From Porphyra umbilicalis (taxonomy: Eukaryota; Rhodophyta; Bangiophyceae; Bangiales; Bangiaceae), in the NCBI GenBank assembly GCA_002049455.2, contig KV918828.1:186001-250000 (forward strand): a stretch of DNA of 64,000 nt, in the 5' to 3' direction. Of this stretch, positions 1 through 64,000 are shown piece by piece. The first letter of the stretch is position 1. The number at the start of each line of letters is the position of its first letter. The position numbers were made by a program, and so were the translations under genes. The notes beneath the pieces are model-generated. The model saw only the letters and a list, made by a program, of their open reading frames with translations. It was not told the DNA's origin and searched no databases.

Positions 1-170
1 TATTTAAGACTGCGCGGGCGGCTGCTTTTCAATTGGCGCGACACGACGCAACTACCGATCCGACGGCAGCAACCGCGACGGTGTCGCCTGGCCAAAGCGC
101 GAGTCGGCACTCTCGCACTCGTGCCCGGCGGTGGTGGTGGTGGAGACGCGCGCCGCGTGTTGGTGTGTGT

Positions 171-240
171 CGGTGGGTGTCGGTGGGTGTCGGTGGGTGT
201 CGGTGGGTGTCGGTGGGTGTCGGTGGGTGTCGGTGGGTGT
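171..240. repeat. Tandem 10-bp repeat, seven perfect copies
   Basis: The unit cggtgggtgt is repeated seven times without a mismatch. It is G/T-rich on the plus strand, but it is not a canonical telomere repeat and it lies inside the sequence rather than at a chromosome end. Perfect copies suggest recent expansion. Confidence 0.95.
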
Positions 241-304
241 CGGCGTTGGGCCTGGCCGCCACCGAGCGCCCGAATGCCGGTGTTTGGTCGTCCCAGAGAC
301 GGCC

Positions 305-430
305 GCCCCGTACTCTCGGATGCCTCAATGTCCTCATTGTCCCCATTGTCCTCCTTGTCCTCCTTGTCCGTTTTCTTCAATTTCCTCATTGTCCTCATTG
401 TCTGTTTCCTCATTGTCCTCATTGTCCCCG
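305..430. repeat. Degenerate short tandem repeat of cctcattgt-like units
   Basis: Units close to cctcattgt and ccttgtcct recur across this stretch with point changes, ending at a poly-C run near 428-442. It makes three overlapping frames look open, but no protein family is recognisable. Confidence 0.8.
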
Positions 431-1051
431 CCCCCCCCCCCCTCAACAGGTATGGTGGGGGGTCTCTAGTGCAGCGGCGCCGCGGAGGCGACCGACACCA
501 GCCGTGATGGTCCAAATTCCCACCCCACACGACCGACCACCCCCACCGCCACGACGACTCGTGCGACCGGGTTTCATCCATGTCGGCGCGTTCAACACCA
601 GGTAGGAGGGGGTGTTTCGGCAGGGTGGTCGCACGCCCCGGTGGGATGGGCGGGGGTCGTCGCAGCGCTGTGGCTGGGCCCATCTGTCGGACCCGTGGGA
701 CCTGTATGGCGGGCATGTGCTCTATGCGGCGACGCCGCCGCACCGCAGCGGTCGGCAAGACGTCGTCCAGGCGTCTCCATGATGGCCAACGGTGGCGTTC
801 AACGCGCCACACCCCTTCTGTCCGTGACACGCCCGCGCGTATGACGTCACAATTTTCCACACACCACCCCCGCGGAGGGGGGGGGGGGGGGGGGGGCGGG
901 AGGGAGGACTCGCGGTGCCCGTTCGTCCGTACATTGTCTGCTCTCGCCGTCGGGTGCCGACCCACCGGGTGCCGACCCGCCGGCCCACCGCCCAGCTTCT
1001 CCCACGGCCGCCGGTGCCCGCATGGCGGCCTGTGGGTACACCCACCTGCAA

Positions 1052-1187
1052 GAGCCGGCGGCGGCGTGGCGTGTGGAGCCGAGGAAGGAGGATAGCGCGG
1101 CGGGAGTGCCTGCACTCACGAGCCGGCGGCGGCGTGGCGCGTGGAGCCGAGAAAGGAGGAGAGCGCGGCGGGAGTGCCTGCACGCGA
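1052..1187. repeat. Two direct copies of a 68-bp sequence upstream of the promoter
   Basis: The block starting gagccggcggcggcgtggc at 1052 recurs at 1120 with only a few substitutions and ends in gggagtgcctgcac both times. It lies about 130 bp upstream of the TATA box at 1316, so it could be a duplicated upstream regulatory segment, although nothing in the sequence shows that directly. Confidence 0.75.
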
Positions 1188-1315
1188 GGGTGTGTTTGTG
1201 TCGTGCGCTCGGCCGGCCCGCAACCAGCTCCTAGACCGTCTCGCGGGTGGTCTGGTCCCGCCGGTGTCGTGTGGCGTTCCGCGGCAAGCCAGCCACCGCT
1301 ACCCGTGCCGTTTCC

Positions 1316-1324
1316 TATAAAAGG
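1316..1324 (+). promoter_or_regulatory. TATA box of the zinc-knuckle/Fanzor gene
   Basis: TATAAAAGG is an exact match to the consensus RNA polymerase II TATA box. It sits 38 bp before the ATG at 1354, which lies in an acceptable start context (acaaccATGC). Spacing of 25-30 bp to a start site would give a very short leader. This is the clearest core promoter in the window. Confidence 0.7.
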
Positions 1325-1353
1325 TGTGATGGGTGCTGGCGCCGTGCACAACC

Positions 1354-2559
1354 ATGCGCCCACAGGCCTGGCCGCCGTGCCGCCCCGCGCCGACACCCCT
1401 AGCGGGCGGCAAGGGCGCGCCACCGCTTGAGGACGTCAAGCCCTCCCCCGCCCGTGTGCGCTCGTCCCCCGCCATGGACGACCAGTCGTCGACCGACGAG
1501 GAGGAGGCGCCCGGCACGTCGACAGCGCTTCGGGCGCGTCGCAGCGGCCACTGTCCCACGACGCGGCGCCCCACGACGACCACCAGTTTGGCGACAGCGC
1601 CGCCCCGCGAGGCGACGGCGAGCGGCAACGACAATGGGGACAATGGCGGGGGTGTGGCTGGGCCTGTGGGCGCAGACCTCGACGACGACGACGAGGTCAC
1701 GCGCCTCGGTGCGGCCGGCGAGGACGCGGCAATCAAGGCGGGTGGCCACCTCGACAGCGCGCGGCAGAGTGCGGCGTCTGCCGTGCGGTCGGCGACGGTG
1801 GAGGTTGCCGCCGCCGTCGCCGCGTGTGAGGCGGCCGGTGATGCGGGGCCGGTGGCGAGCTTGCGTGCCGCGAGTGCCCTCCTGTCCAAGCTCCTCGCAT
1901 CAAAGCCGGTGCACGCGCGGGGCACTGGGTCGCCCGCGTCGGCGGCGATGGACGACGCCACGTCGGCCTCTTCTGCCGTGTTGCAAGCCGTCGCCGCGGT
2001 GACGGTGCCGCCGCCCCGGCCACCCGCACCAGACGACGGTGACGAGGGCGCCGCGGCACCCCCCGCCGATGCCGACACAAGAGCCGACGCCTCCGCCCGA
2101 GTGGCGTGCAGGCGCCTCTGCGCGCGAGCGCGTCACGCGGCGGGCAGCATCTTGTCGGCGGTCAAGGGCCTGATCCCCATGGTGCAGCCCGACGCGGGGG
2201 ACCACGCGGGCGACGACGATGGCGACGGCAATGGTGGCGACGCTGGCGCCACGGCGCGCGGCGGCGGCGGCACGCGTGGCCGCCAGCGTCGATGCGGCGG
2301 CTGCGGGGCGACGGGGCACAATGTGAAAACGTGTCCGGCCGACGCTGCCACCAAGGCGGCGCACGCGGCGCGTGGCGAGGCGGCCAGGGCGGCCAAGGGC
2401 GCCAAGGCCGGCAGCGGAAACAACAAGTGCAGTGCGTGCCACGCGCGTGGCCACACCCGGGCCAGCGCTGTGTGTCCGCTGCGAGCCGTCGCCACGGCTG
2501 GTCGGGCCACAATGCAGACCGCGGGCGCGACTTGGGGTGCGTCGACCAGCACCGCATGA
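1354..2559 (+). CDS. Protein with two CCHC zinc knuckles; likely 5' part of the Fanzor transposon gene
   Basis: The 401-residue ORF starts at the ATG just below the TATA box. Its N-terminal half is rich in Ala, Asp and Ser, with an acidic stretch at about 111-115. Two zinc knuckles lie near the C-terminus: C314-x2-C317-x4-H322-x4-C327, the classic retroviral/retrotransposon spacing, and C359-x2-C362-x4-H367-x6-C374, a slightly longer variant. Such knuckles bind single-stranded nucleic acid. The ORF ends at TGA 2557-2559, but another open frame follows at once and leads into the Fanzor coding region on the same strand. I infer one composite gene split by an intron or by frameshifts. A possible intron (donor GTGCGT at 2537, acceptor CAG ending 2631) removes the stop but enters a less convincing frame. 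It could also be an independent upstream protein of the same element. Confidence 0.6.
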   Translation: MRPQAWPPCRPAPTPLAGGKGAPPLEDVKPSPARVRSSPAMDDQSSTDEEEAPGTSTALRARRSGHCPTTRRPTTTTSLATAPPREATASGNDNGDNGGGVAGPVGADLDDDDEVTRLGAAGEDAAIKAGGHLDSARQSAASAVRSATVEVAAAVAACEAAGDAGPVASLRAASALLSKLLASKPVHARGTGSPASAAMDDATSASSAVLQAVAAVTVPPPRPPAPDDGDEGAAAPPADADTRADASARVACRRLCARARHAAGSILSAVKGLIPMVQPDAGDHAGDDDGDGNGGDAGATARGGGGTRGRQRRCGGCGATGHNVKTCPADAATKAAHAARGEAARAAKGAKAGSGNNKCSACHARGHTRASAVCPLRAVATAGRATMQTAGATWGASTSTA

Positions 2560-3135
2560 CGGGGGAGGTGACGACGACCGTTTCCGTGTCGGTCGACCGG
2601 TTTTTTGGTGTCCGACGACGGCTGGCGCCAGGGCGGCCGGCAAACTCTTGCCCCCGACGGGGCGCCCGCCTACGACGTCGAGCCGTCGCGCGCCGACGGG
2701 GACCGCCGCCGCTGTCGCAAACGCTGCCGCGGGGGCGGCCGCGCTGACCGAGCTGGCCACGGCACAGACAAAGCATCTGCGGCTCGTTTCCATTGTCATG
2801 GACGGCACGATGCGGTACCTCCTCGAGCGCGTCGATGGTGGTGGCGGCGGGCAGGGTGCGGGCGGGGGCGGCGGCGGTGGTGGGGATGGCGGCGGTGGCG
2901 GCGGCCACCGCCGGCGCACGCTCGACGAGTTTATCGCGGCCGTGCCGGCGTCGCTGACAAGCAACCACGGGCTTGCCTGGAAGCAGGTCGCTTCGACCGT
3001 CTCTTGTCGCGGCGTCGGTGCGTTTGGCGGCGCCCCCCGGCGGGCGTGCGTCGATTGCTCGGGTAGAGGCGCACGCGTCAAGCCCCGCGGGGACATCAAG
3101 GCCGCCGCCCAGGGGATGGCGACTACTCTGCCTTT
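2560..3135 (+). other. Linker coding region between zinc knuckles and Fanzor body
   Basis: The second frame is open from 2372 to 3169 and gives a plausible helical segment, LTELATAQTKHLRLVSIVMD, at roughly 2745-2804, then a Gly-rich tract, then a segment with a CVDCSG motif. From about 3112 the first frame takes over with GDYSAF and continues into the Fanzor N-terminal region. The exact frame change is not resolved. The G/C-rich runs at about 2840-2910 are obvious places for an indel. Confidence 0.35.
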
Positions 3136-6100
3136 GTGGCGGCGTCGGCGGCGGTGGCAGACGCGGTGACCGAGCCAAGCCAGTTGCCGTGCAGCACGCT
3201 GCTGCCGGGTCCGGGCGACACGTCTGGTTGGGCCACCGTGGCGACGGCTTTTGAAAACCACTATGTGACGCACGTCACGTCGGCGGTCAAGGCCATTGCC
3301 AAGTGCATCGTTCACGACGTCTACCCGCAGGCCCCCGGCGGTCTCGACGGACAGCGCCGCGCGGCACTGATTGCGGCCCTCGTTGCCGGCCTGCAAGCCG
3401 CCGACGGCACGCGCCCGCCGTCGTTCAAGTGGCCGGCGGGCAAAGTGTCTGCGGCGGATGGGGCTGCCATGGCGGCCGGGGCCACGCTGGCGTACGACAC
3501 TGTGCTCGTCTACGCCGGTGGTGACGGTCGGCGGCGCTGTCTCCTCCAGCTCGACGCGTCGACCCTGCGACAGCGGCCGCTGCACGTCTACCCGCTGCTC
3601 CACTATGCCCAGCTGTTGTGCATCCGTGCCGGCATCGAGGCGACCGACACGTCACCCGGCCGAGCCGCCACGTGCACCGCGTACGCGCGCGTCGGCGGCG
3701 CGCTGCTCCGCCGGCGCCTGGCGTCCGCCGGGGTGTTGCTGCCAGCGTCGAAAACCGACGGGCTGTTCATTCAAACGCTGCTCCGCCGCGCGCGCATTGT
3801 CGGCGCCAAGACGGTGGTCGGGCCCTCCATCGTGTCGGACGGTGTCGGCGCGCACTTTACGATACGGCACCCCGCCACCGCCGCGTCGACGGCGGCCGCT
3901 CGGCGGGCGCGTCGTAAGGCTGCCAGTGACAGTCGTGGTGGGGGGGGGGGCCCACCGAGACGGCGAGCGTGCGGACGCAGCTGGACCGCATGGCGTTTTC
4001 GCCCGACGTCGTCAAGGAGCTGGCGTTTGTTGGGTGGGACCCGGGCGTCGCGTCGATTGTCGCTGCCTACTGCCCCGGGCGGTGCCGTTTGTTCAGTCAC
4101 CTGCGCCGCACCTGCACGCGTATCGGGCGTACCGGGCGCTGCGGATTGCGGGCGACGCGCTCGCGCGGGCGGCCATGGCCGCGACCGCCGCCGCCGAGTG
4201 CCTCGTGCGGCGGGGTGGTCGGGTTTTGCTGACCGTCGACGCGCTACACGCCAAGTTGGCTGACGTTGCGCGCGCGGCCAAGGCCACCGCGGCGGGCCTT
4301 CCCGTCGGCGGCGGTGACGCGGTGAGGCAGACGACCAAAAAGCGCGGCCGTGGCGCGCTCGGCGCGTCGACCGGGGCGGCGGGATCTCCCCCAAAGCGGA
4401 CTCGTACAGATCTGGTGGGCCCGCCGGCGGCCACGCCCGCGGCACAAGCGTCTTTGCGGCCTTTGGAGCACGCACCGACGGTGCCGACAGACGCGGTGGA
4501 CCCCCCCCCCCCAAGCGCCGGCGGTACAAGCAGCCGGCCTTTGGCGACGAGTGGCTGACCCCGATTCAACGGCAAGAGGTGGCCCGCAAGCGGGGGACGA
4601 GCGCCCCCGGCCGCCGCCGGGCCATCCTCACGCGCATGCGCGCCACCGCGCACGCCACGATCAATGGCGGCAACGTCCAACCGTGGCACCTGTCCAACCA
4701 CGTGTGTGTGTGGGTGGGCGAGGCGGCCCTGTTCAAAGAGGCGGCGCACGCGACGGCGGCTGTCAAGGCCAAGACAGAAGCGGCGGCGCACGCAGAGGCG
4801 GCATGGCGTGCAGTGTCGGTCGACAGTGGGGCACACGCCGCGTGCCTCGTGCAGCGCGCGGCGCAGGACAAGCGCCAGACGGCTGCGGCATTGCGCACGG
4901 CAGAGCGAGTGGCGGCTGCGGCGGCCGCTGCTGCACCCGCTGCGCCCCCGCAGCTCGGCGCGCCCGGCACGTCGCTGCCGTCGGCCGACCGCTTGCGCGT
5001 GTTGTGTGCCGCACTCAAACGTGCGGCCGCCGCCGCGGGGCGCCGGCGCGTGCGCGTCCCGCCCACTGGTGCGACGCTGGTCGTCTCCAAAGGCGCGTAC
5101 CGCGAGGCGACGGGCGCCGGTATGACGAGGCGCGCCGAGGCGGCAGCGGTGGCGGCGTGGGCGGCGGCACACCCAGGCGTGCCGCGCGAGTCACTGACGG
5201 CCGGGTGCTCCCTCAAGGTCACGACGTGGGGCGCGTGGGTGGTGGCGGCCACTGCGCGCATTGCGCGCACCTACACAGACGCCTATCAGGCGGCGTACGG
5301 GGCGGCCGCGACGGAAAGACGGCGAAAGGCGCGGCTACACGCCCTCATCCAGCGGAACCGGTACGCGGCGGTGCTGGCGCGCCGCTTGACGGGCGGTTTG
5401 CTGCGGCGCACGGTGGACGGTACCAAGGCGGTTTTGGCGATTGGGCGGTGTCGGCCGCGTGCCGGCAGCGTCGACCTCGTGCGGCGCATGGCCAAACACG
5501 TGCACCTCGTGTACGTGGACGAGCACAATACGAGCCTGACGTGTGCAGAGTGTGGCCACGGCTTGTGCAACACGTACGTGTCGCCCGACTCGCCGGTCGA
5601 CCTGACGCCCCTCAAGGCGGCAAGCAGTTACGCACATCGCGCGTCGGCGTCGGCGGCCAAGCGCGCCTCACCCCTCCGCGGCGGCCGGCGCGCGCGACGG
5701 GGTGTGACGACCGGCAGTCGGTCGGGTCCACGCGACGGTGCGGCTGCCCAGCGCGCCAAGGAGCACGCAGAGGCGGTGCGGACAAAGGTGCTGCAGGCGA
5801 TTGCGGCTCACGGCAAGAGGGCGTTTGGGACCGACCCGCTGGCGCTGTGGGGGGTCAAGCTGTGTACCAACGTCGCCTGCCCGGCTTCGTACGTCGGGCG
5901 AGACACCAACGCGGCGCGCAACATGTCCAAGATTGCCATCAAGAGCATGCGGGGTCGGAGCATCTTCCCCCACATCCGGGGGTACACCGTGTCACGCGCG
6001 CCACCCCAGGAAGACCCTGTACAGGCGGTGCGGCACGCGGCTGCGATCGACGCGGGTACCTACGAGGCCGGCTACGGGTGGACGCGGTGTTCACCCACGT

Positions 6101-6396
6101 CGTGGGAGCCCTGGCGCCGACCTGTCGTCGCCGACGCGCCGGTCGCAGAGGCGGGGACGGCCCCCACGGCCGTGCCAGTGGCGGCGCCAACGGTGCGGGT
6201 AGAGGCGCTGGGTGTGGTGGCATACGGGGCGAACGACGCAGCTGCTGCGTCGGCAAGCGGTGACCTGGCGACGAGTAACGTCGGCCAGATGGCTGCTGCC
6301 AGCCCCGCGCCAGCCGTGGGGCACAGCCACTCGTCTCCGAGCCGCCTCGAGCGGGTAATCGTAGACTGTTCACCAGGTTCATCTCGTGGGGTGTGA
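3136..6396 (+). pseudogene. Fanzor-family (eukaryotic TnpB-like) RNA-guided endonuclease, frameshifted
   Basis: Fanzors are eukaryotic TnpB homologues that cut DNA guided by an omega RNA. In order, the sequence shows an N-terminal region with a His-containing helix (ENHYVTHVTSAVKAI), a YPLLHYAQLL segment and a SDGVGAHFTIRH segment that match Fanzor N-terminal patterns. RuvC-I follows in VGWDPGVASIVAAY (Asp codon 4038-4040). The relocated RuvC glutamate typical of Fanzors is in YVDEHNTSLTCAECG (Glu codon 5521-5523). The zinc ribbon has cysteines at codons 5542, 5551, 5863 and 5878. RuvC-III is in GRDTNAARNM (Asp codon 5902-5904). Coding moves between all three frames: first frame to about 3945, third to about 4090, second to about 4505, then first frame from 4507 to the TGA at 6394. 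The first and last shifts coincide with a G run near 3940-3951 and a C run at 4501-4511. All catalytic residues survive, so assembly error and recent decay are both possible. The length suggests a Fanzor1-type transposon protein. Confidence 0.85.
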
Positions 6397-7013
6397 ATAG
6401 GGAGCTTCGCTCCTCACCGCTTCCAGAGGTGACTACTGGTTCATAGCTGAGCATGCGGCATATATGTAGGAAACACGGGTTGTCTTTGCGAAAACCATTG
6501 GCTCCCCTCCCGCCACTTCCTTCTCCACGTGACCGCACTGGATAGCCGCCCACCGGAGCCCGTTGCCGTCGCCCGATAGCTACTCGGCACCAGCCGCCGA
6601 CAGCTGCTCAACCGACGAGTGGCTCCCCCCAGTCACCAACACAGAGCCGCCCTGTTCGAAGGTAAGAACGGGTGTCGCTACCGCCAGTAGCACCGACGAC
6701 TCTCACGTGCTTCCTAGCCACAGCAAGGTTCACCGCCAACTGGTCGTTGTCGCCTGCCAACGACGTCTGTGCGACCAGCTGCGCCCCCAAGACCAGCGCG
6801 CGACCATCCCCCACGTCATGAGGCCTCTGGAAGAGACATTGACGTCGACCACCTCGCCTGCCGTCAGTAGCGTCATGAAAACGTCTCATGGGCCATCGGC
6901 GGTAGCGAACGCGCGGGCGTACGCCCCTCCCACCAGCGACGTCAAATCCTTCAGAGCACGGACCTGGCCGACTGGCCGCAAGCTTCCCCCACCGCCGCGC
7001 CCTACGGGAAATT
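6397..7013. other. 3' flank of the Fanzor gene; possible omega-RNA region, no gene seen
   Basis: No ORF here looks real. Just after the stop codon there is a small perfect hairpin (GGAGC 6401-6405, GCTCC 6409-6413) and a second short one (CCAG 6423-6426, CTGG 6436-6439). In TnpB and Fanzor loci the guide RNA scaffold overlaps the ORF 3' end and runs into the 3' flank, so a structured RNA could lie at about 6340-6500. The element's right end, which would mark the guide, was not found. Confidence 0.25.
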
Positions 7014-8790
7014 TAGGATCCCAGGATCTAAAACAACATGCAAACGTTTGCATCTCAAAACAGCTGAGAAGCTCTGAGAGCGCTCGCTGCTCGTTGCTGC
7101 GGCCGTGCGTCCAGCACGAGTCCCAGGCCCCAGAAGGGAATGCCTCGGCCATTGCATTTACTGCTTCGCTATTGCAATACCATGGCGAGGTATGGAATGT
7201 CGGTGGTGATGGCGACACGCACGGCCGACCCCCCCCCCCCCAGGATGCTGTGCGGCACCCCTTGCACAGATGTGATCCATCCCCCCCCCCCCGCCCGATG
7301 CTCCGAGCCACATCGTCCGACCGCCGTGTCGGCCGTCATGCGCGTGTCGCGGCTGTATTGCACATGTCCCGCCCGCCTGCCACGCCCTCCTTCCCCACGC
7401 CCCCCTCCCCCCCCCCCCCCGCTGCTCCCCTCTTCTCCCTCTGCTCCCCCGCTTCTATCCCTCTACTCTTCTCTCCCCTGCTTTCGCGTTCCGCCCATGG
7501 GGGGCCGGTGGCGGGGACGGGCACCACCCCGTGCCCCGTCGCACCGCGCTGCGCCACCCGCCCCGGTTCGACCCCCGCCCCCACATTGCCTCCCCCCTGT
7601 CCTATCCGCCGCCTTCCTCCTCTTCCCCTGTCCCAGGCCCCCTTGTGCGCTCCCCCTTTACCCCGGGGGCTGGCGGTATCAGCGGGCACCGCCTTCCGCC
7701 GCGCCGCGCCGTGGCTCTCCCGACGCGGCGCAGCGACCTCCGCCCTTGCCCCTCTCCGCTCCCCCATGTGAAGGGTTCGGCGGCGGCCGGTGGGGCCGAC
7801 GACGGGCGCAGCGTGCGGCAGGGGCGGCGGGTGGCGGGGGCAGCCTGTGCGGGGGCGGCCTGTTCGGGGGCGGCCTGTGCGGGGGTGGCGGGCGGCGGGG
7901 GCGGCGGGCGGCGAGAGCGGTGGGCGGCGGGAGCGGCGGGCAACGGGAGCGGCTCACTGTGGGACAGCCGTCGGCGGGCGCAGCCGGCCGTAGGCGTGGA
8001 CGGAGGTGGGGGCGGGCGCTGGCGGGCGCGGCGACCGGCGAGCGAGGTGGCCTCTGGCTGAGGCGGGTCTTAGGTTGGGTGGTCGGCGGGTGGGGTTCCT
8101 GGCGGCGGGGGCTGGTGGTGGGAGTGGCTGGTGGTGGGAGCGGCCGGCGGCGGGAGCGGCCGACGGCGGGGTCGATTGGCGTCAGTCTGCCGGCGGTGGG
8201 GGCGGCTAGCGGCGGGCGGCGATGGAGCCTGTGCAGGTGGGCGGTCGATTGGGGTGGTGGCCGACCGCAACTGCTGGTTGGCTGCGGGGCTAGTGAGGGG
8301 GCCAGCGAGCGGCGGCGGCTAGCAGCGGCGGGTGTCAGAGTGGGTGGTCGGTGGGTGGGGTGGCTGGCGGCCACACAGGGGGATTACGCGCCGCGGCTGT
8401 GGGAGAGGGGGATACCCCCGAGCTATGAACGAGTCTGAGTAGAGTTCACCGGATACCTGGTGTGCTAGAGACCCACGCCCACCATGTGCTGACTGCTGGG
8501 TTGATCGAAAGCACCACGTACGTTCTGTGGGCGTCCAGTGGGGCTGCTGATGTGGTTCCAGTGGGGCTGCTGATGTGGTGCTTCGGGCTCTACACACAGT
8601 ATAGGGTGTGTGGTGCGCACGCACACCAAAAGTTGGCCAGCCCACAGGCTCCCCGCTCGAACCCCCCCCCCCCCCCAGAAGCCCCGAAATCCTCTCCCCC
8701 ACCCCCCCACGTGGCGGCACGGCAGGCGTTCCCCCCCCCCCCGAACTGAGATGCAAACGTTTGCATGTTGTTTTAGATTTGCAAATCCTA
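7014..8790. mobile_element. E1: inverted-repeat element with palindromic termini, short form
   Basis: The 44-bp ends 7014-7057 and 8747-8790 are inverted copies, identical except for a 6-bp block. Each carries the perfect palindrome ATGCAAACGTTTGCAT. The ends read TAGGAT...ATCCTA, so TA is either part of the repeat or a TA target duplication. The left half (about 7220-7790) is C-rich on the plus strand and the right half (about 7800-8340) is G-rich, giving a foldback-like layout. The long open frames inside are low-complexity Pro/Gly readings of these arms. Compared with E2 and E3 it lacks the central unique module, so it looks like a deletion derivative. Confidence 0.65.
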
Positions 8791-9955
8791 CCTCGCATGC
8801 GGCGTTGTGGAGGCGGTACCGCCCCCCCAACAACAAAGAAACACAGAAAGGGGACTCCGCCTGGCGTGGCCTGTCAGGCTTGGCGCGCGGCATCCCATCG
8901 TCTGCACCGCTGAGAATAGAAGTGGTTCGCCGGCGGCATTGTCAGCCATTTGGCCCCAGCAGGTATGCGGGAATTGGCCAGTGTTACGCAACGGACCAGC
9001 GCGCAGTCGTTGCCCTCTGTAAAACCGTCGGTGCCGTGCGTTGTGGGGCATCCAAGGCCGTCGCCATGACAGACACGCCCTTTCACGGCGATGCCGCCTC
9101 CCCCAATCAAACGCAGCCCGACGGGTGCGACACCAAAACCATCCGTGTAATCACAGCCCCATGCTACGTTTGCCCGCGCACGCCGTCCACGGATCCTTAC
9201 AGCATTGACACGGTCGCTGCTTGGGTGGACCAGCCCAGGCCGGCGGCGCGCGCGCCGTACTCCGGCCGGCCGCCAAGCGGCCGCGCCGGGTGGCTGAAAC
9301 CATGGGGCTGCCGCTCCGGCCCCCGACCTCTCTGTCATACCGAGGGCCCTGCACGGGACAGCGCAGCCGCCACCGCATTGGGGGGGGGGCTGCTGCGATC
9401 GCTGGTGCATCGTCTGCAGTTGCTGGGGAGAACCGGCTTGCGCGAGGGCCCGCGCGTGGTTTCGGCCCATCGCGGCACTGGGCTGTCCGCGCTCCGCTGG
9501 GGGGGGTGCGGAACTGGGGACCCGCGCGGGGGCGGTGCGTCACGCTTCGGTGAGGTTTGGCTGTTTAGAGGTGTCCAACCAGATTGTATTAGATTGAATG
9601 ACATATTTCATACAAAAAAGTGTGATTCATGACGAATCGATCTTGCAAGGCCACAACCAAGTCGGTACAGAAAAGAATGACATATATATGTGCGACAGAT
9701 TAGTGCAACAACGGCGCCGCATGTTACACGTGCCGCTCCAGATCTTTTCGGTCGCCGCGCTCCACTCGGGCCGGACAGAGCTCTGACGGGGCAGCAGGCC
9801 GGACTGGCGATCTTTCTCCATGAGGCAGCCATGGCAGCCTGGCGCCAGGAGCCAGGCTTAACTGTGGCGACACTGCGCGTGGTAAGTGGCGGAGCGCAGT
9901 GTACCTCTATGGTCTCTCCGTATTGTCGCCCCCACTCAGTACATTGTTGCGAAAA
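8791..9955. other. Intergenic stretch without a recognisable gene
   Basis: Moderately GC-rich sequence with overlapping ORFs on both strands (for example 8874-9470 minus and 8610-9632 plus). None shows a domain, repeat family or clear codon signature. A lower-GC patch lies at about 9560-9700. I cannot assign anything here. Confidence 0.4.
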
Positions 9956-10665
9956 GAAATTCCAGGCACATGCGTGCAATACCCTGGCCTTCAGGGCGCT
10001 GGCGCGCTCGGCGACGCATCGACACCGGGCACGCGGCCGGCTCCATGACCGCGAGAACGCGCGGGGGCACGTGCAGCCACGTTGCCGTGGCGAAGGGGGC
10101 GTGGGGCGGGGAAAGGGGTGCCGCCGCCGCCACCACAGCGCCGGCGGCCCGCCGGCGTGGCGCAACGCCCACGGGCAGGGCCGTCACCCTGCCGCACAGC
10201 GCACCTGCGCGCGGCGGGTGGGGCGGCCGACACGGCGTACGGACGGGCGGGTAGGATCGACAGCCGTGCGACGGGGCGCCTCTAACCGCACCGGCAGATG
10301 GCGTCGGCAACCGCCAACGCGCCGCCGCAACGGAAGCCGGCGCGCAGGCACGATCACCCGAGGGTCATCGTGGGCGCTTCGAACCCCGGATGTCGCTGCA
10401 CGCGGTCGCCGCGCGCAACTCGGGGCGGTGGGGGGGGGCAGGGGGGCAGGCGCCATCCGTGCCCTGTGACCCCAGTGGAATGACAGTCCTTCTCAGCCAC
10501 GTAACTTCATTCTCTTTTAGCGTCATCGCAACACTGACACGCCTTCAGATCCCTGAGGACACGAATGCAGACTGCCACCTCTGAAACGAAGAGCAATTCC
10601 CATGTTCTAAGAGTCTGTGTTCATCACTACACTTTGAGAGCACCCTGTCCTATAAGGCCAGGGAA
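9956..10665 (+). repeat. Dispersed repeat R1, copy a (about 710 bp)
   Basis: This stretch recurs in inverted orientation at 32871-33591. Matching blocks include ttccaggcac near the start, tgcaataccctggccttcag, cactttgagagcaccctgtc near the other end, and a large GC-rich middle of similar layout. Short inverted ends related to GAATTCCAGGC are visible, cleaner in copy b. No protein is recognisable, so it may be a non-autonomous DNA element or a fragment of a larger one. Confidence 0.65.
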
Positions 10666-12275
10666 AAGCATCACAGTGAACGAAGTCGGTTTAAGATCCT
10701 GGGTCAGTGGAAAAAACAGTTTAGCGGGTTGCGCTCGGTGGTCGAATTTCCGACCCCACTACCGGTAGGGCACAAGCGCACTGTCGCACGACGACAGTTC
10801 GTTCAAATGCCCTCCCAGCGCTTGTGCCAGACCAGAGAGAAACGAGCGAGGGCCGGTCGTCTGTCAAAGGCACACAAAGCAGATGCTGTCCGGGTCAGGC
10901 AGAGTGCGGCGTGGCACGCGGCTACTTCGCTCGGCTTCGCCGAGCGAAAATCCAGCGCAAGGGGCCCCGCCTGTAGCGACACAACCCAGCCAACAGACGC
11001 GCCGCCAACGCAGTTCGAGAATGGCACGGGGAGGGAGAAGGGACTCCGGGCCGTGGTGGACCACTGGTGGGTCGGTCCAGGTCGTGTGCTCCCAAGCGGC
11101 GGCCTTGCCCACACCCTCCCAATCATGCGGGGTTCGTCGTCGGCCGGTGGTCCAACGTCAAGAGTTGGACTGATCTCGGCGCGCCCGCGCGCCATCGGCA
11201 GCGTTTTCGACGGCCGACACACGCAGCTGGCGACTTCCCAGCGAATTGGCTCGACGATCCCCGCGTCGTGCCGGCTGGTGCCACTGAGGCCCGTTACGCT
11301 CCTGCAATGGTAGCCGCGAGGGCAACACCCCCGGGGCGCAGCAGCCCGGAATCGGCCTCAGCAGCCGATTCTGTTCAGACTGGCGGGACCCACGGGTCAG
11401 GCGGTGCGACGGCAGTCGCCGACTTGGTCAGCGGTGTGGGGACAGGTGACAGCTGGCACTGCCGCGCGTCGAGCGGCGTCCCAATCTGGTGGCGCCCCTC
11501 TGAATGGCAGCTGGCGGCCCCGCCGGTGCCGCCCCGGCGGTCGCCGGGGCGGCCGATCCCCCTTGTCTGGCACGTCCGTCCAACACTCCCTCCAGAGGCA
11601 GTGCGCTGGTGGGTGGTCAGCTGGTCGGGCGGGGGAGGCGCGGCCCGAGGGCGGGTCACCCGCACCACGGTGGTGCCACTTGGGGTGCCCCCCCCCGTGG
11701 CCGCTGTTTTCCGACCGGCCGGCCGCGCCTTTCCGCCGCCCCGCCAGCAGAGGTCAAAAACCCCAGGCCTCGTCCCAGCCACGAGCATTGGCGACCGGCG
11801 CGGAGGGCAGTCGGGTGGCGCTGGTGGCTGCCACGCCCCACCCCCGCCTGGACCTTGGCCGCCTCGGCGCGTGTGCGGTGTTTGCCGGCCACCGCCTGCC
11901 CGCCCGGCCGACCCGACGCAGCGCTGGCGCGCCGACTTGCGTGGCTCAGGGGGGCACCCGCCGCGCGCCCAAACCGAGCGGACGGCGTCGTGCCACGCTC
12001 CACGTACGCCGCAGCGGCTTTCTGGCCGGCGGCGACGTGAGCGTCGGGGCCGCCCCACGGGTGCAATTTCGGCCACCCACCGGCCGGCCGGCGCCACCAC
12101 GGTCAAGTGCCGCCTCCACGGTCAACCAACCGGGCGGCCGGTCGCCCACGCATCAATACCCCCCCGCGCGGCCACTGTGCTGGCGTGACTGGCGGCCGCC
12201 CAGACGCGGGTGGGGCGCGTCGCCAGCGGGACGCGCCACGACCCGGTTCGTCCGCCCCCCCGGTCCGCGGTCGTC
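10666..12275. other. Upstream region of the SAPS-like gene, no gene resolved
   Basis: Open frames overlap on both strands (11067-12188 plus, 11375-12106 minus), but their translations are Arg/Pro/Gly-rich with no recognisable domain and no consistent third-position bias. The region probably contains the promoter and leader of the gene that starts near 12276. A hidden gene cannot be excluded. Confidence 0.35.
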
Positions 12276-13406
12276 ATGGCCACGCAGGCCGACGGCTTGC
12301 TGACGGCCCCCCCCCCCCCCCCGCCGTTGCGCCCGCGTCGCGGGCGTCGTCGGTGGAGGAAGACGGCAGTTACCGCACGCTTGGTAGCCTCGGCTTTGTG
12401 CGCCACTTTCGGCGCCCTGACGACGCGGCGGGTGCGCCAGGGGGGGGCGCCCCCACACCGTCGCCGCGGGGGGGGGGACGACCCGCGGCGGTCGACGACG
12501 AGCCGTCGTTGCCGCCGCTGCCGCCGGCTGGGTCCCCCCGCCGCCGGTGGGGCGCCGCGGAGCTCCGCCGACCCGCCCGTGGCGGCGCCCGCGGCGACGG
12601 CGGGCGCGTCGTGCAAGTCGAGGCAAACACGGTCTTGTCCCTCCGCCGCTTCTTCCGCCGCCGCCCCCCGTCGGGCCGCGCGTCGCCGCCACCGGATGCG
12701 GGCGCCGGTGCCGACGACGGGCCGGCGCGCAGTAGCCCCGACGGCACCCCCGGGCCGCTGCCGAGCGTACCGCCCGACGGCCACGGCCACGGGGACGACG
12801 GCCACGGGGACGACGGCGGCGGCGGCGGGGCGATTGACAAGGATTTCATCGACGCGGCGACCATTGAGGCGGCCCAGGACGGCCGCTCCCTCCGCCGCCT
12901 CCGCATCATGAGGGTGCGCAACGGCGGCGGCGGCGGCGGCGGTGGCGGCGGGGGTGGGGGCGGGGCGGGCCCCCCCCCCCCCTCGCGGGGCTCCCTAGAG
13001 CTCCCCCCCCGCCCCGTCCCAATGGGCGGCCCGCCGGCGCCCGACGCGTTTGCGGGCGCCGCGCGCCACTCGCTCGCGGGCGGCGGCCTCGGCGGCTCGG
13101 TCGGCTTGACGTTTGGCGGGCGGGGCGGGCGGGGCTTTGCCGCCGCCGCCGCGGCGGCGACGCGCCCCTCCCACTCCCACGAGCTCCCCCGGTCGCCCCG
13201 CGGGGGCGTCCTCTCCAAACTCCGCACGCTCGTCGGCCGCCGGCGGGGGCGGCAGCCGCTCCGCGACGCCGCCGTTGCCGCCAACGTGCGCTCCGCCTCG
13301 GCCGCCTGCCCGCCGTCGCGGTCGGTGGCAGAGGCGTCGGGGGCGGCGGCGCGCCGCTTTTTGGGCGTGCCCCCGGCGGCCGACGCGTCCGCGCGGCCGC
13401 CACGGC

Positions 13407-13443
<37 letters not shown>

Positions 13444-15383
13444 CGCGGCGGCGCCAAGTCGGGCCGCCGCCCGCGCGGCGGGCGGAGGGGGGGGGCGGGC
13501 GGGCGCCCGCGGGCGGTGCCGCCCCTCCCGCTGCCGCCGCCACTTGGGGAGGGGGCGGCGGCGGCGGCGGCGGCGACGGCGTTGAGGGATCCACCGGCGG
13601 GCGCCGCGCGGGCGCCGCGGCAGCGGCCGCGGATCCCGCGCGCCGGCACGTCCATGCCGGGCACGCGCGTGGCGGCGGCGGCGCCGTCGCCGCGGCGGCC
13701 GTCGGCGCTGACGGTGGCGGCGCCGGCGGGGGCGCCCGCGGGGGCGCCGCCGGCGCCCATGGAGGCGGCGACCCCACCCCCGCCGTCCTCGTCGTCGCCG
13801 CGGTCCCTCTCGTCGTCGTCGTCGCTGTCGCCGTCGTCGTCGCCACCCCCGCCGTCGCCGCCGCCGTCCCTGTCGACGCTGTCGTGGGCTGTGCCGTCGG
13901 CGGCGCCCGACGGTGGGGACCCCCCCCGCCCCCCCTCCCTCACGGGGGACTTTGCGACCGGCCTCGTCGCGTCGCCCCGCGCCGTGCCGCCGCCCATCAC
14001 CTCCTCCCGGCGGCGCGAGTCGGCCGCCGCCGCCAGTGGCGGCGCCCCCGCCGCCCGCCGCGGTGGCGGCGGCGCGTCCCCCCCACCGACGGGCGCGCCG
14101 GCCGGCCGGTCGGCGTCGGGCGTGGCGGGACCCCCCGCGGGACCGCCCGCCCCCGCCCCCCGCCGCCCCCGCCGCCACGACAGCGACGTGCACGCGCCGC
14201 GGCCGGTCGTCGCGGCGGCCTCCCCCAGCCGCCGGTCGACGGGCGCCGCCGGGGGCCCCCTCCACCCGTACGTGGCCGCCGCCGCCGCCGCCGCCGCGCG
14301 CCGCTCCCCGAGTGCCGCCGGCGGTGGCGGGGCGGCCTCGACGGCCGCCGCCCGCGCCGCGCGGCGGTGCCACTCGGACGTGGGCGGCGGGGGTGGGGGC
14401 GGGGGTGGGGGCGCCCGCGCCTACACGCCCCCCCCCCCCGGCGCCACGGCGGCGGTCGACGCGGTCACCGCGGCGCTCCCCTTCCGCACCGTCCTCGGCC
14501 GCGTGTCGGGCGGCACCGCCAGCCACGGGACGCTGCTCGAGCGGCTCGTGACGCTCACGCGGCGGCTGCGGCCGGCCGAGCGCCGCTCCCTCGTCGCCTA
14601 CTACCGGCAGCCGCGGGCGCTCCTCGGGCTGCTGCCGCACCTCGCGCTGCCGGCGCCCGCGCCGGGGGGCAAGCGCGCGGCGGCGGCAGCGGCCGCAGCC
14701 GCCGCCGCCGCCGCCGCGTCTGGCGCGCACGGGGCGGGGGCGGTCCCCCCCCCCCCCCCCCAGGGGGCATTGACGCGGCCGAGCCCGCGCGGCACGCCAA
14801 AGCCGCGTCGGCGCTGCTCGTGCACGGCGGGCGGGCGCTGCTGCGCGCGCTCGCGTCCACAACCGCCGGGCTGGACGTGCTCCTCGCCACGCTCGCCGCC
14901 GCGCCCGCGGTCGGCGACGCCTACACCACCGCCGCCGCCGCCGCCCTCGCCGCCGTCATCCCCGAAGCGCCCGCCGCGGTGGCCGACGCGCTCGCGCGCC
15001 GGCCGACCGTCGTCGGCTCCCTCCTCGGCGCCCTCCACCTGCCCATCGTGGGGGATGTGCTCGTCGCCGCCCTCGCGCGCGTCGCGGCGCCGTGCCCGCC
15101 GTCGTCAGACGGGTCGGACGGTGGCGGCGGGGGGGGTGGTGGCGGCGGCGGGGGGGAGGAGGACCTGTCGCCCCCACTCACCGCCGACGATGGGGTGCCC
15201 CGCTTCCACGCGCTGCAGCCGCCCGTCGCGGCCGCCTACGCGCGCGCGCGGCTGCCCGACGCCCTCGCCGACGCTTTTGCCGCCGCCGTTGCGTCGACGG
15301 CGCCGCCGTCGCCGAGCACCGCGGCGGTGCCCGCCGCCGCCGTGCGGGTGCTCGGCGGCCTCGCCATGCGCGCCGCCGCCGCG

Positions 15384-15418
<35 letters not shown>

Positions 15419-16299
15419 GCCCGCGTCCGCGCGCGCGGCGCTCGACGCATACGCGCGGCCGGCGGCGCTCGCCGCCATCCTCGCCGCCGCCGCCGCAGCG
15501 GCGCCGACCGCCCCCGACGGCCTCGTCGCGGCCGCCGCCGTGACGCGGCGGCTGCTGCTCGCCGCCCCCTTGTTGCGGCGGCACCCCGGCGCGGCGCCCG
15601 TCGCGACGGGCGGGCTCGAAGCGGCCGTCGTGGCGGTACTCCCCGCGCTGCTCGCCGCCCTGTCGCCGACCGCCCCCGGGGCGGTGGCACTCGAGGTCGT
15701 CGGCCTCCTCGCCGCCCTCGTGGCCGTCGGCTCGGCCGCGTCGGCGGCGGCTGCGGCGGCGGCGGGCCTCCCCGCCGCCCTCGCCGCCCGCCTCCGCGTC
15801 GTGCGGGGGGCGGCGGCGTCGTCGTCGGGGGGGGCCGTCGCCCTCGCGGGCAGCCTCATGGACGTGAATGCGGCGGCGCCGCTCGTCGTTGCCGCCGCCG
15901 CGTCGCCGCCGCTCGCGGCCCCAATGGCGGCGGCGGTCGGCCCGCGGCTCGCGCAGCTGTGGCGGCTGGCGGGTCCGGGGGGGGGGCTCGCCCGCCTCGG
16001 GCGGGGGAGCCTCTGCATCATGATTGGGGCGCTGCAGGTGCCGGCGGTGGCGGCCGACGCGCGCGCGTGGGCGGCCGCGACGGACGCGGGGGGGATGTTG
16101 GGGGGGGGGGTGGGAGGGGGCGGGGGGGGGGGACCGCGCCGGCGGCGGCGGCGCCGGGGAGGAGCTCGACGACTCGCCCGTCAGCTGCTCGCCGCGCGCC
16201 GACAGCCCGCCGCCGCGGGTGCGCAAGGCCGACGCGGTGCGCGCGGCGGTGGCCGTCGCGACCGAGGCGGCGGTGCGGCTGGCAACGGCCGTGCGGTAG
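12276..16299 (+). CDS. Large low-complexity protein with SAPS-like (PP6 regulatory subunit) helical region
   Basis: The likely start is the ATG at 12276 (MATQADGLL). The frame changes at C or G runs (about 12310, 13490-13500, 14747-14760 and 16100-16132), ending in the acidic/basic tail GEELDDSPVSCSPRADSPPP and a stop at 16297-16299. The first roughly 720 codons are Gly/Ala/Pro/Arg-rich with islands such as SVEEDGSYRTLGSLGFV and DFIDAATIEAAQDG. From about 14473 a long alpha-helical, Leu/Ala-rich region follows. It opens with ASHGTLLERLVTLTRRLRPA and LVAYYRQPRALLGLLPHLA, then has repeated helical pairs (ALARRPTVVGSLLGALHLP). This layout resembles SAPS proteins, which bind Sit4/PP6-type phosphatases. 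The family call rests on pattern only. Another HEAT- or armadillo-type helical repeat protein is possible. The strong G/C bias at third positions supports real coding. Confidence 0.45.
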
Positions 16300-16530
16300 G
16301 ATGGGGGAGGGGGGGGGGGGTCCACCGCCGTGGTCGGGCCGGGGGCGGCTGAGGCGGGGGGACGAGCAATGCGGCGGTGCCGCTGAGCGCGCCCGTTTTT
16401 TCCTTCCTCGTGCAGTTGCGGATCGCGACCAAGAGTAAACACCTTAATTTGTATGTTGGTCTCAACGAGGAAGATAGGTTGGTTGGTACATAAACTCCGG
16501 CTCACCCCTCGTCAGCTGCGCAGTGTTCAC
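16300..16530. other. 3' flank of the SAPS-like gene
   Basis: The sequence drops from GC-rich coding to more balanced composition after about 16385 and contains no ORF of note. It probably holds the 3' untranslated region. I see no canonical AATAAA signal. Confidence 0.4.
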
Positions 16531-16532
16531 TA

Positions 16533-16766
16533 CAGTCAATATCCGGTTATATGCGCTCCAGTTATATGACATGTCATATAACTGGGGGATTTTCCTTGCC
16601 CGAGGGCGCACGAGAACGCAGTATTCAACTGTTTGCAGACGACCGAGTCGCCCGAGGGCATCTCATTGGTCAGATTCTGCAGATGTGGCGACGCAGTCAG
16701 CAACAATCCAGCAACCTGGACAGTTGACCAAGTGCGCAAGGGTGTCATATAAGCGGATATTGACTG
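16533..16766. mobile_element. pogo/Tigger-like MITE, 234 bp, TA target duplication
   Basis: The element begins CAGTCAATATCCGGTTATAT and ends with its inverted copy; 20 of 21 terminal bases match. It is flanked by TA on both sides (16531-16532 and 16767-16768). CAGT ends with a TA duplication and CG(G/C)TTAT inside the repeat are typical of pogo/Tigger members of the Tc1/mariner superfamily. A perfect 28-bp palindrome lies inside at 16558-16585. It has no coding capacity. Confidence 0.85.
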
Positions 16767-16977
16767 TAAAGCCAGGTCCGTGACAAGGGCCGATTTCTTG
16801 TCTCCATCCAGCTTGTCAGAGCGTCTCCACCAATCGTCTAGGCCGGACGACTGCCCATCCAAACGCGATTTGGATGGGCTTTGGATGGGGCCTTGGATGG
16901 GAATGGATGGGCCCCTAAAGCCCATCCAAACGGGTTTTGGACGGGATACCGCGAGGATTTGGATGGGCGTTTGCAGG

Positions 16978-17991
16978 TAGGGTTGTGCAACACGCCCCTT
17001 TTTGAAGGGCGTGCGGTCGTGACACGTTAAGACACGCCCTAAACACGCCCTTAAACACTAAACACGCCAAACACGCCCTAAAGTAACACCCATAAACACA
17101 CCAAGTAGCACCTCCCAATGCTCTGCCTAAACCGCTCCATACGATACACAATCTTATTGTCGTTCCGCCAAAAAGTGGAGAGTCCAGGCCTGTCAAAGAG
17201 GCGCTTTTGTGCGTTTGATTGGCCCAAACGTCGATCCGCCTGTCTGGGACTGTCCAGCTTTTGGCGCAACGACCATACCATGACATGGTCAGACATTGTC
17301 GTGTCAAACACATCCTGTTGGTCTGACGAGGACCGCGGCCGCTGCCTGCCGCGCTCGACGCCCCACCCACCGCAGCAGCGACACCCTCCGTGCCGACGCT
17401 CCGCTCCACGTAAGCCTCGCAAATGCTCACAAGATCAGACTCTCGGAGGCGAGGCGGCTGGCTGGCGCCGTTTACTTCCGACGCTTCGTCGTTCGCTGTC
17501 GCCTGTCCCCTCTGGCGGCATGCCTGGGACACCTCGTCCGACTCTTGCGGTATGCTTCTGGCGTCGAATGCCAGGCCTGCGACCGCACCCGCGTCAGCGT
17601 CGTTCTCGTTGTCGGCAGCGGGGGGGAGGCTCCACTCGTCCTCGTAGTCATCATCGGGGTCCACCACTCCGCCGGCATCTTGACCAAAATCGCCCACGCG
17701 GGACCCCGGTGACACCGTCTTGCGCGGCGCCGCCTTTTCGGCCAGCGCAGCTCGCATTTGCAGCACCACCTTGGTCATGTCGGTCAATCGGTGGGGGTCG
17801 AGTCGGTTGCAATCCTTACACGACCACCTCACTGCAACCAGCCTAATAAGTGCACATGAACCTGTAATTAAACACGCCTGAAACACGCCCCATGTTTCGG
17901 CAGGCGTGCTGACGTGACACGCCCTAAACACGCGATAAAACACGCCCTGGCCGTGTCCGTGAACACGCCTTGGGCGTGTTGCACAACCCTA
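16978..17991. mobile_element. hAT-like non-autonomous element, 1014 bp
   Basis: The terminal inverted repeats are perfect over at least TAGGGTTGTGCAACACGCC. TAGGGxTGxGCAA is a common start for hAT elements. Subterminal AACACGCC units are repeated many times at both ends. No convincing 8-bp duplication flanks it, so it is old or was rearranged. A minus-strand ORF inside (about 17310-17900) encodes an acidic stretch (GGVVDPDDDYEDEWSLPP) with a CKDC motif. It may be a remnant of a transposon or captured host gene, and a small MITE interrupts it. Confidence 0.65.
17157..17276. mobile_element. Short MITE, copy a (about 120 bp)
   Basis: The ends TTGTCGTTCCGCCAAAAAG and the inverted CTTTTGGCGCAACGACCA form terminal inverted repeats. 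A second copy with matching interior (aagaggcgcttt, gcgtttgattggccca) lies at 59323-59443 in the same orientation. No target duplication is certain. Confidence 0.65.
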
Positions 17992-18109
17992 CCCCAGGGT
18001 GGCCTCAAATCCCGTTAGCCAGTGGGCGGCACTGGCCGGCATTGCAGCCTCACTCGGCGGCGGCTGCGGCGGCGAGGAAGGGTTGTTTCGTGTGGAGGGG
18101 CTCCCCGGG

Positions 18110-18186
18110 CGGCCGTGGCGGCGGCGGCGGCCGTGGCGGCGGCGGCGGCCGTGGCGGCGGCGGCGGCCGTGGCGGCGGCGGCGGCC

Positions 18187-18233
<47 letters not shown>

Positions 18234-18265
18234 CGTGGCGGCGGCGGCGGCCGCGGCGGGCGGGG
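18110..18265. repeat. GGC-rich microsatellite
   Basis: The 15-bp unit ggcggcggcggccgt is repeated several times and decays into pure GGC. It is poly-Ala, poly-Gly or poly-Arg depending on frame and says nothing about function. Confidence 0.9.
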
Positions 18266-18526
18266 AGGGGCGGCGGCGGCGCGCCGCCGTCCGACTCTGA
18301 AGCCGCAGCAGGGAAAGGTGGTCCCGTGTGCGGTCGGTGCCGGAGGACTTGGCGGCGGCGTCGGCGGCGGTCGCGGGGTCGGGGGGAGTCGTCAACGGCA
18401 GTCGCCACGGGCGGTCACGGCGGCGGCAGCGGGGGGGGGGGGGAGTGACGGCGACACGCACGGGCGACGCGGGCGGACTCGGCGGCGGTGGCGGCGGCGG
18501 CGGCGGGGGGATGGGCAGGGGAGGGG

Positions 18527-19611
18527 TTATCGTCTGGAGGCTGCCCGGTCGTACCCGGCGGCGGCGGCGGCGGCGGTGGAGGAGTTTCCGGGGGGGGGAC
18601 GTTTGTGGGCGCCTGTGGCGGACTCGGTGGGGATTGGCGTGGCTTTGTCGCCTGAAGGCGCCCCGTTTGGCCTCGGCGGCGATTGTCGCCGGCGCTGCCG
18701 ACGCTGCCGCTGGCAGCAGAGCCGCGAGCGCCGCGTCTCCGCCACCGCGTCGAGCGCGCCGGCGACGGCGGCAACATGCAGGTGCGGCTGGCCCTGGGTG
18801 GCGAGCGCCGCGCCGCGCCGCGGCGCTAAATCCCAGCCGGCGGCGAGCAAGGGCAGCCGCCCGTCGGCGTGGTTGTCAGCGGTCGCGACGGCGGGGGGCG
18901 GGGCGGGTGGAGGTGCCGTTTCCGTGGCCTTTGCCGCCACAGCCGACACAGGCGGCGAGGCTACCGCCGCCGCCGCCGCAGTGCGGCGGCTGCCGCCGCT
19001 GCCGGCCAACCGGCCGGCCGCCGCGTCAGCGTCGACGGCGGCGGCAGCGGCCGCCCCCCCCGCCACCAAGGTGTAGAGGTCGTCATGGGTGCTCGGGCGG
19101 GCGGCACGCGCTGCCGCGCCCGACCGCCGCGTCGGCAACGATGGCGCCGGCGGGGTGCCCCCCCCCCCACCGCTTTCGGTACTTCGTGGGGTGTCCCCCG
19201 CCCCCCGAACCCTCGACCCACCGCCGTCGTCCTCGTGCCGCCCCTGCCTCCCAAGGCGAGACATAAGCACGCGCCACAGCCCCTCGAGGCGGCCGCGGCA
19301 GACCCCTTGCAGGGCACCGACCCGCCTCGCCGCCGCGTCGGCTTGTGCGTCGGGTGCGTCCGGCATGTCGTCTCCCGCCCCCCCCCCCCCCCCCCACCAC
19401 CGCCACCGCCGCCACGTCAGCGCCTATCGTGGCCGCCAGCGGCGCCACCTCGTCAACCCCCCCACCAACCCCCATCGGTACATGCCGGTGCCCGGTCTGC
19501 CCGCGCGCGCCGGAGCCACGGCGGAGTCGGCGCCCGCGGCGTCGACGCGGCCGCCGCCGTCGACGCCGTTGGCGACCCAGTGACTGCTTCGCGCTTTTTG
19601 CTGGCGGGCAT
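18527..19611 (-). CDS. Hypothetical minus-strand protein, frames broken at homopolymers
   Basis: No family is recognised. A plausible start is the ATG at 19611 (MPASKKREAVTGSPTA), or 24 codons further upstream at 19683. A stretch VDEVAPLAATIGADVAAVAV follows in a second frame. After the G run at about 19380-19396 a third frame runs to the stop near 18527 (MPDAPDAQADAAARRVGALQ, then DDLYTLVAGG). The translations have helical Ala/Leu patterns and acidic spots unlike the Arg-rich shadow frames on the plus strand. It lies inside the CCCATCCAAA-ended element and could be its gene, or the element could have inserted around a host gene. Confidence 0.3.
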
Positions 19612-20109
19612 GCCACCGACAGCGCGCCTTTTCTTGGACCCCACGCGGTATTCTTTGCGCCCCAAAACGAAAGACCGTCGCAAAGCCCACTGTCGTCACA
19701 ATTGATGTGAGTGTGATCCGAACCCCACCCTACTAACAGGCGCGGAACGCACCCAGAGCTTCCAGACTACTACTGTCAAGCTGGTGCGTCTTCCAATGAG
19801 CTTCAGTCAACCCGGAATCCTAACCCCACCTTCCGTACGGACCCGGGTTCTGCGGCTCATTACGGGTGCGAGGCTCAGCCTCGGGTCAGGCTCAAAAGCC
19901 CATCCAAAGCCCTCTTGGATGGGAAACCGGACGGCGACCACAGCGCCCAAAAACGCCCATCCAAAACGCGTTTGGATGGTGGATGGGCTTGGATGGGAAT
20001 GGATGGGCTGTGCGTCCGGCCGTGACGATGGATCCAAACACCCAAACGCCTAAAAGTGGCACGGTTTTGCCAAACGGGCATTGGTGGCTGGGGCGGCGAC
20101 AGAAGGGGG

Positions 20110-20605
20110 GGTAGCGGCCAGCGGCGAAGGCCGCGCCAGTGGCGGGGGCCGCATCCACGGCCCAGGGCAGAGGCAGCGGCGGCCGGGGCGTCGGTAGCAG
20201 CGGGCGTCGCGGCACGAGGCGGGGGCGGGGGCCAGCGGCAGGGGCGGCGGCACGGGGCGGGGGCGGCGGCCAGGGCCAGGAGCGGTGCCAGCGGCGGGGG
20301 GCACGGCCAGGGACAGGGGCGGCGGTGGCGGCGGCGGTGGCGGCGGGGGGCGGGGGGGCGGCGGGGGCGGCGGCGGGGGCTGGGGCGGGGGAGGGGGCGG
20401 CGGCGGCGGCGGGGGCGGGGGCGGAGGCAGCGGGGGCGGCGGGGGCCGGGGCGGCGGCGGCGGTGGCGGCGGGGACGGCGGCGGGGGCGGGAGCGGCGGC
20501 GGGGGCGGGAGCGGCGGCGGGAGCGGTTGGGGCGGCGGGGGCAGCGGGGGCGGCGGGGGCGGGGGCGGCGGCGGGGGCAGCGGGGGCGGCGGTGGCGGCG
20601 GGGGA

Positions 20606-20643
<38 letters not shown>

Positions 20644-20690
20644 CGGCCGGGGCGGGGGCAGGGGCGGCGGTGGTGGCGGCGGCCACAGGG
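20110..20690. repeat. Long G-rich tandem array
   Basis: Degenerate units of GGCGGGGGC-type sequence run for nearly 600 bp, almost purely G on the plus strand interrupted by C and A. The unit is too irregular to fix a period. Such DNA can form G-quadruplexes. All long ORFs across it are low-complexity artefacts. Confidence 0.85.
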
Positions 20691-20866
20691 TGTGCCGGGC
20701 CGGGGCGTGGCGATGCCAGGCCGGGCGTTGCAGCACACACGTGTCATCAACGAGGCCGTTCCTCATTGCCAATGTAAGGATCTGGATCAGCCAATGAGCG
20801 GCATGTACCAGGTCTACATTGAAGGGTACAGTACCGCCTTCAATTTAGGCTGCCATTACCTCACTT

Positions 20867-20892
20867 GCGCGCCCCCGCATGCGGGGGCGCGC
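20867..20892. repeat. Perfect 26-bp GC palindrome
   Basis: The sequence is exactly self-complementary about the centre GCATGC, with arms GCGCGCCCCC and GGGGGCGCGC. It lies in an otherwise ordinary intergenic stretch and would form a very stable hairpin. It is not evidently the end of an element. Confidence 0.9.
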
Positions 20893-22915
20893 GCGAGAAA
20901 GCTGCCAACCAAACGGGGTGCCGGTGGACTCTGATCAAGTCAAATCTAGAACCAGTTTTCGATCAAGTATGCTTTTACCCAGAAATTCAGGGGAAGTTCG
21001 CACGGGGATCGTCATCGGCCGCTGGACTGGGCGCCTCGAGTCACCACGGCAGCGCGCTGGGAGGCTGCGGCCACAGCCCGGTTGACCCCGTGCACGTCGG
21101 TGCTCGCCGCTAGACGGGGCATCGCAGTGGCTTCGCGGGCACGGGCCGGTGAGGTCTCTCAGATGAACATTGGCGTGGGAGTAGTCAGAGACGAAAGGAG
21201 AGAGCGGACAAGGATGCACCGCCCCTTTGGTGTCGTGCACCTCTGCCTGCGCACGCGACCGTGAACACCGGTGGGCTGTCGATACACCACAGCGAAGCAA
21301 CACAAAGCATCAAAATGGTTGCCACGCAACAGCTTTTGTCCGTCCAGTTTTGCTCGTCTGTGTCCGTCGAATAGGACGTACCCAGTGCCGCCGCGACCCT
21401 CGACGTCACCGGCAGTGCTCAAGCAGGTACAACTACCGGGCAATACTCCTAATGTGTCGGCCGGTCACTCGCAACACCAAGCCGACACTGTCGGCGTGTG
21501 CACGCGAGGCGAGTTGGTGGAGGAAGCCGTGTGGGAAGCCGGAGCTCGTCGTACAGCGCCTCGGCTCGACCGCGATGCATGCCACGCGAAATTTTCATGA
21601 TATTCCTGCGCACTACGCCTGGAGCATTATTAGCTCCCTACCTGTTTGACCACCTGCCGCGAGCACGCTCTGCTGGGGCGAGTGTGTGCACAGTTTTTGG
21701 AGGGGGGGGGGAGCCGCGGGCACTCATGGCCCCTCCGATGACGCTACCGTGCTCGTCAGCGCGCCCGCAAAGGAACTGCCGTCGCTGACACCGCGCGTCG
21801 GCCTCGTCCATGAGGCGCTGTACCTTTTCCGTTTCATGTTGATACTGCCCACTTGGGCCGCAGCTGTGCGCGTTTTATGCGTGCTGCTGGCGGCTTAGTG
21901 CTCACGCCGTCTACCACCCTGCCCGTTGCGCACGTTCAATCTGCTGCGCACGCCCTTCCCCCGGTCCCCCGACGGCCGAGACCCCTGCCAAATCCGTGTG
22001 TCGCCTGCTGGAACCTCAAGGTCGCTGGAGCGCCGTTGCTATGGGGAACCCGCCTGTAACCGGCAGATGGGTCGCCTCCACGACAGAGCTGCCCAAGCCG
22101 TCGCACCCACTCTGCTGCCTGACAGGTGCTATTCTGAGGGGGGCCATGGCAACTGGATATCCATGTAAAAAAGGGAATCGCGCGCACCACTTTTCATGGT
22201 GGGCGTGTGCCACGTTCCTTTGACTAAACACACCAAGGTTCCGCTGGCGGGCTCCCTACCCCCCATCAGGGTCGGCCCTGACTCATGCCGCGGAAATGGA
22301 TCTCGAGCCAGCCCCCGATGCGCTAAAACCCTTCCAAAGCCGGCAGCAAAACTGGGGCACACGAACCCTCGTCCTGGTCCACTTGTACACAATGCAGCGG
22401 TAGCAGTTCCTGCACCATCTCGCTCTGCGGCAATAGAGGACGATGCCGCCGTCGGAGAGACGGGAGCCGGCACTCAGCGACGTTGAGGAGTACCACACGT
22501 AGAAGACCTTGACCCACACAGTCCTGATGGAGGTGCCGCAGAGAAAAGCGTTACACCGGCCGCTTGGCCGTCCCGGTCCCGCTATGATCGGTGACCCGAT
22601 TGAGACCGCCCCCGGGCCCCCCCCGCCCGAGACCCCCCCCCGCCCGAGAACCCCGCCAAGACCCCCGCCGCCGGCGCTAGAGAGTCCCCCGCGTCTGCAC
22701 GAGGTCTATGGGAGGAGGACAGCACGATCAGTTACGGCGGCTTCTCTCACGTTTGAGAAGGCCATTGACTGTCTCACGTCTGTTCCACTTCCCGCCTCTG
22801 TCAGCTGTGAATCCCTACCCCCTGATAGCTGCCGCGCCCCGCCCCTTCCGCACAGTGGCCTCGGTCAGCCGTGATCCCTGTCTCATCGTCAGAAGAGTGA
22901 CTACTTGAACGGAAG
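20893..22915. other. Intergenic stretch, nothing recognised
   Basis: The composition is balanced and only short ORFs occur on either strand. No domains, inverted termini or tandem arrays were found. This is ordinary or decayed sequence. Confidence 0.5.
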
Positions 22916-23016
22916 CCTGAACGGGAGTCCAGTTCAAGGAGCCCTGGAACGGGAGGTTTCCCGTCCAGGCGTCTGTGCTGTAACAAAGGCCTGAACGGGA
23001 GGAGTTCCCGTTCAGG
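22916..23016. repeat. Cluster of hairpins built from CCTGAACGGGA
   Basis: Three related inverted pairs lie side by side: an imperfect one at the left, CCTGGAACGGGA/TCCCGTCCAGG at about 22942-22969, and CCTGAACGGGA/TCCCGTTCAGG at about 22990-23016. The loops are short (about 3-4 bases). The repeated hairpin unit is unusual for the region and does not look like a simple palindromic transposon end. Confidence 0.75.
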
Positions 23017-24143
23017 AAAGCTGTGCCAGGCCCCGAACCGTCTCGTTGGTGATCGCGAGGTCATGCAAGACTGTCACACTAATCCAAGCCAATGATATCT
23101 CTGCAATGGATTGCGAAGACGTAAATTGTCCAGGTCGACAGGTTAAAGCCTCGGATGACCCGACCCTCTTTTACCGCACCGCCGGCGAGCAAGACCACTG
23201 CAGTCGTCATCCGAGATCGGAGCGCCGGTGTCGATCTCTGCTGGCTCTTGCTGCGTGCGCCAACGTCCCCCCCCCCAACTGGGCGCCCCCCTACCATGCT
23301 CGGTCTTTGAGCCACTCTTCCAACAGGTATCTTGTGAGCTACTTGTGGTTGGATCCTCTCTGTCTAGCGTTTGTTTGTCCGTCATTGTGTGTCTTTTATC
23401 GAGGTCATAGCACCGGATGTTGCCCTACCGTACAGGGAGCCCCCGACCACTGCCAACTACTGTAGCTGGCATCTGACTCGTGAGAGCAAAGCCAGCAATG
23501 TCGGTCTATCACAACGTGTCTATATTATTGGCGAAACGTGTCTAAACTCGCTTAATAGGCCGCAGACGGCTGTGTGTCAATGTGAATGTGCCCTATTGAA
23601 CGTCGAGGCACCTCCTCGAATTTAGATAATTCCAACTCGGTTCGATAGTCCAAGTGTCACGATAGAACGCGCTTGTCCTACAGTGCGTTCTCGTTTTAAG
23701 AGACAGCTGATTCGGCTCAATATGAAGAAAAAGTGGCTCGCACGGACTGGAATGGAAGACTCAAGACCCATATTATTTTGTAAACGATTCTCTTATAACG
23801 AGAACACACTGTATTCGAAGCCAAAATACGGCACGGGCACCCCATGCGGGACCGTTGGACTGTGCTACAGGCCCTCTAATTGGCTTGACACCCAATCGTT
23901 GCAATATCAAACGTGTCCGTTGACAAACGACCACGCCAAACGACGACCGCGAAACGATCGCCGCTCCACGCAAAAGGTTGGGAACGACAGGTGACCCAAT
24001 AATCGACACTTCCTGCCTCGACGAACGCAGACGAAATCGACGTGAGACGCCGTGACGTATCACGGTGACACACACTCGTCTCCTGCGGCCACTTGGCGGG
24101 CCCTTGGGTCTTATGCAACCATTCTGAGCCTCCCACGTTCATG
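23017..24143. other. Intergenic stretch, nothing recognised
   Basis: Lower-GC sequence, especially 23400-24000, with only short ORFs. I could not find inverted ends, RNA genes or domains. Confidence 0.5.
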
Positions 24144-24479
24144 TAGTATCTGGAAGTCTCGATCACGTACCGTTTTTTGGTGCGGAGACGCGCTCTCAGC
24201 GCTCGGCGCCCGGCCAGCGGGCCGCGCCCGGCCGCGCCGGGCCCGCTCCTCGGCCCGGCGGCGGGACCTGCCACGACACCCAACAGTGCCACGTGCCCAG
24301 ATCGATACTTACCTACCCTCCTCGGATGCACTCCTGTATGAGTAATCACCCCACCGTGGGCGTGACCGGGCATGACCAGAATCCATGACTGCCCCCCCCC
24401 TACACTGCTACCCACGACCCCACCAACAGGCCTCGCCTGGGGGTGTAAACCGTGACCGTCATGACGGGCACGACGACCA

Positions 24480-25150
24480 CGCCACCGCCATCGCCGCCGC
24501 GCCCGCGCCGGCCCCGCCCGCGCCGCCCCTGCCCCCGCCCCCGCCCCCGCCGCCCCCGCCCCCGCCCCCGCCCCCGCCGCCCCCGCCCCCGCCCTCGCCC
24601 CCGCCCGCCGCCCCCGCCCCCGCCACCCCCGCCCTCGCCCCCGCCCGCCGCCCCCGCCCCCGCCACCCCCGCCCCCGCCACCCCCGCCCTCGCCCCCGCC
24701 CCCGCCACCCCCGCCCTCGCCCCCGCCCGCCGCCCCCGCCCCCGCCCCCGCCGCCCCCGCCCCCGCCGCCCCCGCCCCCGCCGCCCCCGCCCCCGCCGCC
24801 CCCTCCCCCGCCCCCGCCGCCCCCGCCCCCGCCGCCCCCGCCCCCGCCGCCCCCGCCCCCGCCCCTGCCGCCCCCGCCGCCCCCGTCCCCGCCGCCCCCG
24901 CCCCGCCCCCGCCGCCCCTACCCACGCCGCCCCGCCGCCCCCGCCGCCCCTGCCACCGCCCCCGCCCCCGCCGCCCCCACCCACGCCTCCCCGCCGCCCC
25001 CGCCGCCCCTGCCACCGCCCCGCCCCCGCCGCCGCTGCCCCTACCCCCGCCCCGCCCCCGCGGCCCGCCGCCGCCGCCCCCGCCCCCGCCCCCGCCGCCC
25101 CCGCCGCCCTCGCGGCTGCCGTCGCCCCGCCCCCGCCCCCGCCGCCCCCG
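24480..25150. repeat. C-rich tandem array in the left arm of E2
   Basis: Degenerate CCCCCGCC(C/G)-type units run for more than 600 bp, almost pure C/G on the plus strand. The complementary strand is strongly G-rich. No unit length is constant. Confidence 0.85.
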
Positions 25151-26269
25151 CCGCCGCCGCCGCCCCTGCCGCCCTCTCTCCGGCCAGCCCCTGCCGCCGC
25201 TGCCGCCGCCGCCGCCCCGTGCCGCTGCCGGAGCCGCCGCTGCCTCCTGCCGCCGCCCTCCCTGCCTGCCGTCGCCGCCACCAGCGGCCGCCGCCGCCGC
25301 TGCCACCACCGCCACGGCCCCCTGCCGCCGCTGCCGCCGCCGCCATTACCTTCTACCGCCGCCGCCCCTGCGTGTCACCGCTGCCGCCTTCTGCCGCCGC
25401 CACCGCGCCCGCCGCCCCGTGCCGCCGCCTCCCCTGCGTGCCACCGCCGCGGCCTCCTGCCGCCACCGCCGCCGCCGCTGCCCCCTGCCGCCGCTTCCTG
25501 CTGCCGCCGCCCCCGCCCCCTGCCGCCGCCGCCCTTGCGTGCCGCCACCGCGGCCCCCGGCCACCACCTCTGCCGCCGCAGCCCCTGCCGCCGCCGCCTG
25601 CCGCCGCCGCCTGCCGCCGCCGCCACCACCGGCTGCCGCTGCCGCCGGCTGCTGCCGTCCGCGCGGCGGCTGCTGCAGCCGTTCGCTGGTGCCGCCCTGG
25701 TGGCGGCTCGCGCCACAGGTGGGTGCCTTTTGTCCCTACCACTTCCCCCTGACTCGGGCGGACGGGGGTAGGTGCCGTCGAGGTACTGGGCTGGTTTGGT
25801 GTGGTCAGTTGGGGGGGGTATAATGTCGTGTTGTACTTTTCCCTGGCGAGTTCTATGGAGCCCGCACAGTCTCTGTGCTACTCCATGTGTATACGCACCT
25901 TGTAAAGTGTGTTGTTGACCGCCACATGACTTTGTTGCCTTCCGTAGCCGGAAGGAGCAATCGTTAAGTTGCCGTATACACGTCGGTGGGGGGGCCGCAT
26001 ACCATGGATACATTCCTTGCAGGGGGTGTACACAACTTCCAGAGTGGCTCAGAGTACTTTGATAGCTTGGGACCTCTGTAGGCAGCTCGTGCCCATAGCT
26101 GGGCAGGTCTGGGGAAAGTACGTGGCAGAGGACGTCCTCTAGGCTTCCTGTGATAGTAGTAGTCCCGTCTTTTGGGCTCTACTGAGGGGCTGGTACATGC
26201 CGGTGGCAGTGCGCTAAAACGCCTGGGGTATGGATGGGTATGGCAGGCTGGGGAGGTGGTGTCGGGTAC

Positions 26270-26695
26270 TGGTGACTGATACCTTTGGAGGGCAGAAACG
26301 GTATGAAAGAAGTGTTTGTGCACAAAAAGACCCACAATGCCGTAACCAGCGCCCTTCAAAGACCCAACAAGGATCCTCTCCAAGAAAGTTGTGTTTTGCT
26401 CGTGTTTGTCCCAGGAGTGCTCGACGTACCTTCGATGTGAGCAGGACTGCAGAAGTGAAGGAACGCGTGAAGCAAGTGCACCCAGCAGCACCTTTTCTTT
26501 TCGCAGCTGGTCAGGAAGCACACATAACCTTGTTAGTGATGTGCAATGGTTTTTTTTTTGTGAAAGCACAACGAGAGCTGCTGTAGGCAGGTAGGGAAGC
26601 GCAACCAACGATTCCACTGGATTGTGCAGTGTCATCAGACAGACGTGTGATCAACTGGGCCATGCAGTGTCAGCGATCTTACCGAATATTGCTGT
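26270..26695. other. Central module of E2, conserved in E3
   Basis: This stretch aligns with 30510-30930. Shared blocks include gtttgtgc, cccttca, gtgttttg(c/g)tcg and the cactggat...cagtgtca...gatct...ccgaata group. On the plus strand the two translations share a spaced pattern around SVCA, Q-PS, K-CF-RV and P. On the minus strand ORFs are also open. It may be a decayed transposase exon or conserved non-coding DNA. Confidence 0.45.
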
Positions 26696-27179
26696 TTGCT
26701 GAATTTTAGCAGATGCGAACAAGAACAACATCGGCAGAAACAGCCGCCTCGGCCAATGGGCGCAACAGAAAAATGACGTGCACCAATCAGATCACGTTTC
26801 GGTCCAGTCCTGTTCCTGTCCAAGTGGGCCAAATTTCAGAAAACAGTAATACAGTGGTCAGGATGTGGCGACAGGAGGTCCCAAGATGTTTCTCTTGAGC
26901 ACACGCCGCATTCACCTCCCGCGCCCGCTCGGCTACACGCCCCGGTCGCCAAAACACGCCCAGTCAGTACCCCGATTCCACCCCCATCCAGTTAGCTACC
27001 TCGGACCATACCCAAACCTCGCTGCCCTCCCACCCTGTACCATGCTCCACCTGCGCCTCAGTACCAATCCTCCCCCCTCACCCCGTACCCCATCTCGTCA
27101 CACCCACGGCGACACCTTTTCTCACCAGCCCAATACCCACGCCACTCCAATGAGCCTAGGGGAGGTGACCAGGGGCGAG

Positions 27180-28060
27180 AGCGGTGCCAGCGGCGGGAGC
27201 CGCGGCCAGGGGCTGGGGCGGCGCGGGGCGGGGGCTGCAGCCAGGGACGGGGGCGGCGGCGGTGGCGGGGGTCCGCGGCAAGGCGGGGGTGGCGGCGGTG
27301 GCGGGGGCAGCGGCAGCAGGCGGGGTAGGGCCAGCGGCGGCGGCGGCGCCAGTGGCGGGGGCCGCGTCCAGGGGCGGGGCGGTGGCGGCGGCGGGGCTGC
27401 GGCCGCGGGGCGGGGGCGGCGGCGGGGCGGCGGCGGTGCAGAGGCGGGGGCGGGGGCGGCGGCGGCGGCGGGGGCGTGGCAGGGGCGGGAGCGGCGGCGG
27501 GCGTGGGGGCCGCGGCCATGGGGGCGGCGATGGCGGCGGCGGGGGCTGCGGCAGCAGCGGGCGTGGTGGCCCGAGGGGGGGCGGGGCCAGCGGAGGGGGC
27601 GGCGGCCAGGGGGGGGGGCGGCCAGGGGCGGGGGAGGCGGCCAGGGGCGGGGAGGCGGCCAGGGGCGGGGAGGCGCCAGGGCGGGAGGCGGCCAGGGGCG
27701 GGGGGGGGCCAGGGGCGGGGGAGGGGCCAGGGCGGGGGGGCGGCCAGGGGCGGGGGAGGCGGCCAGGGGCGGGGGAGGCGGCCAGGGGCTGGGGAGGCGG
27801 CCAGGGACGGGGGAGGCGGCCAGGGACGGGGGAGGCGGCCAGGGGCGGGGGGGCGGCCAGGACGGGGGAGGTGGCCAGGGCGGGGGAGGCGGCCAGGGCG
27901 GGGAGGCGGCCAGGGCGGGGAGGCGCCAGTGGCAGGAGCCGGCCAGTGGCGGGGGCGGGGGCGGCGACAGCGGCGGCAGCGGGTGCGGGGCCGCGGTGGC
28001 GGCGGTGGCGGCGGCGGCGAGGGCGGGGGCGGCAGTTCCTGCACGCCCAGTGACAGTGCA
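27180..28060. repeat. G-rich tandem array in the right arm of E2
   Basis: Units of about 15-18 bp, such as GGGGGAGGCGGCCAGGGGC, repeat many times with small changes. The best-conserved part is about 27600-27930. The array is the opposite strand type to the left arm of E2, so a single strand could fold back. Confidence 0.85.
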
Positions 28061-28939
28061 GATCCCCCCCGCTGAGTGAGGAGGACAGCCCAACACCCAT
28101 CTGAATCACCGTGATGCCAGACACCGGTGTCGGGGCGGTTATGTCTGGACACGAGCTCCATTGCAAGTACAAAAATGCACGAGGTCGCATCGTGGCACGA
28201 ATTCGACAGAATTCAAAAAGAGCTAGCCCCCCCACCAAACCACCCCCCACGCGCCCCCTGAATCCCCCCACGTGGCGCGCGCACAGGCCGCCCCCCCCCC
28301 CCCCCCTCACGCACCAAAAAAACGGTACGTGATCGAGAATGTCAAATACTACCTCGCGCGCGGCCCACCCGTGCACGGCGCCGCTTGGTGGGGGTGCGGC
28401 ATGTAGTACCTGAGGATCTCAACAACGAAGCAAAATTCTGTTTCTGGCGAGAGCTGAGGAGCTCTCTGCGCTCTCAGAGCTCCTCGCGAATCGACCAGCG
28501 GCGCCGCCGGGCGGCCTCCGCCGACCGGCACCAGGTGCCACGGGTGCTGCCACGGAGAGTGACACGTGCCCCGACAATACATAGTTGCCTGTGGTCATGA
28601 CCGCCATGACCATGAGCACGTCCACCGTACCCTCCTCGACCCCTCCCCTGCCTGCTGTCCCCGCCGCGCCCACCGCCCCCCCCCCCCCCCCGCGCCCGAT
28701 GCCGCGCTTTCATCCCCCTGGCGTTGCCTTGCTCCGCCTCCCCCCCCTCCTGGAACTGGAACTGCTCCCCCGTCCGGCACCACCCGACCACCAAACGCCA
28801 GCCGGGTATCGCGGTCGTCGGCTGGGCGCACGGGCACCGGTTGTGCGGCCCCACCCCCACGCGTGGCTGCGGCCCCCGCGCTCCGCCCCCTCCCCTCCCA
28901 CCTCTCAGTCGATACGGCCGCGGGGTGCTCTGCCGCAGT

Positions 28940-30105
28940 GCACCCACGGTCCGGCGGCTGCGGCGGCGGCGACGCCGGCGGGTGCGGGGTGGGGCGGCGC
29001 CGGCAGCGCCGCCGCCGCGCCGCCGCCGCGCCGCTGCCGCCGCGGGTGCCCGTCGCCCCCCCCCCTCGCCCCTCGCTCCCTCCCCCTTCCGTGCCCTGCC
29101 GGCCACACCCCCGTCGTCGACGCGGCCACCGGGTGTGCCTGCGGGCACGGTCTGGCGGCTACGGCGGCGACGACGCCGCCGGGTGCACGGTGGGGGGGCG
29201 CCGGCAGCGCCGCCGCCTCGCCGCCGCCGCCGCGGCTCCTCGTCGCCAGGCGGTCGCCCCCCCCTCCCCCCTCCCTCCCCCCTCTCTCCCCCCTCGCTCC
29301 CCCCTGCCTCCCTCTCCCTGCCGTCCCCCGCCGGCCACACCGCTGTCGTCGTCGTGGCCACCGGGCGTGCCCGCGGGCACGGTCTGGCGGCTACGGCGGC
29401 GGCGACGCCGGCGGGTGCGGGGTGGGGGGGGCCGGCAGCGCCGCCGCCACGCCGCCGCCGCCACGCCGCCGCCGCCACGCCGCCGCCGCGGCTGCTCGTC
29501 GCCGGGCAGTTGTCACCCCCCCTCCCCGCTCCCTCCCCACTCCTTCCCCCCTCCCTCCCCCCCCTGCCGTCCCCCGCCGGCCTCGCCGCCGTCGTCGTCG
29601 CGGCCACCGGGTGTGCCCGCGGGCACGGTCTGGCGGCTGCGGTAGTGGCGACGCCGCCGGGTGCGCTGTGGGGGGGCGCCGGCAGCGCCGTCGCCACGCC
29701 GCCGCCGCCGCGGCTCCTCGTCGCCGGGCGGTCGCCCCCGCCCCTCCCCCCTCTCTCCCCCCTTCCTCCCCCTCCCTCCCCCCCCCTGCCGCCCCCCGCC
29801 GGCCACACCGCCGTCGTCGTCGTGGCCACCGGGTGTGCCCGCGGGCACGGTCCGGCGGGTGCGCGGTGGGGGGGGCCGGCAGCGCCGCCGCCACGCCGCC
29901 GCCGCCAAGCTACCGCCGCGGCTCCTCGACGCCGGGCGGTCGCCACTCTACCTCCCCCCTCCCTCCCCCCTCCCTCCCCCCTCCCTCCCTCTTCCTGCCG
30001 TTCCCCGCCCGCCACACCGCCGTCGTCGTCGCGGCCACCGGGTGTGCTCACGGGCACGGTCCGGGGGCTGCGGCAGTGGCGACGCCGCCGGGTGCGCGGT
30101 GCTTG
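28940..30105. repeat. Tandem array with a unit of about 230 bp in E3
   Basis: Roughly five to six copies carry the ordered blocks ccggccacaccgccgtcgtc, gtgtgcccgcgggcacggtc, ggcgccggcagcgccgccg, gctcctcgtcgccgggcgg and a C/T-rich tail. Units vary in length through their homopolymer and C/T tracts. Confidence 0.85.
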
Positions 30106-30509
30106 CGGACCCATGTGTATAGCAACATGCGTTTGTAGTTTCCCCACAGACCATCGTACACCACGAAGTGGACCGATGGTGACCTCTTTTTACCAGTAGG
30201 TGCCAGAGTACATCAGTGATACAACCGCCTACGAGGCGTCATGACCTACAGCTACGAATGGGCGGGGATCTCCTGGGACTGTGAGGGAGGGCCTAGAATG
30301 GTTTGGCGGCATGGCACCTGCGCAGGGGACTCGTACGCGCGATACTGGGGTGGGTGGGTTGGCTGAAAGCACACTGCGTGCAGTGGAGATCCTATGACAG
30401 TGCCGGTGTGGCTTTTTCGTCTCTATTGAGAGTATACGATATAGCACAGCCAACGAACACAGAAGGTTGGCCAGCAGACGTGTACGGCACCGTCGGGAGG
30501 TAGCGGCAT

Positions 30510-30930
30510 ATCTGGCCACTGTGACCTTGGACGGGCGAAAAAAAAAGGAAGGAAGCGTTTGTGCGCTTAGCGACTCACTATTTCCTTCCCAGGACCCTTC
30601 AGAGCATCAGAAACGAGTCTCTCTCAAAAAGTGGTGTTTTGGTCGAGTTCGGCCCGGACGTGCCGTATGCTCCTCCTTCTTGGACCACATGCCAGCGGGG
30701 AACGCGGCGGTGACCAGACCATACCGATCTCCATCAAAGTTGAAAACAATGGGGACATGGTGCTGTAGGAGACATAAGACGTTGTTTTCTTTGCAAAAAA
30801 ATATGCAGAACTGTTGTAGGCCACAAGAGAAGCGCAGAGTCACAACCCACTGGATGGAACAGTGTCAGAGAAAACAAGTGATTCACTGGATGGGGCAGTG
30901 TCAGTGTCGATCTGCCGAATACACTGGATC
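30510..30930. other. Central module of E3, conserved in E2
   Basis: This is the counterpart of 26270-26695, with the same order of conserved blocks, including two CACTGGAT...CAGTGTCA units. A plus-strand ORF (30467-31072) crosses it, but the homologous E2 ORF is differently interrupted. Coding status is open. Confidence 0.45.
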
Positions 30931-31182
30931 TGAGATGCTGTCAGCGGGGGTCCATTCACACTGCCTGGTGGAGTCATCTCCAGCCTGCTCTGCCGCCAGG
31001 CCCCTCAGCTGGTTGCCACAACGGCTACGCCTGCCGTCGTCAGTGCCTTTCTTTCCTTTGCACTGTTTCTGACATGATGTTAGAAGGGTCCACCTCCCTC
31101 CTGCCCCCGTCCCCCATCTCTTTCCCCCAGCAGTGATGCTTCTTCGCTGACCTCCCCCTGCAATCGCTGTTTCCCCCGCCCG

Positions 31183-31425
31183 CTGCTGCCTCCCCCGCCC
31201 GCTGCTGCCTCCCCGCCCGCTGCTGCCTCCCCCGCCCGCTGCTGCCTCCCCCGCCCGCTGCTGCCTCCCCCGCCCGCTGCTGCCTCCCCCGCCCGCTGCT
31301 GCCTCCCCCGCCCGCTGCTGCCTCCCCCGCCCGCTGCTGCCTCCCCCGCCCGCTGCTGCCTCCCCCGCCCGCTGCTGCCTCCCCCGCCCGCTGCTGCCTC
31401 CCCCGCCCGCTGCTGCCTCCCCCCA
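31183..31425. repeat. 19-bp tandem repeat in E3
   Basis: About 13 copies of tgctgcctcccccgcccgc follow one another with only an occasional single-base deletion. There are no variable spacers, so it is not a CRISPR array. Confidence 0.9.
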
Positions 31426-32431
31426 CCTCTGCTGTCCCCCCCCGCTGCTGCATCTTCCCCGCTGCTGCACCCTCCCCCGCTGCTGCTCCCCCCACCTCTG
31501 TTACTTCCCCCCCACCGTGGCTGGTCCCCCTCACCGCCGCTGGTCCCCCCCACCGCCCATGTGTCCCCCACCGCCGCTGCCTCCCCCGATCGCCACTGCT
31601 TTCCCTCTCCGCCGCGGCTCTCCTGCCGACCGCCCACGCGTCGGGGTCGCCGCCGCCGACCGCCAGCGGAGGCGGTCGCCAGCGGCGGGGCGGCGGCCAG
31701 GGGCAGTGGCGGCGGCCGGAAGCGCGGGCAGCGGCCAGGGGCGGGGGCGGCGGCCAGCGGCGGGGGAGGTGCCCGGCAGCGCGGGAGGCCGCCAAGTGCG
31801 GGGTCGGCGACCAGGGGCTGGGGTCGTGGCCGGCAGCGCGGGCGGCCGCCAAGGGGGGGGGGTCGCCCAGAGGCGGGGTGGCTGGCTGGCCGCGCGGTCG
31901 GCTGCCGGCAGCAAGGGTGCTGCCCGGCGGTGGGGAGGTGGCTAGCGGCGGGGGCGGCGCCAGCAGTGGGAGCGACAGCCAGTGGCACGGCCAACAGCTG
32001 GGGGGGGTGGTCAGCTGCAGAAGCGCGCGCGTAGCAACTGTGGCTACCGAGGATGAGGGAGAGACAGCCAGTTCCCCCCCCCCCGCTCGCCAGAAGCAAA
32101 GGTTTGCTTCGTGTTTGAGATGCTCAGATACTATCTCACGTGAGCCCGCTTTCTTCTGCAAAGGTAGCAAGATTTTTCCACATGAACAGTCCACTATGGA
32201 TAGTATTATCTTCCCAACCGTCGGCCCGTACGGACCTCTGCCTTCCCAGTTACACGTGCATGTGCACACCAGCCTCATCAACCCGAGTGTGCTCGTTGTG
32301 GTCTCGCATGACATGGCCGCATGGAGCACTCCGATTGTGTGCCGTTCGAACCTAGAGCTGAGTCATCTTGTTGGACACAGCCCCTCAGAATGCATTGCTG
32401 GAGCAGGGGCTACAATGTGCGCAAGGGTGAT

Positions 32432-32569
32432 ATACAGCCGTTCGCCCAAAAATCCCGCACTCCAACTGTTGCAAAATAGTTCCAAATCGCCCTCTGCGGG
32501 GTCGTAGAGGCCGATTTGGCACTCTTTTGCAACTGTTGCAGTGCGGGATTTTTGGGAGAACGGCTGTAT
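32432..32569. mobile_element. Foldback (hairpin) element next to a pogo-like right end
   Basis: Arms of nearly 58 bp, starting ATACAGCCGTTC and running through CCCAAAAATCCCGCACT, pair with few mismatches around a loop of about 20 bp. Immediately to the right, aaccggatattgactgta (32570-32587) matches the right end of the 16533-16766 MITE. A diverged relative of the arm occurs near 42282. This looks like a folded or rearranged member of the pogo-like family. Confidence 0.65.
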
Positions 32570-32870
32570 AACCGGATATTGACTGTACTACCTCGGGTGC
32601 GGGGGTGTGCCGGTGCAGTCGCTGCGGGGCCCGTCTCGGGGCCGGGCCGCGCGACAGGCCCGGGGGCACGAGGTCCAGCATTATCGGCTCTCAGGACGCC
32701 CTGGACGCCGTCATTGTTGCCCCGCCGGCCTGACGCCCGTGTACACGTGTGTCCCAGATCTGGGACACACGCACAGCTGTCTGCAGACAGCTGTGTGCTG
32801 GCGCCAAACTGCTCGCGCCGTGCGATGGGCGGGATCGTCGGCAATTCCCGCGCAGACGAGAACAAGAGGC

Positions 32871-33591
32871 GAATTCCCAGGCCTTTAGGACAGGGTGCTC
32901 TCAAAGTGTAGTGATGCACACATATACTTAGATCAAGGGACTTGCTCTCCGTTTCAGAGGTGGCAGTCTGCATTCGTGGCCTCAGGGATCTGAGGGCGTG
33001 TCAGTGTTGGAAGGGTCGCGATGACGCTAAAAAGCGAATAGAGTTACGTGGCTGAGAAGGACTGTCCTGCCACAGGGTTCACTGGGCCCGGACGGCGCCT
33101 GCCCCAGTGCCCCCTCTACCGCCCCGAGTTGCGCGCGGTGACCGCGCGCAGCGACTTCCGGGGCTTGACGCGCCCACGGTGACCCGCGGGTGATCGTGCC
33201 TGCGCGCCGTCTTCTGTTGCGGCGGCGCGTCGGCGGTCGCTGACGCCATCTAGCGGCGCGGTTTCAGGCGCCTCGTCGCGCGGCGATCAGTCCCATCCGC
33301 CCGCCCGTGCGCCGTTTTGGCCGCCCTGCCCGCCGTGCGCAGGTGCGCTGCGCGGCGGAGTGACGGCCTCGCCCGTGGGCGCCGCGCGACGCCGGCGGGC
33401 CGCCGCGGCTGCGGTGGCGGAGGCGGCACCTCTTTCCTCGCCCGACGCCCCCCGCACCACGGCAACGTGGCTGTACGTGCGCCAGTGCGCGCTCGCGGCC
33501 ATAGAGCCGGCCGGCGTGCCCGGCGTCAATGCGTCGCCGAGCGCGCCACCGCCCTGAAGGCCAGGGTATTGCACGCACGTGCCTGGAATTC
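32871..33591 (-). repeat. Dispersed repeat R1, copy b (721 bp, inverted relative to copy a)
   Basis: The complement of this stretch aligns with 9956-10665. Here the ends are clean: GAATTCCCAGGCC at the left and GGCACGTGCCTGGAATTC at the right, giving short terminal inverted repeats. The GC-rich middle has open frames on both strands but no recognised protein. Confidence 0.65.
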
Positions 33592-33733
33592 TCACTCGAG
33601 AAAGCGCTGTGGTCCCAACGGCCATGGCGGCGACGCCCAACCACCCCCAAGACACCCCAGCAATATGGTACAGAAAATCCCCGCCATATGATTGGGAGTG
33701 ATTTAGAGCAAACCTAGCAATGTCAAAGGACTA

Positions 33734-34361
33734 TGGTGCGTGTCCCAAAAATGAGACATCGCGGTTTTTTCTTTTTTTCTCGGCCCACTGGCCTTCTGCA
33801 ACGGTCCGATAATGTAATGTGACCCACTCGGTCCCACTGTGGTTCCAGAACGGCCCCTGACAGTGTTCGCGGAGGCGGCACCTCCTGACGTGTCATGGGG
33901 TATAGTGTCATTCATTGCAGCTTCGACAGGTGACGACCACGCGCCCCAATCAAATGCACGGATACTAGAGCAGGCATGTGCTGACAGTTCGTGCACGAAG
34001 AAAAGGGCACGACCTTACCAATAAAAACGTGAAAAAGACCCCCATGTAGCCCCCTGTGAAGAAAACACGATTTGGGACACCCCTCATCGAAGCTCCAGTT
34101 AGCACATGAGCTTTGGCGTTGCAAACCTGTAACCCCAAGAACCTGAAAAAGACTGGCTCCAAGATCGGGGCTATCTGAGAGGTCCACAGAACAGTGCCCA
34201 CAGGCGGGTACTAAGGAGTTGTCAGCCAAGAACGCGTCGGGAGAGGCTCTTTCCATGGAGGCCAGTCGAGAATTTTCTCGTACCCCACCCCACCTGCCCC
34301 CGTGCAGTGATGTGTCAGTCCTTCAGAAAACGCGCATGTCTCATTTTTGGGACACGCACCA
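33734..34361. mobile_element. Tc1/mariner-type MITE inserted in Harbinger copy 1, 628 bp
   Basis: Terminal inverted repeats are perfect for 26 bp, starting TGGTGCGTGTCCCAAAAATG, and continue imperfectly. TA flanks both ends (33732-33733 and 34362-34363). Harbinger copy 2 has the uninterrupted site ggacTAtcctt at 43940, so the insertion is directly proved by a filled/empty pair. The interior has no convincing transposase. Confidence 0.95.
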
Positions 34362-35104
34362 TATCCTTAAAATCTCAATTGGGCTTGCGACGTGGCGCCC
34401 CCTCACGGGCCTCCTATTGTAGGGTCCTGAAATGGGCCATATGTGCAATAGAGTTACTCCGTACCGGGCTACTTTTCCATCGATAGTCCTCCGTGTTGGT
34501 GGGCGGTCCGTGGCCCAATCCCTTGGAGTAAACTTTCCGCGGAATCTCGGAGCCTCTGAGGTGGGGCGATCCGCGAGATCCGCTGCAGATTGCGGTCGAC
34601 AGGCCGACGAAAGGCAGCGATCGTTTGACACGATGCAGACACGAAGCACATGTATGACACAAAGTGAGAGATCGTCGTTAAAAACGTCGATTGAGCGCCA
34701 CATGGCGGCGCCACGGGCTGCCACGGCACACGGCGAAGGTATTCTCCCAGCCAATGGTACTCTCGCCAGAGAGAAATCGCTGAGAATCACAATGAAAAGT
34801 GAGACGTATTCTCCCCCGGCCCACACCACGGAGCATGGGAGCCGCACGTTGGCACGGATGTCTCAGATGATCGACCGGCATTCGAGTGATCCGCCCCAGA
34901 ACGAGTGTCGTGGGCCTCGAGATCGAGAAAAGGAGGCAGATCCAGGGCAACGAGTCTTGGCCTGAGATCCCTGTTTGTGGCTCTCTGTGATGCGGCGCTG
35001 CCGTACCAGCTGTTGCATACAGCTCGAGACTGAAAAATGACAAGCACCTGGGAGGACAGCTCAAAGTGGCGAGCGCAGAGGCGCGCCAAGACTTTTCGTG
35101 GCCG

Positions 35105-35830
35105 CCCGCCACACATCGCCCGGGCAGGGCCCACCACCAACAGCTGGGAGCGTGGTGGTGCCCCCCCGCCACACCCCCTCCCCAGCAGGGCCCACCACCA
35201 ACAGCTGGCAGCGTCGTGGTGCCCCGCCGCCACACCCCCTCCCCAGCAGGGCCCACCACCAACAGCTGGCAGCGTCGTGGTGCCCCCCCGCCACACCCCC
35301 TCCCCAGCAGGGCCCACCACCAACAGCTGGCAGCGTCGTGGTGCCCCGCCGCCACACCCCCTCCCCAGCAGGGCCCACCACCAACAGCTGGCAGCGTCGT
35401 GGTGCCCCCCCGCCACACCCCCTCCCCAGCAGGGCCCACCACCAACAGCTGCGAGCGTGTTGGTGCCATCCCGCCACACCCCCTCCCGGCAGGGCCCACC
35501 ACCAACAGCTGCGAGCGTGTTGGTGCCATCCCGCCACACCCCCTCCCGGCAGGGCCCACCACCAACAGCTGCGAGCGTGGTGATGCCATCCAGCCACACC
35601 CCCTCCCGGCAGGGCCCACCACCAACAGCTGCGAGCGTGGTGGTGCCATCCCGCCACACCCCCTCCCGGGCAGGGCCCACCACCAACAGCTGCGAGCGTG
35701 GTGGTGCCCTCCCGTCACACCTCCTCCCGGGCAGGGCCCACCACCAACAGCTGCGAGCGTGGTGGTGCCCTCCCGTCACACATCCTCTCGGGCAGGGCCC
35801 ACCACCAACAGCTGCGAGCGTGGTCGTGCC
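35105..35830. repeat. 60-bp minisatellite of Harbinger copy 1, 12 units
   Basis: Each unit contains gggcccaccaccaacagctg. Sub-variants cluster (ctggcagcgtcg first, then ctgcgagcgtg), showing ordered expansion. Copy 2 has six units at the same place. Confidence 0.95.
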
Positions 35831-37016
35831 CCACTGTGTCCGACTGTGTGTGGGAAGGGCCGGTCTCTATCGAGTCTCGTGTCCGGCACGCGTCGTGCTG
35901 ACGACGCGACCGAGACACGGCGGCCGCGAACGCCGCCGCGTGGCGGCTTGCCACGCGATCGCCTCGCGTCATGCGCGCGCCGCGGATCGTTTTAGGAACG
36001 ATCCGCAGGCCCTGCTTATGACACCCCGACCAGGCTGTCTGAGTCCACCACTTCCCCCCACCGCGGCCGCGTCGTGCGCTGCTGGCCGTTCGCCCGTCGG
36101 ACATGAGCAGGCCGCGCTGGCGTGCCCCCCCGCAGGCGGCTCGCAGTCCCTAGTGACGGCTGACAGCCGACAGGTGGGCGCGACAGCACTGAGGGACCTG
36201 GGCCAAGATGCCTGGCTGCCGCTTCCGTATGGTCAGCAGTACAGCCACTTTTCATTGGTTGAGGGCGAACCACCATCAGCAGGACAATTTCTCCAGAAAT
36301 CGTGCCTCCAGCTGACTTCCATTTGATTGGCTCATGTCTGCGACCGTTGGAGCCCTCTCTCTGCGCCGTGCCCGTGACCCGTTTCTGGCGCCTTGCTCTA
36401 GCTCGCACCTTTTTCTCGGTCTGTCAGCCTCGGCCTGGGGTTGTCAGCTCTTCGGGCGGGCTCGCACGCGGCAGCCGTCACGCCCCGCATCGTCGGCCTC
36501 GTGCTGAGAAGCGTGGCGGCGGCTGCCGTCGAGGCCCAGCGCAGGCGTGTGGTGGCGGGGCTCGAGGCGACGCGTTTAGTCTTGGGCCCCGCGCGGGCGC
36601 GGGCCACCCCTGGTGCGTGTCCCTGAGGGGGGGGTGTGGATGTGGCGGTGGCGTCGGTGGTGGGGCATACGCTCGCAGGGCGTGCCGTCGTGTTGGAAGC
36701 TTGCTTCGTGCCCCCCACGGTGTGCCGCCCAGCACCCGCCTCTCTTGCGCGGTATCGTCACACCCCCGCCAGCGCCATCGTCGCTGACGCGGCTGCCCGT
36801 CGTGCGCGCGCTTTTTTTGCGCGCCCTTTTTTTGCGGCGGCCGTGCCCTTGACAGCGGCCGGTGCACGGCGGGTTTGGGCTCGAGCTTGCGCGCGCTTTT
36901 TGACTTGCTTTGTGGGCCCCTTCTGGGGCGATACCCCCCCACCACCCCGTTCCGTCTCCCACGTCGGTTTGCCTCTCCCGGGCCCCCCCCCCTCCTTTCG
37001 TGGGCGGCTTCCGGGG

Positions 37017-37060
<44 letters not shown>

Positions 37061-37829
37061 GTGCGGCGGGTGCGGCCACGGCGGGGGCGGCTGCCGCGCC
37101 AGTGCGCGCTTGGCGGCCGCCTGCGCTGCCAGAGGGGGGCACGCGTTGACGCGCTTGGCGCGCGCGCGCTTTCCGTCCGCTTGCCGGTGGTGTGGTGCTG
37201 TGGGCGGCGGCCGCGCGCCGGTGGTGTGGACGGCTGCCGGCGGTGTGGCGGCCGCCGCGCGCTGGTTGTGTGGGCGGCGGCCGCTCGCCGGTGGTGTGTG
37301 CGGCTGCCGCCCGTCGGCGGTGTGGGCGGCGGCCGCGCGCTGGTTGTGTGGGCGGCTGCCGTCACCGGCTGCTGCGGCTGCCGGTCGGTGGTGTGGGCGG
37401 CTGCCGCCCATCGGCGGTGTGGGCGGCTGCCGCGCGCTGGTTGTGTGGGCGGCTGCCGCCCCCGGCTGCTGCGGCTGGCTGCCGCCCGTGGCTCGCGTGG
37501 CCGGTGGCCGCCCCCGGTGGTTGGTCCTCTCCTATTAAGGGGCGGCTGCCGACGCCATGATGTGGGAGAAGAAGCCTCCCGACACCAAGCGGCGGAGGGC
37601 CAAGCGGAGGCGGCAGCGGTGGCGGAACGACGAAGATCGGCGGCTGCTTCGCGACTGGACCGACGCGGTCGCCCCGCACTTGGCGCACTGCCAGTGCGAC
37701 TGCTGCTGCCCGCCCCCCCCACCGCGTCCAGTTCTGCAAGGTGGTCGTCTGCCACCAACCCGTCGACCACCTCCGCCGCCGTGGACGGGCGGCGCGCCAC
37801 CACAAGAACGACGGCCGTGGACGCCGCCG

Positions 37830-38453
37830 CGGTGGACGGGCGGCGCGCCGCCCGACCGTCGTCATCCAAGCCCGCCGCGGTGGACGGGCGGCGCGCCGCC
37901 CGACCGTCGTCATCCAAGCCCGCCGCGGTGGACGGGCGGCACGCCGCCCGACCGTCGGCAGCCAAGCCCGCCGCGGTGGACGGGCGGCGCGCCGACCGAC
38001 CGTCGTCAGCCAAGCCCGCCGCGGTGGACGAGCGGCGCGCCGACCGACCGTCGTCAGCCACGCCGGCCGCGGTGGACGGGCGGCGGGCCGCCCAACGGTC
38101 GGCAGCCAAGCCCGCAGAGGTGGACGGGCGGCGCGCCGCCCAACCGTCGGCAGCCGAGCCCACCGAGGTGGACGGGCGGCGCGCCGCCCAACGGTCGGCA
38201 GCCAAGCCCGCAGAGGTGGACGGGCGGCGCGCCGCCCAACCGTCGGCAGCCAAGCCCACCGAGGTGGACTGGCGGTGCGCCGCCCAACGGTCGGCATCCA
38301 AGCCCGCCGAGGTGGACGGGCGGCGGGCCGCCCAACGGTCGGCAGCCAAGCCCGCGAAGGTGGACGGGCGGCGGGCCGCCCAACGGTCGGCAGCCAAGCC
38401 CACCAAGGTGGACGGGCGGCGCGACGCTCAACGAGCCGCCTCCAAGCCCGGGT
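37830..38453 (+). repeat. 48-bp coding tandem repeat, about 13 units
   Basis: The units carry gtggacgggcggcgcgccgc and ccaagcccgc blocks and keep a 48-bp period, so all three frames stay open. Copy 2 has about ten units (47179-47658). Internal variants (gcggtg, gcagaggtg, accgaggtg) show block duplication. Confidence 0.9.
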
Positions 38454-40483
38454 CGGTGGACGGCGGGCGGCCCGTCGGTAGGCCAGCAACCAGGGCAGGA
38501 GCGACCGCTAAGCCCGCCCAGGTGGCCGGGGGACAACCCGCCGCCACCCGACGAGCGGCGGCCGAGCCCGAGGCCGCCGGGGCGAGAACACCAGTAGAGG
38601 CACCCTCTGTCACTGCGGTCGGGGCTGCGGCTGCCGCCACCCCCGCGCTGTCCCTCTTTGGCAAGCGGCCGCCCCGGCAGCAGTGGGCGCAACCTGCCGT
38701 CCGCAAGCGGCGCTTCGTCCTCATTCGCACCCCTGAGGATCGGGCGGCTGTTCATCGCACCTCGGTCGCCGCCGCCTCTGCGGCTGCGGTCGCCTCCGCC
38801 GAGGCGGCGGCTACTGCGACTGCAGCGGCAGCCGAGTCGGCGACCGCGTCGGCGAAGTACCGGGCGGCGGTCGCCGCCGCAGCGCGGGCCAAAGTTGAGG
38901 CCACCAACGCGAGTGTTGCTGCGACGAAGGCGGCGCAGGCTTCGAGCAGAGCGGCGGCGGCCTTGGCGTACGTACGAGGACGGTACTTGGCCGCCGCCAA
39001 CCCTGGTGGTGCCGCCGCCGCCTCTGCCGCTGCCGCCGCTGCCGTCGGTCGGCCGGCCGCCGCCTCTGCCGCTGCCGCCGCTGCCGTCGGTCGGCCGGCC
39101 GCCGACTCTGTCGCTGCCGCCGCTGCCGTTGGTCGGCCGGCCGCCGACTCTGTCGCTGCCGCCGCTGCCGTTGGTCGGCCGGCCGCCGACTCTGTCGCTG
39201 CCGCCGGCGCATCCGGTCGGCCGGTGGCCGACTCTGTACCTGCCGACGGTGCTGTCGGTCGGCCGCCCGTCAAGCGCCGCACGGGTGGCCGTCCCCCCTG
39301 CCGCCAGCGACCCGTCGCCGTGCCGGCGCCGCGCCCTTTAGCGAGTATGGGGCGCGGACCAGCGTGGACGATGGCTGAGAACGATGCATTGATCAAGGCA
39401 TGGCTTTATCGAGGCGAACAACCCAATCCATGGGGACCGACCAGTCAGGCAAGGACTTTTGGCGGCGGGCGCTGACGGGCTGGCTGCAGCTGCTCCGCGG
39501 AGAGCCGGGCGCCGCGGCGCGGGAGCAGCGGGGGTTTGACGCCATGAGGAAGCAGTGGGCCAAGATCGTGGCGGGCGTCATGGAGTTTTCCAGCTGCGTG
39601 GTGCAGCGCGCCTGTCCAAGCCGACGGGCATGCCCACACCCGACCTCATCAACTGTGCGGAGGGCTCTACTGCAGCAAGCAACATCTACAGTCGCATCCG
39701 CGGCGACCACGAGGACGACGTCGCCAAGGGCAAGACCACTAAGCGGCGCAAGAAGCAAGTGTCGTGCCCCTGGGCACATTATTGGGAGCAGCTCAAGGAT
39801 CAGGACCGTTTCAAGTCGGCGGCCGCTGCCTTTGCTTCAATCCAGAAGAAGGCCGCCGACAAGCAAGTGAAGTTGGCGGCAAGGGCGCGGCCGCCGCTGG
39901 TGTGGATGGCGGCGGCGACGCCGCGGAGCAGCAGGCTGCCGACGGCGACCCGGCACCGGCGGCCGCAGCGAAGGCGGCCGCCGGTAACAATGCTGGCGGC
40001 GCACCGGCGGCGGTCGACGTCATCGACAGTGACGACGAGCCGTGGGGGGACCGCCCTCTTGGTACCAAGGCGGCCAAGCGTGCCCGTGCCGAGAACATTT
40101 TGGATGACCGCACGATCGGCCGCGTCGCAAGCGCTGTGGAGAAGCTTGGCGACGCGACGGAGCAGCGGACCATGATGATGGCATTCAGCCAGCCCTTCAT
40201 GCGCGAGACGGCGATGGGGGCGGCGTACTGGGCGCATCAGACGCAGAAGATGATGGCCAAAGAGGGCATCAAGGTGTCTCGTGGCGAGCCGGCCGCCGCC
40301 GGGGGGGCGTCGGGCGACGCCGCCGACGGAACTGGTGGCGCGGCTCCCCCCCCGCTGGTGCGGCGGCCGGCGGGTCACCCGTTGACGACGTCTCGGCGTC
40401 TGGGGAAGCAGCGGTGTCCGAGGCGATTAAGGTCATCGCCGTCGACGGCGACGGCGACATCTTCCTGGTTCCATCAGGCAATA

Positions 40484-40484
40484 N
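40484..40484. other. Single N: assembly gap or ambiguous base
   Basis: Harbinger similarity stops exactly here and unrelated sequence follows. The N therefore probably marks a join of unknown size rather than one unread base. Confidence 0.8.
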
Positions 40485-42860
40485 GCGGCTAGGCGTCATG
40501 CTCGCCAGGTTGCCATCTTGAGCGGGCTCCTCGAGCATGCCCAGCTCCCCAGGTTCAAACCACGGATCAGAACCGGCACCATCATATCCTCTGAGGTGTA
40601 TCGAGTCGCGCGCCCGGTCAATCACAGGCGCCACATCAGGCAAGAAGCCGCACCGTAGGGGACGAGAAGGGCCCCGAGGGGGGGGCCTACTGCTGCCCGC
40701 CATGGCTATGAGCACGGCGGAGGCAGGAGGTGGGTCCGGCGGTAACAAAACGCACACACAAGCAAATCGCAACACGCTAGTACTGGCAGGAAGCGCACCG
40801 ATGAGGAGCACGGCCGGGGACACAGCACGACAGAGGTCGCACGGCGGCGTGGATGGCGGTCCGCACCGCGGCCACGGTGGGCCTCGACCCCCACTGCCTC
40901 CATTGTGCGGAAATGGCGTCTGCCCCGCAGGACCTGCGCGGAAGGTTCGCATTTACCGACTTTTGCGAAACCCGATACCGTTTACCGATCGGAATACCGA
41001 TTTACCGATTTTGTTACAGATATTGGTATATATCAAATACTGCTATTTAATTTATATTGTGTTACCGAAATCCGTCCATTAACATCTCATACAATTGCAC
41101 ATCGTCCGTCCGCACGGACTGTGCTCAAGGTGCGCGCTGTCCCTGCGAGCCCGTGTCGAAGCCGTTGTGAGTCAACATGCCGTGCCATCTGAACGAACGA
41201 GCCCATGCATTTGTACGTTCCACAGCCCGGTCTACTCCTTGTTCGGTCCGTCATCGTGGTCGGCTGCATGGAAAAAGAGGATGCAGTCGCGAGGGGTCTG
41301 TGCACTGGGAAAGGCAGATGCGGACAGTAGAATGGGCTAGCATGTGTCGGATGCGGTGCAGGGAGCGTTGGGAACTACGCACAGTAATGCCAGCGCGCAC
41401 AGTCTCTGGCAAACGTGATGAATGCTGCAGGATGCGTGCATCGGACCTCGTTGCAGACACGCGCGGGGCAGCGTTTTCCATCCCCGCTGCGGGTCTCTGG
41501 GGGTGCTGTGCCAGTCCAACATAACTGGGCTGACTGACCAGTGGCCGATTGTCGCCTGCGGAAAAACGTAGCACAGCTGGGAGCGCTGATGATGAGTTAT
41601 TAGCGCCTTTAGTTTACCGAGTTCATACCGACGCTTTTGGTTACCGATAGCGATCGGTATACCGAGGGTTACCGATTTCGTTTACCGATCGAATTTATCG
41701 AGATGCCAACCTTACTGCACGGACTACTGGTCTCTGCTTCCCACGCTCAGGCCCCCAATCAACCTACGGACGACTGCTGTCTTTTGGATCGACCCCCGCT
41801 GCCCCCACTGTGCGGATATGGCGCCTGTCCCACAGGCCCTGCGCGGACTCCAACGCCCAGGCCCCCAATCAGCACACGACGGACGACTGTCGTCCTCTGG
41901 GTCGACCCCCACTGCCCCCATTGTGCGGGAAATGGAGCCAGCCCCACAGGCCCTGCGCGGACTCCTGGTCAAGGCTCCACACGCCCAAGCCCCCAATCAG
42001 CCTGCCGACGACTGCTGTCCTCTGCTGGGACCCCCATTGCCTCCATTGTGCCAAAAATGGGGCCTGCCTCAAAGGGCCCTGCGCGGACGGTTGGCCAGGG
42101 CACCCCAGGCCCAGGCACCCAGACAGCTTGCCGAGAAGTGCTGCCCTGTACAATGCCGTCAACTGCTGCCCCCGGGCGGAACCCACCCCACGCGAGCACA
42201 ATGCTGAGGGCCTTCAGAGATAGCTGACAGAGTCGGATTGAAAAGCTGATGCGTGGCCTCATGCGTACAGTACAGTGAATACAGTCGTTCTCTCAAATTT
42301 CCGGCACTCCATCTGTTTCAGACCGGCCTCAACGGCCCCGCAGAGGTGAGTTTAAAACAGTTTGGCGACAATTAAAGTGCGAGATACTTGAGATCTAAAT
42401 TCACATTCACATGATATTGACTCTCCGATGGCGCCCTTTTTGGAAAAGTCCTGGGCAGCAATCTTTGTGCAGAGCTCGACCTCGCGTGCCAAAAGGATGT
42501 AAATTCTGGACTCAGTAAGCAACAGCTGGATTTTGATCGTCATGGACGCAAGAGCCAACGGTCACGGACTGCTTGGTGACTCTGACATGTGGCCGGAAAG
42601 CGCTCTCATACTGTACCCCCGACGCCACCCGCTGCCCTTTCAAGGAAACCCCTGTGCCCCCCGCACCGGCCCAGCCTGGACGGACTCGAACACAAAAGAT
42701 CGAGGCGTCAAAAATGGGTCGCACCTGTAAATGGCTCACCGCTGATCGTACATGCTGCAATGTCAACGATGAAAATGAGTGTGGACAAACACCGGCGTTT
42801 CAGGCCTTCGCAGAGTGCAGCTTTCTCTCTAGCAGAGCTTCAAGCCCACGGCTCATGCGG
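40485..42860. other. Intergenic region with repeats, no gene recognised
   Basis: Clusters of TTACCGA-type motifs at 40946-41010 and 41612-41700 bracket an AT-richer stretch. That stretch may be an insertion, because the sequences on its two sides (about 40870-40940 and 41745 onward) belong to the same tandem family. No protein domains were found. Confidence 0.45.
41745..42120. repeat. Tandem repeat, about 115 bp unit, three to four copies
   Basis: Each unit has caggcccccaatcagc, a gacgactg block, gacccccactgccccca ttgtgc and caggccctgcgcgga. A further unit-like piece is at about 40870-40940. The Cys/Pro-rich readings are repeat artefacts. Confidence 0.8.
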
Positions 42861-42867
42861 CAATAGA

Positions 42868-43030
42868 AGTTGGCCGCGCTGCGGTCGCTGCGCGATCGCG
42901 ACGGTCTCACCGCGCGGCCATTTGACCAGCAGCCCAGTCGTGTCCCACATGATGCCTGGTCAAATGATGGGCCCCAACATGCCCAACCGAGCGCAGGGGA
43001 CCGCGACGGCGGCATGAGCGGGCCGCCCAG
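42868..43030. repeat. Satellite with 248-bp unit, left piece
   Basis: A partial unit with catttgaccagcagccc, ggtcaaat, ggccccaacatgcccaaccg and gggccgcccag blocks. The hAT-like element interrupts it at 43031. Confidence 0.75.
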
Positions 43031-43805
43031 TAGGCATGGGCAATCGATAAATTGATATCGGTAGATACCGATTATATCGGGCCAAACTTCGTAATCGATT
43101 AGATATCGATTTTACCTCGTCAAAATGGGGTCAACCTATTGTGGAGTAGGTGTGTTGCACAACCTGCCGCGGCCAGTAGTTGTCAAGTCTCGAGCCACAA
43201 ATGTGTCACTCCGAGAGGAAGTCTGGCTTTTTCGATCGCACCTTGACACGAGCCTACCGATGACCTGTCTCGCCAGGTCTCGCACCAGCCTCGTCGTTGA
43301 CGCTTTTCAGGGCAATGGCGCGTCTGACGCGTCCCCAGCTGTGCCCATGTCATCTCGGATGAGGATAAAGCGAAATGACCTCACGCTGCTGCCTTTACGA
43401 CTCGCCCCCGTGGAACCCCGCGCGGGCCACGACCATGGCAGGACAGTAGCGCAACCCCAAATTTGTACGAGGTTTGTCGGTCACGCACGCTACTCGTGCT
43501 GGGGCCGACCTTACCTTCACGTCGGTGCCTGCAGCGGTGGCGAGATCGTCTGCAGGACCTGTTCTGGTACCACACAAGACTTACGTTGTGCCCCGACGGC
43601 GGAGCGCGGATGGGCACGGGTGCCTCATTTCATACAGAGGGCATTGCGCAAAAAAGCAATCCTTTGACAACCGCAAACGGGGAGGAACTCGCACATGAAT
43701 ATACACTTCTCCATAATTATGAGCAGATCGACATCAAATCGATAATCAGCTGTGACTGAAACAGACTCATTCGATTGAGGGGAGTCTTCCGATTTCCCAT
43801 CCCTA
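43031..43805. mobile_element. hAT-like element in the satellite, 775 bp
   Basis: The ends TAGGCATGGGCAATCGATAA and the inverted TAGGGATGGGAAATCGGAAG share 15-16 of the first 18 bases, the usual hAT start. The 8 bp before it (CCGCCCAG) and after it (CAGCGCAT) differ in three places. They align to the same 8-bp site in uninterrupted satellite units, which continue with tggc after it. It is therefore an old insertion. A 180-codon ORF (43125-43667) has no recognised domain. Confidence 0.75.
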
Positions 43806-43909
43806 CAGCGCATTGGCGGCCACGCCACGCACCGTGGAAACTGGCGGCCACAGCGGACCGCAAGCAACCGGGGCGGTGCACCGCGCGGTCATTTGACCAG
43901 CAGCCCCCA
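43806..43909. repeat. Satellite with 248-bp unit, piece between hAT and Harbinger
   Basis: The satellite unit continues with accgtggaaactggcggcca and ends at ccgcgcggtcatttgaccag cagccccca, where the Harbinger target TGA follows. Confidence 0.85.
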
Positions 43910-44699
43910 TGAGAGCAAACCTAGCAATGTCAAAGGACTATCCTTAAAATCTCAATTGGGCTTGCGACGTGGCGCCCCCTCACGGGCCGCCTATTGTAGG
44001 GTCCTGAAATGGGCCATATGTGCAATAGAGTTACTCCGTACCGGGCTACTTTTCCATCGATAGTCCTCCGTGTTGGTGGGCGGTCCGTGGCCCAACCCCT
44101 TGGAGTAAACTTTCCGCGGAATCTCGGAGCCTCTGAGGTGGGGCGATCCGCAAGATCCGCTGCAGATTGCGGTCGACAGGCCAACGAAAGGCAGCGATCG
44201 TTTGACACGATGCAGACACGAAGCACATGTATGACACAAAGTGAGAGATCGTCGTTAAAAACGTCGATTGAGCGCCACCTGGTGGCGCCACGGGCTGCCA
44301 CGGCACACGGCGAAGGGATTCTTCCAGCCAATGGTACTCTCGCCAGAGAGAAATCGCTGAGAATCACAATGAAGAGTGAGACGTATTCTCCCGCGGCCCA
44401 CACCACGGAGCATGGGAGCCGCACGTTGGCACGGATGTCTCAGATGATCGACCGACATTCGAGGGATCCGCCCCAGAACGAGTGTCGTGCGCCTCGAGAT
44501 CGAGAAAAGGAGGCAGATCCAGGGCAACGAGTCTTGGCCTGAGATCCCTGTTTGTGGCTCTCTGTGATGCGGCGCTGCCGTACCAGATGTTGCATACAGC
44601 TCGAGACTGAAAAATGACAAGCACCTGGGAGGACAGCTCAAAGTGGCGAGCGCAGAGGCGCGCCAAGACTTTTCGTGGCCGCCCGCCACACATCGCCCG

Positions 44700-45045
44700 G
44701 GCAGGGCCCACCACCAACAGCTGGGAGCTTGGTGGTGCCCCCCCGCCACACCCCCTCCCCAGCAGGGCCCACCACCAACAGCTGGCAGCGTGGTGGTGCC
44801 CTCCCGTCACACCTCCTCCCGGGCAGGGCCCACCACCAACAGCTGCGAGCGTGTTCGTGCCCCCCTGCCACACCCCCTCCCGGCAGGGCCCACCACCAAC
44901 AGCTGCGAGCGTGGTGGTGCCCTCCCGTCACACCTCCTCCCGGGCAGGGCCCACCACCAACAGCTGCGAGCGTGGTGGTGCCCTCCCGTCACACATCCTC
45001 CCGGGCAGGGCCCACCACCAACAGCTGCGAGCGTGGTCGTGCCCC
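44700..45045. repeat. 60-bp minisatellite of Harbinger copy 2, six units
   Basis: Same unit (gggcccaccaccaacagctg) as in copy 1, but with half the number of copies and a different order of variants. Confidence 0.95.
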
Positions 45046-46902
45046 ACCGTGTCCGACTGTGTGTGGGAAGGGCCGGTCTCTATCGTGTCCCGTGTCCGGC
45101 ACGCGTCGTGCTGACGACGCGACCGAGACACGGCGGCCGCGAACGCCACCGCGTGGCGGCTTGCCACGCGATCGCCTCGCGTCATGCGCGCGCCGCGGAT
45201 CGTTTTAGGAACGATCCGCAGTCCCTGCTTATGACACCCCGACCAGGCTGTCTGAGTCCACCACTTCCCCCCACCGCGGCCGCGTCGTGCGCTGCTGGCC
45301 GTTCGCCCGTCGGACATGAGCAGGCCGGGCTGGCGTGCCCCCCCGCAGGCGGCTCGCAGTCCCTAGTGACGGCTGACAGCCGACAGGTGGGCGCGACAGC
45401 ACTGAGGGACCTGGGCCAAGATGCCTGGCTGCCGCTTCCGTATGGTCAGCAGTACAGCCACTTTTCATTGGTTGAGGCGAACCACCATCAGCAGGACAAT
45501 CTCTCCAGAAATCGTGCCTCCAGCTGACTTCCATTTGATTGGCTCATGTCTGCGACCGTTGGAGCCCTCTCTCTGCGCCGTGCCCGTGACCCGTTTCTGG
45601 CGCCTTGCTCTAGCTCGCACCTTCCACTAGTTATCCGCGTCGGCCGCAGCTCTTTGGCCCCAAACAATAAGAGGTGGAGTGTATCGCTTTTTCGGTGGTG
45701 GGGGCGAGTCCACGCACATTTTCTCGGTCTGCCGGCCTCGGCCTGGGGTTGTCAGCTCTTCGGGCGGGCTCGCGCGCGGCAGCCGTCACGTCCCGCATCG
45801 TCGGCGTCGTGCTGAGAAGCGTGGCGGCGGCTGCCGTCGAGGCCCAGCGCAGGCGTGTGGTGGCGGGGCTCGAGGCGACGCGTTTTGTCTTGGGCCCCGC
45901 GCGGGCGCGGGCCACCCCTGGTGCGTGTCCCTGAAGGGGGGGTGTGGATGTGGCGGTGGCGTCGGTGGTGGGGCATACGCTCGCAGGGCGTGCCGTCGTG
46001 TTGGAAGCTTGCTTCGTGCCCCCCACGGCGTGCCGCCCAGCACCCGCCTCTCTTGCGCGGTATCGTCACACCCCCGCCAGCGCCATCGTCGCTGACGCGG
46101 CTGACCGTCGTGCGCGCGCTTTTTTTGCGCGCCCTTTTTTTGCGGCGGCCGTGCCCTCGACAGCGGCCGGTGCACGGCGGGTTTGGGCTCGAGCTTGCGC
46201 GCGCTTTTTGACTTGCGTTGGGGGCCCCTTCTGGGGCGATACCCCCCCACCACCCCGTTCCGTCTCCCACGTCGGTTTGCCTCTCCCGGGCCCCCCCCCC
46301 CTCCTTTCGTGGGCGGCTTCCGGGGGGCGGCGGCGGCGGCGGCAGCGGCGGCGGGTGCGGCGGGTGCGGCCGCGGCGGGGGCGGCTGCCGCGCCAGTGCG
46401 CACTTTGCGGCCGCCTGCGCTGCCAGAGGGGGGCACGCGTTGACGCGCTTGGCGCGCGCGCGCTTTCCGACCGCTTGCCGGTGGTGTGGTGCTGTGGGCG
46501 GCGGCCGCGCGCCGGTGGTGTGGACGGCTGCCGCCCGTCGGCGGTGTGGGCGGCCGCCGCGCGCTGGTTGTGTGGGCGGCGGCCACTCGCCGGTGGTGTG
46601 TGCGGCTGCCGCCCGTCGGCGGTGTGGGCGGCGGCCGCGCGCTGGTTGTGTGGGCGGCTGCCGTCACCGGCTGCTGCGGCTGCCGGTCGGTGGTGTGGGC
46701 GGCTGCCGCCCATCGGCGGTGTGCTTGCGGTCGGTGGTGTGGGCGGCTGCCGCCCATCGGCGGTGTGGGCGGCTGCCGCGCGCTGGTTGTGTGGGCGGCT
46801 GCCGTCCCCGGCTGCTGCGGCTGGCTGCCGCCCGTGGCTCGCGTGGCCGGTGGCCGCCCCCGGTGGTTGGTCCTCTCCTATTAAGGGGCGGCTGCCGACG
46901 CC

Positions 46903-49900
46903 ATGATTTGGGAGAAGAAGCCTCCCGACACCAAGCGGCGGAGGGCCCAGCGGAGGCGGCAGCGGTGGCGGAACGACGAAGATCGGCGGCTGCTTCGCGA
47001 CTGGACCGACGCGGTCGCCCTGCACTTGGCGCACTGCCAGTGCGACTGCTGCTGCCCGCCCCCCCCCCCGCGTCCAGTTCTGCAAGGTGGTCGTCTGCCA
47101 CCAACCCGTCGACCACCTCCGCTGCCGTGGACGGGCGGCGCGCCACCACAAGAACGACGGCCGTGGACGCCGCCGCGGTGGATGGGCGGCGCGCCGCCCG
47201 ACCGTCGTCATCCAAGCCCGCCGCGGTGGACGGGCGGCACGCCGCCCGACCGTCGGCAGCCAAGCCCGCCGCGGTGGACGGGCGGCGCGCCGACCGACCG
47301 TCGTCAGCCAAGCCCGCCGCGGTGGACGAGCGGCGCGCCGCCCAACGGTCGGCGGCCAAGCCCGCAGAGGTGGACGGGCGGCGCGTCGCCCAACCGTCGG
47401 CAGCCGAGCCCACCGAGGTGGACGGGCGGCGGGCCGCCCAACGGTCGGCAGCCAAGCCCGCAGAGGTGGACGGGCGGCGCGGCGCCCAACCGTCGGCAGC
47501 CGAGCCCACCGAGGTGGACGGGCGGTGCGCCGCCCAACGGTCGGCAGCCAAGCCCGCCGAGGTGGACGGGCGGCGGGCCGCCCAACGGTCGGCAGCCAAG
47601 TCCACCAAGGTGGACGGGCGGCGCGACGCTCAACGAGCCGCCTCCAAGCCCGGGTCTGTGAACGGCGGGCGGCCCGTCGGTAGGCCAGCAACCAGGGCAG
47701 GAGCGACCGCTAAGCCCGCCCATGTGGCCGGGGGACAACCCGCGGCCACCCGACGAGCGGCGGCCGAGCCCGAGGCCGCCGGGGCGAGAACTCCAGTAGA
47801 GGCTTCCTCGGTCACTGCGGTCGGGGCTGCGGCTGCCGCCACCCCCGCGCTGTCCCTCTTTGGCAAGCGGCCGCCCCGGCAGCAGTGGGCGCAACCTGCC
47901 GTCCGCAAGCGGCGCTTCGTCCCCATTCGCACCCCTGAGGATCGGGCGGCTGTTCATCGCACCTCGGTCGCCGCCGCTTCTGCGGCTGCGGTCGCCTCCG
48001 CCGTGGCGGCGGCTACTGCGACCGCAGCGGCAGCCGAGTCGGCGACCGCGTCGGCGAAGTACCTTGCGGCGGTCGCCGCCGCAGCGCGGTCCAAATTTGA
48101 GGCTACCAACGCGAGTGTTGCTGCAACGAAGGCGGCGCAGGCTTCGAGCAGAGCGGCGGCGGCCTTGGCGTACGTGCAAGGACGGTACTTGGCCGCCGCC
48201 GACTCCATTGGTGCCGCCGCCGCCTCTACCGCTGCCGCCGCTGCCGTCGGACGGCCGGCCGCCGACTCTGTCGCTGCTGCCGGCGCGTCCAGTCGGCCGG
48301 TGGCAGACTCTGTCCCTGCCAACGGTGCTGTCAGTCGGCCACCCGTCCAGCGCCGCACGAGTGGCCGACCCCCCCTGCCGCCAGCGACCCGTCGTCGTGC
48401 CGGCGGCCGCGCCCTTTAGGCAGCATGGGGCGCGGACCAGCGTGGACAATGGCGGAGAACAATGCAATAATCAAGGCGTTGCTTATTGAGGCGAGCAACC
48501 CAATCCGTAGGACCGACCAGTCGGGCAAGGACTTTTGGCGCCGGGTTCTGACGGGCTGGCTGCAGCTGCTCCGCGGAAAGCCGGGCGGCGCGGCGCGGGA
48601 GCAGCGGGGGTTTGACGCGATGAGGAAGCAGTGGGCCAAGATCGTGGCCGGCGTGATGGAGTTCTCCAGCTGCGTTGTGCAGGCGCGTCTCTCGAAGCCG
48701 ACGAGCATTGCGACCCACGCCGACCTAGTCAACTGTGCGGAGGGGCTCTACTGCAGCAGCAACATCTACAGCCGCATCCGCGGCGACCACGAGGACGATG
48801 TCGCCAAGGGCAAGACCACCAAGCGCCGCAAGAAGCAGGTGTCGTGCCCTTGGGCGCATTGTTGGAAGCAGCTCAAGGACCAAGACCGTTTCAAGTCGGC
48901 GGCCGCTGCCTTTGCCTCCATGCAGAAGAAGGCCGCCGACAAGCAATTGAAAGCGGCGGCAAGGGCGGCGGCCGCCGCTGGTGTCCATGGCGGCGGCGAC
49001 GCCGCGGAGCAACAGGCTGTCGACGGCGACCCGGCACCGGCGGCAGCAGCGAATGCGGCCGCCGGTAACAATGCTGGTGGCGCACCGTCGGCGGTCGACG
49101 TCATCGACAGTGACGACGAGCCGTGAGGGGACCGCCCCCTTGGTACCAAGGCGGCCAAGCGTGCCCGCGCCGAGACCATTGCGGATAACCGAACGATCGG
49201 CCGCGTCGCCAGCGCGGTGGAGAAGCTTGGCGACGCGACGGAGCAGCGGACGATGATGATGGTATTCAGCCAGCCCTTCATGCGCGAGACGGCGATGGGG
49301 GCGGCGTACTGGGCGCATCAGACCAAGAAGATGATGGCCAAGGAGGGCATCAAGGTGCCTCGTGGCGAGCCGGCCGCCGCCGGGGGGGTGTCGGGCGACG
49401 CCGCCGACGAGGCTGGTGGTGCGGCTCCGCCCCCCGCCGGTGCGGCGGCCAGCGGGTCACCCGTTGACGACGTCTCGGCCTTGGGGGAAGCAGCCGTGCC
49501 CGAGTCGATCAAGGCCATCCCCGTCGACGGCGACGGCGACGTCTTCCTGGTGCCCTCAGGCAACACGCATCCCGCCAAGTAGTCAGGTGCCGCGCCGGTG
49601 GCCGCGGATGGGGCGTCCCCAGCGTCGGCGGCCGCCGAAGGTACTTCTACAGCGTCGGCGGCCGCCGAAGGTGCATCTTCATCCCCTGCATCGGTGGCTG
49701 CCGGCTCTGCCTCCGCCGCGCGCGCATTGTCGGCGGCTGCCGCTAGATCAACATCGGCACCGGCGGCGGCGAGCTCGCCACCAGGGGGCGGCCGTGCTGC
49801 TCCCACTTCGGGCAGGACGCAAGCGTCTAAGACGCCCACCGCTTCTTTTGCCGTTGCGGCTGCCGCTGCTTCATCGGCGGCTGCCGAAGCGGCGTCATCG

Positions 49901-50764
49901 GTGCAGGCGGCCGCTCGAGGAGCGGCGTCCGCTACTGCTACTGCTCCGCCGACGCGGCCGTTGACGACGGCCGCGGCCGTATCGCGGGCTCGGCTCGCGG
50001 CTACTCGCGCGGTGCAGGCGGCCGCTCGAGGAGCGGTGGCCGCTACTGCACCGCCGTCGCGGCCGTTGACGACGGCCGCGGCCGTATCGCGTGCTCGACC
50101 TGCGTCTACTCGCGCGGCTGCGTCTCGTGCTCGGCCACCGGCGGCGGCGGCCGCCCGTAGTGCATCTCAGGGTCTGCCGCGGGCGGCCGCCGCTCCTGCG
50201 TCGCCGGCTCTTAGCCCAGGCGCTGCTTCGTCCTCTACGGCGGCCGCCGCTATGCCGCCGAGGCCGGCTGCGGGTGCTGAGCTGCTCACATTGGCGGCGG
50301 CCGCCAACAAGACTTTGCCGACACCTCCGGTGGCCGCGAGGCAAGCGGCTTTGACTCTGCGCGGCCGCCGGGCGATGGCGACCAAGCTGAAGAACGCGAC
50401 CGCCGCCTTGGCGTCCCCGCTGCCGACGACCATCGATATGACCAAGCCCTCACCAGAAGCGGCCGCGGCTGCTGCCACGCCGTCCATGTCACTCGTGTCC
50501 GCGGCGGCGGCCGCAATGTCTGTACCAGCGGCTGCCGCCGCCTCTACGTCCGGGCCCGCGGCGACCGCTCCCCCCCCTGAGCGTCCACAGCAGCGCCGCA
50601 AGCGGCCGCCGCCGTCGGTGTCGTCGTTCGACGAGTCGACGTCCGACGGCGGCGGCTTTGACGGCTTTGACTCCGACATTATTGCCAAGTTCGCGCGCTA
50701 CGGCGGCCGCTCCTCGTCCGAGTCGAGTAACTCGGACGGGAGCGACTCGGAAGAGGGTGCCTGA
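46903..50764 (+). pseudogene. SANT/trihelix-like partner protein of Harbinger, copy 2, with frameshifts and two stops
   Basis: The start MIWEKKPPDTKRRRAQRRRQ matches copy 1. Frame changes occur at a C run near 47058 and at a 7-C run (48370-48376) where copy 1 has six. A later ATG at 48425 opens the DNA-binding core: W7-TMAENNAIIKALL, TDQSGKDFW, FDAMRKQWAKIVAGVMEF, then a basic KTTKRRKKQVS and a CWKQLKDQDRF segment. This order is that of Myb/SANT or NAM-associated Harbinger proteins. The same frame continues through TGA 49124-49126 (Trp in copy 1) and TAG 49580-49582 to 50764, ending in the acidic SSSESSNSDGSDSEEGA, which looks like a real C-terminus. The role inferred from the family is binding of element ends and nuclear import of the transposase. 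The second stop could also be a true end with a separate downstream ORF. Confidence 0.65.
47179..47658 (+). repeat. 48-bp coding tandem repeat, about 10 units
   Basis: Same unit as at 37830-38453, with three fewer copies. Copy-number change in whole codons keeps the frame. Confidence 0.9.
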
Positions 50765-51400
50765 GTTACCAATGCCTGTTGCGTCTCGTCTTGTTCGTGC
50801 TCTCGTCTTTTCTCTTTTTCTTGGCCCGCAGATGCTCTTTGTGTGTCGCTCGCGGTTCATCTTTGTACGGGATTTTTTTGTTTGCGTTGTGCTTCTGTGT
50901 ATGTGTCGCGCATTTTGTCTGTGCGGGAGTGTCGTGGTCGGTGTAGTGCTGCAGGGTGTGTACTCATAGCTGTAGATGGTTTTTTTTTTTCCCCGTTGGG
51001 CAGGGGTTTTTTTTTTCCTATCACCGTCGTACTCGCGAAATAGCCTGGGTGCGGGACGGGCGCGTGGCACGACGGGCGCGTGGCACGACCAGCTCTGGCA
51101 CGGCGGCTTGCCATGCGCGCACGCTGAGGGGCGGCTGACAACTTGGCGAGAGACAGTGCTGCTCGTGCCACAGGCCGCGCGGGCCCCCAAATCGGCCTCT
51201 CGTGCCACAGGGGAGGGTGCAGCCGCAGTCGCCGGGGGGGGGGCTGTCACTGGTGTGCCCGTCGGGCTCTTTCGGTCGTCACCGCGGCTAATCTTAATAC
51301 GTATTAATGGGTATACACTCTTTTCGTGATCGATCTGTCAGCAGTCTCGGCGACTGTCACCATCCAGCCAATCCAGCCTATCAAGGCTGCAAAGGCGCCC
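50765..51400. other. Intergenic part of the Harbinger element after the SANT gene
   Basis: T-rich plus-strand sequence (ctttttctttttcttgg, gttttttttttcccc) follows the stop codon and probably includes the transcript's 3' end. An imperfect inverted pair with ttttttttttcc lies around 50975-51020. No ORF is convincing. Confidence 0.4.
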
Positions 51401-52330
51401 GCGGGTCTGTCGACAGCGCACATTGCGAGCGCTGGCAGCCGCGGCCACTACGAGGCCGCCCACCGGCGGCCGCGCGGCAACCGCGCGCGTGCCTCCCGGG
51501 GGTGGGGGGGAGGGATGCGGCGGACCAGTGCCCACGTGCCTCCGGGCCCGCCGCTCGCGCAGCCTGCTGAGTGGCGCGGCCCGCACCAGCGCGGTCGCTG
51601 GTGTGGCGGGGGGGATCCGCCCAGTACATTTGCGCTGTGTGTGCCGCGCCTGCCTGCGCGCAAACTGCGAGAGCTCTCGGCCGCCGCTATAGCGAGGCCG
51701 CCCACCGGCAGCCGACTGCTGACAGCCTGCGTGCCTGTGTGAAGGGGGGGGGCATGCGCCGGAGCTTAGGCCGCGCGCGTCCACGCGTGCCACCCGCGCC
51801 GACAGCTGAGTGGCTCGGTGCGCACGACGATGCGTTCGTCGGGGGGAGGGATGGGACCTGTGTTTGCGCCTTACGTCCGGCGGCCACCAGAGCCCAGTGC
51901 GAGCGCTGGCGGCCGCAGCGATCGCGAGACCGCCAACCGCCGGCCGATAACAGACCGCGTGTGTGCGCCCGCGGGGAGAGGGGGTGGGGATGTGGCGGAC
52001 CTTTGGCCGCGTGCGCGCACCGCCCTCGCGGCCAGCTGGGTGGCGCGGCGTGGACGGCGATGTGGTGAATTAATTGGGGGGGAGGACATGTGCCTCGACT
52101 TTGCGCTGTGTGTGCAGCGGCTACCAGCGCCCACTGCGAGGGCTGGCGGCCGCCGCTTTCGCGACGCCTCCCACCGGCAGCCGCACGGCGATGAGATGAC
52201 TGGTGTGGTGGGGCGGGACGGGTTCCGTTCTGGCGACGCGGTGGCGAGAGAGGGGGGGGGGGACGGGCCCGGCCTTGCCGCGGTGCCTGGGGTTTGGAAA
52301 GGGGACGGGGCCTTTACGACATAAGCGGCA
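51400..52330. repeat. Degenerate tandem array, unit about 235 bp, four copies
   Basis: The recurring order is tttgcgctgtgtgtg, then gcgagcgctggcggccgc, then gccgcccaccggcagccg, then a G run with ggatg. The copies have diverged strongly. The array lies between the two convergent genes of the transposon. Confidence 0.75.
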
Positions 52331-52339
52331 ATCCGCCAT

Positions 52340-54190
52340 GCCTCACAGCCTCAACAAGCGCGGCAACCGTCGTTTTGTGCTGCAGCAACACGCAGCAGCA
52401 ACACGTGCGGCGGCCGCCGCTGAGCGACAACACGTGCGGCGGTCGCCCCGCCGCGCCCGTTTACACGGCGGCCGCAGCGGAACAACAAGACGCGCGGCGG
52501 CCGCCGTGCAACCACACCAAGGGCGACCGCCGTAGCGCATCAACAACTGTGGCGGCCGCCGCGCCGGACCACGTGCGGCGGCGGCCGCGAAGTGACAACA
52601 ACGGCGGCGGCCGCCGCACAGCAGCAACAAGTGTGGCGGCCGTCGCGCTGTTCCACGACAACACGTGCAGTGGCCGCCGCTGAGCAACAACACGTGCGGC
52701 GGTCGCCGCGCCGCGCCCGTTTACACGGCGGCCGCAGCGCAACAACAAGACGCGCAGTGCATCGACAAGTGTGGCGGCCGCCGAGCCAGACCACGTGCGG
52801 CGGCGGCCGCGCCATGACGACGGGGTCGGCGGCCGCCGATGCGCTCCAGCAACACGTTCGGCGGGGGCCGCTGAGCGACAACACGTGCGGCGGCCGCCCC
52901 GCAGCGCCCATTTACACGGCGGCCGCAGCGATAACCAAGTCGCGCGGCGGCCGCCGTGCAACCACACCAAGGGCGACCGCCGTAGCGCATCAACAACTGT
53001 GGCGGTCGCCGCGTCGGACCACGTGCGGCGGCGGCCGCGAAGTAACAACAACGGCGGCGGCCGACGCAGAGCAGCAACAAGTGTGCCGGCCGTCGCGCTG
53101 TTCCACGACATCAAGTGCGGCGGCCGCCGCTGAGCGACAACACGTGCGGCGGTCGCCCCGCCGCGCCCATTCACGCGGTGGCTGCAGCGGAACCACAAGA
53201 CGCGCGGCGGCCGCCGTGCAACCACACAAAGGGCGACCGCCGTAGTGCATCAACAATATGGCGGCCGCCGCGCCGGACCACGTGCGGCGGCGGCCGCGCC
53301 GTGGCGACGGGGTCGGTGGCCGCCGATGCGTTGCAGCAACACGTGTGGTGGCCGCCACTGAGCAACAACACGTGCGGCGGTCGCCCCGCCGCGCCCGTTT
53401 ACACGGCGGCCGCAGCGGAACAACAAGACGCGCGGCGGCCGCCGTGCAACCACACAAAGGGCGACCGCCGCAGCGCAACAACAATATGGCGGCCGCCGCG
53501 CCGGACCACGTGCGGCGGCGGCCGTGCCGTGGCCACGGGGTCGGCGGCCGCCGATGCGCTGCAGAAACACGTGCAGTGGCCGCCGCTGAGCAAAAACACG
53601 TGCGGCGGTCGCCCCGCCGCGCCCGTTTACACGGCGGCCGCAGCGGAACAACAAAACGCGCGGCGGCCGCCGTGCAACCACACAAAGGGCGACCGCCGCA
53701 GTGCATCAACAAGTATGGCGGCCGCCGCGCCGGACCACGTGCGGCGGCGGCCGCGAAGTGACAACAACGGCGGCGGCCGACGCACAGCAGCAACAAGTGT
53801 GGCGGCCGTCGCGCTGTTGCACGACATCACGTGCGGCAACCGCCGCTCAGCAACAGCACGTGCGGCGATCGCCGCGCCGCGCCCTTTGACACGGCGGCCG
53901 CAGCGCAACAACAAGACGCGCGGCGGCCGCCGTGCAATCACACCAGTAGCTGGTGCCACCCGGCACCCCGCCAGGACATAACAGCAGGTGCGGCATCCGC
54001 CTCTCAACAATACCAAGGGCGGCGGCCGCAGCGCAGCGACAAGTGTGGTGGCCGCCGTGCAAAGTGACGTTCGACGGCGGCCGCTGCGGGTGCCGTGTAG
54101 CACAAGCGTCTTCGGCGGTCGGCCGCTCGTGCGGCCGCCGTCGTGCAAGCGCGACAAGGGCGGCGGCTGCCGCCGCCCAACCCTGTGCTG
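52340..54190. repeat. Tandem array rich in gcggccgc, units about 190-260 bp
   Basis: Blocks such as caacacgtgcggcggtcgcc, gtttacacggcggccgcagc, caagacgcgcggcggccgcc and ggaccacgtgcggcggcggc recur six or more times in shifting order. The self-complementary octamer gcggccgc and gtgcggc motifs are extremely dense. It ends just upstream of the 3' end of the transposase gene. Confidence 0.85.
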
Positions 54191-54379
54191 CCGCCATCGC
54201 AAATAAAATATGAAAGGAAAAGGGGAAGATCACACCATCGCACCTGTTGAATCACCGTTTCCCGAACGTAGCGTAAGAAACAAAACCACTGAATAGAGAA
54301 CATGGTGCACATCGTACCAGATCACAAAAAGATGGCGACAAAGAATCAGATGACGCAAAAAAAGGAAAGACACCAAGGC

Positions 54380-56080
54380 TCAATCAACATACGGCTCCAG
54401 CAGCTCATCTCGCTGCGCAAAAACATGCGCACACAGGTCATCGCGAAGCGCCTTGTGCTCTGCGACGGACTTTGCCTCGCCGGTGGCCATGAGGATGCGC
54501 ATAAACTCGCTGATTGGCGCCACTGGAGCGCCCACGACATGAGGGGGCGGGACGCCGGGGGTCTGCTCTGGATCCCGTAGCGCACCCGCAGCAACCCCAA
54601 CGGCCCCCGTATTGCCAGCGCCCCCCGCTTCAGCGCCGCCACCGGCAGTGCCCGCACCTGCGTCGGCGCCGCCGGCCCCAGCCCCAGCCGCCGCTCCAGG
54701 GCCGGCACCGGCGGCGCCCGCGCCCGCGTCGGCGGCGCCCGCCCCACCAGCGCCCGCCGCTCCACCACCGCCACCGGCGGCGCCCGTGCCCGCGTCGGCG
54801 CCGCCCGCCCCAACAGCGCCCGCCGCTCCACCACCGCCACCGGCGGCGCCCGTGCCCGCGTCGGCGCCGCCCGCCCCACCAGCGCTCGCCGCTCCACCAC
54901 CGCCACCGGCGGCGCCCGCGCCCGCGGCGCCGCCCGCATCAGCGGTGCCGCCCTCCCCGTCCGCCCCATCCGCCTCCGCCGCTCCGGCGGCCACCGTCCC
55001 GACAGTCTCGCCGCCACCCCCCCCGTACACCGACGAGCGCGACCGCGACACAAACCCGTCGCGGCGGGTCTCGACAACCATGTTATGCAAAATTGCAACG
55101 GTTTGCGTGGTCAGCACCATTCGAGGTACCGACCAGTACCGGCACGGGTGCAGCATAATGTGGAAGCGTGCCGTCAGGATCCCAAAGAGGCGCTCCACGT
55201 CCTTGCGTAGCTCCTCTTGCAGGCGGTTGAAAGTCCGTTGCTCTCGAGTTTGGGGGTTCGGATAAGGGGCGACGAAAAACGCGAAGCGGAGAGAAATGCC
55301 GTCCACTAGGTAATATAGCAAGGTGCGAGTATTGCCATTCACAGTGAACGGACAGTCACGCGGGGGCCATTTGCCGGTGATCACATCCATATACAACGGA
55401 GATTGGTACAGGACGTTAATATCATTCAGGCTCCCGGGACACCCAGAAAAAATGTGGTATATCCAAGTGTCCTCGTCACAGATAGCCTCAATCACAATGG
55501 ACCGCTGGCCATCGCGGCCCTGGTAGGTGCCCGCACGCCCCTTGGGGCAAGCGGACCACTGCCAGTGAGAACAGTCAAGCGACCCGAGACACCCTGGAAA
55601 CCCACGCTCAGCGTTGCGGGCGAGGAGGTTACCGATTTCCGCCGTGGTGGGCGGTCGCAGGTACCGGGGGCTGAACTCGTCCACGATGAACTCTGTGAAG
55701 AGCGTCACCGCCCGAGATATCGTTGAACTGGAAAGCCGCACGTACTCGTCCGCGCGATCGCACGACTCCCCATACCCGAGCACCCGGAACGCTGCAACCA
55801 GCTTTTTCAGAGGATGCGCTTGCGGCCGCCCTGTCGCGTTCACGCTCTGTACCCAAAACGGGCGGTCCTTAATAGCGTGGTAGATGCGCAGGAAAACCGG
55901 CATAGGCATGCGAAAACGACGCTCAAACTCCCGCAGGCCGTAAACTGGGGGAAGGCCATCCACGCCGAAGTAGTCCCGCAGAATACTGTGCAGACCAAGC
56001 TCGAAATTGCGGGGCCTGTTGGCCGCTCGGCCGGGCGTGGAGCCGCGGTATCGCGGGCGCTGCACACGTCGCGCCGCCAT
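54380..56080 (-). CDS. PIF/Harbinger-type DDE transposase (HARBI1-like nuclease, plant-transposon-protein type)
   Basis: The 566-residue protein cuts and joins the transposon ends. The N-terminal part (about 24-100) has RNFELGLHSILRDYFG and the FERRFRMPMPVFLRIYHAI segment typical of the family. A helix-turn-helix-like SSSTISRAV lies at 118-126. The catalytic triad is D169 (GSLDCSHW), D260 (YYLVDGISL) and E296 (DVERLFGILTARF), with 35 residues between the last two, normal for Harbinger. LHNMVVE at 331-337 closes the nuclease domain. Residues about 352-510 are a Gly/Ala low-complexity expansion with repeating GGADAGTGAAGGGGG units, unusual for the family. A conserved-looking tail (ISEFMRILMATGEAKSVAEH) ends the protein. 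In the same frame upstream, 30 codons then TGA (56171-56173) and the likely original start MDGGSMGGGFMSLGG (56218) suggest that a nonsense change shortened the N-terminus. The ATG at 56080 can still serve. Confidence 0.93.
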   Translation of the reverse strand: MAARRVQRPRYRGSTPGRAANRPRNFELGLHSILRDYFGVDGLPPVYGLREFERRFRMPMPVFLRIYHAIKDRPFWVQSVNATGRPQAHPLKKLVAAFRVLGYGESCDRADEYVRLSSSTISRAVTLFTEFIVDEFSPRYLRPPTTAEIGNLLARNAERGFPGCLGSLDCSHWQWSACPKGRAGTYQGRDGQRSIVIEAICDEDTWIYHIFSGCPGSLNDINVLYQSPLYMDVITGKWPPRDCPFTVNGNTRTLLYYLVDGISLRFAFFVAPYPNPQTREQRTFNRLQEELRKDVERLFGILTARFHIMLHPCRYWSVPRMVLTTQTVAILHNMVVETRRDGFVSRSRSSVYGGGGGETVGTVAAGAAEADGADGEGGTADAGGAAGAGAAGGGGGAASAGGAGGADAGTGAAGGGGGAAGAVGAGGADAGTGAAGGGGGAAGAGGAGAADAGAGAAGAGPGAAAGAGAGGADAGAGTAGGGAEAGGAGNTGAVGVAAGALRDPEQTPGVPPPHVVGAPVAPISEFMRILMATGEAKSVAEHKALRDDLCAHVFAQRDELLEPYVD

Positions 56081-56269
56081 AGCGCGACGGCGCCACTCCA
56101 GGAGCGTAGCAACATGCGCTGCGACGACGGCTGATGTCGCCGCGTCGTCGTTGCCACCCTTCTCCCCCTCTCATCCGCCCAGTGACATGAAACCACCCCC
56201 CATGGAACCGCCGTCCATGGCGCTGGAGTCCTGTGCTTGCGCGCATGATGCGAACAGGGCGGCGGGAGC

Positions 56270-56460
56270 ACGGCGGTTGCGAGCACGGCGGTCGTGAGCA
56301 CGGCGGTCGCGAGCACGGCGGTCGTGAGCACGGCGGTCGCGAGCACGGCGGTCGCGAGCACGGCGGTCGCGAGCACGGCCGTCGCGAGCACGGCGGTCGC
56401 GAGCACGGCGGTCGCGAGCACGGCGGTCGCGAGCACGGCGGTCGCGAGCACGGCGGTCAC
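56270..56460. repeat. 15-bp tandem repeat upstream of the transposase
   Basis: About 12-13 copies of gcgagcacggcggtc with few changes. Read on the minus strand in the transposase frame they give RARDR units, so the repeat could once have been an N-terminal basic stretch, or may simply be 5' leader. Confidence 0.9.
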
Positions 56461-57548
56461 CGTGGTCGCGAGCGCGGTGCTCCTCCGTGTCGCTGGCGGA
56501 CGGAGCGCGACGGGTGCAGCCGCGGATTGAGCAGTCGGTCCCCCCACCCCCAGAATGCCATCGGGCCTGGGCAGCATATCGTTGCTGCCCCCACCCCTCC
56601 CAGAGTATCGGCGGGTCCATACAGGACATCGGACATGCCGCTACCCCGCGCATCATACCAACGGGGAGGAAGTTTGACGCATGCTCCCCTGTTCAACAGA
56701 ACGGTCCCTGCTGGACCACACAATCCACAATCAAGTACGTATCAGAGGCTGTCACAATAGGAGGACAGTTGACCAACACACCTTTACCGGAAAGTTGACC
56801 GATAGTCACGAAGCACCATGTCCTGCCACACACTGTGGATTCGACTCCCGCGGTCGTTTTTTCGCCATTCCGAGGACAACGTATCGTGTTTAGTGCAAGG
56901 TCCTTGACACTTCGTCACCTTGGGTACTCGATTTGCGGTCAGCTGAGTGCGCCATCACCGCGACCAACACGAGACCGTGTCAACGTGACAGGCCCGCGTG
57001 TGCTCCACTTTCCCCGATGTTGAACGGCTCGTTTCGTTCAGGTGTCATGTGTCCGGCCCATGGAGTCAAGGTACTGGTGTGTCCCTTCGTCCGGCGTCCG
57101 TGTCTCGCTCATACGTTCCGACGCCTCCAGCCAGCTGTGTCTGTCTGGGAGCGCCCAACGTTCGGTCAAACGTTCGGTCACATGTCAGATACAGCCCTGT
57201 CTGTAGCGTGCGATCGTTTGCCGGTCGTCGTTTCAGGTGATCCGAGGCCGTGGGACACGTGGTGGATCCATCTCATTTGACGATCAGCCAATGAGAGGGC
57301 GTCCAGGATAGTCCTCGTGTCCTGAATAGGGGTGCCGTGCCGTATTTCGCCTTCGAATAGAACATGCACCCTCTATTCTGCAACCCGGACTATTGGACCG
57401 AGAAGGAGTTATGTAAATTGTCGGGGGTGGTTCGAGGTGATTCGACGTTGTTTGGGGCACGGTTACATTGACAAGAGGGTGGTTCGTGGACCAATAACCG
57501 AATATAGACACGTTGCACCAATAAAACAGACACGTTTCGTTAGTCCAT
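56461..57548. other. Right subterminal region of the Harbinger element
   Basis: Lower-GC sequence between the transposase 5' end and the right terminus. It should contain the transposase promoter on the minus strand, but no clear TATA box was picked out and no gene is visible. Confidence 0.45.
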
Positions 57549-57565
57549 CATTGCTAGGTTTGCTC

Positions 57566-57631
57566 TGAGCGAGGGGACAATGCACTGGGCTGGTCAAATT
57601 TGCGGTTCTCGCTGATCGCTGACGGCCGGTA
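57566..57631. repeat. Satellite with 248-bp unit, piece between Harbinger and MITE
   Basis: Begins with the duplicated TGA and continues with gcactgggctggtcaaattt and gctgacggccggta, as in intact units. Confidence 0.85.
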
Positions 57632-58060
57632 TTGCTGATCCCCCAATTTGGTCCTCATCGGCCAACACCGGGACTGCTTTGTAAAACAGGCCAACCATTG
57701 GTCTAGAACAGGATCAAACAGCTGCTGAGTGCGTATCTTCGACGCGCCATTGGCTCTCCAACCGCCAGGTCCGTGCAGAATCGAGATTCTCCGTTTTCTT
57801 GAGAAATTCTTCCTTTCTCAGTCGTCTCATGTGGTAAAGTAGCCGAGAGCAGTGAGTTATCGAGATTTTCTTCAGGTTTCTGAGATAATCTCAGAAAACC
57901 AAGTGCGCCGATTGTGCGTTTGCGGGCCGTACGGGCACATTCTGTACAGATGGGACTCGACATGCACTGCTGTCACTCCTCTTGGCCAATCACAAACGTC
58001 CCTGCATTGCTTTTGCACTCCCGTTCTCTGGCGATGAGGCCAAAATTGGGGGATCTGCAA
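57632..58060. mobile_element. TA-target MITE in the satellite, 429 bp
   Basis: The ends TTGCTGATCCCCCAATTTGG and the inverted TTGCAGATCCCCCAATTTTG match, and similarity continues to about 45 bp (CCTCATCG). TA flanks both ends (57630-57631 and 58061-58062). Intact satellite units show the unfilled ccggTAccactg. This fits a non-autonomous Tc1/mariner-type element. No ORF of interest. Confidence 0.9.
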
Positions 58061-58690
58061 TACCACTGTATTCGTGGTCAAATCAGGGGCCCCAGCACGC
58101 CCAACCGAATGCAGCGAACCGCGACGGCCGCACAAGCGGGCCGCCCAGTGGCAGGCCCGTCACGAACCGTGGAAACTGGCGGCCACAGCGAACCCCAAGT
58201 GACCGGGGCGGAGCACCGCGCGGTCATTTGACCAGCAGCCCCCACGAGCGGGGGGCTAATGCACAGGGCTGGTCAAATTTGCGGTCCTTGCTCATCGCTG
58301 ACGGCCGGTACCACTGTATGCGTGGTCAAATCAGGGGCCCCAGCACGCCCAACCGAATGCAGCGGACCGCGACGGCCGCACAAGCGGGCCGCCCAGTGGC
58401 TGGCCCGTCACGAACCGTGGAAACTGGCGGCCACAGCTGACCCCAAGCGACCGGGGCGGTGCACCGCGCGGTCATTTGACCAGCAGCCCCCACGAGCGGG
58501 GGGGCCAATGCACAGGGCTGGTCAAATTTGCGGTCCTTGCTCATCTCTGACGGCCGGTACCACTGTATGCGTGGTCAAATCAGGGGCCACAGCATGCCCA
58601 ACCGAATGCAGCGGACCGCGACGGCCGCACAAGCGGGCCGCCCAGTGGCTGCCCTGTCACGAACCGTGGACACAGGCTGGTGTGAAACTG
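58061..58690. repeat. Satellite with 248-bp unit, intact array
   Basis: About two and a half copies. The marker ggtcaaatcaggg occurs at 58076, 58324 and 58573, giving periods of 248 and 249. Units differ by only a few bases. These intact copies provide the empty sites for three transposon insertions. Confidence 0.95.
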
Positions 58691-59322
58691 TTGTCGCCAG
58701 GCCATCAACGTGAACCTGGCGTGTCGTTGCCCGGCTGTCAGAGTTCATTCACTCGGCGTTCTTTGTTGCGCTTGCAATAGATCTCTGGCTGGGACGTGCG
58801 CACCTGAGGAAAGAATACAGGTCGTGTCAACCGCCCATCTTTCCATGCGTGCGTGCTCTGCGAGCTTTACGTGGTTACTTCTTTGTCAAACTAGTTTTTT
58901 ACTGGTCCGCTACCTGCCTGGTCGTCTTCACTCATAGGATGCGGATTGGCTCTCATCATTTTTGTAAGGCTTCTGGGTCTCTCCGGTTTCGTCGGCAGGG
59001 CAGTTCGTGACCGACGTGTTCTTCGTCACATGTTCTGGCCTGACCCTCACCGCAATCGTGATCAGGCCACAAGATGAGTCGTCGGGGAAAGGCCCTCTGG
59101 CACGTCCTGGACTGTGCTTTGAAGTCCTGGAATGATGACCCCAACGTGCCAAGAGATTGCAGGGTTTCCTTTATGGTACTGGTCACAATGGCCAAAATCG
59201 CCTGTGTGCACCCTCACCTGTATGATGACTTTCAAAGATTGAGCGCGTCTCTATGAAATATGATGAGTGCTGCGTCAGTGTGACAGTGCTTTCGTTCGTT
59301 TTGTGCATGCTGCAGTGCATTA
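58691..59322. other. Intergenic stretch, nothing recognised
   Basis: Balanced composition with only short ORFs on both strands. No RNA gene, domain or repeat was recognised. Confidence 0.5.
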
Positions 59323-59443
59323 TTGTCGTTCCGCCAAAAAAGAGGTGAGTCTAGGAGTAGCAAAGAGGCGCTTTTCTGCGTTTGATTGGCCCAGACAGCG
59401 ATCGGCTTGACTGGGGTCTCTCCAGCTTTTGCGGGGACGACCC
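59323..59443. mobile_element. Short MITE, copy b (about 120 bp)
   Basis: Matches copy a at 17157-17276: left end TTGTCGTTCCGCCAAAAA, interior aaagaggcgctttt and gcgtttgattggccca, right end gcttttgcggggacgacc, which is more diverged than the left end. Confidence 0.65.
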
Positions 59444-59651
59444 TACCAGGGCAATGAAGCATTGGAGGATGGTCCAGCTTTACGGTGTTCCCTCCCCTTG
59501 CCCGCCCCCTCCCGTAGCGGCTCCCGTGATGCGCTCCTCCCTTCTGCGACGCGGCGTCCTACGCCATCCCCCCCCCTCCCCCCCTGCTCCCATCGTGTCC
59601 TAAACTTTAGTGCACCCTACTCCCCCCCCCCCCCCCGCACCGCCGCCCTCC

Positions 59652-60476
59652 ATGGATGGCACGCCACTCGCCGCCCCCAACGCGGCTGCGCTTGCCCGGT
59701 GCGACGTGACGACGCTTTCGGCTGACGCGGCGGCCGCGCGGGTGCCCCCCCCGCAGCGAGGCGGCCAACGGGCGGCCACCGCGTGGCGGCGAGCGACGCG
59801 CGGTGCGGGCGCTGCCGCCGCCTTCGACGTCGCTTCGTCGACTGGCGCCGCGCTACGGAGCGCCACGGGCGGCGGCCGCCGCCGCGGCGCCACTGACACC
59901 GGCGGGAAGCGTACCGCCGTCGGCGCAGGCACGGGCGTGACGGCCGCCACGGGCGCGGCCACAGCCGCCGCACGCACCCAGAGAGGGCGGCGCCCGGGCA
60001 GTCGTCATTGGCATTGGCCGCCGCCGTGGCCGACGGCAGGCGGCGGGTCCGCGGCGGTCGCCCGCCGCGGAGGGTGCTGTCGAGGGGCGGGCGGGAGGCG
60101 ACGCACCACTGGCGGTGGGGGGGGGGAGAGGGACGGGGGGCGGCGGCCGCGTGCACCGCACCCGCGTGTCGGCAGTGGTGACGCTGCCCCGTGTTGCGTG
60201 GGCCACTGCTGGCACGGCCGCGCGGGGACGCCGCGGCCACACAGCCGGAAGCGGCCGCTCGAGCTGCCGCCTCGCACCCCGGCGGTTGGGCACTGGCCGG
60301 CAACGGCGCGGCGGATCATTGCTGCGGTCGCCGCCGCGCCCGCCGCCGTCGCGTCGACACGGAGCCGTCACGGCGGACGCGCCTGCCGTGTGTGGCGAGG
60401 CTGCGAGAGCGGCGTCATGGGGGATGGCGAGAGTGCGCGGGTCGACGACCGCTACGTCGCCGCTGCTACCAGATAA
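59652..60476 (+). CDS. Hypothetical Ala/Gly/Arg-rich protein
   Basis: No family is recognised. The ATG at 59652 (MDGTPLAAPNAAALARCDVT) lies after a C/T-rich leader. The first roughly 110 codons have a mixed composition (LSADAAAARVPPPQRGGQRA) and strong G/C third-position bias, which suggests coding. After a G run at about 60117-60125 the reading becomes Arg/Gly-rich, and a frame shift there is possible. The stop is at 60474-60476. Minus-strand frames are also open over this stretch and cannot be ruled out. Confidence 0.3.
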   Translation: MDGTPLAAPNAAALARCDVTTLSADAAAARVPPPQRGGQRAATAWRRATRGAGAAAAFDVASSTGAALRSATGGGRRRGATDTGGKRTAVGAGTGVTAATGAATAAARTQRGRRPGSRHWHWPPPWPTAGGGSAAVARRGGCCRGAGGRRRTTGGGGGERDGGRRPRAPHPRVGSGDAAPCCVGHCWHGRAGTPRPHSRKRPLELPPRTPAVGHWPATARRIIAAVAAAPAAVASTRSRHGGRACRVWRGCESGVMGDGESARVDDRYVAAATR

Positions 60477-61800
60477 GGACGCGGCACGCAGCTGTTGGGG
60501 CCTTTGCCGTGCCGCCGCCGCCGCCGCTGCCACCGCCACGCGCGTTCGTCCCCTCTGTTGGCGAGCTTACGACGACGCGTCGCGGCATTGCGGCGGTGTG
60601 GGGGCCTCCCCATATCACGGGCTGCCCGCGAAGGCGTCGGTGCGCGTCCGTGGGGTGGGGCGGGGGGGGGAGGGCGGGGTGGTGCGGTGGCGCCGCCGCG
60701 GCGGCGGTCGGCGGCCCGCGCCGCCCCGTCTGGGTGGCGGGTGCACGCCTGGCGTCGCAGAGGACGGTGGCGAAGGCGGCGGTGGCGGCACGCGGCGGAG
60801 GCGGCGGCGGTGGCCGTACGCGGCGGTAGCGACGGTGGCGGCACGCGGCGGTGGTGGTGCTGTCGTCGTTGTCGCCTTGTCCGCAGCGAGGATGCGTGGC
60901 GACTGTGGCGGCGGCGGCGGCCACGGTGGGCAATGACGCCCGTACAGGTGGCAATGCGCCCCCTCCAGCGGCCCGCACACCGCCGCGACGGCCATGAATC
61001 TGCACTTCTGCCACGGCACAGGCGCGCATCTGGTCGATGCTGGTTGGCCCACGCCGCCGTCGCCGCCCGCGCCGCCGTCGGCGTGGGGGTGGCGTGGCCG
61101 CCGCGTGCCGCTGGCGACCCTGCGGGCGGGGGGTGAGCACGCTGCGCGGCGGCATTGCCTCGGAGGTTGCAGGCGGCGGGCGTGTCGCGCGCGTGGTTGT
61201 CTCCGCACGCATGGCTGCCGGCGGCAGCAACAGCGTGGCGCGGCATGGTGGGGAGTAGGGAGACGAGGGAACGGCGGGGGGGGGGTGGCGCCAGCGCGTG
61301 GCAGTGATCAGCAGCTGATGTCGTCCGTAGGGGCCCGATCGTCGGGTCGGCCGCGTGCCCCGGGCGGGCGGGCGGGCGGGCGGGCGAGCCGCGGTGCCTT
61401 TCACTGTTTCTTCCGAGCGAGCGGCGGGCGGTGGGGGGCCCCCGCGTCGCCCGCCCCGCCGCCTGCCGTCCTTTTCCGTTGTCACCCGCGCGGCCTCTGC
61501 GTCGAGGGGAGGGGGGGGTGTCGCGGGGGGGGGGGACGGCCCCAGGCAATTGGGCGAGTGGCGACGCCGCCGCCCCGCGTGGCTGGCGGTGCGGCCGCAG
61601 CCGGCGGTTGCGGCAGACTGGGAGGGCTGGGGGTTGTGGCGAGCCAAACGTGCGGGGATGCGCTGGGCTTGCAAGGGACAGTGCCGCTCCTGCACGGGAT
61701 CTTTTGCATCGTTGCTTATTTTCGTTTTTTTGACACAAATAGATTCCTTTGGTCCAACTTTCTGACACGCGCCGAGGCTGTTCGTTGCGCTTGCGCCCTC
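60477..61800. other. GC-rich stretch with ambiguous frames
   Basis: Several frames on both strands are open for hundreds of codons (for example 60452-61768 minus), but all translations are Arg/Pro/Ala-rich and without domains. Composition drops sharply after about 61690. It could be coding for a low-complexity protein, but I cannot choose strand or frame. Confidence 0.3.
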
Positions 61801-61925
61801 TTTAATTCAACAAATCCCACAACTTGCCAGCCCCAGCCGCCGGCCTGCTTTTTCTGCCACCCCTGCCCAGCAGCCACGAAGACAGCAGGTCTCCCACTAC
61901 CGACGTCCTAGCTATGGCGTCGTCT

Positions 61926-62300
61926 TCACCCCCTCCTCCCCACCTGGGCGACCGGCCCGACTCGGCCACGCGAATTGAGCGGCGCCGTCGGAGACGGCAA
62001 CGCGTTGTCTTGGCGCTTGTGCTGGCGCGGTCGAAGCTGGGCCTGCATGTGCAGACTCGCGAGCGCGATTTTGCGTATGAGCGCCTCGTTTGGGCAAACG
62101 AAGTAGACGCGCAGCAGCGCGGCGTGAACATCCGCCGCAGACTCCTCAAAAGCTGCGAGCTGCGGCGGCCCGTCCGCCGCGGCCGAGCCAGTAGGAGGAA
62201 GGGAATCAATCGGGCCCGCAACAGCGGCAGCCGCCAACGCGTTCTGGGACGCCATCGTTGTTGGCACGCCGGATGCCTCGCAGGAGGCAGATGAAGACAT
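61926..62300 (-). CDS. Hypothetical protein
   Basis: The ATG at 62300 opens a 124-codon frame (MSSSASCEASGVPTTMASQN) with a helical middle (AAFEESAADVHAALLRVYFV, then IRKIALASLHMQAQL) and a stop near 61926. No family is recognised. The opposite strand has a competing frame from 61914 (MASSSPPPPHLGDRPDSATR, then RRRRRRQRVVLALVLARSKL), equally unassigned. One of the two may be a transposon-protein remnant. Confidence 0.25.
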   Translation of the reverse strand: MSSSASCEASGVPTTMASQNALAAAAVAGPIDSLPPTGSAAADGPPQLAAFEESAADVHAALLRVYFVCPNEALIRKIALASLHMQAQLRPRQHKRQDNALPSPTAPLNSRGRVGPVAQVGRRG

Positions 62301-62628
62301 ACTTAGGAGACGTAAAAAGCTCGTGGTGCGCGCACGCGGGGGCCAGGCATCTACGGGTGGCAGTCGGAGCGCTTCTCTTGTCGAAAAGCGCCGCCGGTGT
62401 GCACCTTCCGGAGATCCCGGAATGAAATTCACTCAACAGAAAGCACTCAAGGCTCTTTCAATTAATTCCATGAAATCAGTGGGGCTCTGAGCCGTATTCT
62501 CTATGCGTACCGCGATTCACCTACCCACCATCTTAGATTGCCGGCTCGGTATCGGGCCGCCTACACGTCGTCAACGTGGCTAGCTGTGGCCAATGGCTGA
62601 GCGACACCGTATACCGCATACCGCGATA

Positions 62629-63353
62629 CAGTCATTATTCGGTTATGGCCATCGCCATTTGTTTACAGTTGCGGACAGTAGTTAGGTTCCTCTGGCTCGA
62701 CTTGCGATCGGCTGCCATGAGGTCATTTCAATACTACTGGGAAGAAAGAGAAGTACGAAAGAGAGCATTTACGGTGAACTCGGACGAGATAAAATCCAAT
62801 TTTACTTGCCTTCGCAGAACCTGATCACGCAAGAGTGTGCCTCGTACCGACCCACCATGCCCCATCACTCTTCATCGTCCGCACCAGCCAAAACCACGTC
62901 AACCTTCACATCGATGGCCTCAACATTGGTCTCAGCCACCACCCAGCGACGCATCACCTGCGCATGGACTTCACCGCTTACGCTCTCGAACTCACACTGC
63001 AGCGTCGTGTTGGCCATCATGGCTCCTAGAGAAGACACGTCCAAGTTTTTGTTGTCAGCAACAGGCTGAACGTCATCAGGCTGGCGTCTGAGCTCAGTGT
63101 TGGCCCTGTTGGGCAGGCAGTCCGCCTTCAGGCAGACCGGTGGGCAATCTGCGCGGGCAACATTGCGTTCCATTCCTGCAGGATGAGCTAGGATTTGTGT
63201 AAGTTGATCCTACCTGAGAATAAGTTCAAAAGGTCGACCATAAATGTGATTGCAGTCCACATTCCCCGTTCTCTCGGCGCCTGTGGTACGTTCTTCGGCC
63301 CGGATATATCCACTGTGGATATAACCGGGACGGATTTAACCGAATAATGACTG
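62629..63353. mobile_element. pogo/Tigger-like element, 725 bp, TA target duplication
   Basis: Both ends read CAGTCATTATTCGGTTA (perfect 17-bp inverted repeats) and TA flanks them (62627-62628 and 63354-63355). The ends are close to those of the 16533-16766 MITE. A minus-strand ORF (62865-63173, about 102 codons) reads MERNVARADCPP and later NTTLQCEFESVSGEVHAQV. It is not a recognisable transposase core and may be a remnant or captured exon. Confidence 0.85.
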
Positions 63354-63519
63354 TACCGGCAAAAGAGCCCGGTGCGGAACGACCCTTAACGTTGCGCATC
63401 GCCGCCTGCAGGCGGCGTTGTCTAGTGTCCATATCTAACTGAGAGCGCGTACGCGAAAACACCCTGGCCTGGAGTTGTGCTGTGATGGATGATCATTTAG
63501 ATGTGTAAGTTCTGCAGCA

Positions 63520-63984
63520 TTATTTGTACTTGAAACATGCCCCGTCGCGCTTCACGTGGCTATATTTTTCATGCACTGCATTGGTTTTTATTTCATGTCC
63601 CTGCGGGCGTCCACGGGCAGGCGCGCGCGCCCGAGCCGTCCGCCCCGGAGCGCGCCGGCCCCCCACCCAGGCGACTCCGTGCTTGCGACAGTCCCAAGTC
63701 ACGCACGGCTCGCCGACAGCCTCACCTCCCCCAGCCGCGCCGGCCTCACACCTACGTCCGCCTTCGCCACCGCTACCGCACAGCCCACCCGCCCCACGGG
63801 GCAAGCGCCACGGCACTTCTGCCCCCTCGTCCATGGTGGCTAGGTGTGCTTCCAGCGGAAAGCCTATCGCAGCAGGGGGCGCGGGCGCAGGGGCCGCCGC
63901 CGCCGCCATGGGGGCTGCCATCGACAAGCCAGCGGCGTCTTCACCCCCCCCCCCTCCAGCCCTACGGCCCTTCAACCCCTCCAC
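63520..63984 (-). CDS. Possible gene end at the right edge of the window
   Basis: GC content rises again from about 63600 to the edge. A minus-strand frame runs from near the edge to a stop at 63520, with a less biased tail (EIKTNAVHEKYSHVKRDGAC). A plus-strand frame is also open. If real it is the 3' portion of a gene beginning beyond the window. No family is recognised. Confidence 0.2.
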   Translation of the reverse strand: MEGLKGRRAGGGGGEDAAGLSMAAPMAAAAAPAPAPPAAIGFPLEAHLATMDEGAEVPWRLPRGAGGLCGSGGEGGRRCEAGAAGGGEAVGEPCVTWDCRKHGVAWVGGRRAPGRTARARAPARGRPQGHEIKTNAVHEKYSHVKRDGACFKYK

Positions 63985-64000
63985 AACCCCCCAAAAGTAC

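Follow-up and report, generated by a model that had tools for sequence, protein, structure and literature searches.

A probable Fanzor-family nuclease gene with N-terminal zinc knuckles on a Helitron2-like element of Porphyra umbilicalis

The window analyzed here is a 64,000-nucleotide stretch of Porphyra umbilicalis DNA from an 84-Mb, high-GC assembly, in which two CCHC zinc knuckles lie upstream of Fanzor-type nuclease motifs on the same strand. Do the knuckles and the nuclease belong to one gene or to two, and what might the knuckles do for such a nuclease? We consider it very likely that the locus is a decayed copy of one gene, carried by a Helitron2-like element, whose product would be an RNA-guided nuclease of the Fanzor family, related to Fanzor1 but enlarged to ∼1,640 residues and with the knuckles in its N-terminal half (Table 1). 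This reading is built on direct observations, namely a fused and conserved frame, the Fanzor fingerprint, the number of copies, and the ends of the element.

Table 1. Features of the knuckle-Fanzor locus and its transposon copy in the window
Feature	Position	Strand	Basis
Window part of transposon copy	1..6440	+	paired 5′/3′ end motifs; 3′ end sharp against differing sister-copy flanks
Candidate core promoter TATAAAAGG	1316..1324	+	read from sequence
Knuckle-Fanzor coding unit, stop 6394-6396	1474..6396	+	start inferred from L016
Frame breaks, single-base deletions	near 1426, 2492, 2648, 3115, 3937, 4077, 4512	+	sister-copy comparison
Zinc knuckle 1, CX2CX4HX4C	2293..2334	+	this genome's copies, P0002, P0003; absent from P0004, P0005
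Zinc knuckle 2, CX2CX4HX6C	2428..2475	+	aligned also in distant relatives P0004, P0005
RuvC-I DPG, first catalytic aspartate	4038..4046	+	sequence, aligned with relatives
Relocated catalytic glutamate (GAG 5521-5523, VDEH), six residues ahead of zinc-ribbon CxxC (5542-5553)	5521..5553	+	pattern comparison
Zinc ribbon second half CX4C (5863-5880) and RuvC-III RD (5899-5904)	5863..5904	+	sequence, alignment
87-nt segment (coding 3′ end, stop, 10 nt)	6320..6406	+	direct repeat at right end, behind 8.2-kb insert
Right-end module, candidate guide-RNA scaffold, 109 nt	6332..6440	+	99% identity in 241-bp gene-less copy
3′ asymmetric terminal inverted repeat (ATIR) AGCTTCGCT	6403..6411	+	complementary to AGCGAAGCT at element left end
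3′ terminal hairpin CACC...GGTG	6415..6431	+	sequence and fold
Host flank, would-be guide position	6441..6461	+	inferred from published Fanzor/TnpB right-end RNAs

A probable single gene across the knuckles and the nuclease

A preliminary description of this DNA had read positions 1354-6396 as a Fanzor gene preceded by a knuckle ORF, both behind one TATA element. The sister copies indicate one gene instead. Two of the 20 copies that we fetched, L016 (1660 codons) and L027 (1921 codons, with a differing 5′ part), hold an uninterrupted frame that includes the knuckles, the DPG, the relocated glutamate, the zinc ribbon, and the RD, and both knuckles share a frame with the RuvC-I DPG in five further copies (L011, L020, L022, L025, and L026). 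Relative to a 97.9%-identical copy, the window copy has seven single-base deletions and is therefore split over several frames; it is a decayed form of a single gene that two sister copies keep in an unbroken frame. To judge from its sequence, the coding frame appears to be intronless. The first Met of the open L016 frame maps to 1474 (GCCATGG), which we take as the start, so that the unit may not begin with the ATG of position 1354. Apart from the start, the features described for 1354-6396 are all present, the knuckles on the same strand as the nuclease and the TATA element ahead of the unit included; L027 and L028, two divergent copies, likewise have a TATAAAA ahead of their frames.

The unit belongs to a multicopy transposon family in which at least 60 Fanzor loci were found, and its nuclease part has 79 matches within the same genome. 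A knuckle segment lies 5′ of the nuclease at 48 of 60 loci, with a spacing of 1776-1810 bp at 37, and was found in 17 of the 20 fetched copies; among the 12 loci that lack it, some abut contig ends, and sequence was read at few of the others. Between L016 and L027, dN/dS is 0.26 over the knuckles, 0.29 over the middle, 0.41 from RuvC-I to VDEH, and 0.28 from VDEH to RuvC-III. Related proteins also combine knuckle and nuclease motifs: P0002 and P0003 have both knuckles and the DPG within one chain, and in P0004 (1408 aa) and P0005 (1331 aa), two divergent proteins from outside (26-30% identity), the knuckle precedes the DPG and the DPG the relocated glutamate, with knuckle 2 and a DRGxD stretch downstream of it retained. 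Homologues lacking knuckles and with a start conserved near 3100, which the preliminary description had named as contrary evidence, were not seen, given the knuckle at 48 of 60 loci and in both distant relatives. The same-genome matches, the domain order kept in distant relatives, and the dN/dS of 0.26-0.41 together confirm that the named features are real, far beyond chance, and it is supported that the knuckles belong together with the Fanzor.

Could one or two transcripts instead yield two proteins, a Gag- or ORF1-like knuckle protein and a downstream Fanzor? The window copy taken by itself would fit, as its knuckle frame stops at 2559 and its nuclease lies in other frames, and so would the sharing of a frame by knuckles and RuvC-III in only two of 20 fetched copies. 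However, L016 and L027 are open from ahead of the knuckles to the end, P0004 and P0005 bear both motif sets on single chains, and the spacing between knuckles and nuclease is near-constant at 37 loci. We regard two proteins as very improbable. The profile evidence for the knuckles is uneven: Pfam zf-CCHC_6 matches two stretches of the window frame (E 8.7e-6), but Pfam finds no knuckle in P0004, in P0005, or, with E of at most 0.1, in the full-length frames of L016 and L027, which counts against the fused single gene that we favor.

Fanzor fingerprint of the nuclease part

The published Fanzor fingerprint, in the accounts drawn on here, is a DPG plus a relocated glutamate. The DPG is found in the window, L016, L027, and P0002-P0005, and the glutamate stands six residues before the first CxxC in the window, L016, L027, P0001, P0004, and P0005. 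A C4 ribbon followed by RD (CxxC...CX4C...GRD/ERD/NRD) occurs in L016, L027, P0001, and P0004; P0005 stops earlier. At the level of sequence, this fingerprint bears out the earlier assignment to the Fanzors. Two features, as read from the sequences, are outside the published patterns and count against our explanation. The second ribbon pair is CX4C, not CxxC, and lies ∼107 residues from the first, and the DPG is separated from the relocated glutamate by ∼495 residues, with an insert between RuvC-I and RuvC-II. For the spacing that the same accounts give as D-X(125-275)-[TS][TS]-ribbon, L016 has about 497 residues.

A profile check with a TnpB-type model, as suggested in the preliminary description, gave mixed scores. 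Pfam Cas12f1-like_TNB (PF07282, cutoff 26.3 bits) scores above its cutoff in P0001 (33.2 bits) and below it in window positions 4579-6393 (22.7 bits, E 1.1e-4), L027 (19.7), and L016 (18.7); P0004 and P0005 have no match to it. An NCBIfam scan returned no match, and neither did prokaryote genomes queried with P0005. AlphaFold (AF2) models built from 2- and 4-row alignments are useless (mean pLDDT 31.6 and 34.6), and a PDB search with the family profile gave no chain within E 1, so that the putative RuvC fold is read from motifs; the L027 sequence had one chance-level PDB match at E 1.

The protein might also be a former Fanzor that serves only as a DNA- or RNA-binding transposition factor, in which knuckles and ribbon would bind the element or its transcript and guided cleavage would not take place. 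It is unusually large and insert-rich, no guide RNA has been observed, and a non-nuclease transposition role was once proposed for Fanzor/TnpB, according to the account drawn on here. Against this stands the retention of the D-E-D catalytic residues in L016, L027, and P0004 and in the covered parts of P0001, P0002, P0003, and P0005; moreover, the stretch from VDEH to RuvC-III has the lowest dN of eight slices (0.029), with dS low there as well. A purely binding role is unlikely in our estimation.

The transposon and its right end

Paired end motifs, a sharp 3′ end, and multiple copies agree with the earlier proposal of a Fanzor riding on a eukaryotic transposon. The window copy reaches ∼13.5 kb beyond the upstream border of the window, to a left end at contig C68:172528, and so measures ∼19.9 kb. 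Helitron2 (Helentron) elements, as characterized in the sources used, have a 5′ ATIR at the left end; on the other side, a 3′ ATIR lies 20-30 bp in from the right end and is followed closely by a hairpin. They are further marked by a 5′-terminal hairpin in which the ATIR takes part, by a T-rich target with no duplication of it where the ends are intact, and by a RepHel of the Helitron2 clade that they encode or that moves them. Here, AGCGAAGCT forms the left end in the long C38 copy, C56, and C68 (the small C38 copy is without its first A), and AGCTTCGCT lies 28-29 nt from the right end. In all four copies a 5′-terminal GCGAA...TTCG[C/T] can, by eye, pair into a 5-bp stem. A T-run adjoins the left end in both C38 copies and is absent in C56 and C68. 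The three intact ends (C38 long, C38 small, C56) have no target-site duplication (TSD), the C68 ends share only TTCA, and an 11-bp TSD flanks C129, whose left end is eroded. By sequence, the ends resemble those of Helitron2, which is already known to carry Fanzor1. A search of the genome gave 28 RepHel rows, 27 of which exceed the cutoff; none falls within a paired end interval among the left ends listed, and we therefore class the element only as Helitron2-like. One left end (C170:109543, minus strand) lies ∼15 kb upstream of a same-strand RepHel row; its right end went undetected.

When ends are paired, using a listing of 100 of the 131 left ends, element lengths are 14-22 kb in at least five gene-bearing copies and 33-65 kb in at least eight further pairs. 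The family also carries a 332-bp tandem array and 8.2-kb right-end modules. Across the bulk of the 8.2-kb module and the initial 2.3 kb of the C38 copy, Pfam scans gave only a weak DUF1059 match. Three other origins were rejected. For an integrated virus, IMG/VR held no relative of the 605-aa piece of the window or of P0004, and Pfam found no virus gene in the parts scanned. The 5′ tandem array, together with the differing 5′ part of L027, had raised the possibility of a LINE-like origin; Pfam found no reverse transcriptase in the scanned parts, and the right end, which is precise and has no poly-A tail, points along with the ATIRs to Helitron2. A canonical Helitron1 would suit the 3′ CTGG|T, which fits CTRR plus T, yet the left ends read are not TC-initial.

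The 109-nt right-end module overlaps the 3′ end of the gene. It is the best candidate for a guide scaffold, because it survives in a 241-bp gene-less copy, whose internal junction was found once only in the genome, and because 87 nt recur behind the 8.2-kb insert of long copies (three read, further cases by coordinates). There is a realistic chance, if somewhat short of even, that the module is a transposition end only, with its overlap and low divergence due to recombination and any guide RNA encoded elsewhere. Consistent with this, 28 of 87 right ends have neither the 32-nt motif nor an adjoining Fanzor (a few of the 87 may be chance; a reversed control gave 6), and a 943-bp copy has only about 47 nt of right end in common. 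Synonymous divergence between L016 and L027 is likewise low throughout the gene's final ∼900 bp, beyond the end itself, so the low right-end divergence is not specific to a short RNA, and recombination between subfamilies is possible. On the other side, 55 of 87 right ends retain the 32-nt motif, 23 nt of which lie beyond the shared 47, and the module persists in the gene-less copy as the 87 nt do in long ones. In seven predicted right-end folds z ranged between +0.01 and −3.51, and the fold of the window copy was unlike the rest; the 80-nt right end varies too little for covariation to be assessed, and Rfam and tRNA scans of the window had no match.

Proposed function and comparison with known systems

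By analogy to known Fanzors, we infer RNA binding, guide use, cleavage, and a role for the knuckles. The protein would bind a right-end RNA that starts within the 3′ end of its own coding region and extends to the element's right end, then into host flank as guide. The RuvC center (D-E-D) would cut unoccupied sites matching the guide, which could favor retention or copying of the element. CCHC knuckles bind single-stranded nucleic acids in other proteins, and here the knuckle may help capture the right-end RNA or a single-stranded intermediate of the element. More tentatively, these copies may represent a separate giant-Fanzor lineage with the knuckle as RNA-capture module, in which one protein serves the transposon family in trans through an in-gene right-end scaffold, copies of which are kept by gene-less and insert-bearing elements.

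The preliminary description knew of no knuckle-Fanzor fusion, and in the literature searched we likewise found no Fanzor combined with a CCHC knuckle, nor, in the parts covered, a named RNA-binding addition to Fz1. For the step from TnpB to Cas12, a trend of protein parts replacing guide-RNA scaffold jobs has been proposed in the account drawn on here, and a multicopy fused-knuckle lineage would be a natural test of protein parts assuming such jobs. With ∼60 loci, two intact frames among 20 read, and a gene-less relative, the family also offers a system for asking what Fanzors do for transposons.

TnpB of IS200/IS605 and IS607 shares the RuvC motifs, the zinc ribbon (Pfam TNB), and the right-end position with the unit. 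Its usual pattern differs, with D-hydrophobic-G and a canonical glutamate that precedes the ribbon by about 50 residues, and the accounts used mention no knuckles for it. The ghost Spu-1 elements of Spizellomyces punctatus similarly keep element ends and a right-end scaffold region without the nuclease gene, at 134 loci, whereas here one gene-less copy was read fully and its junction occurs once. CRe-1, -2, and -3 of Chlamydomonas reinhardtii, in which Fanzor1 rides on a non-autonomous Helitron2, resemble our elements, which for their part have ATIRs, a 3′ hairpin, gene-bearing copies without a found RepHel, a T-rich 5′ neighborhood in some copies, no TSD seen at three intact ends, and a TSD at the copy with an eroded left end. 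In contrast, CRe genes have 5 or 10 exons, against an apparently intronless frame, and our elements differ in their lengths, array, and 8.2-kb modules. The Fanzor1 proteins SpuFz1, GtFz1, and PpFz1 share the DPG, the relocated glutamate six residues before the ribbon, and the RuvC-III RD; Fanzor1 is also transposon-borne and multicopy, with the gene adjoining the right end, and SpuFz1 is known to have gene-less ghost copies. The published Fz1 proteins are mostly 600-700 residues long, with N-terminal halves called highly variable in the accounts consulted. Set against them, with the long DPG-to-glutamate distance and the inferred RNA guidance as further differences, what is new here is the N-terminal knuckle fusion, the size of about 1,640 residues, and the split zinc ribbon.

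A probable single knuckle-Fanzor gene

The preliminary description had set a zinc-knuckle reading frame and a Fanzor reading frame side by side in one unit. The features of that description were all located in the window (C68:186001-250000, GC ∼71% over the first 8 kb), as a TATA box, two CCHC knuckles, the DPG of RuvC-I, a relocated glutamate, a zinc ribbon and RuvC-III. The two parts do belong together, but they read as one gene rather than two, with a frame that is open in two copies of the same genome, L016 on contig C56 and L027 on C3, and interrupted in the window copy. Aligned to L016 (97.9% identity), the window copy lacks one base at each of seven places, most of them within homopolymers, and carries one 18-base in-frame insertion; the deletions may be mutations or sequencing errors.

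Features of the window and of the element that reaches into it (window coordinates unless a contig is named)
Feature	Position	Strand	Remarks
TATA box	1316		
Two CCHC knuckles	within frame ending 2559		408-aa frame
RuvC-I DPG	near 4038		short frame
Relocated glutamate, zinc ribbon, RuvC-III	within frame 4579-6396		605-aa frame
Window copy as paired by its ends	C68:172528-192440		19.9 kb
Harbinger-type transposase frame	54383-56080	(-)	566 aa; Pfam Plant_tran E 9.5e-59, DDE_Tnp_4 E 1.8e-13

A search of the assembly (83.8 Mb, 665 contigs, eukaryotic judging by size and content) with the 605-aa piece scored 72 of 120 candidates, so the counts are lower bounds: at least 79 matches, falling into at least 60 loci. 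Of twenty copies fetched, only L016 (1660 codons) and L027 (1921 codons) are open from the knuckles through RuvC-III; in each, a single frame runs through the knuckle segment, DPG, the relocated glutamate, the zinc ribbon and RD. In five more (L011, L020, L022, L025, L026), the frame that holds the two knuckles also reaches DPG; the remainder are interrupted earlier or have no knuckle part. Not every copy has its knuckles intact: in L027, knuckle 2 lacks its first cysteine.

Codon comparison of L016 with L027 (1649 aligned codons, 78.7% identical residues) gave dN/dS values of 0.34 ahead of the knuckles, 0.26 over them, 0.29 from there to RuvC-I, 0.41 from RuvC-I to VDEH, and 0.28 from VDEH to RuvC-III. 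Three C-terminal slices gave 0.55, 0.82, and 1.10, each from at most 11 differences and with dS only 0.03-0.12. The drop in dS over the last ∼900 bp of the gene fits either an overlapping RNA function or recombination between subfamilies.

Homology of L027 to its sister copies begins at position 1891 of its oriented sequence (region 1700-1990), just upstream of the TATA box, and the DNA before it has no long match to them, so the 5' region of the element apparently changes. In the window copy, a tandem array of at least 20 near-identical 332-bp units (C68:176813-184876, ∼8 kb of the copy) lies upstream of the window and stops ∼2 kb before the TATA box. The array also occurs inside an element at C507:28784-36497, and could be a transposon-carried satellite or a promoter array. 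Elsewhere in the window, a near-identical 61-bp tandem unit forms two arrays ∼9 kb apart (35098-35832 and 44675-45050) and a 48-bp unit is found at 37773-38463 and again at 47170-47634; since both recur, a segmental duplication is suggested.

Conservation of the knuckle fusion

When a knuckle-segment search of the genome (70 of 70 candidates scored) was combined with the list of Fanzor loci, a knuckle lay at most 12 kb upstream in 48 of 60 loci, at a distance of 1776-1810 bp in 37 of the 48 and of 6.8-10.8 kb in five. Some of the 12 loci without a knuckle abut contig ends (e.g., C328:1-702, C56:310697), and 5 of 52 knuckle loci have no scored Fanzor partner. Tblastn detected the segment in 17 of the 20 fetched copies. 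It was not detected in L021 (whose similarity to the window begins only at 4122), in L024 (at a contig end), or in L028, where the own-genome search recovered it, split across two frames.

Outside the genome, five relatives, P0001-P0005, came from three protein searches, in each of which only the ∼7,980 candidates richest in shared words were scored. P0002 and P0003 (JGI), with 81% and 77% identity over the matched part, each combine the two knuckles and DPG in a single chain. For the distant P0004 (ENA, 1408 aa) and P0005 (source tag lgn, 1331 aa), identity to L016 across the alignment is 30% and 26% (best local stretches 39% and 38%). Knuckle 2 is retained in both, and after it a DRGxD stretch; so are a VSC...CxxC cluster, DPG and the relocated glutamate. 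P0004 retains CX4C and RD as well, and P0005 stops early. The cysteine cluster, at L016 residues 528-547 between the knuckles and RuvC-I and conserved at the aligned positions of both proteins, is possibly another zinc site. Pfam makes no knuckle call in P0004, P0005, L016 or L027, and its matches in P0002, P0003 and L025 are weak and below cut-off. The knuckle claim therefore draws on the Pfam match of the window frame, the spacing pattern and the alignment.

Element ends and a candidate guide-RNA scaffold

The right end is sharp at 6440, where twenty copies finish CTGGT before differing DNA. Allowing up to 3 mismatches, the genome has 131 occurrences of the left-end motif (control 0); allowing up to 2, it has 87 of the right-end motif, 61 of them exact, against 6 for the reversed control, and a few of the 87 are therefore expected by chance. 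Among the 100 of 131 left ends listed, on which pairing rests, at least 14 pairs lie at most 80 kb apart. Besides the window copy, these include at least four gene-bearing pairs of 14-22 kb, at least eight of 33-65 kb, and one of 0.9 kb. The 33-65 kb pairs (C272, C55, C31, C60, C8, C33, C88, C25) would be very large elements if real, and chance pairing is possible in each case.

The left end carries AGCGAAGCT and the right end AGCTTCGCT, 28-29 nt from the end and directly upstream of the hairpin. Helitron2 is defined by asymmetric terminal inverted repeats (PMC3627910), and by sequence these are repeats of that type. A 943-bp copy lies within an 18-bp tandem repeat and looks like a duplication-free insertion next to a T run; the compared flanks of the C38 long copy and the C56 copy lack a target duplication, and those of the window copy have TTCA alone in common. 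A 241-bp copy on C129, with 109 nt (window 6332-6440) at 99%, 123 nt of left end at 96% and no gene between, has an eroded left end and an 11-bp duplication, TTCATGAGATA, after TTTTA, as likewise reported for 5'-truncated CRe elements of Chlamydomonas reinhardtii (PMC3627910). Its internal junction is found only once in the genome. Helitron transposase (RepHel) matches number 28 rows, 27 above cut-off, and none falls within the paired intervals (at least 14, among the left ends listed). At C170:94279-109569 (-), a left end precedes a same-strand RepHel match by ∼15 kb, which could mark an autonomous partner or be due to chance.

The 87 right ends divide into 37 with both the 32-nt motif and an adjoining Fanzor end, 18 with the motif alone, 4 with a Fanzor alone, and 28 without either. 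In two of the motif-only group (C334, C527), Fanzor DNA does lie immediately upstream. Several others belong to long copies that repeat 87 nt of the gene 3' end (window 6320-6406) at the right end past ∼8.2 kb of other sequence, as read in C38, C447 and C116; the motif-only end on C354 is also of this type. Coordinates indicate the same recurrence in C144 and C504 and two units in C288; for C55, it is indicated by distance alone. The 8.2-kb module, bounded by the 87-nt direct repeats between the gene and the right end in L029 (C38), L030 (C116) and L031 (C447), is present once or twice per copy by coordinates; the parts scanned contain no Pfam domain other than a weak DUF1059 match.

The right-end module (6332-6440) is predicted to form three stem-loops in four other copies and, at best, one long imperfect hairpin in the window copy, with z-scores of +0.01 to -3.51 across seven folds of differing spans. 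It is too invariant for covariation to be assessed (20 rows, 98% mean identity). Because the SpuFz1 scaffold occupies the equivalent right-end place and is retained in ghost loci (PMC10432273), we consider the module the best guide-RNA candidate, not a demonstrated one.

Comparison with known Fanzors

No PDB chain was matched by the family profile at E ≤ 1, and a RuvC/TnpB fold is putative. Both parts of the molecular fingerprint given by Yoon et al. 2023 (PMC10711439), DPG and a glutamate six positions ahead of the zinc finger, are present. The spacing is ∼497 residues vs the 125-275 of Bao and Jurka 2013 (PMC3627910). The zinc ribbon, with CX4C, is split by ∼107 residues. Fz1 proteins mostly have 600-700 residues, and a RuvC insertion of ∼100 aa is described in PpFz1 (PMC11423790); the protein predicted here has ∼1,636, taking the first Met of L016's open frame as its start. 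None of the openly licensed papers searched (CC0, CC BY, CC BY-SA) combines Fanzor with CCHC or knuckle, or TnpB with zinc knuckle, though such a combination may be described elsewhere. With that proviso, Fanzor1 on Helitron2 being already known (PMC3627910), what is new here is the conserved knuckle fusion, the size of the protein and the split zinc ribbon.
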